Virus record (IMG/VR): IMGVR_UViG_3300031851_000053
Span: 1-40,823 of that record
Direction: 5' to 3' (one strand)
Length of the DNA stretch: 40,823 nucleotides
Source: a virus
Part shown: in pieces, positions 1 through 40,823 of the stretch
Numbering within the stretch: position 1 is the first letter of the stretch
Layout of the letters: every line of letters starts with the position of its first letter
The notes under the pieces: model-generated
Told to the model about the DNA's origin: nothing
The model's database searches: none
What the model saw: only the letters and a program-made list of their open reading frames with translations
Made by a program: the position numbers and the translations under genes

Positions 1-1581
1 GCTCTGTATGATGATAATCACGGCTTCTGTTTTGTATGTGGTGTGCATGTACAAGATGTAGGAAACAGAAAGGAAATAAAGATGACTAATATGTCTAATG
101 TAGTAATAGATATGGATAAGTTTAAAGAGACTCTTGGTGATCATAGAGGTTGTCAGGAGAGAGGTATAACTAAAGCTATAGCAGAACACTTCGATGTTCG
201 TGTTATGTACAACGATAAAAGAGAAATAGAGGCATACTGCTATCCTTATTATGATGCTGATAATAAACTAACGGCATATAAGATACGTACTATGCCTAAA
301 CAATTTAAAACTGTAGGAGAATTTAAAGATGTTCAGCCTTTTGGTAGTCAGAGTTTTGGAAATGGAGGAAAGAGGCTCGTTATTACGGAAGGAGAGTTTG
401 ATGCGATGGCGGTCGCACAAGCTTCCCTCAACAAGTACAAGAAAATCTACCCAGTTATTAGTGTTGCTTCGTCAACTAACCTCAAGAGTTTACTCCTCAA
501 TCGTACATGGATTAGGTCGTTTGAAGAAGTAGTATTATTCTTTGATAATGACGATGCAGGTAAGAAAGCTATTAGAGAAGCCGCCAATATAATCGGTATA
601 GATAAAGTTAAGGTCACTAATAGTACTGCCAAAGACCCTTGTGAGCTATTCAATCAAGGTGGCTACATGAGAGTCATGGAGGCTATATGGGATGCACAAC
701 CCTATAGTCCAGCTGGTATTGTCATGGGTCACGAAGCAGTGTGGGAACAGTACCTTGAGAGACAATCAAGAGAAAGTATACCATACCCTGATTGCCTTAG
801 AGGTATCAATGATAAGACTAACGGCATGAGGTTCGGTGAGATAACTCTGTTTACCAGTGGTACTGGTTCAGGAAAGTCTACTGTTATCAAGGAGATAGTG
901 CTAGACTTACTTAACAAGTCAGAAGATAAAATAGGTATGATATCACTTGAAGAGTCTGTTGGTGATACTGCTGAGAAGTTTATTCAGATGCAGTTGAGAC
1001 AGAACTTACAAGAGTATGATGTGCCTATAGAGGATCAAGAAAGAGCTTCTAAAGAAGTCTTCGGTACTGATAGGTTAGTATTACTTGATCATCAAGGTTC
1101 TGTAGGTGATGAGTCACTGATAGATAAGATAGAGTACATGGCTCTGATGGGCTGTAAGTATCTTATACTAGACCACATCACTATAGCAGTATCTGAAGGT
1201 GCTGAAGGTTATAGCGGTAATGAGGCTATCGACAAAGTTATGTCAGACCTATTGAAGATAACTAAGAAGCATAACATATGGCTAGGTATTATCAGTCACC
1301 TGAGAAAAGGACTCGTGGGTAGTAAGAACTTTGAAGAAGGTAAGCTACCTAGTCTAGATGATATCAAGGGTTCAGGCTCTATTAAGCAAATATCATTTGA
1401 TATTATAGGTTTTAGTCGTAACATGACTGATGAGAACGATGATGTACGTAACACTATCAACTTCACTGTACTTAAGTCTAGGTTTACAGGTAAGACTGGT
1501 CCAGCTGGTGCGGCTAAGTATCATCATAATACATCTCGTCTCACATGGACAGATGGTTTAGACTTTGAGGTGTTAGACTAA
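1..1581 (+). CDS. T7 gp4-like DNA primase-helicase, 5' end cut by window edge
   Basis: Bifunctional replication protein that would make primers and unwind DNA at the phage fork. The frame is open to base 1, so the N-terminus lies outside the window; 526 residues are visible. Numbering from the first visible codon, Cys10 and Cys13 (FCFVCG) are the last pair of the primase zinc ribbon. A TOPRIM domain follows, with Glu130 in ITEGEFDAMA and the acidic FDNDD at 181-185. The RecA-type helicase domain has Walker A GTGSGKST (Lys292) and a Walker B strand ending in Asp391 (YLILDH). A GTG at base 43 gives an apparent 512-residue ORF, but it falls after the zinc Cys residues, so I reject it as the start. 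The stop overlaps the next start as TAATG. Confident from motif order. Confidence 0.95.
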   Translation, partial: ALYDDNHGFCFVCGVHVQDVGNRKEIKMTNMSNVVIDMDKFKETLGDHRGCQERGITKAIAEHFDVRVMYNDKREIEAYCYPYYDADNKLTAYKIRTMPKQFKTVGEFKDVQPFGSQSFGNGGKRLVITEGEFDAMAVAQASLNKYKKIYPVISVASSTNLKSLLLNRTWIRSFEEVVLFFDNDDAGKKAIREAANIIGIDKVKVTNSTAKDPCELFNQGGYMRVMEAIWDAQPYSPAGIVMGHEAVWEQYLERQSRESIPYPDCLRGINDKTNGMRFGEITLFTSGTGSGKSTVIKEIVLDLLNKSEDKIGMISLEESVGDTAEKFIQMQLRQNLQEYDVPIEDQERASKEVFGTDRLVLLDHQGSVGDESLIDKIEYMALMGCKYLILDHITIAVSEGAEGYSGNEAIDKVMSDLLKITKKHNIWLGIISHLRKGLVGSKNFEEGKLPSLDDIKGSGSIKQISFDIIGFSRNMTDENDDVRNTINFTVLKSRFTGKTGPAGAAKYHHNTSRLTWTDGLDFEVLD

Positions 1582-1760
1582 TGACTGAAGAGTATATGAG
1601 AAAATGTCAAGAGGTAGAGCTACTTGGTAAGCATATAGATAAGCTTACTAAGGAGCGTAATATGTATCGCACACAAGCTATGATGCGAATGAATAGGATA
1701 AAGGAACTAGAAGACAATGAACGTAAGATACTCAAGGAATCATATGATCCCAGCTCATGA
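1581..1760 (+). CDS. Small hypothetical protein, 59 aa, coiled-coil-like
   Basis: I do not recognise this protein. It begins on the ATG that shares its A with the primase-helicase stop (TAATG), so it is probably translated by coupling. The product (MTEEYMRKCQEVELLGKHID at its start) is highly charged, rich in Glu, Lys, Arg and Met, and looks helical throughout. It has no signal peptide or membrane segment. Position between replication genes suggests an early accessory role, but the sequence gives no function. Confidence 0.65.
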   Translation: MTEEYMRKCQEVELLGKHIDKLTKERNMYRTQAMMRMNRIKELEDNERKILKESYDPSS

Positions 1761-1893
1761 AGATGCTGAGAAAATAATTAATCAACTAAGAGCTAACAAG
1801 GTAGTAAGGTATCTTGTTGAGTGGTCAGAGAGTGACTGTAAAAATTACATAGTGGTGAAATTAAATGAAGAAAATAAAGAGAAAACTTATTAA
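1744..1893 (+). CDS. Small hypothetical protein, 49 aa
   Basis: An unrecognised 49-residue ORF whose start overlaps the end of the preceding small gene by 17 bases. An AAGGA Shine-Dalgarno sequence lies about five bases upstream of the ATG, which supports translation. The product has an N-terminal helix-like half (AHEDAEKIINQLRANK) followed by a short strand-like part (VVRYLVEWSES, NYIVVKL), an alpha-beta pattern typical of small phage accessory proteins. No catalytic motif can be named. Confidence 0.6.
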   Translation: MIPAHEDAEKIINQLRANKVVRYLVEWSESDCKNYIVVKLNEENKEKTY

Positions 1894-1990
1894 GATACAA
1901 AACAATGCAGCTAAGAGTGGTGGTAAAATACCCTCTATAGCTGAAGCTTTAATCATGCTAAGAAAGGCAGAGGGAAATGACAGTAAATAA
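1865..1990 (+). CDS. Small basic hypothetical protein, 41 aa
   Basis: An unrecognised 41-residue ORF beginning with a strongly basic segment (MKKIKRKLIK) and followed by a short helix (SIAEALIMLRKAEG). It overlaps the preceding gene by 29 bases and the following dCMP deaminase by 14. The Shine-Dalgarno sequence is weak, so translation probably depends on coupling. The basic N-terminus could contact nucleic acid, but that is only a guess. The chain of overlaps argues that it is real; its small size keeps confidence moderate. Confidence 0.5.
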   Translation: MKKIKRKLIKIQNNAAKSGGKIPSIAEALIMLRKAEGNDSK

Positions 1991-2426
1991 TGTTAAAGAA
2001 AAAGCTAAACTTGAGAGATACGATTATCTATATATGGATATCGCTCAGCGAGTATCTGAGATGTCTCATGATACAGACACTAAAGTTGGAGCAGTTATTG
2101 TCAAAGACGGTAACATTATTTCAATGGGTTGGAACGGTACTCCTACTGGGTTTCCTAATAATTGTAAGGATAATACAACTGGTCGTACACTACCTATTGT
2201 TATACATGCTGAAGCTAATGCTATATGTAAGCTGGCTCGTTCTAGTACGAACGGAGAAGGTGCTACACTATACACTACGCTTTCTCCTTGTACGGAGTGT
2301 ACTAAGCTTATCTTACAGTCTGGTATCGATAATGTTGTGGTCGGACAAGCGTATGAGAATGATATGGTTGGATACGCAATATTAAATAATAAAAAGATGA
2401 TAAAAGTACTTGCAAAAAAGAAGTAA
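1977..2426 (+). CDS. Deoxycytidylate (dCMP) deaminase
   Basis: Zinc-dependent enzyme converting dCMP to dUMP, which feeds thymidylate synthesis for phage DNA. The 149 residues carry the family signature: His77-Ala78-Glu79 (HAEANAI), with Glu79 as the proton shuttle, and the zinc cysteines Cys105 and Cys108 in PCTEC. The N-terminal part (DTDTKVGAVIVKDG, GWNGTPTGFP) matches the substrate-binding region of ComEB/T4-type dCMP deaminases. The ATG at 1977 has a GAGG just upstream and overlaps the preceding small gene. It pairs functionally with the class II ribonucleotide reductase encoded on the other strand at 22805-24553. Length is normal for the compact form of the family. Confidence 0.93.
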   Translation: MTVNNVKEKAKLERYDYLYMDIAQRVSEMSHDTDTKVGAVIVKDGNIISMGWNGTPTGFPNNCKDNTTGRTLPIVIHAEANAICKLARSSTNGEGATLYTTLSPCTECTKLILQSGIDNVVVGQAYENDMVGYAILNNKKMIKVLAKKK

Positions 2427-2438
2427 ACATGTTATAAT
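2410..2438 (+). promoter_or_regulatory. Host sigma70-type promoter before the RNA polymerase gene
   Basis: TTGCAA at 2410-2415 and a perfect TATAAT at 2433-2438 are separated by exactly 17 bases. The -35 box overlaps the last codons of the deaminase gene, and the predicted transcription start near 2445 falls about 20 bases before the RNA polymerase ATG. The geometry is ideal for a bacterial sigma70 promoter. In an AT-rich genome a -10 match alone would mean little, but both boxes with correct spacing directly before this gene make it persuasive. Confidence 0.65.
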
Positions 2439-2466
2439 ATAAGTCCAGAGAAAGAGAGAGAAATAC

Positions 2467-4584
2467 ATGCAGGACATAAAGGACTACCTCCTCAATAAAA
2501 TAAGAGGAGACAACTTGGGTGTAAAGCCCAGACGTAACTTACAACTCATGCGTATGATAGATACGGATGGTGTTGACATGCTAGACTTCTTAATAGAAGA
2601 TATGGTATCCTATGCTAGAAAGGTAATTCAACGTTGCTTTAAACGCAATAAGGTAGAAGGTGAGTCAGCAATAACTCAAGCCTCTATGGCAATAGGTAAA
2701 TATATAGTGGAAGGTTGGGATAGCTCTAACGTAAATTTCAGAGATCATGTACGAGTAGGTGATCTAGTCATTGAAGGTTTCGTTATGTGTGGCTATCTAA
2801 CTATCTCTGTAGGACATATGAAGAGTCGTAAGCCAGTAACAATCCATGCCACTCCTAAGTGGGGTGAGATGGAAGTAGTTGCAGGTAAAACAACTTGTAT
2901 TAGTGCTACAGTGATTCCACCAATCAAAGGACTATTCCAAGACAACGGTAAGTCAGTTATAAAGACTTGGGATAAATCTAAAGAGCATAAGTTCTTTAAA
3001 TACCTCGACAAGCCGTTTGTAAAGGCTATAGATAAACTACAGGCAACTAGATTTGTAGTCAATAGTGATGTGCATAAGGCTATCCTAGAGAACTGGGATA
3101 TGTTCATTAGTAATGAAGAGTATAGCGGTGAAGACAAGAATGAAAACGCTAAGCTTTATCAACGTCAAGCCTCAAAGAATAGAGAAGTCAAAGAGGTCAT
3201 GGCTGCAGCAGATAAATGGTTAGACAAAGAGTTTAGCTTTTATCTTGATGCAGACTATCGAGGCAGACTATACTATAGCGAACCGTTCTTTAACTTTCAA
3301 GGGGCAGATATAGCTCGTAGTCAGTTACTGTTTGCTAAGGGTAGACTCTTCGATGAGACTGCTAACTTCTGGCTTGCAGTACATACTGCTTGCTCATTCA
3401 ATCAGTCATATAGTATAGATCAGATACCTAACTGGGCATCTTCAGACTATAAGAAGATACTATTAGAAGAAGAACTAGATACTATATCTGTAGATAAGAT
3501 GACTCTAGAAGACAGAGCTAGGTGGACTCAAGAAAACCTTGATGTGATAATAGAGATGGGTGAGATGAGAATCTTTGCAGAAGAGGCAGAGAAACGTATA
3601 GCATTCATGGCTTGTTGTATCGAGTGGTATAAGTACTCTCAGAATAAAGATGAGTTCTATACTCAGCTACCTATACCTATTGACGGAGCTAACAATGGTT
3701 GGCAACATCTAGGTGCTATGTCTAAAGACTCACTCACAGGTAGGCTCGTAGGTCTTGTACCAGTAGATATTCAGAATGACTTCTATGTACAGGTAGCTAA
3801 GAGACTCTGTGAGAGGATGCCTGAGTGGTTTGAAGAGAGGCAAATGCCTATGAAGCATATCAGGAAGGGCATAGCTAAACGAGGGGCTATGACTAGGGCT
3901 TACAGTTGTGGTCAAAAGAAGATGTCAGAGTCTATGTATAGTGACTGCTATCAGTTTGGCTACACTAAAGATTACGATATCAACACATGGGATTGTGATG
4001 AGCTTAGTAGTCAAGTGATCAGAGCCATACAAGAAGTATGTCCAGGACCATTAGACACCATGAGATACCTACAGAGGTTAGCTGATAAAGAGATATCTAA
4101 TTGGCTAGCTACATACGGTACTGATAGAGGTCGTGGTATACAATGGGAATCTGAGTCAGGCTTTCCAGTAGTATACGAATGTTATCGTACTAGACCTGCT
4201 AAAGTAGACTGTTATGGATTCAATACACCAGACGGTGAGCTAAGATTCAAGCATGTGATACGAGAGAAGACAGATATACCAGATAGACGAGGGTTTATGT
4301 GTGGTATCAGTCCTAACTTTGTTCATAGCTCTGATGCAGCCCATATGGCTCTTGTAGTAGCCGACTGGGATAGCGAGTTCGGTGCAGTACACGACTCGTT
4401 TAGTGCTCATGCGAGTAAGATAGAAGATCTTATGATAGAAGCACGAGATAAGTTCGTTAAGATATACGATAAAGAAAACTTCTACGACTCAATTCCATTC
4501 GGAAGAGGCTATGAAGGTGAGCAACCTACAATAGGTGCTTTGAATGTAAACGGAGTAATCGAATCAGATTACTTCTTCTGTTAA
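2467..4584 (+). CDS. Single-subunit phage RNA polymerase (T7/N4 RNAPII type), compact
   Basis: DNA-directed RNA polymerase of the T7 superfamily, expected to transcribe phage middle or late genes. All signature motifs are present: the RGR loop at Tyr264-Arg267 (DYRGRLYY) followed by FQGADIARSQLLFAKG; catalytic Asp406 in motif A (PIDGANNGWQH); Lys471 and Tyr479 in motif B (KRGAMTRAYSCG), with the T7 Lys631-Tyr639 spacing of eight; PNFVHSSDAAHMA; and catalytic Asp643 in motif C (VHDSF). At 705 residues it is about 180 shorter than T7 RNAP (883), with most of the loss before the RGR loop, the region that in T7 forms the promoter-binding N-terminal domain. Its size is close to the two N4 RNAPII subunits combined. 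A host-type promoter lies directly upstream. Confidence 0.95.
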   Translation: MQDIKDYLLNKIRGDNLGVKPRRNLQLMRMIDTDGVDMLDFLIEDMVSYARKVIQRCFKRNKVEGESAITQASMAIGKYIVEGWDSSNVNFRDHVRVGDLVIEGFVMCGYLTISVGHMKSRKPVTIHATPKWGEMEVVAGKTTCISATVIPPIKGLFQDNGKSVIKTWDKSKEHKFFKYLDKPFVKAIDKLQATRFVVNSDVHKAILENWDMFISNEEYSGEDKNENAKLYQRQASKNREVKEVMAAADKWLDKEFSFYLDADYRGRLYYSEPFFNFQGADIARSQLLFAKGRLFDETANFWLAVHTACSFNQSYSIDQIPNWASSDYKKILLEEELDTISVDKMTLEDRARWTQENLDVIIEMGEMRIFAEEAEKRIAFMACCIEWYKYSQNKDEFYTQLPIPIDGANNGWQHLGAMSKDSLTGRLVGLVPVDIQNDFYVQVAKRLCERMPEWFEERQMPMKHIRKGIAKRGAMTRAYSCGQKKMSESMYSDCYQFGYTKDYDINTWDCDELSSQVIRAIQEVCPGPLDTMRYLQRLADKEISNWLATYGTDRGRGIQWESESGFPVVYECYRTRPAKVDCYGFNTPDGELRFKHVIREKTDIPDRRGFMCGISPNFVHSSDAAHMALVVADWDSEFGAVHDSFSAHASKIEDLMIEARDKFVKIYDKENFYDSIPFGRGYEGEQPTIGALNVNGVIESDYFFC

Positions 4585-4596
4585 TAGGAGAATATA

Positions 4597-4848
4597 ATGG
4601 AAAATAAAAATTGGTTGGCTCAGACAGGAAGGGATTTTAAAGATTCTGATTTTGGAGAGGAGTTTGGTATACCCCAAAGTGAATGGGGTACAGGACAAAT
4701 AAATAAGATTATGTTAGATAGAGTTCATGCTATGAACCTTGCAGGTTATATAGCAGAAGGTATAGAAGAAAAGAAAGCTAGACATATGGCAGATAAAAGA
4801 AGAAGTATGGCTATGAAGGCGGCTAAAGATGCTGGACTAACATTATAA
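4597..4848 (+). CDS. Hypothetical protein, 83 aa, downstream of RNA polymerase
   Basis: Last gene of the rightward block, 12 bases after the RNA polymerase stop, with a strong AGGAG ribosome site. The 83 residues are hydrophilic: a Trp- and Asp-rich N-terminus (NWLAQTGRDFKDSDFGEEFG) and a helical, Lys/Arg-rich C-terminal half. There is no signal peptide or membrane segment. I do not recognise the family. Its location suggests co-expression with the polymerase, so a transcription-related partner is possible, but nothing in the sequence proves that. The bidirectional terminator follows within ten bases of its stop. Confidence 0.75.
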   Translation: MENKNWLAQTGRDFKDSDFGEEFGIPQSEWGTGQINKIMLDRVHAMNLAGYIAEGIEEKKARHMADKRRSMAMKAAKDAGLTL

Positions 4849-4855
4849 ATAAAGA

Positions 4856-4893
4856 TACCCCACAAGGTTTCCATAAGGATTCCCTGTGGGGTA
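4856..4893. terminator. Bidirectional rho-independent terminator between convergent blocks
   Basis: TACCCCACA at 4856-4864 pairs perfectly with TGTGGGGTA at 4885-4893, a 9-bp stem that can extend inwards past one mismatch. The + side is followed by a T-rich stretch (GTTTATTTT), and the - side reads into TATCTTTATTTATAA, so both transcripts can terminate. It sits exactly between the end of the rightward early block and the end of the leftward late block. Confidence 0.85.
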
Positions 4894-4901
4894 CGTTTAT
4901 T

Positions 4902-7900
4902 TTAAACAAAGTTATCTGTTTTATCTAGTATAGAGAAATCTCCAGGAACTCCTCCATCAAAGTTAATATCAACGCCCATGTCTTCCCAGCGTTGTTTTAC
5001 TTTTGCTATAAGTTTATTGTGATCTTTTCGTATTTGTAAATCATCTACAACTTGCATAAAGATTCTGTAAAAATCTTTAGCTTTTAATTTACGTTTACCA
5101 CCTTTAAACTCTTCAATTAATCTAGCTTGAGCTGCTGTCTTTTTTGTAGCATCAAAGATCCCTTTCTTTTCTTCTTTAGCTTTGATATAGCTTTCTTGTT
5201 TTTCTAGGCTAGCTCTTTGGAATTCTTTTTTATCATAGCCCAGTATATCAACATTGACTACTGCTTTTCGATAGCTCTCATCAGCTAAAAAGTTACCAAA
5301 CTCTCGATACTCACCTATAGGAGATAAATCTAACAAAGCCTCTGGATCACTTTCAGTTTTTTCTTTTAAACTAGCTAAGAAATTATCTAGAGATCTTTTC
5401 TCTTCGGTAAGAAGCTCCCATTGTTTCATAACATTGCCAAATTCTTCATTCATAATTTCGCTAAGTCTTACAAAACCTTTAACATCAGAAATATAACCGT
5501 CATACATTTGAATTACAAAAGCGTTTTTATCATTCTCAAGAAATCGAGTTAGACCTCTTGTAGTCATAGCCGACTCTGCAATATGTGTTGTACTAACTGC
5601 AAACTGATTCATAAGTTTACTAATGGGCTTTGGCGAAGTGTATTCTCCTGGGCTTATTTTCTTACTATCTGCTGCTGCCTGAGGGTCGTCAACCGTTCTT
5701 GTAGCAGTAATAACTGTTTCAGCACCACTAGGAAGCGTATAAACTTCTGCACTAGTAGGTACAGAACGTTTGCCTCCAAATTTGCCTATGAAACGACTAT
5801 TATCGTCAGAATCATCTAACCTTGGACCTCTTAGTTCAGGTATGGTATTACCAAAACCAAATATACGACCAATACGCTTTGCCATCTTAGCATGTTCTAG
5901 TGCACCACCAAGGGCGTTTGTTAAAGCTTCTTTAAAGTATTGACCTAGCTCTTCAAACTTTTCTTCATCAGTTATTTCTAAATCATCAAACAAATTTGCA
6001 TTGTCTTCAATGAATTTTCTAGCTGCACCAGTTTGAAATCGAGGTTCAAGACCAAAGATAGACGTCATAATAGGAGACTTAAGCAAATCTTTTGTTTTAC
6101 CTGCTTCTTCTATTTTTTTAAATATAGTAGACCAGACTTGCCAATTAGAATTATCAGCATGAATCTCAGGTAAATCTTTTATGTAATTAAAAACAAAGTC
6201 TCTTATATCTTCGCCTATTTCTTCTTCGCTTTTAAATAACATTCCACCTCGAACAATAATTTCTTTGACTCCCATTTGAAAGCCTTGAATTGTTGCACCG
6301 TTAGAGATTCCATCTACTTCTCCAGTAGCTCTTGTGTTCATTTGAGCACCCTTAGCTGTCTTATTATATCGAGCTAATTGAACTAGATTATTTAATCCAA
6401 AATAAAATTCATTTTTACCTTGGTCGTCTACAAAGGCTTCTAAATCAGGAGTTAATTGTAATCCAGGAATCACTTCTAAATTTTCTGCAATAACATTCAT
6501 GTCATCTTCAGAAGCATTCTCTAAGGTAGGGGCATTGGTTGCTACATAGTTAAATAAAGGTTCAGATAAGCTACTTAGCCTAACGTAATCATTTTTAAAG
6601 GCTTCTAATAAAGGAACGTAGCCTTGTTTAGCTATCTTATCTGCATCAGTAACAAGAGTTCTTGCCATGACAATCATAAAGTGTTCTTCTTCAGTATAGC
6701 TTTGATTTATTTTTTTACGACCTTCTTCGTTGAGACCTAGCTTAGCTTTCTTAATAGCACTATCTATTACTGCAGTAGGAGTAGGGTTGCCATTAACTAC
6801 TTCTGAAGTCTTAGTCAATGTAGTTGGCATTGCTCCTTTAAGTATGGCTCTTGCAAACTTATGAAATCCAGGGTTTGCCTCGTCATTAATATAAAACATA
6901 CGACCAGTGCCGCTGACTATTGTACTGTCTGTGTATACTACTTTTCCAAGCTTTACTAACGAAGAATTTAATATCTTACTCTTTTCATTATCGATATCTC
7001 TGAGCACTTGTCTAGATTTTATATCAGCCGCTTCTTTAAATGTTTTTACTATAACACCAAAGCTATTTCTTATTTCTAATTGTTCTGGAGTTAACCCTTC
7101 TTTTTCCTTTCGACCTTCAAAGTCTTCTAAAAATTTATTTTCAAGCTTTATTTGAGTCATCATATCTTGTTTCATATATTTAGAAATTGTATTGCTCATA
7201 GAGTTCTTTATTCCAAACCCCATTATAACAGAAGCTGGGTCAAAAACCATAGCTACGTCATTGAGTAATGACAAAACTTTTTCTTGTGCTGGAACAGGAT
7301 TTACATTAGACAGACCTTTAGTTGTTACTCTAGTAAAATAATTAGCTTCACTAACCATAGATGAGCCTGCTTTATAAGGAGTTCCAGTGGTTCTTAAAGG
7401 TTTTAAAAAATCATTATATCCTAACGCTTTCTTTAAACCGTTTCGTATTTTATTTAATGAGACATCTCCAATTCTAGTTTGATTAAAGACAATCTTTTTT
7501 CTACCTGAATCAGGATCAACTATCGTTCTAGATTCTAACCAAGGGAAAGAGTCAGACTCTGCAAAGGCTTGTAGAAAGTATTGACCAGCATTGTCTTGTT
7601 CAGTATCAGTAAGTCTATATTTATATCCTGTATTCTCGATCTCTCCGAAGAAAGCAGTTGGGTCTTGATCAGCACTAGGATATGTCATTTGCTCAAATCT
7701 TCGCATAACTTTTTTACCAAGCTCTTGCCTTGATTGAGAGTTATTAAATCGTCTTTCACTAGGTATGCCTGATTCATACTTTTGATCGTCAAATGAGCTT
7801 AACATTTCAAACATTATGGCTAATCCCAGAATAGAGCCTGCCGCTCCTCTTAACGGAGCATTAGGATCTGTTTGATTAGTTGATAAATTTAATTTATTAG

Positions 7901-8570
7901 GAGAACGCATAACAAAGTTAACATCATTAGCTTCTCTCCTAAGAAAGTCAGTAGCTTCTAATGCAGTCATTGGTGTTGTATCATCTTTAATATTAAGGTT
8001 CATAGCTCCAAAGATATTGTCTGTTCCTTTATTTGCTTTACCTAGAGAAGAAACAAAATCCTTAACAAATTCTTGATCCGAATTATCTTCACCTTGCTTT
8101 ATAGGGAAATATTCTTTTAAACCTTCTGGCGTAACGATTGTACCTAGTCGTGTTCCTATGTCTCTGTTTATTCTACCTTCTTTGATATCGAAGTTAATAT
8201 CTTCGGCTATTTCTTCTCGTGTAGCATCACGAGGTATCGAAGGATCTAATACCGATTCATCTTCTCTTGTTAACGACTTTTTTCTAGCAACAGTTTCATT
8301 AATAAGGGCTTGACTAGCTGCAACAGGTCGCTCCCCCATTGTTGGCATTTCAGTAGGTAGCTGTCCACTAGGTATTGCTCCCCTATTTTTTCTAGCAATA
8401 ACTTCAGGGTCATCTGCTGAGACAACCCCTCCAGTTAATTCTTGTTCTGCAACTTGCCTTAACTGTTCTTCGTCTTGTTTTTTATTTTTCTTAAGAGCTA
8501 AGGCTGCATCCAATTTTTCTTGGCTTATAGCAGTATCTTTTCTTGTAGCTCCTTTACCTCTACCTATCAT
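4902..8570 (-). CDS. N4-type virion RNA polymerase homologue, compact form
   Basis: The 1222-residue protein carries the conserved core of the phage N4 virion RNA polymerase in the right order. Seen: SGTGRMFYINDEANPG with Arg557 (T/DxxGR motif), EVDGISNG with Asp753 (motif A), KDLLKSPIMTSIFG with Lys831 and Phe839 (motif B), and IQMYDGYISD with Asp1024 (motif C). From memory these align with N4 mini-vRNAP Arg424, Asp559, Lys670, Tyr678 and Asp951. DPNAPLRG at 235 also matches an N4 segment at a similar position. N4 gp50 is about 3500 residues; this is close to its 1100-residue catalytic core plus a charged, disordered-looking N-terminus. The catalytic Tyr of motif B is Phe here. It is the last gene of the late block, after the ejection proteins, with ribosome site AGGAG, so packaging and injection are inferred. 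Confidence 0.85.
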   Translation of the reverse strand: MIGRGKGATRKDTAISQEKLDAALALKKNKKQDEEQLRQVAEQELTGGVVSADDPEVIARKNRGAIPSGQLPTEMPTMGERPVAASQALINETVARKKSLTREDESVLDPSIPRDATREEIAEDINFDIKEGRINRDIGTRLGTIVTPEGLKEYFPIKQGEDNSDQEFVKDFVSSLGKANKGTDNIFGAMNLNIKDDTTPMTALEATDFLRREANDVNFVMRSPNKLNLSTNQTDPNAPLRGAAGSILGLAIMFEMLSSFDDQKYESGIPSERRFNNSQSRQELGKKVMRRFEQMTYPSADQDPTAFFGEIENTGYKYRLTDTEQDNAGQYFLQAFAESDSFPWLESRTIVDPDSGRKKIVFNQTRIGDVSLNKIRNGLKKALGYNDFLKPLRTTGTPYKAGSSMVSEANYFTRVTTKGLSNVNPVPAQEKVLSLLNDVAMVFDPASVIMGFGIKNSMSNTISKYMKQDMMTQIKLENKFLEDFEGRKEKEGLTPEQLEIRNSFGVIVKTFKEAADIKSRQVLRDIDNEKSKILNSSLVKLGKVVYTDSTIVSGTGRMFYINDEANPGFHKFARAILKGAMPTTLTKTSEVVNGNPTPTAVIDSAIKKAKLGLNEEGRKKINQSYTEEEHFMIVMARTLVTDADKIAKQGYVPLLEAFKNDYVRLSSLSEPLFNYVATNAPTLENASEDDMNVIAENLEVIPGLQLTPDLEAFVDDQGKNEFYFGLNNLVQLARYNKTAKGAQMNTRATGEVDGISNGATIQGFQMGVKEIIVRGGMLFKSEEEIGEDIRDFVFNYIKDLPEIHADNSNWQVWSTIFKKIEEAGKTKDLLKSPIMTSIFGLEPRFQTGAARKFIEDNANLFDDLEITDEEKFEELGQYFKEALTNALGGALEHAKMAKRIGRIFGFGNTIPELRGPRLDDSDDNSRFIGKFGGKRSVPTSAEVYTLPSGAETVITATRTVDDPQAAADSKKISPGEYTSPKPISKLMNQFAVSTTHIAESAMTTRGLTRFLENDKNAFVIQMYDGYISDVKGFVRLSEIMNEEFGNVMKQWELLTEEKRSLDNFLASLKEKTESDPEALLDLSPIGEYREFGNFLADESYRKAVVNVDILGYDKKEFQRASLEKQESYIKAKEEKKGIFDATKKTAAQARLIEEFKGGKRKLKAKDFYRIFMQVVDDLQIRKDHNKLIAKVKQRWEDMGVDINFDGGVPGDFSILDKTDNFV

Positions 8571-8582
8571 TATATATTCTCC

Positions 8583-11500
8583 TTAATATGGCTCTAATCT
8601 ATCACCATGCATTATTTGATTTATAAGTCGTCTCCCAGGAGTAAATGGTGCTATTCCAGGAGTTAACTTTGTTAATCCACCGACACCTCTCCGAGTATCG
8701 CCTTCCGCAAATGCCATTAATGACTTACCAGCGGTCTCTATATTACGAACAAAAGGAGCACCTCCTATTGACTCTCCAAATATTCTATCTATTATACCTT
8801 CATTTCTGTCTTTATATAAAGGTGCAACAGCTTGTAATACCCTTTCTCCAGAGCCTAGTACTCCTGAAGCCATCAATGCTCTTTGTACTAGCTGAAAATC
8901 AGTTAAATAAGGACTACTTTTTCCAAACTTAATATAGTCTTTAAGCCATTGCGATACGCCTGCTAATGCCATCATAAGCACTATTAATGCAAAAGTATTA
9001 TATCTCATAGCTGGAGTTCCGTTTTTAATATAGTCTTGCCATAGCCTAGGTATAATAACTGCAGTAAAATTAGATATGAATCCATTAAACTGTAAGAACA
9101 ACTGATAGTGTGGGTCTTGAAATATAAGAGGTCTATTAAATCCTTGAGGATTCTGTATTCTCTCATTAGTAAAATACCAAGTAGCCACTTGCATTTGATC
9201 TTGTATAAATGCAGCATCAGTCTTTGCTTGCTCTCTTTCCTTAGGATCAGTTATACTAGAGAAGTCTGCTTCGTATAGTACATCATACATCTCTGGATCA
9301 GTATACTTATCAAACATATCTATCATGGCATCAACATCTAGACCTATATCTGCTAATTGTTGATATATAGCTAATTGTTTTTGATTATAATTAACAGTAC
9401 CATCATTTTGTCTTGCCGCCCATAGCAGTCTTAGCCTATCACTAACAACGCCTGATGCCAGTGCCGCCATCCCTGCTCTTTGAAATGTGGTTTGAGGTGC
9501 TATTAAAGTAAACTTAAAGAATTGTTTCATCCACCACGCTTGAGCAATATCTGCTTCACCCATACCGAGTCTAGTCGCAGCTACTGCATCATCATCATAC
9601 ATCCCTGTCGCTGACAGTCTTTGAACTGCTTTATTAGACTTAGGTACATCAGGTATGTTCTGTAAAGCAGGATTTTGAGGCATATTCTCAATGTTCTTTA
9701 TTATACCTACCATTTCTTTTATGGCTTTAGTTATACCTTTTCTTACAGTTGAAGATTGTGGTCCTTGATATAGTAACATAGCATATTCAACAAAAGAAGC
9801 TAGTACAGACATTGGGAGACCTATAATTGCAGAAAAGAAACTGGCTTTTCGTTGCCAGAAAGATAGCTCTTTACTCTCTATTCTATTATAATTACCAGTA
9901 TCTGCATCAATAATATCTTTAACACCCATAGCTACTTCTTGCATTTCTTCTGGAGTTAAAGCACCTTCATCTTCCATTTGTTTAAACATATAGTCAAGGT
10001 CTTGTCCACCTCTACCAAAGTATTTTGTATAAGTTATATACTTAACGCTTTGATCTATTAATTTAATTTGATTTTGAACTATATCTGTATTAGCAAATTG
10101 TTTAAATCCTTCAAGAGCACTCAGTGGTTCACCATTCTTTTGTTTAAAGTCATTAGGTCTCCACATTGAGCCATCAACCATTGAGAAATCAGTTGCATCT
10201 TCGTTATTAGATATTTTATTATAAAGTATATTTAATTCAACATCAAGATAAGGCTTATTATCAGGAGCTAATGCATTGGCTTTCATAAAACTTAACCATG
10301 CTTCTTTATTTTCTCTGACTTTTCTCCAATCAAAAGTACCTGCATTAAGCCATTGAGGATTTTGTTTATCGACAACTCTTCTTTTAAAGAAAGAATTATC
10401 TATCTGTTCCATTTTAAATTCTTCGTCATAGACTTGTTGTAACGAATCATTTAGGTTTTTGATTGTTTGTTCTAAAGCTAATTGATTATTGATCATATCA
10501 GGAGTTAACTGAGCACCAGTTCTTTTAGCTTCCATATACGCTCTTAACAACGTAGATATGTAGTTATAATTACTTTGTTTATCAGAAAGATTAAATGCTT
10601 TTAATATACCTTTAGGGTTTAAAGTTTGCAATATCATAGAGCGTAGTATAGCAGCATAGCCAGAAGCATTAACACCGCTGTATATGTTACCTAACGCAGT
10701 ACCGACTAACGAAGCTAGCTTACGTAATGTCTTACTCTTCCTTAATAATGCAGGTGTGAAAACAGAAGTTGATCCAGCACGATAACCTAGTGGTAACCAC
10801 TTTTTAAAGTTTTTAAGCTTATCCCAAGTTGTTCTATCTCTTTTTTCTTGAGCTTTTCTTGCTTCCCCTTCTAGACGATATGCACTAGCAATAGAATCAG
10901 GTCTATTGGCTGGTTTAACTTTGGTCTGTTTAGATACTTGTATATTCTTAGATTGCTCTAAAGTTAATGGCTCAACACCGCTATCTCTAAGAGCTTTTTC
11001 TGCATTTAAAGCTTTAAGAGTTATTCTAGCATTGTTTAATTCTTTCCTAATAACTTCTACAGGTCTCTTATCTTCAATAGATTTTAAGAGAGCATTTCTT
11101 TCTTTAACTAAGTCTGAATACTCTTTAACTCTATCAAATTGATCTTGTTGAGTACCTTTATCTCTGACATTAAGTTGTTTAATAACTGCTATTCTATCTT
11201 CAATATTTTTTATAGCCTGTTGAGTTCCAGAAGTATTAGTTCCTTGTTTAGTACTGTCTCTTTCAGTCTTAAGCCTTTCAATATCTTGTAGAGTTGAATC
11301 TAATATGCTATCAAGATCTGTGTTTTCTAATAAACCAACTTGTGGATTACCATAAGTCGGTATTGTATCAATTCTTTTATAATCAGGTTGAGTTAAATAA
11401 GTTTCGTTTGCTTGTGAAGCAGCAACTCCTTCTTTGTTTTTTTCAATAATAGTTTCTATATTTTCTGAAATAACACGACCATCTTCGGTCACAGTCTTAT

Positions 11501-13154
11501 CTGGTTTAAACTCTTCTCTTACCTGAGCATATTCACTAAGCTTACTTCTATCTCCTGCTGCAAGATCAGCCATCAAAGATCTATTTTGACCTTCCCTAAC
11601 TAAAGCTCCAGCCGTTCCAAAAGAAGAACCAAGAGAAGAACCAGCAACTGCTGATTGTGCTAATAAGTTTTTAAACTCATCTATATCAAAATTCTTTTCA
11701 AGCCCACCTTCTGACATGCCTTTAGATGCGAGGTAGCCGACTCCCTCTTGAGCCGCCTCAGTAACACCTTCAAATGTAGCACCTCTAACAGAACCTTTAG
11801 CCATCTCTTTCATAAGACTAGGCTTGGCGACATTTAATAAGGCGAAGTTACCTATACCATCTATGGTCTCTCTTATTGCTCTGCGACTAGCATTATTTAA
11901 AGCTTTCTTTGCTGCGGCTTTAGTTTTATATTTACCAGTCTGCATCATAGCCTGTAATATTTGCACCTTACCTCTTTTAGTAAGGAATTCTCCAGGTTTC
12001 ATAAAGCCTTTCATACCAAGGTAATCAAGAGCAGTCATAATTGTACCAGCTAAAATTGCTCCGCCAGCTTGTGCTCGACCCTTTGGTCCTTCAATATCAT
12101 TAAATACCTGACCAGCATAGCTTCCACCAACAGAACCTAAAGCAATAGGTACTGAAGCACCAAAAGTAAATGGCGATAATACTGCACCTGAGAGTAACGT
12201 TACTAAATAAGGTGCTGACATAGCCATGTTATTAGTCATAAAACGGAAACCATCCCATACACTATCTATATCTCGATAGTCCATGCTTCGAAGTCTTGGT
12301 TCATTTAATAAATCTTCTTTAGCAACTTCAACTTTTCTTCCAGCCCAATCTTGCAGATCTTTACTGCCGACTAATACGCCTGCAAGCTCTGCAAAGCCTT
12401 TCCAACCAGTAGCTAAACCTCCCCAACCTTGATTCCAAGCAGTACTGGTTTGATTATAAGCCACACCTTCTTTAGTCCTATCAGGACTTCTAAATTGCAA
12501 GTTCTCAAATGCAATGCTTCTTTTATCGTAAGATCCTGAGTCAAGTATTTTACTTGCTTTTCTCATGTCGTCAGGGTTAGATAGGTTAAGACCGTTTTGA
12601 TTAGCAATTACTTGTATGACTTGTTGTGCATAACTATTTTCATCTAATGGAATCTCCCCAAATGCTTGTTCAAGTATAGGAGTGTCTTTCATATAGATAG
12701 GTTTTTCTGGCATTTCTTCTTGTGTAATAGATGCGTAAGGATTAGATATACCAGCTTCTCTTTCAAGCTCACCGTATTGTCTAGCTTTTAAGCCATCTTC
12801 TGTTGTATACTTATCAACAGTTAATAAACCAGATTGATAAAGAGTATCAGACAATTCGTTACCGTATTCGTCTTGTAGACTAATTAGCTTACGACCAAAC
12901 TTATCTTCTTCACCATCATCAACAATGTTAGTAAAACCACCTGCAGCTGCAATTCTTTTAGTTGCCTCTGTTTGTGCTTTACCTCCTTGTTGTCCTTGTT
13001 TAAATCTAAGATTACCTTCTTCATCTTCAAATACATGGGGAGTTTCTAATGCATTAAATCCTTTAAGTCTATAACTAGTTGCTCCGTCAGTAACAGTGTC
13101 GGAATCTAGCCATGCATATGTCTTACCATCGTTTCCTTGAAATTCATTAATCAT
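8583..13154 (-). CDS. Giant internal virion/ejection protein with N-terminal SNase-like domain
   Basis: A 1523-residue protein, probably packaged and injected, in the position of T7 gp16. Residues about 5-135 look like a staphylococcal nuclease domain: DSDTV with Asp19, YRLKGFNALETP with Arg29 and Glu37, DKFGRKLISL with Arg88, and a final LSDTLYQSGLL. These match SNase Asp21, Arg35, Glu43 and Arg87; the Asp40 position is Asn34. Next come a hydrophobic, Gly-rich stretch near 310-385, a long charged coiled-coil-like region near 608-732, and a large helical C-terminus with a membrane-like helix near 1385 (ALIVLMMALAG), ending in a basic Pro/Gly-rich tail. It lies between the transglycosylase protein and the vRNAP homologue. 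The nuclease call rests on motifs; the ejection role is inferred from size, order and composition. Confidence 0.75.
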   Translation of the reverse strand: MINEFQGNDGKTYAWLDSDTVTDGATSYRLKGFNALETPHVFEDEEGNLRFKQGQQGGKAQTEATKRIAAAGGFTNIVDDGEEDKFGRKLISLQDEYGNELSDTLYQSGLLTVDKYTTEDGLKARQYGELEREAGISNPYASITQEEMPEKPIYMKDTPILEQAFGEIPLDENSYAQQVIQVIANQNGLNLSNPDDMRKASKILDSGSYDKRSIAFENLQFRSPDRTKEGVAYNQTSTAWNQGWGGLATGWKGFAELAGVLVGSKDLQDWAGRKVEVAKEDLLNEPRLRSMDYRDIDSVWDGFRFMTNNMAMSAPYLVTLLSGAVLSPFTFGASVPIALGSVGGSYAGQVFNDIEGPKGRAQAGGAILAGTIMTALDYLGMKGFMKPGEFLTKRGKVQILQAMMQTGKYKTKAAAKKALNNASRRAIRETIDGIGNFALLNVAKPSLMKEMAKGSVRGATFEGVTEAAQEGVGYLASKGMSEGGLEKNFDIDEFKNLLAQSAVAGSSLGSSFGTAGALVREGQNRSLMADLAAGDRSKLSEYAQVREEFKPDKTVTEDGRVISENIETIIEKNKEGVAASQANETYLTQPDYKRIDTIPTYGNPQVGLLENTDLDSILDSTLQDIERLKTERDSTKQGTNTSGTQQAIKNIEDRIAVIKQLNVRDKGTQQDQFDRVKEYSDLVKERNALLKSIEDKRPVEVIRKELNNARITLKALNAEKALRDSGVEPLTLEQSKNIQVSKQTKVKPANRPDSIASAYRLEGEARKAQEKRDRTTWDKLKNFKKWLPLGYRAGSTSVFTPALLRKSKTLRKLASLVGTALGNIYSGVNASGYAAILRSMILQTLNPKGILKAFNLSDKQSNYNYISTLLRAYMEAKRTGAQLTPDMINNQLALEQTIKNLNDSLQQVYDEEFKMEQIDNSFFKRRVVDKQNPQWLNAGTFDWRKVRENKEAWLSFMKANALAPDNKPYLDVELNILYNKISNNEDATDFSMVDGSMWRPNDFKQKNGEPLSALEGFKQFANTDIVQNQIKLIDQSVKYITYTKYFGRGGQDLDYMFKQMEDEGALTPEEMQEVAMGVKDIIDADTGNYNRIESKELSFWQRKASFFSAIIGLPMSVLASFVEYAMLLYQGPQSSTVRKGITKAIKEMVGIIKNIENMPQNPALQNIPDVPKSNKAVQRLSATGMYDDDAVAATRLGMGEADIAQAWWMKQFFKFTLIAPQTTFQRAGMAALASGVVSDRLRLLWAARQNDGTVNYNQKQLAIYQQLADIGLDVDAMIDMFDKYTDPEMYDVLYEADFSSITDPKEREQAKTDAAFIQDQMQVATWYFTNERIQNPQGFNRPLIFQDPHYQLFLQFNGFISNFTAVIIPRLWQDYIKNGTPAMRYNTFALIVLMMALAGVSQWLKDYIKFGKSSPYLTDFQLVQRALMASGVLGSGERVLQAVAPLYKDRNEGIIDRIFGESIGGAPFVRNIETAGKSLMAFAEGDTRRGVGGLTKLTPGIAPFTPGRRLINQIMHGDRLEPY

Positions 13155-13177
13155 TTAATTCTCCGTTATAAATAAGG

Positions 13178-13230
13178 TATCCCTAAGGGATTCTCCCCTA
13201 TAAGGGTGTGTTAAGAATCTCTTAGGGATA
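13178..13230 (-). terminator. Long hairpin between two ejection-protein genes
   Basis: TATCCCTAAG (13178-13187) pairs with CTTAGGGATA (13221-13230); the stem extends to about 17 bp with one mismatch (13178-13194 with 13214-13230). On the - strand it follows the transglycosylase gene stop within a few bases and is followed by a T-rich CCTTATTTATAA. It could be a partial terminator or an RNA-processing site that tunes expression of the two last, very large genes. A + strand terminator is less likely, as no gene reads into it. Confidence 0.6.
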
Positions 13231-13233
13231 ATG

Positions 13234-15381
13234 TTATTTTCCGTATCCAGCTTTCACTAAAATATCTTCTATTTCTTTTTCAGATGTCTTAGAGACCCAA
13301 TAAGAAAAAGCATCCCAGCCTTTTCCTTTATCGTCAAGTCTTGCTTCAACGTCTTTTAATAGATTACCATAAGCAACCTTATCATTCCTTACCATCCATT
13401 TAAAAGCTATCTCTCTATATCCAAATTCTTTTTCTAATTGAGTTTGAAATCGAGGATCATCTTTAGCGTATGGTATATTATTAGTTACCATATCTTGTAT
13501 TGATTCAAGATTCTTTTCAGTAGTATTTTTAACCATGCCTTGATCAATACCTGTTAGTGGTACAAAGACTTCAGCATTTAAATATGATCTTAAAGTTACT
13601 GGTGCTTCCGACTTATTAATCTTAGCCTGAACTTTAGCATCTAGGTATTTAGCAATACCACGATTAATTGCTGCTTCATAAGCTGGAGCATCATTAACAG
13701 ATATAGCATTCCGTCTTAAAACATTTCTATAAAAAGCATTTGCTTGTTGACCTAAATCGTTAGCATTAATTTTAACTGTATTATCACTTGGTTTATCACC
13801 ACCGACTTGTTTAAGCCCATACTCATCATTAGCAACTTTTATTTGTGAATTTGCATTATCAGCAAAACGTTTAGATACAGCTACGTCTCCGTGTACCTGT
13901 GAATCCATCTTTTCTACTCGACCTCTAAGGTCTGGATGGTTAGGTGATTTGTATTGACCTCTATGAAATACCTTAGTCGTACCATCACTCATCGTGAATG
14001 TAGGTAGCTGACCAAAACCTCTTGCATATACACTTCCTGCTGGAGCTTTAACAGTTAGTGTTTTAGCCTTAGGTATAAGTACGTCTATGTCACCTGTTCT
14101 GGCATATTCTTTAAGTGAATCCATTTCAAAATCATCACGAGCTTTTTCTGTAAGAGCAAACTTTTTAGCCGCCTCTGCATTAGCATCAACACGCTTTATA
14201 TAGTTCTTCATAGAATAATTTAGAGAGCCGCCATGGTTATACCCCATAGCACGAGAACCAGCATATATAATAGCCATCCTTGCGAGTTCTTCACCGTTAA
14301 ACATACTTGAAAAGGCATCTTTAAAATACTCCATTGATTTGTCTAAGATAGGACCACCAACTTTTTTACCTTTATCAATAAACTTTTCAACAATATTTTT
14401 TTCTGGATTATCTTTTATCCATTGAGTTACTTCTTCATTGTTCATTACTGTTTGATCAATATCTTCTTCATCATTTAATTGGTCTGTTACTTTTTGTGCA
14501 GCTATCTTTTTTGCTTCCATATCTGCGGTAAGCTCACCACCACTTGGGTCTTCATCTACTATGCTCTCTACTGAAAGAGAATCTGGTGAAATACCAGAAG
14601 GTCCAAAGTGAGAATAAATATTTTTGTCTAGCCCACCATATCCAACACCATCTTTTTGAGGGTTAGGTATTTCTTCATTTGTCCTATTACCATAATTCTG
14701 TGCATTAGGATAAGATAATTCATTACCATCGTACATAGCTGTTTGTACTGGAACATCGCCTATCTCAGCGTTCACCTTACCAGCATACGCCTGACCAACA
14801 GGTCCGATGTTATCCTTAAGTACATTACCAGCACCTGAATGATATGCAGTTAGTACCTGATCTTTAGTAAACTCTGGATGCTGCTTAATAATACCTTGTA
14901 GATATTGTTTAGCAAATGCCCTAGACTTTTCTGGATCAAAGCGATCTTCAAGAGAGATAGGTGTTGTGCCATATCCAGGTTGTTGTGCTGTCTTAGGCAT
15001 AATTTGGTATTGACCACCAGCCCCTACGCCTGAAAGAGCATTAGGATCACCGCCAGATTCTACCTGTTTGATAGCATCTAGCATAGCATCATCGACAATA
15101 ACTCCGCCATCAGCATTATAGCTAGGTATCGGTCCACCTTGCTTCTTCTGTATAGCACGACCAGCATCATTAAGCTTATCTAACATAGGTTGTACTCCAG
15201 GAAGTCTCGATGCTTCTGCATTCACTACGTTTTCTCCAGGAGTTAACATAGCAGGTACAGTATCAGTTCCCTTTGGTTTAAATATCTCTGGGTTAGGAAT
15301 CTCTTGCATAGAAGGAACATCGAATTCGTAGGAAAACATATTTCCATACCTATCTTTTTCTGTGTACTTTTTAATGTTCAT
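13234..15381 (-). CDS. Virion protein with lytic transglycosylase (SLT) domain
   Basis: A 715-residue protein, probably ejected to open peptidoglycan during DNA entry. Residues about 97-200 form an SLT/goose-lysozyme fold: AIKQVESGG with catalytic Glu108, GAGGQYQIMPKTA, and TAYHSGAGNVL. Upstream, GTDTVPAMLTPGENVV (38-53) is a motif common in phage tape-measure and injection proteins. The remainder, about 500 residues, is acidic and helical with no recognised domain. The start overlaps the stop of the preceding gene as TAATG. The domain is clear; its role as part of a cell-wall-penetrating ejection complex follows from its neighbours and the T7 gp16/P22 analogues. Confidence 0.85.
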   Translation of the reverse strand: MNIKKYTEKDRYGNMFSYEFDVPSMQEIPNPEIFKPKGTDTVPAMLTPGENVVNAEASRLPGVQPMLDKLNDAGRAIQKKQGGPIPSYNADGGVIVDDAMLDAIKQVESGGDPNALSGVGAGGQYQIMPKTAQQPGYGTTPISLEDRFDPEKSRAFAKQYLQGIIKQHPEFTKDQVLTAYHSGAGNVLKDNIGPVGQAYAGKVNAEIGDVPVQTAMYDGNELSYPNAQNYGNRTNEEIPNPQKDGVGYGGLDKNIYSHFGPSGISPDSLSVESIVDEDPSGGELTADMEAKKIAAQKVTDQLNDEEDIDQTVMNNEEVTQWIKDNPEKNIVEKFIDKGKKVGGPILDKSMEYFKDAFSSMFNGEELARMAIIYAGSRAMGYNHGGSLNYSMKNYIKRVDANAEAAKKFALTEKARDDFEMDSLKEYARTGDIDVLIPKAKTLTVKAPAGSVYARGFGQLPTFTMSDGTTKVFHRGQYKSPNHPDLRGRVEKMDSQVHGDVAVSKRFADNANSQIKVANDEYGLKQVGGDKPSDNTVKINANDLGQQANAFYRNVLRRNAISVNDAPAYEAAINRGIAKYLDAKVQAKINKSEAPVTLRSYLNAEVFVPLTGIDQGMVKNTTEKNLESIQDMVTNNIPYAKDDPRFQTQLEKEFGYREIAFKWMVRNDKVAYGNLLKDVEARLDDKGKGWDAFSYWVSKTSEKEIEDILVKAGYGK

Positions 15382-16295
15382 TACTTACCTCCGCCTGAGC
15401 CTGATGATTGTGCATCATCTGAATAACTAGAATTACTTACTGATACTCCTGTAGAGCCAGTTGATTCTGGGTTTGAAGTATCAGGACCACCTGAAGGTGC
15501 TTCTGTAGAAAATGTTCCTGTAGTGCTATATTGAGAGCCAGTTGGAGCTGCTCCTGTACTGCTATAACTACTAGGATCAGTAGCCGCATCATGGGTAGCA
15601 GTTCCAGGCTGAGCCTGTGCTTCTGAAATACCTCTGTCCATTAAACCTTTAGTAGCTGCTTTGTCTGGGTCTAAACCTTTTGCCTCTGCAAATTGAACGT
15701 CTTGCATTTTTTTAGAGTTAGGATCATAATCAAAAGCATTCTTAGGATCACCAAGAATATTACCAAGAGGATCATCCATAATTTGATTTGCAAATGCTCC
15801 CATCGTAGCGTACTCAGGATTCGCATAACCTGTTATAGGATCTATTGATCTCCCTTGTTGATCAAATGTACCACCAGTAATACTACTAACAGTTCCAGGA
15901 GTCCCATAACCACTAGTAGGTACGGCTGGTCCAAATAAACCATAGCCTGGAATCATATTCATTGGACTTGGTCCATACGTTTTTTGTAAACCAAAGTCTT
16001 GTCCTATATTTGCATTGTTAATATTTTTATTCGCTTGATCAATAGACATCTGTGTACTTGCCATAGCACTCCCATTATCACTATCACTGCCCATAGTCAT
16101 AGAAGTATTATCCGCATATGGGGTAGGGGCTACTGTTGGGGCTTCGTATGCTGGGATAGTGTACTGAACAGGGGGTATATTTGCTGGACTCATAGAAGGT
16201 GCAAAATTCGAACCGCTATATCTAAAGCCATACTTCGGTTGTATTGAAGGAGCTGGTTGATAGGGCGTTGTGCCTGCACTAGATTTAAATGCCAT
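15381..16295 (-). CDS. Low-complexity virion-associated protein, 304 aa
   Basis: An unrecognised protein with strongly biased composition. The N-terminal 60 residues are Pro/Tyr/Ser-rich (PAPSIQPKYGFRYSG), the middle has NMIPGYGLFGPAVPTSGYG, and the last 80 are almost entirely Ser, Gly, Thr and Asp. It is probably disordered. It sits within the run of presumed ejection proteins, sharing its stop with the next start (TAATG), so I infer a minor virion or ejection role. There is no enzymatic motif or clear membrane helix. The low-complexity tail resembles that of the 213-residue protein two genes upstream, which also ends in Ser/Gly. Confidence 0.75.
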   Translation of the reverse strand: MAFKSSAGTTPYQPAPSIQPKYGFRYSGSNFAPSMSPANIPPVQYTIPAYEAPTVAPTPYADNTSMTMGSDSDNGSAMASTQMSIDQANKNINNANIGQDFGLQKTYGPSPMNMIPGYGLFGPAVPTSGYGTPGTVSSITGGTFDQQGRSIDPITGYANPEYATMGAFANQIMDDPLGNILGDPKNAFDYDPNSKKMQDVQFAEAKGLDPDKAATKGLMDRGISEAQAQPGTATHDAATDPSSYSSTGAAPTGSQYSTTGTFSTEAPSGGPDTSNPESTGSTGVSVSNSSYSDDAQSSGSGGGK

Positions 16296-16304
16296 GTTTT
16301 TCTC

Positions 16305-17246
16305 CTATGTATTAGGTGCGTTATCTGGTCTTATCATGTCATAAGGACTATATGTTGTATCAGCATTGAGAGGATCTGCTCCTAGAGGAGGTCGCATCAT
16401 CGGCATAGCCTGTTGAGCTGCTTCAGTCATGCTTTCAGCCATTATCTCGTTGTATAAATCATCAGGATTTATTCTCATCATAGGCATACTTGTCGGTGGC
16501 ATTGTTTGAATGGGCTCTGGTTGATTGTTCATCAGTGCCATTGCTTGTTCTTTTGACATTGTACCCTGTGCATTATACTGTGTTCCATATGCTCGTGGAT
16601 CAATCGTAGTTCCCATTTTTTTTGCTCTAGCTTTTGCTTCAGCTACTGCTGGGCTGTTAGAATATTTTCCTCTTGGATCTGGTAAGCTGCTATCGTAAGA
16701 AAGATCTTCTCCTTCGTATGGAAAATACATATTATAAAGTTTATTAGCTGGATTAGTTATATATTTTTTTATAAAACCACCATCACCACTATAGCCGTCA
16801 ACACCTCCTCCAGACATTGAAACACCTGCCATGCCGCCACCATAGTTATACTGTGCACTTAATGGTCCAACCATTCCACCTTCATTAAACAATCCAAGTG
16901 CCTTACCAGCCAATAGACCAGCTCCGACATAAGGCATTGCTGTACCTATCGCTGCCATGCCTCCACCGCCAGCCATTGGTCCTAAGACTGAACCTCCTTC
17001 TATAGCACTACCTACTGTAGGGGCTAACATGCTTGACATACCTTGTTTTGCACCTGCAGTAATTGCTTTAGCTCCAGCACCAGCGGCATCTGACATAAGC
17101 TTTTGTTTAACCATGTCACCCATTTGTCCAGCCATTCCTTTTTGTTGGGGCTGAGGTGATTGCACTTGTGCAAGAGGTGCTTGTTGCATTTGCATAGTTT
17201 GATTTCTTTTTTGTTCGTCTTCTGGGCTTAATGCTAGATCAATCAT
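16305..17246 (-). CDS. Gly/Ala/Met-rich presumed ejection protein, 313 aa
   Basis: No family recognised. The first 40 residues are Gln/Pro-rich. Residues about 45-140 are a long Gly/Ala-rich, weakly hydrophobic stretch (GAGLLAGKALGLF, MAGGGGMAAIGTAMPYVG) that looks like glycine-zipper helices able to enter a membrane, as expected of proteins that build a translocation channel. The C-terminal half is Met/Pro-rich and probably disordered (MPPTSMPMMRINPDD). It overlaps the upstream gene by four bases (ATGA). The ejection role is inferred from composition and from the adjacent transglycosylase and giant internal proteins. Confidence 0.75.
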   Translation of the reverse strand: MIDLALSPEDEQKRNQTMQMQQAPLAQVQSPQPQQKGMAGQMGDMVKQKLMSDAAGAGAKAITAGAKQGMSSMLAPTVGSAIEGGSVLGPMAGGGGMAAIGTAMPYVGAGLLAGKALGLFNEGGMVGPLSAQYNYGGGMAGVSMSGGGVDGYSGDGGFIKKYITNPANKLYNMYFPYEGEDLSYDSSLPDPRGKYSNSPAVAEAKARAKKMGTTIDPRAYGTQYNAQGTMSKEQAMALMNNQPEPIQTMPPTSMPMMRINPDDLYNEIMAESMTEAAQQAMPMMRPPLGADPLNADTTYSPYDMIRPDNAPNT

Positions 17247-17884
17247 TTGCCACCTCCACTACTTGTTTGTGTACTAGTTGTAGGAGCACCTGATAGTAAT
17301 CCTGCAAGTCTTGTTTGCTCTGTATAAGGAGCATCAATAAGTTGTTGTTGAAACTTTTGTTTAGTCGTTCCAGCTTGCCCTAATGACTGTATACCTTGTT
17401 GAATATCTGCTTGTCTTTGTCTTTGCTGTTCTAAGGATTGGTTAGCTAACGTTCCTGACATAGCTGCTTGTGTTCTTGCAGAACCAAGAGCACCACCGCT
17501 AGAAGCTTGACCCATAAGATTACCCATAGTGTTCTTTAAAGCTCTTTCTTGAGCAGCTCTTGTATCATAAGCTCCACGACCTCTAATAGCATCTTCAGCA
17601 GAGGCTGATTGATAAGCTAAAGCTTGTCTTTGTTCAGGACTAAGATCAGCTACTGTTGCAGTAACCCCTTGTCCTTTCCTTTGTTTGTAACCAGCAAGAG
17701 CATCTGCCATTGCTTCTCTATATATAGGTACAAATTCTTTATTCATGCCAGCTTCAGTAACTGTAGTGCTTCCGCCACCGCCTTTCATACATATATTAGT
17801 ATTTATTCTATTAGCAAGAGACTTAGGTAATCCTTCAGTATCTCTACGCATATCATATAGACCTAAGTTAGGTTCATAGTTCAT
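17243..17884 (-). CDS. Small internal virion protein, 213 aa, gp7/gp14-like by position
   Basis: A Gln/Ala-rich, mostly helical protein with a short Gly run near residue 35 (KGGGGSTTV) and a Ser/Thr/Gly-rich end (TSTQTSSGGGK). Residues about 75-190 read as long amphipathic helices (TADL-type SPEQRQALAYQSASAEDA, ALGSARTQAAMSGTLANQSL), a pattern seen in small podophage ejection proteins such as P22 gp7 or T7 gp14, though I cannot claim homology. An AGGAG-like ribosome site lies seven bases before the ATG. Its start overlaps the upstream GNAT-like gene by 11 bases. It opens the run of presumed ejection genes. Confidence 0.75.
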   Translation of the reverse strand: MNYEPNLGLYDMRRDTEGLPKSLANRINTNICMKGGGGSTTVTEAGMNKEFVPIYREAMADALAGYKQRKGQGVTATVADLSPEQRQALAYQSASAEDAIRGRGAYDTRAAQERALKNTMGNLMGQASSGGALGSARTQAAMSGTLANQSLEQQRQRQADIQQGIQSLGQAGTTKQKFQQQLIDAPYTEQTRLAGLLSGAPTTSTQTSSGGGK

Positions 17885-18359
17885 CTTTATTCTCCTGTAT
17901 TACACCTCTTACCGAGACATGTAGTTCTGCATTATATCTTTTCTGTAAGAAGCGACCATACTTATATGCTTCTTCTTCACTACGAACAGAATCTGCTCGC
18001 CAATGTTTTCCACCATTCTTTTTTATATGCTCTATCATATGATCAAATAGACGATACACAACGTAGGCATTGTTATAGTTATGATCGACAATACAATCTT
18101 TGACATCCATAACCCATTGTTTATTATAGTAATTACTGAAAGTAGAAGCAGAAAGGAATCCTCTTAGCTTGTTAGTTTTATCATAGTCACCTATGACAAG
18201 AGCATGAGGACTCCCTTCCTTTTGTTTTTTAACTAATGATAAAAAGTATTCTATCCATATAGCTTCATTCTTTTCATAACCATAAAATTGACCCTGAGTA
18301 GACTCATTCATAAGACTTATTGCTTCAAATACATTATTATCTTCTATAAGCTTTATCAT
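17874..18359 (-). CDS. GNAT-like N-acetyltransferase fold protein, 161 aa
   Basis: The sequence shows an alternating strand-helix pattern consistent with a GNAT fold: a central strand region (SPHALVIGDYDKT, LRGFLSAS), the strand WVMDVKDCIVD, a helix after NNAYVVYRLFDHMIEHIKKNG where GNAT enzymes bind acetyl-CoA, a further strand (HWRADSVRS), a helix and the final strand. The classical Q/RxxGxG/A loop is not obvious, so activity is uncertain. GNAT-like genes occur among structural genes of many podophages, where they may modify virion or host proteins. It overlaps the 55-residue gene upstream (ATGA) and the 213-residue gene downstream. Confidence 0.6.
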   Translation of the reverse strand: MIKLIEDNNVFEAISLMNESTQGQFYGYEKNEAIWIEYFLSLVKKQKEGSPHALVIGDYDKTNKLRGFLSASTFSNYYNKQWVMDVKDCIVDHNYNNAYVVYRLFDHMIEHIKKNGGKHWRADSVRSEEEAYKYGRFLQKRYNAELHVSVRGVIQENKDEL

Positions 18360-18523
18360 TTTTGATCTATCCTTATTTTTAAGTCAGCAAAGTTAGAGGA
18401 AGCTCTTATATCTGCCAATAACTTTAACTGTCTTTGTTCTATAAGATTTATCTCTCTAATAACTTCTAATAGTGCCATATTAAGTGTACTATTATCTGTG
18501 AGAGGAGGATTATTAATAGCCAT
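18356..18523 (-). CDS. Small helical protein between nozzle and GNAT-like genes, 55 aa
   Basis: A 55-residue ORF whose ATG overlaps the nozzle stop (TAATG) and whose TGA overlaps the next start (ATGA), so it fills the gap exactly. The product starts MAINNPPLTDNSTLNMALLE and continues as one or two amphipathic helices (EVIREINLIEQRQLKLLADI). I know no homologue. The tight coupling on both sides is the main evidence that it is translated. A small helical protein here could be a minor virion component or chaperone, but this is conjecture. Confidence 0.7.
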   Translation of the reverse strand: MAINNPPLTDNSTLNMALLEVIREINLIEQRQLKLLADIRASSNFADLKIRIDQK

Positions 18524-21500
18524 TATCTATCGCCTCCTTTCTTAACCTTCATTTGAAGACCAGAGATGTTCCAAGCTTTGTTATTACTAGCTACATAACC
18601 ACTAGCTAGGCTTGCATTTGCATCATCAACTCTATAGTTAATAAATCGACCTTGTACACGAGTATCTACTTTATGACTACTCGCCACATTAAAGTCATTA
18701 ACAATAAGTTTATTACGCTTAGCGTTAGTCTGAGTGTTATCTTCTGGTGTAGTTAAAAATGGATCTTCTCCAGAAAAGTTAGTACCTCTAGCTCTCACTT
18801 GTAGAGTAGCCCTTTGGGGCTCACCTCCTACTACTGTAACCGTTCCACCATTCGCCCATAGAGCTATCGTATCTATAGTTTCAGTGTCAAAGTTAGGTGT
18901 AATAGAGAGTTGTTGTCTCTCGAAATAAGAGATATAATTAGTGCCTCCGAAGTCATAACCGAGATCACCAGCTCTTATACGATTAAATAACGTACCACTG
19001 CTAAATCCACTTTCCGCAAAAATAGGGAAAGACTTATTTGGATTTATATTAAGGTTACTCCACGGTCTAACAATATCAAATGTAGTATTAATAGTAGTTC
19101 CACTAGTACTCTGCGTAGGATTACCTGCCGCAACTAATGTACCTTCTGCTGCAGCTGTGAGTGCAGTAGTTGTAGGTGCAACACTCGCATTAATAGCTTG
19201 TGTAGCTGGACTAAATGATTTAACATAGTTAGCATTAGAACTAAACTGACTAGGACTTATAATAATACTAGTTGGTGAACTCGCATTATTAGGTGTCACT
19301 AATAATAACTGATTAGAGCTAATCGCTGCCAACGCAGCCTGCATCGCCGTGAGTGTATTCACTACACTGCCATTAGGCTTAGCTAGTTCTGTGCTATTCT
19401 GAGTTGCATCTGGATTGTAGTATGCGGCTAGGTAAGCACTATCGCTAGTCAATCCTGTGTCTCCGTATCTACTATCTCCTGGAAGTAAAGTGAAGTTAGG
19501 ATCTAATAATCTTCCTGGACCTTCGCCATAATGTCTATCGAATATAACACTATCACCTGCAAGTGTTTGTAGAGTGATTGTGACACGAGTCATCTTTGAC
19601 CATACTGCGTTAATACCTTCTGTTACTGCTACGTTACTGCCAGTAGAGTTAGCGATAAGTGGGCTGACAAGTGTGCCAGTTCTAGACGTACCGTTTGCCA
19701 CTGTATAACTAAAAGCTCCTGTAACATTTGTTCTAGCTACACTAGTAAAGGTCAATACCTCATTAGACCTAGATACTGTGAAATAACTAGTGTCTGTCCA
19801 TGCTGCCTGTAGTGCTGTTGCTATCTCTGTAGCAGTTATTGTCTCTACGTTAGTAGGACTGCTTCCTGAATCAGGATCAAATGCAGTTGTACTATTGAAG
19901 TTCACTTGTATTGCATTACCAAGAGGAGGAGTTAATGTGATAGTGTCTGTTGTACTATGTGCTGCTCGACCTGCTCTTGTCTGTGCCCCTGTAAAAGTAC
20001 TGTTGGTAAATCCACTTGGTAATGAACCTATGCTAGCTAACGTCACACTAAAATTAACATTTTGTATTCCAACTGCTGCAGCATTTGCAGTAATTAAACC
20101 TGTACTTGTAGAACTTGTCCAATTAGAATTAGCATTAACTAGTGTATTAATCTCACTAACTATGTTAGCACGACTAAATGTTCCTTCTAATACCTTAACT
20201 CCAGTATTTAAATTAGGAAATGATACAGTCATAGTTACAGGAGGAATATTATTATTTACTCCTGTTGTGACTACACTAACACTACTCGTTACATCACCAC
20301 CAAAAGTAGTTTCTGTATAATCAGTTCCACTATAGCTAGTTTTAAATGTGATAGTGAGAGCACTATGATTTCCACCTAGTCTAGAAATAAACCTAATTTT
20401 ATTACTAACATTCGATACACTATAAATAGAGCTACTACCGCCATTAAATACTGTCTTAGCTTGTAGTAGAGGTAATGCATCTGCTGCTAATAAAGCCTGA
20501 CTATTTTTTCCAGTGCTAAAAGTTATTGTTTCATCTATTGCATCATGTAATCCACCAACAGCTGGAGCTTGTATTCTCATGCTTATTGCTGGACTAAGTG
20601 CTGCAGTTATTCCGTATATACCAACACCAGTTCTTGTGGATGCTATAACAAGGTTAGTTGTTGCACCACCGCCTATGGCTAATGAGCTTGTACTAAAGGC
20701 TCTTGGTCCTGGAACATCTGAAGTGAGTGTCAATACATTTGTACTTGCAGTTGCTGTCCAATCCGCTAAGGCATTGTTATTGTTGATATAATCTCTAACT
20801 GCTGCTACAAGTATCGTCATTGTTATTGTAGCACCGTCTGCTTGACTAGTACCTAACACTGCACTTGCTGGAAAGTTTACTGTACCAATACTACTATCAC
20901 CTGTGATAATAACACTAGCACCGCCATCAAGATAAGTTGTTTTATCTCTGTCATAAGTGAATGTACTACTTGAGTTAAAAGTAAGAGTACTTCTAGCAGT
21001 TACTGTATTCGGTCCACTGTCGCCTGTAAGTGTAAGGTCTACTATTTCAAGAGTATCTGTAGTAAAAGTACTAAACGTTCCTACTGCTACAGTTTTAATA
21101 GCCTTAGTACCTATTGTTTTCTTAGGTGTGCCTCCGTTAATTGTGACTGCTTGTACTTCTTTCTTTCCTCTATTAGTGTAACCAGCATTACCTGAATTAC
21201 CTGTAAGTGCTATAGTTGCTGTTGGTATGCCACCACCTTTAATTGGTCCGACATCACCTGCAGTAACACTATCTAAGTCTCTGACTGTCCAAGCATTATC
21301 TCTATAGTTCCACACAAGAGCCTCATCACACTCACCAGCAAAAGAAGCTAGTGTAGGATAACAAACCCATACTTCATTTTCTCTATGATTAAGCAAAGTA
21401 AATAGTTGTTGTTCATGTATAGGATTAAGATTGTTGTAAAAGTATTCTCTAACTCTACCATCAGACAATGATTGTATATCTCCTGGGTTTCCAGCAAATA

Positions 21501-22782
21501 CATATATGTCATTACCACCTATAATAAAGTGTTTACCATCATATTCTATTACACCACCAGTAGTCAATAGACCATACTCATCTGTTACAGGACTAAATGA
21601 CACAGGAGCATTAACGTTTCCTGTAAGTCTCATAACATGTATACTGTCTGAACTGTATATGTACATATTACTTTGAAGAGACTTCATATCTTTAATAACG
21701 TTAGTCTCTGACAAAGTGAATTCGTCAGCAGTACTAACACCAGCACTAAATGGATTCCAGTTGTTAGGCACAGAGCCTGGAACTGCAACATCTGAGGTTC
21801 TCACGACACCTGATAGTCTTCTGATAATAGCATTATTAGTAGAGTCTAGCTCTGTAAGATCACCTGCAACTAACAAATCACCGAATGATTGTATTATACC
21901 ACATCTAACCTTAACAACATTTCTAGATTCAATAACAACTTTAACTGCATCACTAACTGAGAGACCACCGATAACTGCAACTGTAGTATTTGTACTTGTG
22001 TCTGTGTATAACTGAAAATTATTTCCAGTAACAGTAGGGATAGTTGAAGGTAAATCTCCAGGAACAAAGTTAGTTCCGTTAGGAGTTCCACTTCCTGCTG
22101 GTGTTCCAGCTTGTACATTCTTAGTGTTAGCACCTGTAATTATAATAGAGTTGTTAGCAAAGTCTACTTTCTGACCAAGGTCAAATACAGTAGTTGCACC
22201 TTGAGTATAGGTGTCATCGAATGTCTTTTGTTCAACTTGGTAACTATCCCATCCAGGAAGTTCAGCTAACACTATATTAGCGATATCTGTATTACCTGCA
22301 GTGTCTAGTATGTAATGAGGCTTTTCAATTCCATTGTTAATAATAAAAGCAAAACCACCACTAAATAATGTATGTTGCCATCCACTAGTTGTGAAAGAAA
22401 AACCATCTCCACCATTAAGACCACTAGGAGTTATGTCTCTCTTAGTTCCTGTATGGTCTTGTATATAAATCTTTTGTCCTACAGTGACGTTAGCTCTTAC
22501 ATAGTCCACTACCCAAAGATAGTAGCAAGCAAGAGGTTGCTTATTAGGATTTTCCCATACTGCAAAGTATCTCACCTTACCAAACTCTTCGTTGGCTGGT
22601 CCAAGATCTTCTGTTATGTTATTAAGGAGTAACTCTCCTTCCATTTTCCTAATAGCACCATCTTTAAATCTCACATTCCTTGCATCCGTAAATACGTTAG
22701 GTGCAAGAGCGACAGGAGGAGTGTCAAACACGACACCCATTTTTGCTACATCAGTAACATTAATCACATTGTCTTCTGCCAT
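18523..22782 (-). CDS. Tail nozzle/hub protein (P22 gp10 / T7 gp12-like) with large insertion
   Basis: A 1419-residue protein expected to form the tail nozzle below the adaptor. The first ~520 residues carry the gp10/gp12-like beta-propeller pattern: VFTDARNVRFKDGAIRK near the N-terminus, SDSIHVMRLTG, YDGKHFIIGGNDIYVF, DEALVWNYRDNAWTVRDL. The last ~190 residues resume this fold (RPWSNLNI, LSITPNFDTETID, LQVRARG, VQGRFINYRVDD, WNISGLQMKVKKGG). Between them, about 545-1060, lie roughly four beta-rich Thr/Ser/Gly modules, followed by a further domain to about 1235. T7 gp12 is 794 residues and P22 gp10 is 472, so this is unusually large. The RNR gene lies upstream with a 22-base gap. The family assignment is by pattern, not a search. 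Confidence 0.8.
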   Translation of the reverse strand: MAEDNVINVTDVAKMGVVFDTPPVALAPNVFTDARNVRFKDGAIRKMEGELLLNNITEDLGPANEEFGKVRYFAVWENPNKQPLACYYLWVVDYVRANVTVGQKIYIQDHTGTKRDITPSGLNGGDGFSFTTSGWQHTLFSGGFAFIINNGIEKPHYILDTAGNTDIANIVLAELPGWDSYQVEQKTFDDTYTQGATTVFDLGQKVDFANNSIIITGANTKNVQAGTPAGSGTPNGTNFVPGDLPSTIPTVTGNNFQLYTDTSTNTTVAVIGGLSVSDAVKVVIESRNVVKVRCGIIQSFGDLLVAGDLTELDSTNNAIIRRLSGVVRTSDVAVPGSVPNNWNPFSAGVSTADEFTLSETNVIKDMKSLQSNMYIYSSDSIHVMRLTGNVNAPVSFSPVTDEYGLLTTGGVIEYDGKHFIIGGNDIYVFAGNPGDIQSLSDGRVREYFYNNLNPIHEQQLFTLLNHRENEVWVCYPTLASFAGECDEALVWNYRDNAWTVRDLDSVTAGDVGPIKGGGIPTATIALTGNSGNAGYTNRGKKEVQAVTINGGTPKKTIGTKAIKTVAVGTFSTFTTDTLEIVDLTLTGDSGPNTVTARSTLTFNSSSTFTYDRDKTTYLDGGASVIITGDSSIGTVNFPASAVLGTSQADGATITMTILVAAVRDYINNNNALADWTATASTNVLTLTSDVPGPRAFSTSSLAIGGGATTNLVIASTRTGVGIYGITAALSPAISMRIQAPAVGGLHDAIDETITFSTGKNSQALLAADALPLLQAKTVFNGGSSSIYSVSNVSNKIRFISRLGGNHSALTITFKTSYSGTDYTETTFGGDVTSSVSVVTTGVNNNIPPVTMTVSFPNLNTGVKVLEGTFSRANIVSEINTLVNANSNWTSSTSTGLITANAAAVGIQNVNFSVTLASIGSLPSGFTNSTFTGAQTRAGRAAHSTTDTITLTPPLGNAIQVNFNSTTAFDPDSGSSPTNVETITATEIATALQAAWTDTSYFTVSRSNEVLTFTSVARTNVTGAFSYTVANGTSRTGTLVSPLIANSTGSNVAVTEGINAVWSKMTRVTITLQTLAGDSVIFDRHYGEGPGRLLDPNFTLLPGDSRYGDTGLTSDSAYLAAYYNPDATQNSTELAKPNGSVVNTLTAMQAALAAISSNQLLLVTPNNASSPTSIIISPSQFSSNANYVKSFSPATQAINASVAPTTTALTAAAEGTLVAAGNPTQSTSGTTINTTFDIVRPWSNLNINPNKSFPIFAESGFSSGTLFNRIRAGDLGYDFGGTNYISYFERQQLSITPNFDTETIDTIALWANGGTVTVVGGEPQRATLQVRARGTNFSGEDPFLTTPEDNTQTNAKRNKLIVNDFNVASSHKVDTRVQGRFINYRVDDANASLASGYVASNNKAWNISGLQMKVKKGGDR
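19610..21150 (-). other. Block of about four degenerate beta-rich modules inside the nozzle gene
   Basis: Codons for about residues 545-1060 encode degenerate modules, each with a strand-rich start, a helix holding an [AI]xxxIN-like stretch (LVAAVRDYINNNNALADWT; RANIVSEINTLVNANSNWT; ATEIATALQAAWTDTSYFT), and then a strand pair resembling WTATASTNVLTLTS, WTSSTSTGLITANA or FTVSRSNEVLTFTS. The protein-level repetition is visible by eye; DNA identity is low, so these are old duplications rather than recent tandem repeats. Confidence 0.55.
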
Positions 22783-22804
22783 TCACTTCTCCTTTTGTTC
22801 TTTT

Positions 22805-24553
22805 CTAAGCACACTCTCGTACGCCAGTCGCTGGGTCGATAAAGCAAGCTTCAGCCTTGTCTTCTTCTTGAGCCACTTCCTCATTCTTGCCAGATACCTT
22901 CGCTTCTTCTTCCACGGTTTCGTTAAAGATTCCGTATCGCTTTCCATCAATGCGGAACGTAGTACACCCTTTCGCCCCACCTTTCCATGCATTAACATAT
23001 ACTTGTTTGAATGAATCATAGTCCACATCACCACTAACGTTACAAGTTTTTGAACATGCACTGTCAATATAGTGTTGAGCTAATAATAACACATCTAGGT
23101 GGTCATTAACGCTAATGCTATCTGCAGTGCGACCCTCGACTCCATGTGAGTACGCATAATCTTTTACGGTCTCAACAATCGGTCCATCAAATGTCTGTAT
23201 CGTTCTATCGTACTTATGACTGAAGACAGGTTCAATTCCTCCGCTAACGTTATCACCGACAATACTAATTGTACCTGTAGGTGCTATTGATGTAAGATGA
23301 CTGTTACGAATTCCGTGTTCTCTTATAAGACTCTGAACGGAAGCTGGTAACGACCTAATGTAGTTACTTTTGAGGTAGTCCTTCCTATATAATGGGAAAG
23401 CACCTTTATCTTTTGCTAACATAGCCGAAGCTCTATAGCAATTATCTCTTAGACATGCGAATATCTTCTCTGCCCATGTCATAAATTCTTTAGATGCATA
23501 TGGATATCCGAGCATCTCACCAGCATTTGCCATGCCTGTAACACCTAGACCCATACGTCTTTTATTCTTAGCCTCATCTTCTTGTGCTTTAAGTGGATAT
23601 ATAGTTCTATCAACGACATTATCCATAGCTTGAACAACTGGCTTTATATCTTTTTTAAATTGTTTAAAGTTAAATACATAACCTTTCTTTTCTTTCTCAA
23701 GATACTTAGTGAGGTTAAATGATCCTAATAGGCAAGCACCGTATGCTGGCAAAGGTTGTTCTCCACAAGGATTAGTTGCGTATATCTCTTCACAGTACCA
23801 TAGGTTATTCATCTCACTAATACGATCAATAAATAAAACTCCAGGCTCTGCCCAATCCCAAGTAGACGACATTATCTCATCCCACACTTCTTGTGCTGAA
23901 AGAGTGCCTCTCACTTCACCGTTAAAGAATAACTCATAGTCAGTTCCATTCTCTAATGCTTCCATGAATGCATCTGTAATACCTACTGAGATATTAAAAC
24001 CAGTTAGCTTATCATTACTACGCTTAGCTCGTACAAAGTCTAGTACATCAGGATGGTCGATTCTTAGTACACCCATTTGTGCTCCTCGTCTATGACCAGA
24101 GCTAGCTATTGTTTGACAAACAGAATCAAAGACTTGCATGAATGAGATAGGTCCACTAGACTTACTATCAAGAGACTTTATATGGTCTCCTCTAGGTCTT
24201 AGCTTACTAAAGTCGTAGCCTATACCACCACCCTTTCTCATTGTCTCTGCAGCTTCACTTGCTCTTTGCATAATAGATTCCATGCTATCCTCTATCTCTC
24301 CTGATACAAAACAATTATATGCAGTAGTGATACGGTTAGAACCTATTGCAGATTGTACTCGACCTGCAGGAAGGAATCTCATTTCTCCTAATATATCTTC
24401 TAGTACGAATCTATGTTCGTCTCCATCTGATAAAGCCTTAGCTATTCTTTTTATCTTATCATCGAAGGTCTCTCCCTTCTGTCTGTATTTCATCTCATCT
24501 ATTTCTTGAGAAATGGTCATTACTGGACCTTCATAGTTTCTATTTCTTAGCAT
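22805..24553 (-). CDS. nrdJ: Class II (adenosylcobalamin-dependent) ribonucleotide reductase
   Basis: Reduces ribonucleotides to deoxyribonucleotides. The 582 residues carry the core motifs: YNCFVSG with Cys81, GGGIGYDFSKLRPRGD, SSGHRRGAQMGVL, the finger loop NPCGEQ with Cys263, Cys274 in GACLLGSFNL, and APTGTISIVGDNVSGG. The Cys263-Cys274 spacing of 11 matches class II enzymes (I recall Cys322/Cys333 in Thermotoga maritima NrdJ), not the ~23 of class I. No small subunit or activase gene is visible, also as expected for class II. The C-terminal tail ends with Cys570 and Cys581, probably the thioredoxin-facing redox pair. It needs host cobalamin. It lies in the late block between lysozyme and nozzle, far from the dCMP deaminase it works with. 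Confidence 0.93.
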   Translation of the reverse strand: MLRNRNYEGPVMTISQEIDEMKYRQKGETFDDKIKRIAKALSDGDEHRFVLEDILGEMRFLPAGRVQSAIGSNRITTAYNCFVSGEIEDSMESIMQRASEAAETMRKGGGIGYDFSKLRPRGDHIKSLDSKSSGPISFMQVFDSVCQTIASSGHRRGAQMGVLRIDHPDVLDFVRAKRSNDKLTGFNISVGITDAFMEALENGTDYELFFNGEVRGTLSAQEVWDEIMSSTWDWAEPGVLFIDRISEMNNLWYCEEIYATNPCGEQPLPAYGACLLGSFNLTKYLEKEKKGYVFNFKQFKKDIKPVVQAMDNVVDRTIYPLKAQEDEAKNKRRMGLGVTGMANAGEMLGYPYASKEFMTWAEKIFACLRDNCYRASAMLAKDKGAFPLYRKDYLKSNYIRSLPASVQSLIREHGIRNSHLTSIAPTGTISIVGDNVSGGIEPVFSHKYDRTIQTFDGPIVETVKDYAYSHGVEGRTADSISVNDHLDVLLLAQHYIDSACSKTCNVSGDVDYDSFKQVYVNAWKGGAKGCTTFRIDGKRYGIFNETVEEEAKVSGKNEEVAQEEDKAEACFIDPATGVRECA

Positions 24554-24582
24554 AATATTACCTCTATTGTTAATGACGGACT

Positions 24583-24603
24583 GCCCCTTAAAGGGCGTTT
24601 TTT
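24583..24603 (+). terminator. Terminator-like hairpin oriented on the + strand
   Basis: GCCC at 24583-24586 pairs with GGGC at 24593-24596; on the + strand this is followed by G and six T residues (24598-24603). On the - strand, the direction of all local genes, no T run follows. It lies in the gap between the lysozyme stop and the RNR start. The stem is short but GC-rich in an AT-rich genome. Confidence 0.5.
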
Positions 24604-24606
24604 ATG

Positions 24607-25023
24607 CTAGTCTTGATACTCGCCAGTCTTAATCATCTGGGTAACTTCTTCTGCTCTACTGCCTACTTGCTTAGCCCAATTCGAGTCTAGCATTTCAGTA
24701 GCCGCAGTGTCGTAATCGTGTTCCTCTAATGCTGCCATAGCATTTTTAAACTTCATTGTAGTGCCTATGCCTACGTTAAATACAAAGTTAATAAGTGCTT
24801 CTTGTCTCACTTGATCTAGATCTCTATGCCAAGGTATGTAGTCATCCATAAGTTCTTTTGTTCTCACTATGTCATTTAGTAATAACATATCAATCTCTTC
24901 TTCAGATAATCCTACATCTTCTAGGTTTCTACCCACACCTATTGTCCATTTATCTGAAGTACATTTATATAATGTGTTTTTCACACCCTCATGTCTTCTA
25001 AGTATCTCTATCAATCTGCTCAT
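24607..25023 (-). CDS. T4-type lysozyme (GH24 endolysin)
   Basis: Muramidase that degrades the cell wall at lysis. The 138 residues fit a short GH24 lysozyme. The catalytic signature is E-8aa-(D/C)-5aa-T: Glu12 in RRHEGV, Cys21 in LYKCTSD and Thr27 in WTIGVGR. T4 lysozyme has Asp20 where this has Cys21, a variant known to keep activity in this family. Further family segments are QEALINFVFNVGIG and the C-terminal SRAEEVTQMI. There is no signal peptide, so release should depend on the holin three genes upstream. The ATG overlaps the preceding gene by four bases. Length is at the short end of the family but complete. Confidence 0.93.
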   Translation of the reverse strand: MSRLIEILRRHEGVKNTLYKCTSDKWTIGVGRNLEDVGLSEEEIDMLLLNDIVRTKELMDDYIPWHRDLDQVRQEALINFVFNVGIGTTMKFKNAMAALEEHDYDTAATEMLDSNWAKQVGSRAEEVTQMIKTGEYQD

Positions 25024-25277
25024 GCTTTCCTCGCTTTAGTTATCTTCTTTTTAGCTGCAGGAGTGTTTGCTGCAAACTGTTTACCTTTCTTAATAGCCGC
25101 TCTCTTTGCCCTAGTGGTTGAAGCGTGTTCGCCTCTCGTGAGAGACTTAACAGCTGAAGCTGGCATATAACGCTCGCCAGTAGCGTTCTTACCTTGGATA
25201 GAATTCTTTCCACTTTTAGTTCTCCATTTTTGATTAGTCCACTTGGTTAAACTCTTTTGTTCTTTAGTCTTTGCCAT
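25020..25277 (-). CDS. Small basic protein, DUF5872-like, 85 aa
   Basis: A highly basic 85-residue protein. The segments LTKWTNQKWRTKSGKNS, GERYMPASAVKSL and TRAKRAAIKKGKQF follow the pattern of a small family I recall as DUF5872, found in phages, giant viruses and some bacteria, of unknown function. The C-terminal 20 residues are Lys/Ala-rich, like a nucleic-acid-binding tail. It overlaps both neighbours by one to four bases, within the lysis segment. DNA or RNA binding is plausible from charge alone; I cannot support a more exact role. Confidence 0.7.
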   Translation of the reverse strand: MAKTKEQKSLTKWTNQKWRTKSGKNSIQGKNATGERYMPASAVKSLTRGEHASTTRAKRAAIKKGKQFAANTPAAKKKITKARKA

Positions 25278-25474
25278 TACGATGTATAACCTCCTCCTTT
25301 AGCTTTATACTCCTTAGCCACCATCTGCATTTTTCTTGCAGAGTTCTGTCCAGGCTTTCCTCCTTTATTTCCAGCAAGTATTCTCTTATATATGCTGGCT
25401 CTTAGTGAAGGTTTAGTATAATTACCAGAGGCATTAACTGTTGACTTCTTCTTTAATGGTACTTTCTTTTTCAT
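25277..25474 (-). CDS. Small basic protein, 65 aa, NYTKP...KGGKPGQ type
   Basis: A 65-residue, strongly basic protein beginning MKKKVPLKKKST, then NYTKPSLRASIYKRI, GNKGGKPGQNSARKMQM and a Gly-rich end. I recall similar small proteins in many marine phage genomes but no established function. Its first 20 residues resemble residues near 125-145 of the 221-residue Lys-rich head-region protein (KKKVPMKKKS followed by N/S-rich sequence), suggesting shared origin. A strong GAGGAG ribosome site precedes the ATG. The start lies inside the small Cys-rich ORF upstream. Confidence 0.75.
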   Translation of the reverse strand: MKKKVPLKKKSTVNASGNYTKPSLRASIYKRILAGNKGGKPGQNSARKMQMVAKEYKAKGGGYTS

Positions 25475-25550
25475 TACTATTCTCCTCGTGACATTTACAA
25501 TTACATTCTTCTACTACACATTCGTATAGTGCACAAGTCTCACATCTCAT
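25434..25550 (-). CDS. Tiny cysteine-rich protein, 38 aa, possible zinc-binding
   Basis: The start overlaps the holin stop (ATGA), preceded by AAAGGA at a good spacing. In the first 21 residues there are six cysteines and one histidine: Cys3, Cys6, Cys11, Cys16, Cys18, Cys20 and His21 (MRCETCALYECVVEECNCKC at the start). The rest is acidic and ends EEVNS. CxxC followed by CxCxCH could hold one zinc ion. The gene overlaps the next one by 41 bases in another frame. The coupling, ribosome site and striking Cys pattern support it; no homologue is known to me. Confidence 0.55.
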   Translation of the reverse strand: MRCETCALYECVVEECNCKCHEENSNEKESTIKEEVNS

Positions 25551-25942
25551 TTAGTAAGTCCTTTCTGTTTTTCATATGTACGCAAACCACCGAGACCAAG
25601 CATACCCATAAGTACTGTCATGAGAGATCCCATATCAAAGGTAGGTAGCTCTGGTATAATCACATCTAAGTATGCACATATAAATATAGTCACAGGTGCA
25701 AGCACAAAGTGCCAACACAAGGCTATACCACATGTCCAACCTATGAAGGGTCTCCAACCAGCTACAAATATACTCTTGTGTTTTGCCTCTGCCTTATTTA
25801 TTTCTAATTGACCTTTAGCTAGCTCTTGAGCATGATTCTCTGCCATCGTAGCTACTTCATGAGCTAGCTTATTCTTCATGTCTTTATCTTCTATAAACTT
25901 TCCAAGAAGATTACTGACTGGTCCTATAAGTGCCGTTAACAT
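25547..25942 (-). CDS. Holin, three-TM type (Holin_3TMs-like)
   Basis: Inner-membrane protein expected to form lesions that let the lysozyme reach the wall. The 131 residues start with a short amphipathic part (MLTALIGPVSNLLGKF), then a charged helix (KLAHEVATMAENHAQELAKG), followed by hydrophobic segments: FVAGWRPFIGWTCGIALCW, FVLAPVTIFICAYLDVII, and SLMTVLMGMLGLGGLRTYEK. The GWRPFIGWTCG and LGLGGLRTYEK patterns match the 3TM/GTA-type holin family. A GGAG ribosome site lies eight bases before the ATG, which overlaps the lipoprotein stop (TAATG). It sits four genes before the lysozyme, as in many lysis cassettes. Confidence 0.85.
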   Translation of the reverse strand: MLTALIGPVSNLLGKFIEDKDMKNKLAHEVATMAENHAQELAKGQLEINKAEAKHKSIFVAGWRPFIGWTCGIALCWHFVLAPVTIFICAYLDVIIPELPTFDMGSLMTVLMGMLGLGGLRTYEKQKGLTK

Positions 25943-26082
25943 TATAAATGCTCCAAGTGACAGTGTTTACTTGCAGGTACAGTCAATGCAGTTTTTGCAA
26001 CACCCATGCCACATGAACTTAGCAACATTACAGATATACTTAATAACACTAAATTGTAATAATTTTTCTTTAAACATTTCAT
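25942..26082 (-). CDS. Small lipoprotein, 46 aa, possible outer-membrane spanin-like role
   Basis: A 46-residue ORF with a textbook lipoprotein signal: basic start (MKCLKK), hydrophobic core (residues 11-21, LVLLSISVMLL) and lipobox LSSC with Cys24. The mature part is only 23 residues (starting CGMGVAK) and contains a second Cys at 41. The start overlaps the upstream gene (ATGA) and the stop overlaps the holin start (TAATG). Its place directly before the holin suggests a lysis function such as an o-spanin, but it is very short for that and lacks an obvious Pro-rich region. An entry-exclusion lipoprotein is another possibility. Confidence 0.65.
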   Translation of the reverse strand: MKCLKKNYYNLVLLSISVMLLSSCGMGVAKTALTVPASKHCHLEHL

Positions 26083-26258
26083 ACTCCTATATTTATCCTC
26101 TTTTTTAATTTTAAATTTAAATCGATATCAGTGCTATTTCTTATAAACATTGATATAGCTAAATGTGTATCACCAAAAAATGCTAACATCTCTTTGTAAT
26201 ACAATCTTCCTTGCTTGTCTAGCTCTAGACGATAATCACCACTTGTGTATACACTCAT
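26079..26258 (-). CDS. Hypothetical protein, 59 aa
   Basis: A 59-residue ORF tied to its neighbours by two ATGA overlaps. The product starts MSVYTSGDYRLELDKQGRLY, continues with YKEMLAFFGDTHLAISMFI and ends in a basic tail (LKLKKRINIGV). It looks like a small soluble alpha-beta domain with no signal or membrane helix. No good ribosome site precedes it, so translation probably depends on the upstream gene. I do not recognise it. Confidence 0.6.
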   Translation of the reverse strand: MSVYTSGDYRLELDKQGRLYYKEMLAFFGDTHLAISMFIRNSTDIDLNLKLKKRINIGV

Positions 26259-26734
26259 TTGTTAAACCACAGTGAGCCTAATAAGGCTAAAAAGCCTAAG
26301 ACTGTACATATAAGTATAAAGATAGCTATGCCATCTCCAAACTGTTGTCTGAGCTTTTGTCGTGCATAGACTTGCTTTTGTCTATCTTTTCTTATCTGAC
26401 CTTCCATAGCCAGTAACTCATCGTAGGCTTGTGGACCATGTGTCATGTTTAGAAAAACCTTGAGTTCGTATCTTTGTTCCTCAAGTTTCTTTTTTGCTGC
26501 GTAAGCTTGCAATGCAGTAGCTTCAATACTGTTTGCACCAAAGAGCTTATCAAACACCCCTGGATTTTTCGCTTGTTTTTCCGCATGATCAACATCTGAC
26601 ACCGCTCCCATCCATCGTGATAAGTCTCCACTCATCTGTTCTAAGTCTCTGCCTGCTGCGAAGCCTGCCTTTATAGCAGAGAAAGCTTTACCTGCCGCTC
26701 CTACTGCCAGTGATACCGTTACTGGATCTATCAT
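26255..26734 (-). CDS. Membrane-anchored coiled-coil protein, 159 aa
   Basis: The protein has an Ala/Gly-rich start (VSLAVGAAGKAFSAIKAGFAA), a long charged helical middle (residues about 60-130) and one strong C-terminal transmembrane helix (IAIFILICTVLGFLALLGSLW) ending WFNK. I recall related proteins in marine phages near lysis or tail genes, without known function. The orientation, cytoplasmic coiled coil with a C-terminal anchor, is the reverse of a classical i-spanin. It sits at the head of the lysis group, after two other small membrane proteins, and is coupled to both neighbours by overlap. A lysis-related membrane role is likely but unproven. Confidence 0.75.
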   Translation of the reverse strand: MIDPVTVSLAVGAAGKAFSAIKAGFAAGRDLEQMSGDLSRWMGAVSDVDHAEKQAKNPGVFDKLFGANSIEATALQAYAAKKKLEEQRYELKVFLNMTHGPQAYDELLAMEGQIRKDRQKQVYARQKLRQQFGDGIAIFILICTVLGFLALLGSLWFNK

Positions 26735-26937
26735 TAGTACACCTTTTGTTTTTTATTTACTTTCCTTGGTTCGCATACAGCTGTGTATTTCCTCGGTGTA
26801 CCCTGCTGAATGTTTGGTATTGTTGTATTACTATTAACTCTGGTTGCGAAGTATAGACATTCATCTATGCTTCTAAAATAAGATTGATCGATCTTTGCTG
26901 TTCCTAGATAAGTTATGAGAACAAAGACTAGTTCCAT
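26734..26937 (-). CDS. Small protein with N-terminal signal/anchor, 67 aa
   Basis: A 67-residue protein starting with a short hydrophobic segment without positive charge (MELVFVLITYLGTA), then IDQSYFRSIDECLYFATRVN, and a basic end (EPRKVNKKQKVY). Two Cys residues (near 28 and 56) could form a disulfide if exported. I have seen the same MELVFVL... and DECLYFA pattern in marine phage small proteins, but the function is unknown to me. It shares one base with each neighbouring gene, in a cluster of small membrane proteins before the holin. Confidence 0.7.
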   Translation of the reverse strand: MELVFVLITYLGTAKIDQSYFRSIDECLYFATRVNSNTTIPNIQQGTPRKYTAVCEPRKVNKKQKVY

Positions 26938-27137
26938 TACTTAGTTACTATAGCTGCTATCAAAGCGATTACCGCAAAAGTACTTGCCATTGACATAGCC
27001 TCTAGTCTCCACATACGTTTATCTAGACCTCGCAGTCGATCATCCACTGCCTGATATCTTAATGCACATTCTTTTTCATGGGCAAGAAGATCCATCTGAA
27101 CTCTTAGCTCAGGTGTTATCTCCATTTTTTGTTTCAT
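26937..27137 (-). CDS. Small C-terminally anchored membrane protein, 66 aa
   Basis: About 45 charged helical residues (TPELRVQMDLLAHEKECAL, RYQAVDDRLRGLDKRMWRL) are followed by a transmembrane helix (ASTFAVIALIAAIV) and a lone Lys at the end. The architecture resembles XhlA/haemolysin-type phage lysis accessory proteins, which anchor a cytoplasmic coiled coil in the membrane. The resemblance is structural, not a sequence match. It is the first gene after the tail fibre run and leads into the lysis cassette, sharing one base with each neighbour. Confidence 0.75.
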   Translation of the reverse strand: MKQKMEITPELRVQMDLLAHEKECALRYQAVDDRLRGLDKRMWRLEAMSMASTFAVIALIAAIVTK

Positions 27138-27709
27138 TAACCTGCTATCTCCTGAACTGTGATTGATGATGAACCTCTTGGCGAATAATTTGCATCTGTA
27201 TCTTGAGAACTTGCATTAAATCGAGTTTGTCCACCATCTCCATTAATATCTTTTATCTTTAAAGAATAAGTTAATGAACTTGTAGTTGATGGACTATCTA
27301 AAAAAGTAAATGTTTCAACAGTCATATGGCTTACATTAAATGCTCTACCAGTTGAGGTAGTACAAGAGTGTCTGCTACCAAGATTAGTTGTACTTCCTAT
27401 AGCCTCAGTTATAGGAGTTGAGCCTTTGCAAAGATAAAATGAAAGACCATTGTAGTTAGTATGATAACCTGCATTTATTACATATGATATTAATATTTTA
27501 CTACTAGTTGAAGATGGTGTTATATCAACAGACATTCCAGTTATATCCGTAAGATTAGAGCCGCTAGGGGCTAAATTAAAAGCTTCATTTTGTACTACTT
27601 GTTTTGTCTGTATAACACTACCAGCAGGCATCTTAGTACCTGTAATTGTAGGAATACTAGCAATCGGAATAGTGCCCTGACCTGTGTAGTTTAATTTTGT
27701 TAGTGCCAT
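27137..27709 (-). CDS. Fibre-tip/appendage protein, 190 aa
   Basis: A beta-rich protein likely displayed at the tail fibres. Residues about 70-190 share a module with the 179- and 188-residue proteins upstream: a VDITPSSTSSKILISY strand, a central variable part, DSPSTTSSLTYSLKIK and the terminal VQEIAG. The N-terminus differs (MALTKLNYTGQGTIPI), of the MALTKxxxxxTGTI-type common in marine phage fibre proteins. It follows the 98-residue chaperone-like gene by three bases. Probably part of the host-recognition set; the exact ligand is unknown. Confidence 0.7.
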   Translation of the reverse strand: MALTKLNYTGQGTIPIASIPTITGTKMPAGSVIQTKQVVQNEAFNLAPSGSNLTDITGMSVDITPSSTSSKILISYVINAGYHTNYNGLSFYLCKGSTPITEAIGSTTNLGSRHSCTTSTGRAFNVSHMTVETFTFLDSPSTTSSLTYSLKIKDINGDGGQTRFNASSQDTDANYSPRGSSSITVQEIAG

Positions 27710-27712
27710 GCT

Positions 27713-28009
27713 CTACTCCGTAGGTTTAGTTGGGAATGTTATATTACTAAGTGCATCATCCGCTGGTGTTTGTTTTGTTATATCTCTAAGGGCTTGTCTA
27801 TATGTCTTCCAAGCATCACTCATTGTTACATCAGAGTTACCCATGTAATCTGTTTCAGTTAATAGTGCATCTCTTTGACTTCGTAGGTCTACCATACGTC
27901 TGTTAGGTGCATCATTATCCCATGCAGTATTTCTGTCATCATACTCTTTTTGTTCTGCATCAGTCATCTCTCGTAACTGACCATCAACCATTGTGTTTTT
28001 ATTTGCCAT
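27713..28009 (-). CDS. Tail fibre assembly chaperone-like protein, 98 aa
   Basis: A small acidic protein with the recognisable C-terminal signature of phage tail assembly chaperones: LRSQRDALLTETDYM, then AWKTYRQALRDITKQ and NITFPTKPTE, matching the usual RxxLLxxTDW ... W..YRQALRDI ... WPxKP pattern. Such proteins are made alongside fibres and help them fold or trimerise. It sits between fibre-tip genes, which agrees with that role. The N-terminal part (MANKNTMVDGQLREMTDAE) is charged and has no further domain. Confidence 0.8.
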   Translation of the reverse strand: MANKNTMVDGQLREMTDAEQKEYDDRNTAWDNDAPNRRMVDLRSQRDALLTETDYMGNSDVTMSDAWKTYRQALRDITKQTPADDALSNITFPTKPTE

Positions 28010-28010
28010 G

Positions 28011-28649
28011 TTACTTCCTCAACCCATATAATTTAACTGTGCCAGATTCAATATTTCCAGAACTAAAATATAATCTACAACCATTCACTGTTACACCATT
28101 ACTAGCTTCCCTAAGCATTCCTGCAACAGCGTTTGCTTCATGATTTCCTCCAGTATTAGCTTGATTGGAAAACCCACTTAAAGCAAAAGAAAAATCTGTA
28201 GTGTTTACATTTTGAAAATGTATCCTACTAGTTATATGCTCACCAGTATCACTTCCAATATTACCTCTTTGTAATGGAAAAACTGATGCAGTATTTGTAC
28301 TGTCATAAGTGCTACTACTTAATGATGCTGTTTCATAAGCATATATAGTTCCAGTTTGCACAACACCACCAGAAAATATTCTAAGATATAATCTTACACT
28401 ATCAGTAACAGGAACTAGGTTTAAAAGTAATTCATAATCGTCATATGTACTATTTATGTAAGTAGATGAGATGTCATATTGTGCTACTGCACTTGATATT
28501 GTTGAATCAAGAAGTAAGTCCATTCCTGCACCAGTAACAGTTCCAGTAAAAGTTGTATTACCTGCAACTGTTATGTTACCACTACTAATAGCGATTGCCT
28601 GATTATTTGCGGAGTCTTTTATGTTGTCTACTTTAAGTATACTTGTCAT
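28011..28649 (-). CDS. Fibre-tip/appendage protein, 212 aa
   Basis: A beta-rich protein with the short N-terminal tag MTSILKVDNIKDSANN, related to tags on the next two upstream proteins, then a short strand-turn linker (ISSGNITVAGNTTFTGTVTG) and a globular domain beginning YINSTYDDYELLLNLVP and ending IESGTVKLYGLRK. That domain is a familiar marine phage fibre head, probably a jelly-roll-like carbohydrate or protein binder. It differs from the module shared by the 179-, 188- and 190-residue neighbours. Placement among fibre genes supports receptor binding. Confidence 0.75.
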   Translation of the reverse strand: MTSILKVDNIKDSANNQAIAISSGNITVAGNTTFTGTVTGAGMDLLLDSTISSAVAQYDISSTYINSTYDDYELLLNLVPVTDSVRLYLRIFSGGVVQTGTIYAYETASLSSSTYDSTNTASVFPLQRGNIGSDTGEHITSRIHFQNVNTTDFSFALSGFSNQANTGGNHEANAVAGMLREASNGVTVNGCRLYFSSGNIESGTVKLYGLRK

Positions 28650-28650
28650 G

Positions 28651-29190
28651 TTATCCTCCTATTTCCATTGCAGTTAGTGTTGTCAATGCATTATTAATCG
28701 CCCAAAAAGTAACGCCTCTTACAGCCCTTTTATATACAACATTGTAAGTAACTGGTGAAGTTGTGTTAGGAGAATGTAAAATTGAAGCACTTAACTGACT
28801 TACATAAACACTACTAACCATATTAATGTGTGCCATTCCATATGTTTGGTCAGTTATAAGAGTTCCACCAGTCATTACTGTATTAATATCAGTTGAACTT
28901 GTAGGATTAACAACTATGTTAGCAACTACATATCCATTTGCAGTATTATTATGAACTGCACCATGAAAGGTTAATAAGAATTTACTTGCACTGCTTTTTG
29001 GAGTTAGTGTTAAGAATAAACCAGTACTATTATAATTTGCTGTAGAATTTCCTGATGTTTGTGTTGAACTGGTATGTTGGTAAACATCTAACACATGGTT
29101 TTTAACATATACACCACCATCACTAGCAATAGTCATAGCACTTGTTCCGTTTGTGTGTGCAATATTCTGCACGCCTATTGTACTACTCAT
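28651..29190 (-). CDS. Fibre-tip/appendage protein, 179 aa
   Basis: Starts with a tag like its neighbours (MSSTIGVQNIAHTNGTSAMT) followed by a beta-rich head. Internal motifs LTLTPKSSASKFLLTF, HSPNTTSPVTYNVVYK and terminal LTAMEIGG match the module in the 188- and 190-residue proteins. It is therefore a paralogue with a divergent middle (residues about 85-125). Adjacent genes are separated by one base. Probably one of several alternative or combined receptor-binding tips. Confidence 0.75.
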   Translation of the reverse strand: MSSTIGVQNIAHTNGTSAMTIASDGGVYVKNHVLDVYQHTSSTQTSGNSTANYNSTGLFLTLTPKSSASKFLLTFHGAVHNNTANGYVVANIVVNPTSSTDINTVMTGGTLITDQTYGMAHINMVSSVYVSQLSASILHSPNTTSPVTYNVVYKRAVRGVTFWAINNALTTLTAMEIGG

Positions 29191-29191
29191 G

Positions 29192-29758
29192 CTATGCTCC
29201 TTTTATTTCTGTTACACAGATTGATGAAACAAATCTTTCATTTGATGTATTATCACCATTACTTGCTGTTCTATTTAAATAAAAAGTATAATTACTATTA
29301 GTCTTTATACCTACTTTATAAGTAATACTAGACGTTGTGTTAGGTGCATCAAAGTATTGGAACATTGCAGAACCCTCTGCTGTACTAGTACTATCTGCTT
29401 CATGACTTAAAAACATACCACCAACTCCACAGTTTCTACTCCCTGCTGTTGGGTGGGCAAGTTTTGTAGTGTCTCTAAAGAAAAATACTGTGCTATCCCA
29501 AGTTGCATTTCTAACAGACCACTCTCCATATACTTGAGCCTCTAGTCTAAATTTACTAGTGGCAAAAGTAGGAGTAACTGTTACAGTTAAGTCTGTTAAT
29601 ACAACATCAGTATTTGCAGCAACTACAACACTATTAGTTCCGTCAAACTGTGTGTATAACATTTTAACAATGCTACCTTCAGCAGGCGTTTGATTTGTAA
29701 TCGTCACATTTCCGCCAGTAGTTTTGGGTTGGATACTATCCACATATAAAGTACTCAT
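29192..29758 (-). CDS. Fibre-tip/appendage protein, 188 aa
   Basis: N-terminal tag MSTLYVDSIQPKTTGGNVTI is a form widely seen in marine phage fibre proteins. The head shares TVTPTFATSKFRLEAQ, DAPNTTSSITYKVGIK and the terminal VTEIKG with the 179- and 190-residue paralogues. The centre (residues about 75-125) is distinct and contains one Cys. Genes on both sides are one base away, so the paralogues are made from one transcript. Confidence 0.78.
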   Translation of the reverse strand: MSTLYVDSIQPKTTGGNVTITNQTPAEGSIVKMLYTQFDGTNSVVVAANTDVVLTDLTVTVTPTFATSKFRLEAQVYGEWSVRNATWDSTVFFFRDTTKLAHPTAGSRNCGVGGMFLSHEADSTSTAEGSAMFQYFDAPNTTSSITYKVGIKTNSNYTFYLNRTASNGDNTSNERFVSSICVTEIKGA

Positions 29759-29759
29759 A

Positions 29760-30230
29760 TTATACCACCGTAAAAGTTCCGTTGACTGTGAGTGTCACAC
29801 TGCTTGGGATTGTGAACGGACCAAACACTCCAGCATTCTCACCTGATGCTATTGTTTGATTCGTTGTAAGACTATTCGTATTCACCCTAATAGGTGCTGT
29901 TCCTCGACCTAATGTAGATGAGAGCTTTGCACTAGTCACAGACCCATCTGTGGGTACAACACTCTCTCCAACTTCGCCTAGGGCGACTATATAATTTATT
30001 GTGTCGGCAGAACTAAGGTTCTCTGAGAACACTATGTTACTCCCACTGACACTGTACGCATCATTAGGTGCTTGTGTAACACCGTTCAGAGATACGATAA
30101 GTTGTTCCGCACTTGCTGGTGCAAATGCGACTCCACCTCTCTGTAAGGCATACGTTGCAGTGGCACTTGCGGTTAAGCTATCTAGCTTTATAAACTCTCC
30201 TGTGAGAGGTTGTGCTCCTATATATGGCAT
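29760..30230 (-). CDS. Short tail fibre protein, 156 aa
   Basis: Starts MPYIGAQPLTGEFIKLDSL and contains the common fibre module LIVSLNGVTQAPNDAYSV ... SSADTINYIVALGE ... VVPTDGSV, which it shares with the 223-residue fibre protein at 34099-34770 (EVFVNNVRQEPTEAYSA ... STDSFYIVYIGK ... VVPPNGSV). The C-terminus is a short beta segment (GPFTIPSSVTLTVNGTFTVV), typical of a trimer-forming fibre end. The start overlaps the stop of the preceding small gene. The paralogy is visible; the receptor is unknown. Confidence 0.78.
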   Translation of the reverse strand: MPYIGAQPLTGEFIKLDSLTASATATYALQRGGVAFAPASAEQLIVSLNGVTQAPNDAYSVSGSNIVFSENLSSADTINYIVALGEVGESVVPTDGSVTSAKLSSTLGRGTAPIRVNTNSLTTNQTIASGENAGVFGPFTIPSSVTLTVNGTFTVV

Positions 30231-30403
30231 TAGTCTGCCTCCTCTATTGTGTTTCCTTTAGCAACCCATTCTTGGATTGCTTGGTAGTGTGTGTTTGCAG
30301 GGTCTAGTGGTACAGTCCACTTTATGTTGTCTATTGTAGCTATTACGTTTTCATTTTTTGTATTTTCAATATCTCTTGTGTATTGTGCTGATGTAATATT
30401 CAT
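30230..30403 (-). CDS. Small fibre-associated protein, 57 aa
   Basis: Starts MNITSAQYTRDIENTK and contains IDNIKWTVPLDPANTHYQAI and WVAKGNTIEEAD, a pattern I recall from small proteins encoded next to marine phage tail fibres. A longer frame reaches back to 30481, but a GGAG ribosome site ten bases before the ATG at 30403, and the end of the preceding gene at 30406, favour this start. Its role, perhaps chaperone or minor fibre piece, is not established. Confidence 0.75.
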   Translation of the reverse strand: MNITSAQYTRDIENTKNENVIATIDNIKWTVPLDPANTHYQAIQEWVAKGNTIEEAD

Positions 30404-30405
30404 TT

Positions 30406-31491
30406 TTATAACTCCGAATCTGCTATGTAAGTGCCATTTTGTAATATGGAAGCTTTTGCTTGATGAGCAGTAGAAGAACAAGTAGCTCTTATAAAAAATC
30501 CATATATTGATGGTGTGCCACTTGTAGTATGCCCTGAAAGACTTGGCGTTGAAGAAGACACATATACAGTAAAAAGAGTAGGGTATGATACGGCAGGATT
30601 TGCTCTTTTAGTAGTTGCAAAATATAATGTTCCTATAACAACATTAGTAGTAATGAATGAACTAACAGAGTTTATATTTCCTGTTTCAAAATACCTCTGA
30701 CACAAAGCTAGTTCTTCCCCATATGACCTAACCTCAAATGGTGTGGCTTCGTCTGCAACTTCTAGTTGGACTCCTGTTAGTTGCCATGTTCTGCCAGTTG
30801 CACCTACCCAAGTGTTTTGATGATTAGTTGCAGTGTGCTGTGTTCCTGACCAAGCTGTTGAAACAGAGCCATCGGTAAAATCTGACCCTGCAAGTAAAGT
30901 CCATCTTACTCTAAGTCCTCTGCCATTATCATTGTTAAAACCACTAGCCGTATCAGCAGGAATAGTTATAGTTTTTCTTTCCCATGTATCTGCTGATGAA
31001 ACAGTATAGATAGTGTTAAAATATCTACTGTTATCTTCATTAACTAAATCTAATGCAAAAGTTTGTGCTGTGCTACATTTAACATAAAAGCTAAGTGTTA
31101 TTTTTTTAGCAGAAGCAGTGCCATAGGCTAACTGTTGTAGGTTTTGTGCTTCTATAAATTGGTCTATATACTGAAGACTACCTGAAGCAACACTTGTATC
31201 TGCTGTAGTAACTTCAAGTTTCATAGAATTAGCAAAACCTGCAGGAGCATTAGAATCTTGTGTCATTGTATACCTTGCAGGAGGATTTGCAGATTTCTGT
31301 AGTCTAAATCTATCTAAGGCTACATATCCGACTGTACCCTCACCTAATCCAGTAGCACTTGTTGCTCTCTGTGCCACTTGCATAGCACCATTTATTACGA
31401 TGTTACGTCTGCCAAGGTTAGGAGTCGCTAGCTTAGTCGTTGTCAGTGTACTGTCCGTTACACTGGCGTTTAGTATTTTACTTAATGCCAT
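30406..31491 (-). CDS. Tail fibre protein with carbohydrate-binding-like domain, 361 aa
   Basis: A beta-rich fibre protein. After a short N-terminal segment (MALSKILNASVTDSTL) comes the widespread marine phage motif NIVINGAMQVAQRATS, then DRFRLQK and a CBM4/9-like beta sandwich (LSFYVKCSTAQTFALDLV, RKTITIPADTASGFN, TWQLTGVQLEVADEATPFE). The final hundred residues (LCQRYFETGNINS onward) form a separate beta domain common at the end of such fibres. It probably binds host surface glycans. It lies two bases after the 47-residue gene. Confidence 0.82.
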   Translation of the reverse strand: MALSKILNASVTDSTLTTTKLATPNLGRRNIVINGAMQVAQRATSATGLGEGTVGYVALDRFRLQKSANPPARYTMTQDSNAPAGFANSMKLEVTTADTSVASGSLQYIDQFIEAQNLQQLAYGTASAKKITLSFYVKCSTAQTFALDLVNEDNSRYFNTIYTVSSADTWERKTITIPADTASGFNNDNGRGLRVRWTLLAGSDFTDGSVSTAWSGTQHTATNHQNTWVGATGRTWQLTGVQLEVADEATPFEVRSYGEELALCQRYFETGNINSVSSFITTNVVIGTLYFATTKRANPAVSYPTLFTVYVSSSTPSLSGHTTSGTPSIYGFFIRATCSSTAHQAKASILQNGTYIADSEL

Positions 31492-31492
31492 T

Positions 31493-31636
31493 TCATGACT
31501 CCTCCCAAATTACTTTCCATTTTTCTTTATCTGCATCTGTCCAAGAGTCAGCCCAGTTATATGGGTGCTTATACCCATTATCATCAGTCCAGCTCTTACC
31601 AGCCTTTATATTTCTTCCATTGTGTTTCCAAGCCAT
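31493..31636 (-). CDS. Small Trp-rich fibre-associated protein, 47 aa
   Basis: A 47-residue ORF starting MAWKHNGRNIKAGKSWTDDN, then YKHPYNWADSWTDADKEKW and ending WEES. Six tryptophans in 47 residues and the WTDxNGxxHPxNW pattern match a small protein repeatedly found beside tail fibre genes in marine phages, of unknown function. It fits exactly between the 817- and 361-residue fibre genes. Confidence 0.75.
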   Translation of the reverse strand: MAWKHNGRNIKAGKSWTDDNGYKHPYNWADSWTDADKEKWKVIWEES

Positions 31637-31645
31637 TCTTGTCTC

Positions 31646-34099
31646 CTATCTTGCTAAACTGTATTTAAAGGGTGATTCGGCAAATGCCATGTATATAAAT
31701 GTGCCACTACTTAAATTAATATATGTTCCACTTGACCTTAATTTAAATCCATTGCTCAAGAAATCTACTGACCTATTTGTGACATTACTATCTTCTGCAA
31801 AACTACCATTAGCATATAATGTTTGACTTGCTACATTGTCTATATCTCTTGTAGAATCAATAATAACCCAATCATCAGTAGCACTTATTTTTTTAAACAT
31901 AACCCAAGCAGGTCTAAATCCAGTATAAACAAACGTACCATTTGTAGAGCCATTTCCAGTATAACTGCCAAACTTTGAGTAACTCTCTACTGAGTGAAAG
32001 CAGTATGCCAACATTGAGTTTCCATTGCCATTTACCTCTACACCTGCACCTACATAAAAAACAGAATTAGTTGGCGTTGTTGGGTAGTTACTAGTACTAG
32101 TTTCAGCAACAGTATCATTCAAAAACAATTTTTTACCAGTACCAACAGTTTTTGTATATACAGACCAATCATCTGTAACACTTCTATTCTTATGAATTAT
32201 CATTTGTGGTATGTCATTTAATCCATGACCAATAGTAGCACCATTTGTTTGATTGCCAGTATAAGTAACAATGCTAAACCCTGCCGTCGTGTTTGCTTGC
32301 ACACTAGAAGTTATACTTCCAGCCGTGTTAGTAGCGATCACCCCACCATTTGCTTTCCAGTTCCAAGCTACATATGTTGCACTACTGTCATTGCCACTAT
32401 TTATAGTAAAACCATCTGTGTCAAAAGAAGTAATTTGATTAGGTTCATCTTCAGCACCATCACCATTTGTGTATAGCCTTTTGGCAACACCTCTATTAGA
32501 ATCAAATACATTGTGTGAACTTGCACCACTTCTTTTTTTCTGCCAAAGCCAATCAGGCTTAAACCCAACTCCAGTTATAGTTTGTCCACTTGAGCCAGTT
32601 CCAGTATAAAGCACTGTATTAAAATAATCATCAGCTTGTGTATCAGCATTAGGACTTATGGTTGGTTCTGGTAGGTTAGATGTGCATAATGCTAGAGAGC
32701 CTGATGGTGGTGCTGTATGAAACGTACCATTGCCATTTGCATCAGAGTTAGATGTAGCTGTTTCATCTCCAGCAAATGAAGAATCTTGACCAAAGTTCCA
32801 AACAAAAGTAACACCTGAACCATTAGCAGTATTTGCTGTAAATGACCAAGCATCATTAGAACTACCACCAGTAGAAATATCTATTACCCCACTAGAACCC
32901 AATCCAGTTTGTAATGTGCCATCTACATAAAAACTTAACTCTTTATCATCTGCATTTAGAGCTATACCTAAAACTTGGTCATTATTAAAAGCTGTGTAAG
33001 TAGGGTCTGCTAAAGACCCATTTAGTCTACTTTTTGTATCAGTTCCATCCATAAACAAAGTCCAGTTTCCTGTTTCATTTTGTGGATTCTGAACTAAAAA
33101 ATGTTGATAGCCATAATGACCTACATTCATAACACCTATGGAGCAAGAACTGTTTCCTTTTGTTAATACTTCTGCATACCATTTTCCAGAATTTAAATTA
33201 AAAGTTGAAAATTGAGCACCCCAACTTGAACTTAATCCAGCATCTCCATAAGCCAAATTGCCTTCAGACAATGTTGCCATGCCATAAGATGCTCTAAAAT
33301 GTAATGGGTTCATAGTACAAAAGTTATTCTCAGGACTATCAGGCATATCACAGTCAGATGCGACTATACCACTGGATGTAAAATGATTTGTATTGCCACT
33401 TGTATCTGCACCTATTGTTGATGTTGATGCAGTACCAGTTCCAGTTTGGTTAAACTGTAATCTAAAACCATTAGTGCCATATGAGCCAGTATATTCTTTT
33501 GCTATCCATACACCATTTTTAAATTCACCGAAATAAGTTTCATTTAAATATTGATTATCTAAATGTGTAATCTCTGCTAAATAACCATTTAAGTTTGGTG
33601 AACCTCCCCAAGCAGCAATTCCAAATGCTTGCAGTGTTCCACTTCTATTCATACCATAATCATAATTAGGTGGATTATTCCCACTAGCTAAAGTTTCTTC
33701 AACCCCATTTACCCATATTTTTTGAATTGTATTTGCAGCATCAACTGCCCACACAATATGATACCAAGCTGACGTATCTCTATAAAGTCTAGAATTCACA
33801 GGACCATAGGGATTAGCACCACTTGTATCAAAGTAAGTAGTTATTTTATCATCACTACCAAAATAAATTGCAGCAATACCATTATTGCCACTATAACTTC
33901 CACCAGACCATAAATATTGAGTAGTACCAATTTTACTTCTTTTAACCCAAAAACTTGATGTCCACTTTTTTTGATTCCCACTTGAAGATGGTGTCCTTGT
34001 TAGCTTTGAATTACTACCATCAAACCTTAATGATTGTGTGGCAATACCATTGTAAAATTTTTGATTATTATTAAATAACCATGAACTTGAATTAAGCAT
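31646..34099 (-). CDS. Large tail fibre adhesin: LamG-like, SPRY-like and DUF7483-like domains
   Basis: An 817-residue adhesin. Residues about 20-215 form a LamG/concanavalin-like domain (LRFDGSNSKL, WTSSFWVKR, WYHIVWAVD, IWVNGVEE, GYLAEITHLD). Residues about 260-450 resemble a SPRY/B30.2 domain (GKWYAEVL, LGIALNADDKELSFYVDG, TFVWNFGQD). The rest, about 500-817, contains two copies of a module I know as DUF7483-like: VLYTGTGSSGQTITGVGFKPD ... VAWNWKANG, and FGSYTGNGSTNGTFVYTGF ... FIYMAFAE. No enzymatic motif is seen. This is probably the main receptor-binding fibre or side appendage. The start overlaps the stop of the 223-residue fibre gene. Confidence 0.82.
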   Translation of the reverse strand: MLNSSSWLFNNNQKFYNGIATQSLRFDGSNSKLTRTPSSSGNQKKWTSSFWVKRSKIGTTQYLWSGGSYSGNNGIAAIYFGSDDKITTYFDTSGANPYGPVNSRLYRDTSAWYHIVWAVDAANTIQKIWVNGVEETLASGNNPPNYDYGMNRSGTLQAFGIAAWGGSPNLNGYLAEITHLDNQYLNETYFGEFKNGVWIAKEYTGSYGTNGFRLQFNQTGTGTASTSTIGADTSGNTNHFTSSGIVASDCDMPDSPENNFCTMNPLHFRASYGMATLSEGNLAYGDAGLSSSWGAQFSTFNLNSGKWYAEVLTKGNSSCSIGVMNVGHYGYQHFLVQNPQNETGNWTLFMDGTDTKSRLNGSLADPTYTAFNNDQVLGIALNADDKELSFYVDGTLQTGLGSSGVIDISTGGSSNDAWSFTANTANGSGVTFVWNFGQDSSFAGDETATSNSDANGNGTFHTAPPSGSLALCTSNLPEPTISPNADTQADDYFNTVLYTGTGSSGQTITGVGFKPDWLWQKKRSGASSHNVFDSNRGVAKRLYTNGDGAEDEPNQITSFDTDGFTINSGNDSSATYVAWNWKANGGVIATNTAGSITSSVQANTTAGFSIVTYTGNQTNGATIGHGLNDIPQMIIHKNRSVTDDWSVYTKTVGTGKKLFLNDTVAETSTSNYPTTPTNSVFYVGAGVEVNGNGNSMLAYCFHSVESYSKFGSYTGNGSTNGTFVYTGFRPAWVMFKKISATDDWVIIDSTRDIDNVASQTLYANGSFAEDSNVTNRSVDFLSNGFKLRSSGTYINLSSGTFIYMAFAESPFKYSLAR

Positions 34100-34770
34100 T
34101 ATGCAAACCCCAGTTGTGGTGCTCCGAGTAAAATAACATTATTAGCTTTAACAATGTAAGGTACTATATCTATTGCACTATTAGCACTTGATAAAGTTAA
34201 ACCTGAGCCACCTATTGTTTTATAATCTGTAGAAAGACTTATTGTACCTGCACTACCACTTGAAGGTTGTGTGAATATAATACAACCTGTTTGACCTACA
34301 TTACCATCCTCTGTAGAAGGCGTTGCTAGCGTATTAGAGCCTGCTGATAGTGTAATAAAAAAGTTTTCACTAGTATCGAAGTCAAGGGTTAATCCACTAC
34401 TTGTATTTGTTGAAGGTACTTGTGCTTTTGTAAAAGTATTTTTTTCATCGGTAGACACTACATTAGCATTTGATGCTAATTGAGTTTTACCTACACTTCC
34501 ATTAGGTGGGACAACTGTTTGAAGAGCCTTTCCTATATACACAATATAAAAGCTATCTGTACTAGCTACTGCACCTGTCATTGTTAATGTGGTATCTACT
34601 GCAGAGTAAGCTTCTGTAGGCTCTTGTCTCACATTATTCACGAATACTTCTATCTCATTTGAGTTAGCAACCGCATGTGATAGTGTATAGCCTGTACCAC
34701 CGTTACCAGTGATATCTTGTTTAATCATGCTACTATAAGAGTTACTACTTTGATTTCCTACGTATCCCAT
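34099..34770 (-). CDS. Tail fibre protein, 223 aa
   Basis: N-terminus MGYVGNQSSNSYSSMIKQDI is followed by the fibre module GYTLSHAVANSNEIEVFVNN ... TDSFYIVYIGKALQTVVPPNG, shared with the 156-residue fibre protein at 29760-30230. The C-terminal half is a beta-rich tip (TLDFDTSENFFITLSAGS, GQTGCIIFTQPSSG) similar to heads of other marine phage fibres. A GGAG ribosome site precedes the ATG. It overlaps the large adhesin gene by one base, and the two may assemble together. Confidence 0.78.
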   Translation of the reverse strand: MGYVGNQSSNSYSSMIKQDITGNGGTGYTLSHAVANSNEIEVFVNNVRQEPTEAYSAVDTTLTMTGAVASTDSFYIVYIGKALQTVVPPNGSVGKTQLASNANVVSTDEKNTFTKAQVPSTNTSSGLTLDFDTSENFFITLSAGSNTLATPSTEDGNVGQTGCIIFTQPSSGSAGTISLSTDYKTIGGSGLTLSSANSAIDIVPYIVKANNVILLGAPQLGFA

Positions 34771-34779
34771 ATTATTCTC

Positions 34780-35133
34780 CTATGTGCTAATTGCATCCAC
34801 TGCCGATACCCATACGTCAAGACTACTTGCAGTATCCGATACGACATATAATCTGTCTAATGCTTGTACTACAAACTTAGCTCCACCGTCTAAGACCTGC
34901 AGTGTACCCCCTGTTGGGATAGGTGCATCTTTAATATAGTAATGTCTGTTTGCTTCATTATCTGTTGCTCCGTCTATAAGTATATAGACTGAAGCTTTAA
35001 TAGCTAAAGCTGATCTGTTTGCTAAGTTAATACCCACTATCGTATCAAAGCTATCAAAGTTAGCTCCATCAGGGATACCAACAGCTGTTGTTCCGATACT
35101 CTTTTCGGCATATCTTCTAAAATTCTGTGCCAT
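34780..35133 (-). CDS. Fibre or tail-associated protein, 117 aa
   Basis: A small beta-rich protein (MAQNFRRYAEKSIGTTAV, then TIVGINLANRSALAIKASVYI, PIPTGGTLQVLDGGAKFVVQ and LDVWVSAVDAIST). I recall this pattern as a frequent small gene between stalk and tip fibre genes in marine podophages, where it probably forms a compact beta sandwich on the tail. No functional residues can be pointed out. Ribosome site AGGAG; about ten bases from both neighbours. Confidence 0.72.
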   Translation of the reverse strand: MAQNFRRYAEKSIGTTAVGIPDGANFDSFDTIVGINLANRSALAIKASVYILIDGATDNEANRHYYIKDAPIPTGGTLQVLDGGAKFVVQALDRLYVVSDTASSLDVWVSAVDAIST

Positions 35134-35142
35134 CTTATTCTC

Positions 35143-36465
35143 CTATAAAGCTATTGACATGGCTATTGCAAAACCATTTGTTGCATAGCTTGATAAATCT
35201 TGTTGTGCTATTGATTGCCACGTACCTACTGGTGCTCCTGTACCTGAGGGTGCTACCTGACAATAACGTACTGCATTAACCGAAGTACTGTAGTATAAGT
35301 CACCGACTGCTACTGTTTTACCAGCTGCTTCATGTGCATTTTCTGCCGCAGCATCACTTGCATAACTACCATAGTACTTCTCATCAAAGTTAGCTACTGA
35401 AGAAGCCGCTTGATCTGCCCAATACTTTGCTGAGTATTGACCACCAGAAACTGCTGTGGACATAACAAAGTTACCACCACCAAGAGCCCACTGTTTAGCT
35501 GAACCATTTGATTGTCCTGATTGTATTCCTATCGCATATTCTTTAGCACTGTATTCTGTATTATCTACTGTATTAGTTGTATCTGTTGCCCAGTCTTTAG
35601 CACTCCCTCCTCCAGAAGCATTGTCTATTCCAGTACCACCTGTAGCCCAAGCTTTAGAAGAATACTCTGATCCTGTAATAGCTCCGTCTACTTTTATAGC
35701 ATAGTTCTGTGACTTAGTTGCTTCATTTGTAGCAGTTGTTGCACTACTAGCACTCGCAGTAGCACTATTAGCACTAGCGGTTGCACTATTAGCACTTGCA
35801 GTAGCACTGCCACTGGCGTTAGTTTCTGAGGTTGAAGCATTATTAGCTGCAGTTGCTGAGTTACTTGCCTGTGTACTTGCAGTACTTGCACTGCCTGCTG
35901 CTGCAGTTGCACTATTACCAGCATTTGTTTCAGCAGTCTCTGCATTTGTCTCAGCTGTTTCTGCCGCTGTTTGAGCGACCACTGCTGCATTCTTTGCAGT
36001 TGTTGCTAATGAGGCATTTGTAGTTGCATTGTTAGCCTGAGTAGTTGCCGTAGAAGCACTTGTACTCGCACTTGTTGCACTACCTGCTGCTGCACTTTCA
36101 GATGCTGCTGCATTAGTTGCACTCGTATTTGCCGCAGTTGCTTTTGCAGTTGCAGTTGCCGCATCTGCCGCAGTTGTACTCGCACTAGTTGCTGCTGCAT
36201 TTTGAGAAACAAGAGCTGCTGCAGCACTCGTACTCGCTTCACTTGCTTTAGTAGTTGCAGTTGTAGCTGAAGTACTTGCAGTAGTGGCACTTGTTGCCGC
36301 ATTTGTTTCTGAAGTCTTTGCGTTTGTTGCAGCCGCTTGTGCTGCGAGGACGTCTGCTCCGACTAGATCAGGAATACCATCTATCTTAGTATCACTAAAC
36401 AAGCCACCGCTAGCAGAATTCTCTGTTGCACCTGTAAAACTTCCAGGTCTTGCTGCAGTTGTCAT
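35143..36465 (-). CDS. Tail fibre stalk protein, Ala/Ser/Thr-rich coiled coil, 440 aa
   Basis: Residues about 30-250 are a very regular Ala/Ser/Thr/Asn-rich stretch ([37 protein letters not shown]), the pattern of a trimeric fibre shaft as in lambda Stf. It is followed by repeated short units around [21 protein letters not shown] and [10 protein letters not shown], with spacer sequences SAKDWA and [10 protein letters not shown], and a tip segment ([26 protein letters not shown]). The N-terminus ([17 protein letters not shown]) would attach to the adaptor or nozzle. The start overlaps the adaptor stop by one base. It is probably the stalk that carries one or more of the small tip proteins. Confidence 0.85.
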
Positions 36466-37340
36466 TATATTAACCCTCTTCCGTTAAAGTTTACTTGTAG
36501 ATTACCACCAGATGCGTTCCTCTTTCCATCTTCGTCATTAAGTTCTTTTATCTCATTAAAAAACATTGTGCCATATTTTTGAGCCTGATCATCTTCTTGT
36601 GTAAATGAAAATATTTCTGCAAGAGCACCCATAAGTAATACTCTCTCATTTTGATCTCTGAGCCAGTTAGGTACGAGTGTTCCTATATAGTATGCACTTG
36701 TCACAGTACCACCTACATCTGCTGCTTGTGCATCTGATTGTGTAGCGTAAGCAGTAGTTCCTGTCGCACTATTAAAGTATAGTAAGGCAGAGCCCTCTAC
36801 ACCTGAACCAGCCCCAGTTGTAGTTAAAAATCCAGCATTATAGTTTAATACTGTCACTGCGTACAAGGCATTTAGTGCAGGTAATCGTCTATAGTATAAC
36901 AATTCTATGCTGTTTGCCTGACCTGTACTATTAAATCCAGGTGTGAGTAAAAGTATATTTCTCTGTCTTGACCAGTAATTCATGTTGGAATATTTTTCTG
37001 CATTAACATCATTAAATGTTCTTATGTCTAACTTCTCATTAAATACTCTAAGTGCTTTACCTTCACTGTCTAATTCTTTTATCTGTATAAATTCTATTAA
37101 GTCAAAAGGCAGTTGTAATTCTGTTATGGTCAAACCGCTTTGACCTGTTGTAGTTGCAGTAGTTAGTAACGAACTCTCGTACACTGCTACGTTTTCTAAA
37201 GGAGGAACTCTAAGGGTTCTGTAAGCCTTATCCGCAGCATACTTTAAACAATCTTGAATGATTGCATCACTCACAACTTCTTCGTCTCGGTTACACCAAT
37301 TTCTAACAAGCGTAGTGAGTTGAGTATATGTTAATGCCAT
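36465..37340 (-). CDS. Head-tail adaptor protein (T7 gp11 / P22 gp4-like role), 291 aa
   Basis: Starts [20 protein letters not shown], then an N-terminal helical region ([20 protein letters not shown]) and beta-rich part ([29 protein letters not shown]), ending in a helical segment ([30 protein letters not shown]). This order matches adaptor proteins of T7-like and marine podophages, which bind the portal from below and connect to the nozzle and fibres. The call is based on pattern and on its place between head genes and the stalk fibre. I could not align it residue by residue. Confidence 0.75.
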
Positions 37341-37349
37341 ATCTTACTC

Positions 37350-37691
37350 CTAAGTGTTGATTACTAAATCACGATATTCAGTCATAAGAATACTTCTAAG
37401 CTTAGTTAGGTTAGCTGGATTACTCATAAAGTTAGTATCATGTAGATCTAATTTATGTTTCTGTAATATATCTAAAGCCACAATATCTGGTATCGTAGCA
37501 AGCTTTCTATAACCACCTTTAGTCTTTCCAAAGTAATCTTGTCTGTCTCTCTCGTTCTTAGCGTGTTCTTTATATTGTGTTATATCTTGTTTTGCTTCCC
37601 ATTCGGCTGATTGTAGATCAAAGCCAGCCTTAATAGACTCCTTTTGATCTACAGTAGCACTTGAGAATGCAAAGTTATTTTCTTTTGCCAT
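37350..37691 (-). CDS. Small head-region protein, 113 aa
   Basis: A charged, helical protein (DQKESIKAGFDLQSAEWEAK, QYKEHAKNERDRQDYFG, then IPDIVALDILQKHKLDL and TKLRSILMTEYRDLV). I do not recognise the family. It lies between the head genes and the adaptor, so a connector, packaging or assembly role is possible. No membrane segment or signal is present. Confidence 0.72.
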   Translation of the reverse strand: MAKENNFAFSSATVDQKESIKAGFDLQSAEWEAKQDITQYKEHAKNERDRQDYFGKTKGGYRKLATIPDIVALDILQKHKLDLHDTNFMSNPANLTKLRSILMTEYRDLVINT

Positions 37692-37705
37692 GCCCTCAAT
37701 CTCCT

Positions 37706-37984
37706 TTATGGTCCAACGCTTTCATCTGTAATATAATTAAAGTGACCGTTATTATTAAAGTAACCTAGTCTCGCTTTAATTCCTGTTCCTAACACAACTG
37801 CTGGAATTGTTGGTACTCCTCCAGAAGCTAGTGGTGAAAAATGAGTCACCTTTCTTGTTGCACCTGTCTTAGTACCACTGTTTCCGCTAACCGAAGTCGC
37901 TGCTTGTGTAACTTTAAAGGTGCAACTAGTTGTTGGAACATGTGTAACGACTCCTGCCGCTGATATATGTTCTATATATTGCAT
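37706..37984 (-). CDS. Small beta-rich head-region protein, 92 aa
   Basis: A 92-residue, beta-strand-rich protein (MQYIEHISAAGVVTHVPTTS, FKVTQAATSV, KVTHFSPLASGG, GTGIKARLGYFNNNGHFNYI). It has no charged helix, signal or membrane segment. The small beta fold and its place after the capsid and basic head genes would fit a head decoration or head-completion protein, but this is inferred from position only. Confidence 0.68.
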   Translation of the reverse strand: MQYIEHISAAGVVTHVPTTSCTFKVTQAATSVSGNSGTKTGATRKVTHFSPLASGGVPTIPAVVLGTGIKARLGYFNNNGHFNYITDESVGP

Positions 37985-37998
37985 TTTAATACCTTCTC

Positions 37999-38205
37999 CT
38001 ATTTAGTTCGTTTAATATTAGCTCCACAGCTTTTATAACCTGAATCTCCTACATAAGTTCCAGAAGAAGCATACATAGGTTTTGTTTTACCACCGCCCAT
38101 TTTATACTGTGTTTTCATTTCCATGCCAGTTTTTTTAGCATAGTCTTTAGCCATTTGTTTTCCTTTAGCATCATAACCAAAGCTTTTATTTCCTACCATT
38201 GGCAT
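37999..38205 (-). CDS. Small Lys/Gly-rich head-region protein, 68 aa
   Basis: The open frame extends back to 38376 inside the upstream gene, but the ATG at 38205 lies eight bases after a GGGAG ribosome site and follows the upstream stop, so I chose it. The product (MPMVGNKSFGYDAKGKQMAK, then KKTGMEMKTQYKMGGGKTKP) is basic. Its C-terminal MYASSGTYVGDSGYKSCG resembles the end of the 221-residue Lys-rich protein just upstream (MYESKGTMGGVKKSKYYSKGG), suggesting the two are related. Function unknown. Confidence 0.7.
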   Translation of the reverse strand: MPMVGNKSFGYDAKGKQMAKDYAKKTGMEMKTQYKMGGGKTKPMYASSGTYVGDSGYKSCGANIKRTK

Positions 38206-38209
38206 AACA

Positions 38210-38875
38210 TTATCTCCCTGTAAAGACTGTACCGCCTTTGCTATAATATTTAGATTTCTTAACTCCACCCATTGTACCTTTACTTTCATACATAGGTGCT
38301 TCTGCCTTCTTTTTCTTTTGACCAAAGTCTTGACCTGCAGCATTCTTTTTATTTTTAGCTGAAGTAGTCTTAGCATAATTTTCTTTAGACATAAAGTTTT
38401 TAGCTTTAAGACCTCTTTTCTCTAAACCTTTTTTAGTAAAGTCTGCATCATAAGAGCTACTATTAGCTATATTACTTTTACTTTTCTTTTTCATAGGAAC
38501 TTTTTTCTTAGTTGTACCTACTACAGGTTTCATTTTACCTTCTTTCTTTTTATAGATTTCACTATCTTCTGAAAAAGAAATTTTCTTAGGCTTAATGCTT
38601 TTAGGTCTTGATTTTGGTTTAGCTACTTCTTTATTATATTTTCTAAGCTTGCTATCACCACCACCAGCAAATTTAACATTACCTTCTTTATCTTGTATAC
38701 GGCTAGGCTGTTTACCGATTTCACTTTTTAGCTTTGCTTTTTTCTTTTCTTGAAGCTTTTGATAAGGACTCTTTTTATTTTCAGGTCTTTTCTTTTTAGA
38801 TGCTGTAAACAAAGATCCTATCTTCTCAAAAAAAGTTTTTTTCTTAGTATCTTTTTTTGGATTTGGATAAGCCAT
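38210..38875 (-). CDS. Lys-rich basic virion-region protein, 221 aa
   Basis: An extremely basic protein: about a quarter to a third of residues are Lys or Arg, in clusters such as KKDTKKKTFFEKIG, KPKSRPKSIKPKKIS and KKKVPMKKKSKSN, with Ser/Asn/Gly linkers and almost no hydrophobic core. It resembles histone-tail-like or DNA-condensing proteins and is probably disordered until bound. It is the first gene after the capsid terminator, so it should be made late. Residues near 125-145 echo the start of the 65-residue basic protein at 25277-25474, and its end echoes the 68-residue protein downstream. Packaging with DNA is an inference. Confidence 0.75.
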   Translation of the reverse strand: MAYPNPKKDTKKKTFFEKIGSLFTASKKKRPENKKSPYQKLQEKKKAKLKSEIGKQPSRIQDKEGNVKFAGGGDSKLRKYNKEVAKPKSRPKSIKPKKISFSEDSEIYKKKEGKMKPVVGTTKKKVPMKKKSKSNIANSSSYDADFTKKGLEKRGLKAKNFMSKENYAKTTSAKNKKNAAGQDFGQKKKKAEAPMYESKGTMGGVKKSKYYSKGGTVFTGR

Positions 38876-38891
38876 ATTATACTCCTAATAT

Positions 38892-38921
38892 AAAAAAAGG
38901 GAAGCCATGTTGACTTCCCTT
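38892..38921 (-). terminator. Rho-independent terminator after the major capsid gene
   Basis: On the - strand AAGGGAAG (38921-38914) pairs with CTTCCCTT (38904-38897) around a 9-base loop, followed at once by a run of T (38898-38892). It starts about ten bases after the capsid stop. It should end most transcripts here, raising capsid yield relative to the genes beyond; some read-through must continue to the tail genes unless another promoter lies just downstream. Confidence 0.88.
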
Positions 38922-38931
38922 AAAATAACAG

Positions 38932-40065
38932 TTAATTTAAACCGTAGATAGCACCACAACCTGATGGGTTGCGTACTTCTAGAGTTGCTTCTTCGACCAT
39001 CATTCCTTTAGTTGAATCACCTTGCTGACCTACATCAACTTCTTTTAGAGGTCTTAGTGTTGCCATAGCGAACCACTGTGGATCGTAGATAAGTGCTGAG
39101 AAGTTAGCAACATCAGTTGTTGCACCTAGGTTAGTTGTACCGTTAGTTTGAGTAAACTGAACAGCATTAGTTAATCCCATGATGTAGTTTGGTACTACCA
39201 TTAGATCACCAAAGTCTGACATGTATACGTCTACTGACTGTCTTAACTTTCCTTTCTCATCGATGTTTCTTACAACACCAGTATCGCTGATCATTAAGTC
39301 TGAGAAATCTCTTCTTAACTTAGGAGATATCATTATCTTAGTTGCCTTACCGCCTTCTTCGTAGATTTTCTGCATTACAGAATCAATCTCTGAAAGTGAT
39401 AATGAACCTTTAGCTGGTTGTCCAGCTGCAGCAGCATTTGATTTAATCTTACCAGTACCGTCACCCATTGTTGCTGGGGCTTCCCAACCACCTAAGTAGT
39501 TTACTGTTGCAGTATCATTTATAAATGCCTGATATCCACCTGCAGTTCTTGCGTTTGCGTTTTGAACACCGACCGCACCAGAAACGTTAAACGAATGAAT
39601 CATATCATGCTCGACATCTCTTCTTAGCTCTGTACCTCTTTTCTTTAACTGATATGCATATTCGTCTGCAACACCAGCCTGATCTACAGCTCTTCTAGTT
39701 CCTGACACAGCAATGGTTTTACCGTTAATCTGTGTGTAGTTACCTAGTCTGGTTCTATTTGGTCCACTTTCAGCAAATTTATTTCCGACTGCTGGAGTTC
39801 CAGTACCGCCACCAGCTGCAGGCTGAATGTAATCAGTACCTTCACCAATAGTAGAATTTCCAGGAACTTCTAACTTGTCTGTTTGCCATTCGTGATAAAT
39901 AGCAGTTGCTTTTGCACTGCCGATTGATGACATAAAAGGAGTTTCATCCCTTGTTATCATCGTGATAAAATTTGCAAGATCTTCTCTTTGTGAGACATCT
40001 TTGCCTGTACCCCTAGCTGGACCTTGTGGACCGCCAGTTCCTCTTACGCCTAATACGTTAGTCAT
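38932..40065 (-). CDS. Major capsid protein (SU10/DUF5309-type HK97 fold)
   Basis: Main head protein. The 377 residues follow the SU10-type major capsid pattern: an N-terminal arm with SQREDLANFITMITRDETPF, then YHEWQTDKLEVPGNSTIGEG, NRTRLGNYTQINGKTIAVSG, the spine helix DEYAYQLKKRGTELRRDVEH, a Gly/Ala/Thr-rich loop, and the C-terminal A domain (LSEIDSVMQKIYEEGG, YMSDFGDLMVVPNYIM, PQWFAMATLRPLKEVDV). There is no protease gene or cleavable delta domain in view. A very strong ribosome site (GGAGGG) precedes the ATG and a terminator follows the gene, as expected for the most abundant virion protein. The scaffold-like gene lies upstream. Confidence 0.9.
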   Translation of the reverse strand: MTNVLGVRGTGGPQGPARGTGKDVSQREDLANFITMITRDETPFMSSIGSAKATAIYHEWQTDKLEVPGNSTIGEGTDYIQPAAGGGTGTPAVGNKFAESGPNRTRLGNYTQINGKTIAVSGTRRAVDQAGVADEYAYQLKKRGTELRRDVEHDMIHSFNVSGAVGVQNANARTAGGYQAFINDTATVNYLGGWEAPATMGDGTGKIKSNAAAAGQPAKGSLSLSEIDSVMQKIYEEGGKATKIMISPKLRRDFSDLMISDTGVVRNIDEKGKLRQSVDVYMSDFGDLMVVPNYIMGLTNAVQFTQTNGTTNLGATTDVANFSALIYDPQWFAMATLRPLKEVDVGQQGDSTKGMMVEEATLEVRNPSGCGAIYGLN

Positions 40066-40083
40066 TGTATACCCTCCGAGGTA

Positions 40084-40823
40084 TTAATAGTTTAATGATT
40101 TATTTGCAAGTCCTCGAAGAAACGCCATTTGATCTTCGTTAGAAGAGTCTTCAGCAAAAGCTCGTTGCCTTATCTTAGTCTCTTGATCTACTTCTTTCTG
40201 AGACCTTGTTTTAGCTTTACGTACAGGAGCTTTTTTAACAACAGTAGCTTTTCTTTTAGCACTGCCTTTAGTAACTCCTTGCTTTAATCGTCTGTAGTCA
40301 TCTACAAACTTCACTATCACAGGATCTACAATAGTATCTAGTACTTCTGGTTGTATACCTTCAGCTATAGCGAATTCTCTTATTGCAGTAGCTGTTTTTT
40401 CATTAAAGTCAGGTATCATTTCTGGAATAGCTTTATTAAAACTTTCTAATTGCTCATTCCATTGCTTAGTATTCTGTTCTTGAACTTGGGCTTGAACTTG
40501 CTTTACTAATTGTTCTCTGCTATTTCTAGCATTCCAATAGTTCTTTTGTGCTTGTTCTCTCTTATCCTTTAGTTCATTTACTTCATACGTATCACCGTCT
40601 TTCCTAGCCTGATCTATCTGAGACTCTATGTCATGATATTCTTTTGCCAAGGCTTGTTCTTCTCGATACAACACCGCTGAAGAAGCCTGTCCAAGATCGT
40701 TTATTTCTTTAAACTTCTTTTCGTACTCTTCATCAAGTTGTTTTCTTGCATCGCCAAGTTTTCGACCCTCATTAGAAAGATGTTGTTCAGTCGAGTAACC
40801 TTTTATAAGGTCACTAAACGATA
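40084..40823 (-). CDS. Scaffold-like head assembly protein, N-terminus outside window
   Basis: The frame is open to the window edge, so the true start lies beyond base 40823; 245 residues are visible. An in-frame GTG at 40674 is not a convincing start, because the coiled-coil sequence continues upstream (KLGDARKQLDEEYEKKF). The protein is a long charged coiled coil, then a helical region (IPDFNEKTATAIREFAIAEG, PVIVKFVDDYRRLKQG) and a basic segment (KRKATVVKKAPVRKAKTRSQ). A basic C-terminal region directly before the capsid gene is the usual design of podophage scaffolding proteins, which nucleate procapsids and leave the head. Confidence 0.78.
   Translation of the reverse strand, partial: SFSDLIKGYSTEQHLSNEGRKLGDARKQLDEEYEKKFKEINDLGQASSAVLYREEQALAKEYHDIESQIDQARKDGDTYEVNELKDKREQAQKNYWNARNSREQLVKQVQAQVQEQNTKQWNEQLESFNKAIPEMIPDFNEKTATAIREFAIAEGIQPEVLDTIVDPVIVKFVDDYRRLKQGVTKGSAKRKATVVKKAPVRKAKTRSQKEVDQETKIRQRAFAEDSSNEDQMAFLRGLANKSLNY

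Follow-up and report, generated by a model that had tools for sequence, protein, structure and literature searches.

A probable compact relative of the N4 virion RNA polymerase, encoded together with a T7-type RNA polymerase in a phage likely to lie outside Schitoviridae

A giant single-chain virion RNA polymerase (vRNAP) was described in a 2025 structural study as unique to, and a hallmark of, Schitoviridae, and in N4 the corresponding gene ends the late strand, next to the ejection proteins (PMC12633501). T7 enzymes are early products of the infected cell and are not packaged. In jumbo phages and in Thermus phage P23-45, a virion polymerase starts early transcription and a second phage enzyme follows (PMC10612078, PMC10770324). 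A protein of the N4 kind has also been claimed outside Schitoviridae, namely ORF30 of Poorviridae (PMC11654794), which we take to be, by gene order, the 3421-aa CDS at 24147-34412 of record L056 (OR779980). No RNA polymerase profile was matched by this presumed protein, which instead gave matches to DNA-methyltransferase and further large phage families and was rejected as a precedent. It was the one published non-Schitoviridae claim found in the literature searched, which did not cover most subscription papers or bioRxiv, and an earlier description remains possible.

The window, that is, the whole stretch of DNA analysed here, is a single virus record of 40,823 bases without the start of the early region, the portal or the terminase. 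The run of genes that starts with the capsid gene and finishes with the gene under study is on its minus strand, and the latter gene is convergent with the early genes.

4902..8570, minus strand: putative compact virion-type single-subunit RNA polymerase of 1222 aa (vRNAP-like protein), last late gene
4849..4901, no strand: terminator-like inverted repeat, ACCCCACA...TGTGGGGT, lying where the convergent blocks of genes meet (by direct reading of the sequence)

Used alone as a query, the window protein retrieved nothing significant from Pfam, PHROGs, the PDB (phmmer, by sequence) or 50,697 phage records (tblastn). Its top PDB sequence match, an engineered chalcone isomerase, was discarded as spurious, a two-sequence profile found no match in the PDB, and no homolog was detected when 84,980 genomes of bacteria and archaea were scanned. 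IMG/VR contigs carrying homologs were reached via the neighbouring gene and then by alignment, and the comparison set comprised 14 family members and 11 Schitoviridae vRNAP polymerase regions. The protein measures 1156-1291 aa in the complete relatives, its N-terminus of about 160 residues is variable, and dN/dS values of 0.08-0.20 in close homolog pairs indicated strong purifying selection.

The 14-member profile matched the Schitoviridae vRNAP polymerase domain at 98.7% (E=3e-16, score 157), and a five-member profile matched the 11 Schitoviridae regions at 98.3% (E=2e-14), these E-values applying to single comparisons. None of the 21 controls (the profile reversed, plus 20 versions with shuffled columns) scored above 26, versus 157. 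When the homolog of relative L016 was searched by tblastn against all 50,697 phage records, 17 records of 68-73 kb were matched (best E=1e-5); 12 of the matched loci were annotated as virion RNA polymerase or RNA polymerase, 4 as hypothetical and 1 had no feature, and the matches corresponded to N4-type vRNAP genes only. T7-type profiles scored 30-49, as opposed to 157 for the vRNAP profile, with E=0.03 for an Autographiviridae-type profile and E=2e-4 (47.9%) for a mixed one. The window protein belongs to the same superfamily as the T7-type enzymes, not to the T7-type family, and is nearer in sequence to the Schitoviridae vRNAPs.

Four motifs were present in the 1222-residue protein: SGTGRMFYINDEANPG (R557), GEVDGISNG (D753), KDLLKSPIMTSIFG (K831) and IQMYDGYISD (D1024). 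The published N4 positions R424, D559, R666, K670, Y678 and D951 were confirmed in the N4 sequence, and a profile-profile alignment in which no motif was imposed paired the four residues with N4 Arg424, Asp559, Lys670 and Asp951, respectively, and Phe839 with Tyr678.

6900..6902, minus strand: Arg557 codon (T/DxxGR motif; N4 Arg424), by profile alignment, invariant in 14/14
6312..6314, minus strand: Asp753 codon (motif A; N4 Asp559), by profile alignment
6078..6080, minus strand: Lys831 codon (motif B; N4 Lys670), by profile alignment, Lys in 13/14 and Arg in 1/14
5499..5501, minus strand: Asp1024 codon (motif C; N4 Asp951), by profile alignment

Since Arg557, Asp753 and Asp1024 are invariant in 14/14 homologs and the Lys831 position is nearly so, the four motifs are more than a chance occurrence. 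The TxxGR motif has lost its Thr or its Gly in 12 of the 14 family members, and the N4 specificity-loop residues are not evidently kept in the window family, although this is a weak, low-confidence part of the alignment. Motif B reads K-x-x-I-M-T-x-x-F-G in the window protein, with Y-G in its relatives, and resembles KRGAMTRAY of the T7-type enzyme of the same phage; by direct reading, motif C does not contain HDE, a DNA polymerase feature used here for comparison. Because of the likeness in motif B and the lack of HDE in motif C, RNA synthesis is favoured, the activity itself being inferred.

Residue 839 (codon 6054-6056) occupies the Tyr position of motif B (T7 Tyr639, N4 Tyr678); the window protein has Phe there, and the 13 other members have Tyr. 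The motif B Tyr helps to select rNTPs over dNTPs, and Phe at this position relaxes the sugar discrimination of the T7 enzyme.

An AlphaFold2 model was computed from 16 sequences for residues 161-1222. Its mean pLDDT was 69.7, with most of the polymerase region at 80-90 and disorder over the first 50 residues. When the model was compared with the PDB, every one of the top 50 matches was a single-subunit RNA polymerase (T7, N4 mini-vRNAP and the mitochondrial enzymes of yeast and human), and in BFVD the top query-normalised TM-scores, 0.46-0.47, were obtained with proteins as large as vRNAPs, of which two come from N4-type phages. The predicted fold class, a single-subunit RNA polymerase, is secure, but the moderate TM-scores leave the fine structural detail insecure, and no residue-level superposition in three dimensions is available. 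One might still argue, given the empty single-sequence searches, that the motifs arose by chance in a protein unrelated to RNA polymerases. This is contradicted by three separate lines, the controlled profile comparison, the tblastn search through a relative and the predicted fold, and can practically be dismissed.

A first-pass annotation, made from the sequence alone, had reported a 1222-residue ORF with these four motifs and had matched them to N4 vRNAP. The ORF, the motifs as quoted and the match all held, the strand, which had not been given, being minus. The claimed compactness held as well (1222 aa versus 3500 for N4 gp50 and 1106 for mini-vRNAP), as did the expectation that annotators would call the protein hypothetical, ordinary annotation finding nothing. 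The claim of a polymerase is supported by the predicted fold, and the correspondence with the N4 residues holds in profile alignment, not by 3D superposition.

The genes upstream on the late strand were then considered together with the capsid gene.

8583..13154, minus strand: 1523-aa virion/ejection-type protein with an SNase-like N-terminus, directly upstream of the vRNAP-like gene (PHROG 6958, a virion structural family, E=1.4e-14)
13234..15381, minus strand: 715-aa ejection-type protein with an SLT transglycosylase domain (PF01464, E=5e-17; internal virion protein PHROGs)
38932..40065, minus strand: major capsid protein (PHROG 1328; N4: PHROG 1357)

The 1523-aa protein is a homolog of gp34 of Roseobacter phage CRP-7, and together with the 715-aa protein it has the make-up of an ejection cassette, an inference that rests on sequence only. 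The earlier claim that the vRNAP-like gene is the last late gene among ejection-protein genes held, the gene lying at the end of the late strand with SLT-domain and virion structural neighbours. The view that the phage is not N4-like overall held in part: it applies to the capsid protein and the size of the genome but does not extend to all remote homologies. The CRP-7 portal falls in PHROG 1216, as does the N4 portal, yet its listed tblastn relatives are LUZ24/phiEco32-type phages. By its capsid the phage lies outside Schitoviridae, with some remote shared ancestry.

Some further features of this region were recorded. The N-terminus of the 1523-aa protein contains a staphylococcal-nuclease-like stretch (DKFGRKL...LYQSGL), and its L039 homolog gave a Pfam SNase match of E=0.0027, under the curated cut-off. 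The peptidoglycan-cleaving domain is swapped within the same ejection-type protein, being an SLT transglycosylase in the window (13234-15381) and a phage lysozyme in a relative (L013:5958-8882). A ribonucleotide reductase large-subunit gene lies amid the virion genes (22805-24553, minus strand), and its CRP-7 counterpart is annotated in two pieces, gp44 and gp46, with gp45 between them.

A second polymerase gene, missed by the first-pass annotation, is encoded on the opposite strand.

2467..4584, plus strand: T7-type single-subunit RNA polymerase of 705 aa, near the early-strand end (PHROG 414, E=1.8e-93; tblastn matches in 2,564 phage records)

This gene is convergent with the vRNAP-like gene in every relative found. 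The T7-type polymerase is 74-98% identical among relatives, and the vRNAP-like protein 25-31% identical to other members. Compared with L031, a sharp mosaic break was observed at the 4584-4902 junction, where the primase, deaminase and T7-type polymerase are 98-99% identical, a small ORF 56% and the vRNAP-like protein 29%.

Such rapid divergence beside a well-conserved T7-type polymerase could be taken to mean that the vRNAP-like protein is an ejection protein keeping the polymerase fold as a scaffold, without RNA synthesis, and Phe839 and the altered TxxGR motif would also fit. Against this, both catalytic Asp residues and Arg557 are unchanged in 14/14 sequences, the Lys831 position admits only Lys or Arg, and close pairs are under strong purifying selection, so that we regard the scaffold reading as very improbable. 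Alternatively, the protein could be an active RNA polymerase of the same fold that is made in the infected cell and not packaged, either a second middle/late enzyme or a replication primase. With a T7-type polymerase also encoded, a division of labour in the cell is conceivable, and there is no virion proteomics. However, the gene ends the strand of virion genes beside SLT-domain and virion structural proteins, as in N4, and its closest homologs are virion enzymes, which makes an unpackaged enzyme unlikely.

A promoter-like element and a hairpin were found in the gap before the ejection/vRNAP gene pair.

13192..13215, minus strand: 24-base promoter-like element CTTAACACACCCTTATAGGGGAGA before the ejection/vRNAP gene pair, in the same gap in ten relatives
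13178..13230, minus strand: hairpin around the promoter-like element (fold -25.8 kcal/mol, z=-4.25)

A PSSM built without the window scored 39.2 at the element versus at most 17.9 in ten shuffles. The ten relatives carry it at the same place with no more than 2 mismatches within a 15-base core, and in two relatives it also precedes the terminase gene and occurs on the early strand. The element resembles the T7 promoter, and we infer that it is likely to be the promoter from which the T7-type enzyme reads the ejection/vRNAP pair. The same CCCTTATAGGGG element could fold into a stem of 4 bp closed by a 3-nt loop, and a hairpin promoter of the vRNAP was weighed as a reading of it; a T7-type promoter was preferred because the element precedes late genes and stays constant alongside a T7-type enzyme of 74-98% identity, in contrast to the diverging vRNAP. 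As for N4-like hairpin promoters, the early start regions of G001 and of G003 showed no hairpin in common, and the short hairpins there and in CRP-7 were unremarkable.

The 13178-13230 gap is shared by L013, L016-L018, L029, L031-L034 and L036, and in relatives the end of the hairpin is T-rich. A terminator and the promoter seem to overlap here, possibly as one element.

CRP-7, a podovirus without synteny with known isolates (PMC6918029), is the closest cultured phage by capsid (52% identical) and T7-type RNA polymerase (33%). Its gp33, annotated as hypothetical, has the position and length of the window protein. Its match to the 14-member profile reached 82% or 95.5%, according to which profile served as query, with motifs B and C in register; compared directly with the vRNAP profile, it gave no match. 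An AlphaFold2 model of the gp33 family reached a pLDDT of just 39, the alignment being of too little depth, and the fold of gp33 is unconfirmed. On profile comparison and position only, gp33 is probably a homolog of the window vRNAP-like protein. A TAGTCCATTATTAAAAGGGA-type element occurs in CRP-7 (MK613349) at 2027 +, 7148 +, 14765 +, 38260 - and 57210 -. These five sites are intergenic, with at most 3 mismatches, and one immediately precedes the T7-type polymerase gene; by inference, the element is likely to be the promoter of the CRP-7 T7-type polymerase.

We assign a probability of about 0.75 to what best explains the locus, namely that the gene product is a virion RNA polymerase, compact and stand-alone, with homology to the catalytic domain of N4 gp50. 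The polymerase family, the conserved catalytic residues, the gene position and the second polymerase are supported by computation; packaging, injection, activity and promoters are inferred. We thus probably face a vRNAP core devoid of the large terminal domains of N4, found outside Schitoviridae and paired with a T7-type polymerase. In the proposed mechanism, the vRNAP-like protein would be made late, packaged in few copies and ejected with the DNA, and would then transcribe the opposite-strand early genes, which end with the T7-type RNA polymerase. From promoters of the CCCTTATAGGGG type, the latter would transcribe the middle genes and the late ones, the ejection/vRNAP pair among them. The roles of the extra gp50 domains might fall to the large neighbouring protein or to the variable N-terminus, or might be unneeded. 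The first-pass annotation had already proposed an injected polymerase independent of host RNA polymerase, every part of which (packaging, injection, activity and independence) remains inferred, host independence being the least supported step. Counting against a packaged vRNAP are the lack of any vRNAP promoter found, a specificity loop not evidently kept from N4, and the TxxGR motif altered in 12/14.

A bolder reading would be that a small-phage lineage including CRP-7 injects a compact vRNAP for its early genes and then relies on its own T7-type polymerase, so that the whole infection would proceed without host RNA polymerase; the 3500-residue N4 protein would be an expanded version of the system, and the compact enzyme would represent it in a separate or earlier form. 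We lean slightly against this reading.

Should the virion of this phage carry the protein, as that of N4 does, the use of injected single-chain polymerases would extend beyond the N4 family. Set against another type of capsid, a natural core-size enzyme would reveal what a phage can spare of gp50, would separate packaging from catalysis and would offer a smaller enzyme for studying polymerase passage through a short tail, and a genome with both a vRNAP and a T7-type polymerase would bring together the two classic single-subunit strategies. As CRP-7 is in culture, the prediction is testable.

Regarding known systems, the proposed strategy is the same as that of the virion polymerases of jumbo phages and P23-45, but these are relatives of cellular multisubunit RNA polymerases, with an unrelated fold. 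The T7-type (Autographiviridae) RNA polymerases share superfamily and fold with the window protein, and one is encoded in the same phage, but their sequence similarity to it is far weaker. With N4 gp50 and the other Schitoviridae vRNAPs, the window protein has in common the homology of the polymerase domain, the catalytic residues in register and the position as last late gene beside ejection proteins; it differs in lacking the large N- and C-terminal domains and in promoter contacts that are not evidently kept, and the two phages differ in capsid family and genome size. Given its 1222 aa (1156-1291 in complete relatives) versus about 3500, we place it in the vRNAP branch as a compact variant and not as a gp50-type protein.

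Follow-up and report, generated by a model that had tools for sequence, protein, structure and literature searches.

Natural phenylalanine in place of the motif-B tyrosine in a compact N4-type, putative virion RNA polymerase of a marine podovirus

In textbooks, the tyrosine that ends motif B is what selects the sugar in T7-type RNA polymerases, and the mutant with phenylalanine in its place is a laboratory workhorse for the production of modified RNA. The question of what such a replacement means in a wild enzyme is raised by the window, the 40,823-nucleotide stretch of IMG/VR virus record IMGVR_UViG_3300031851_000053 that was analyzed here. From the letters alone, the sequence-only reading had proposed that the 1,222-residue product of the ORF at 4902 to 8570 on the minus strand is a virion RNA polymerase with Phe839 in motif B. 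The triplet AAA on the plus strand reads TTT on the minus strand, and both the codon and the motif B around it were as described. The features discussed below are listed in Table 1.

Table 1. Coordinates of the polymerase genes, catalytic motifs, and neighboring genes in the window
Feature	Position	Strand	Remarks
T7-like RNAP, second polymerase, 705 aa	2467..4584	+	PF00940, E 1.6e-51; Tyr479, His620, Gly411
Compact N4-type (putative virion) single-subunit RNA polymerase, 1222 aa, no cysteine	4902..8570	-	Motifs, profile matches, fold
Motif C, Y1023-D1024-G1025	5496..5504	-	Asp1024 invariant, n = 36
His996-Ile-Ala-Glu999, equivalents of T7 His784 to Asp787	5574..5585	-	Gap-free profile alignment; relatives have Gln and Asp
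Motif B, K827-DLL-K831-SPIMTSI-F839-G840	6051..6092	-	
Phe839 codon TTT	6054..6056	-	T7 Tyr639 / N4 Tyr678 position; column 35 Tyr, 1 Phe
Motif A, D753-G-I-S-N-G758	6297..6314	-	Asp753 invariant; Gly758, the steric gate (T7 Gly542), in 35/36
TxxGR-type motif, G-T-G-R557	6900..6911	-	Arg557 in 35/35 homologues with a residue at the column
Four cysteine-free genes, likely ejection proteins, one with a transglycosylase domain	8583..17246	-	Beside the vRNAP gene

Single-sequence searches with the ORF gave no convincing relatives in Pfam, PHROGs, PDB sequences, or INPHARED (tblastn); the PDB matches were weak and chance-like, e.g., an engineered chalcone isomerase, and no homologue was found in a single-sequence IMG/VR scan or in a search of GTDB genomes. 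The lack of a direct match in Pfam, PHROGs, or PDB sequences speaks for a protein that is no polymerase and resembles motif B by chance. Homologues were reached through the neighboring RNAP gene, with which 48 loci were collected, and in the loci extending far enough the ORF adjoining that gene was homologous to the window ORF. Across 36 distinct homologues, including the window enzyme and gp33 of phage CRP-7, the superfamily residues occur in order, namely, the Arg of TxxGR (Arg557), the Asp of motif A (Asp753), Lys or Arg at positions 827 and 831 of motif B (both Lys in the window enzyme), and the Asp of motif C (Asp1024), with no exception for R557, D753, and D1024 wherever the column is filled. 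The family profile matched the N4 vRNAP core over 466 columns with the motifs in register (hhalign E 1e-5) and the family of the window's own T7-like RNAP, a profile built from four sequences only (E 5e-6). An AlphaFold model of residues 221 to 1222 (pLDDT 77, pTM 0.78) has the palm/fingers/thumb fold and matched T7 RNAP with Z 23.6 over 521 residues and N4 mini-vRNAP with Z 21.8 over 712 residues. A chance resemblance is already contradicted by the four ordered motifs in 36 homologues, the profile homology to two RNAP groups, and the fold match across 500 to 700 residues, and its probability is negligible. Judged by motifs, profiles, and predicted fold, the ORF is a highly diverged single-subunit RNA polymerase. 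Since it has 1,222 residues and its family spans 1,170 to 1,330, against approximately 3,400 to 3,500, with extra domains at both the N and the C terminus, in the giant N4-type vRNAPs, it is a compact relative rather than a Schitoviridae-type giant.

The placing of Phe839 at the position of T7 Tyr639 and N4 Tyr678 was upheld by the same two profile comparisons, in which it fell on N4 Tyr678 and on the motif-B Tyr of the T7-like family, respectively. In the AlphaFold model, it is the residue right after the motif-B helix, which is the O-helix by position. The closest tyrosines are residues 796 and 878, at distances of 43 and 39 residues, so no nearby Tyr is able to replace it. The Tyr that ends motif B as a superfamily trait is absent from this enzyme, and the other RNA polymerase of the genome keeps its Tyr479, as had been noted from the sequence.

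An alignment of homologues had been suggested to see whether Phe is fixed in the clade, and it gave the opposite answer: 35 of the 36 distinct homologues have Tyr, the window enzyme alone has Phe, and the sister sequence L032 has Tyr. The homologue set and the scans covered records other than those near-identical to the window. When all IMG/VR contigs were scanned for P[IV]MT[ST][IM][YF]G, a degenerate motif, and for a pattern of motif C, every relative retrieved had Tyr. Among the Phe-specific DNA patterns, KxP[IV]MTx[IM]FG hit one unrelated ORF, KxPLMExSFG hit three unrelated ORFs, and KNPLT[IV]T[ILV]FG had no match, so that none of them retrieved a family member. Within the compact family, the alignment thus indicates that Phe is sporadic and not fixed. 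The sequence-only reading had named sporadic Phe together with strictly ribonucleotide-specific activity as what would count against it, and the first half of this pair is what was found (1/36). The branch of the window enzyme is long (1.16 in a quick tree). A single exception would also result if faulty sequencing or assembly had turned TAT into TTT; the record is one metagenomic contig, the two codons are one base apart, and the comparison set is without records near-identical to the window. Nevertheless, the ORF is intact across 1,222 codons, a mistake at exactly that base is improbable, and further pocket columns of the same protein also deviate, which makes an error very improbable. What the sequences probably reflect is a replacement that arose naturally in one lineage, on a long branch, as part of the overall explanation preferred below.

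Natural Phe at this position is also found outside the compact family. The vRNAPs of the Pseudomonas phages LUZ7 and LIT1 (RKVIKQPLTAMMFG and RNVIKKPLTAMMFG) have Phe at the position of N4 Tyr678, as do all six IMG/VR loci of their group (6/6), and every other Schitoviridae-like locus with a readable motif has Tyr. In this group, vRNAP cores with 73% identity have both retained Phe. As early as 2010, a supplementary legend mentioned a "Y678F substitution" in N4-like RNAPs (PMC3715699). The assignment of that substitution to the middle RNAPII of LUZ7 and LIT1 was rejected, as the RNAPII subunits have Tyr and the vRNAPs have Phe. The LUZ7 and LIT1 vRNAPs are thought to transcribe the early genes as in N4. 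The aligned sequences make two or more natural origins of Phe probable, and the motif-B Tyr appears typical of the T7-like single-subunit RNAP superfamily and not strictly defining, because these vRNAPs also have Phe. Because of the LUZ7/LIT1 enzymes and the sporadic occurrence in the compact family, the substitution is less unusual than supposed.

The sporadic Phe, the long window branch, and the Phe of LUZ7 and LIT1 would all agree with neutral drift, in which the Tyr hydroxyl has little weight in the family and nothing compensates for its loss. The column itself argues otherwise: with Tyr in 35 of 36 homologues that are approximately 15 to 30% identical, it belongs to a set of only 23 near-invariant columns. 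The Tyr is therefore generally under strong selection, and drift is rather unlikely.

Sugar selection in T7 RNAP relies on Tyr639, with a Mg-mediated contact to the 2'-OH, on His784, with a hydrogen bond to the 2'-OH, and on Gly542, which leaves room for it (PMC11617373). The sequence-only reading stated that the engineered Tyr-to-Phe change relaxes this selection, and this is correct: in T7 Y639F, the rATP/dATP preference falls from approximately 120- to 140-fold to approximately 5- to 7-fold (PMC9836923). The window enzyme retains Gly758 at the Gly542 position and has no bulky steric-gate residue of the Pol I type in motif A. At the T7 His784 position it has His996, aligned gap-free with NFVHSSD of the T7-like RNAP, in a column of 33 Gln, 2 His, and 1 Thr, and at the T7 Asp787 position it has Glu999, in a column of 35 Asp and 1 Glu. 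Among the near-invariant columns of the family, it deviates at three, F839, I983 (Gly983 to Ile), and E999, the latter two within the His784 segment. The earlier idea that discrimination is left to other residues has candidates, the retained Gly758 and the gained His996, which could contact the ribose 2'-OH. The sequences suggest that the loss of the Tyr hydroxyl was accompanied by a rebuilt ribose-side contact. In LIT1 (ATHAGDS) and LUZ7 (ATHALDS), as opposed to N4 (IGTGDGM), a His also occurs in the segment before motif C, its match being ambiguous because, near the His784 region, hhalign leaves a one-residue uncertainty in aligning the family to Schitoviridae. The pairing of His with Phe is not exclusive, since one homologue (L045) has His together with Tyr, and the association rests on two origins of Phe and is without statistical power. 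It is a tentative and unlikely possibility that natural vRNAPs twice independently rebuilt ribose recognition, losing the motif-B Tyr hydroxyl and relying instead on a His that lies at the T7 His784 position or next to it, here with an adjoining Asp-to-Glu change, to give an altered, perhaps broader sugar selection.

Genuinely relaxed selection with functional dNTP insertion, for instance in mixed primers on entering DNA, had been raised from the sequence. Use of dNTPs by a Phe enzyme is chemically reasonable from the approximately 20-fold lower selectivity of T7 Y639F (PMC9836923), two more pocket columns are altered (Asp999 to Glu and Gly983 to Ile), and the N4 transcription machinery has been implicated in DNA replication too (PMC4496689). 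Nothing supports a primer-making or mixed-chain role, however; the steric-gate Gly is retained and a His gained, Phe is absent even from the sister L032, the phage encodes its own primase-helicase, and no dedicated role is seen, so functional dNTP insertion appears improbable.

The virion part of the original designation draws on homology, gene order, and the lack of cysteine, from which we infer that the enzyme is probably packaged; the polymerase part is borne out above. No Cys occurs in its 1,222 residues (chance of approximately 3e-5 at the Cys rate of the other window proteins), and the vRNAPs of N4, LUZ7, and LIT1 are likewise cysteine-free. The joint chance that this gene and the four next to it, five adjoining genes in all, are free of Cys is approximately 6e-16. 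In LUZ7 and LIT1, the absence of Cys was proposed to help passage of the vRNAP into the cell (PMC3715699), and in DEV, a LIT1-type phage, the vRNAP was identified as an ejection protein (PMC10925440). The leftward virion block ends with the vRNAP gene, which faces the replication genes as it does in N4 and LUZ7, so that a cysteine-free enzyme encoded at the end of a leftward virion operon is present as in the N4 type. Four window ORFs in the 8583 to 17246 block have at best weak family matches. A gene for the large subunit of ribonucleotide reductase (22805 to 24553) sits within the virion gene block; in CRP-7, the corresponding region holds two separate shorter CDS, both annotated as ribonucleotide reductase large subunit.

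A sharp mosaic boundary lies beside the vRNAP gene, between 1 to 4902 and 4902 onward of the window, as compared among eight loci (L002, L003, L005, L006, L008, L032, L035, and L038). L002 shares 94.5% DNA identity with positions 1 to 4902 (primase 99% and RNAP 98% as protein), the near-identity stops with the final base of that gene, the vRNAP gene, and the two vRNAPs are 29% identical. The vRNAP and the virion block seem to be exchanged as a cassette. The gene blocks converge on a conserved hairpin with A/T-rich flanks at 4843 to 4902 (z -6.8), which likely acts as a terminator in both directions. Most members of the close clade have it immediately next to the vRNAP stop; several other genomes carry these 60 bases next to the RNAP gene, with the vRNAP farther away.

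Taken together, the locus is best explained, with reasonable though not full confidence, as the gene of a CRP-7-like marine podovirus for a compact virion RNA polymerase of the N4 type, which would serve early transcription and in which Phe would weaken discrimination against dNTPs while RNA is still made. By analogy with N4, the enzyme would be packaged, ejected with the DNA, and transcribe the early genes ahead of the synthesis of the phage-encoded T7-like RNAP. N4-type virion polymerases start early transcription at hairpin promoters; the early region lies outside the window. Without the phenol hydroxyl, dNTPs are probably rejected less strictly, as in T7 Y639F. The choice of ribonucleotides would be upheld by the Gly758 gate, the His at the T7 His784 position, and the cellular pools, in which rNTPs exceed dNTPs, for which reasons the product of the enzyme is very probably still RNA. 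Rather than a DNA or mixed-chain polymerase, it is most likely a vRNAP for early transcription whose sugar selection is somewhat weakened or rerouted.

By the sequence comparisons, the substitution is real, rare, and natural, and it occurs in a previously unrecognized family of compact (approximately 1,200 aa) N4-type vRNAPs of CRP-7-like marine phages. Wild Phe enzymes would show how ribose selection persists without the motif-B Tyr hydroxyl, and they may be ready-made catalysts for 2'-modified NTPs.

Among known systems, gp33 of the Roseobacter phage CRP-7 belongs to the same family, with approximately 1,235 aa, and its gene likewise lies between that of the RNAP and the leftward genes; it has Tyr and Gln where the window enzyme has Phe and His, on a very long branch. 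In its locus (L050, 7860 to 11567), gp33 is annotated as hypothetical only; it has Asn in the steric-gate Gly column kept by nearly all others, an uncertain assignment from a single alignment, and has dropped the Gly around motif C. The LUZ7/LIT1 vRNAPs (Schitoviridae, Migulavirinae) resemble the window enzyme in the single-subunit vRNAP core, motifs, lack of Cys, Phe, and His before motif C; in contrast, they have approximately 3,400 aa against 1,222, Phe is fixed across their group and sporadic in the compact family, and the sequence similarity is only distant. N4 gp50 shares the fold, the motif register, the absence of Cys, and a gene position that closes the leftward virion operon, whereas its 3,500 aa, large extra domains, Tyr678, and lack of a His at the T7 His784 position set it apart. 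T7 RNAP has the polymerase fold and the equivalents Gly542 and His784 in common with the window enzyme at approximately 10% identity, and T7 Y639F carries the same Tyr-to-Phe change, but there the change is man-made and the enzyme is no virion protein.
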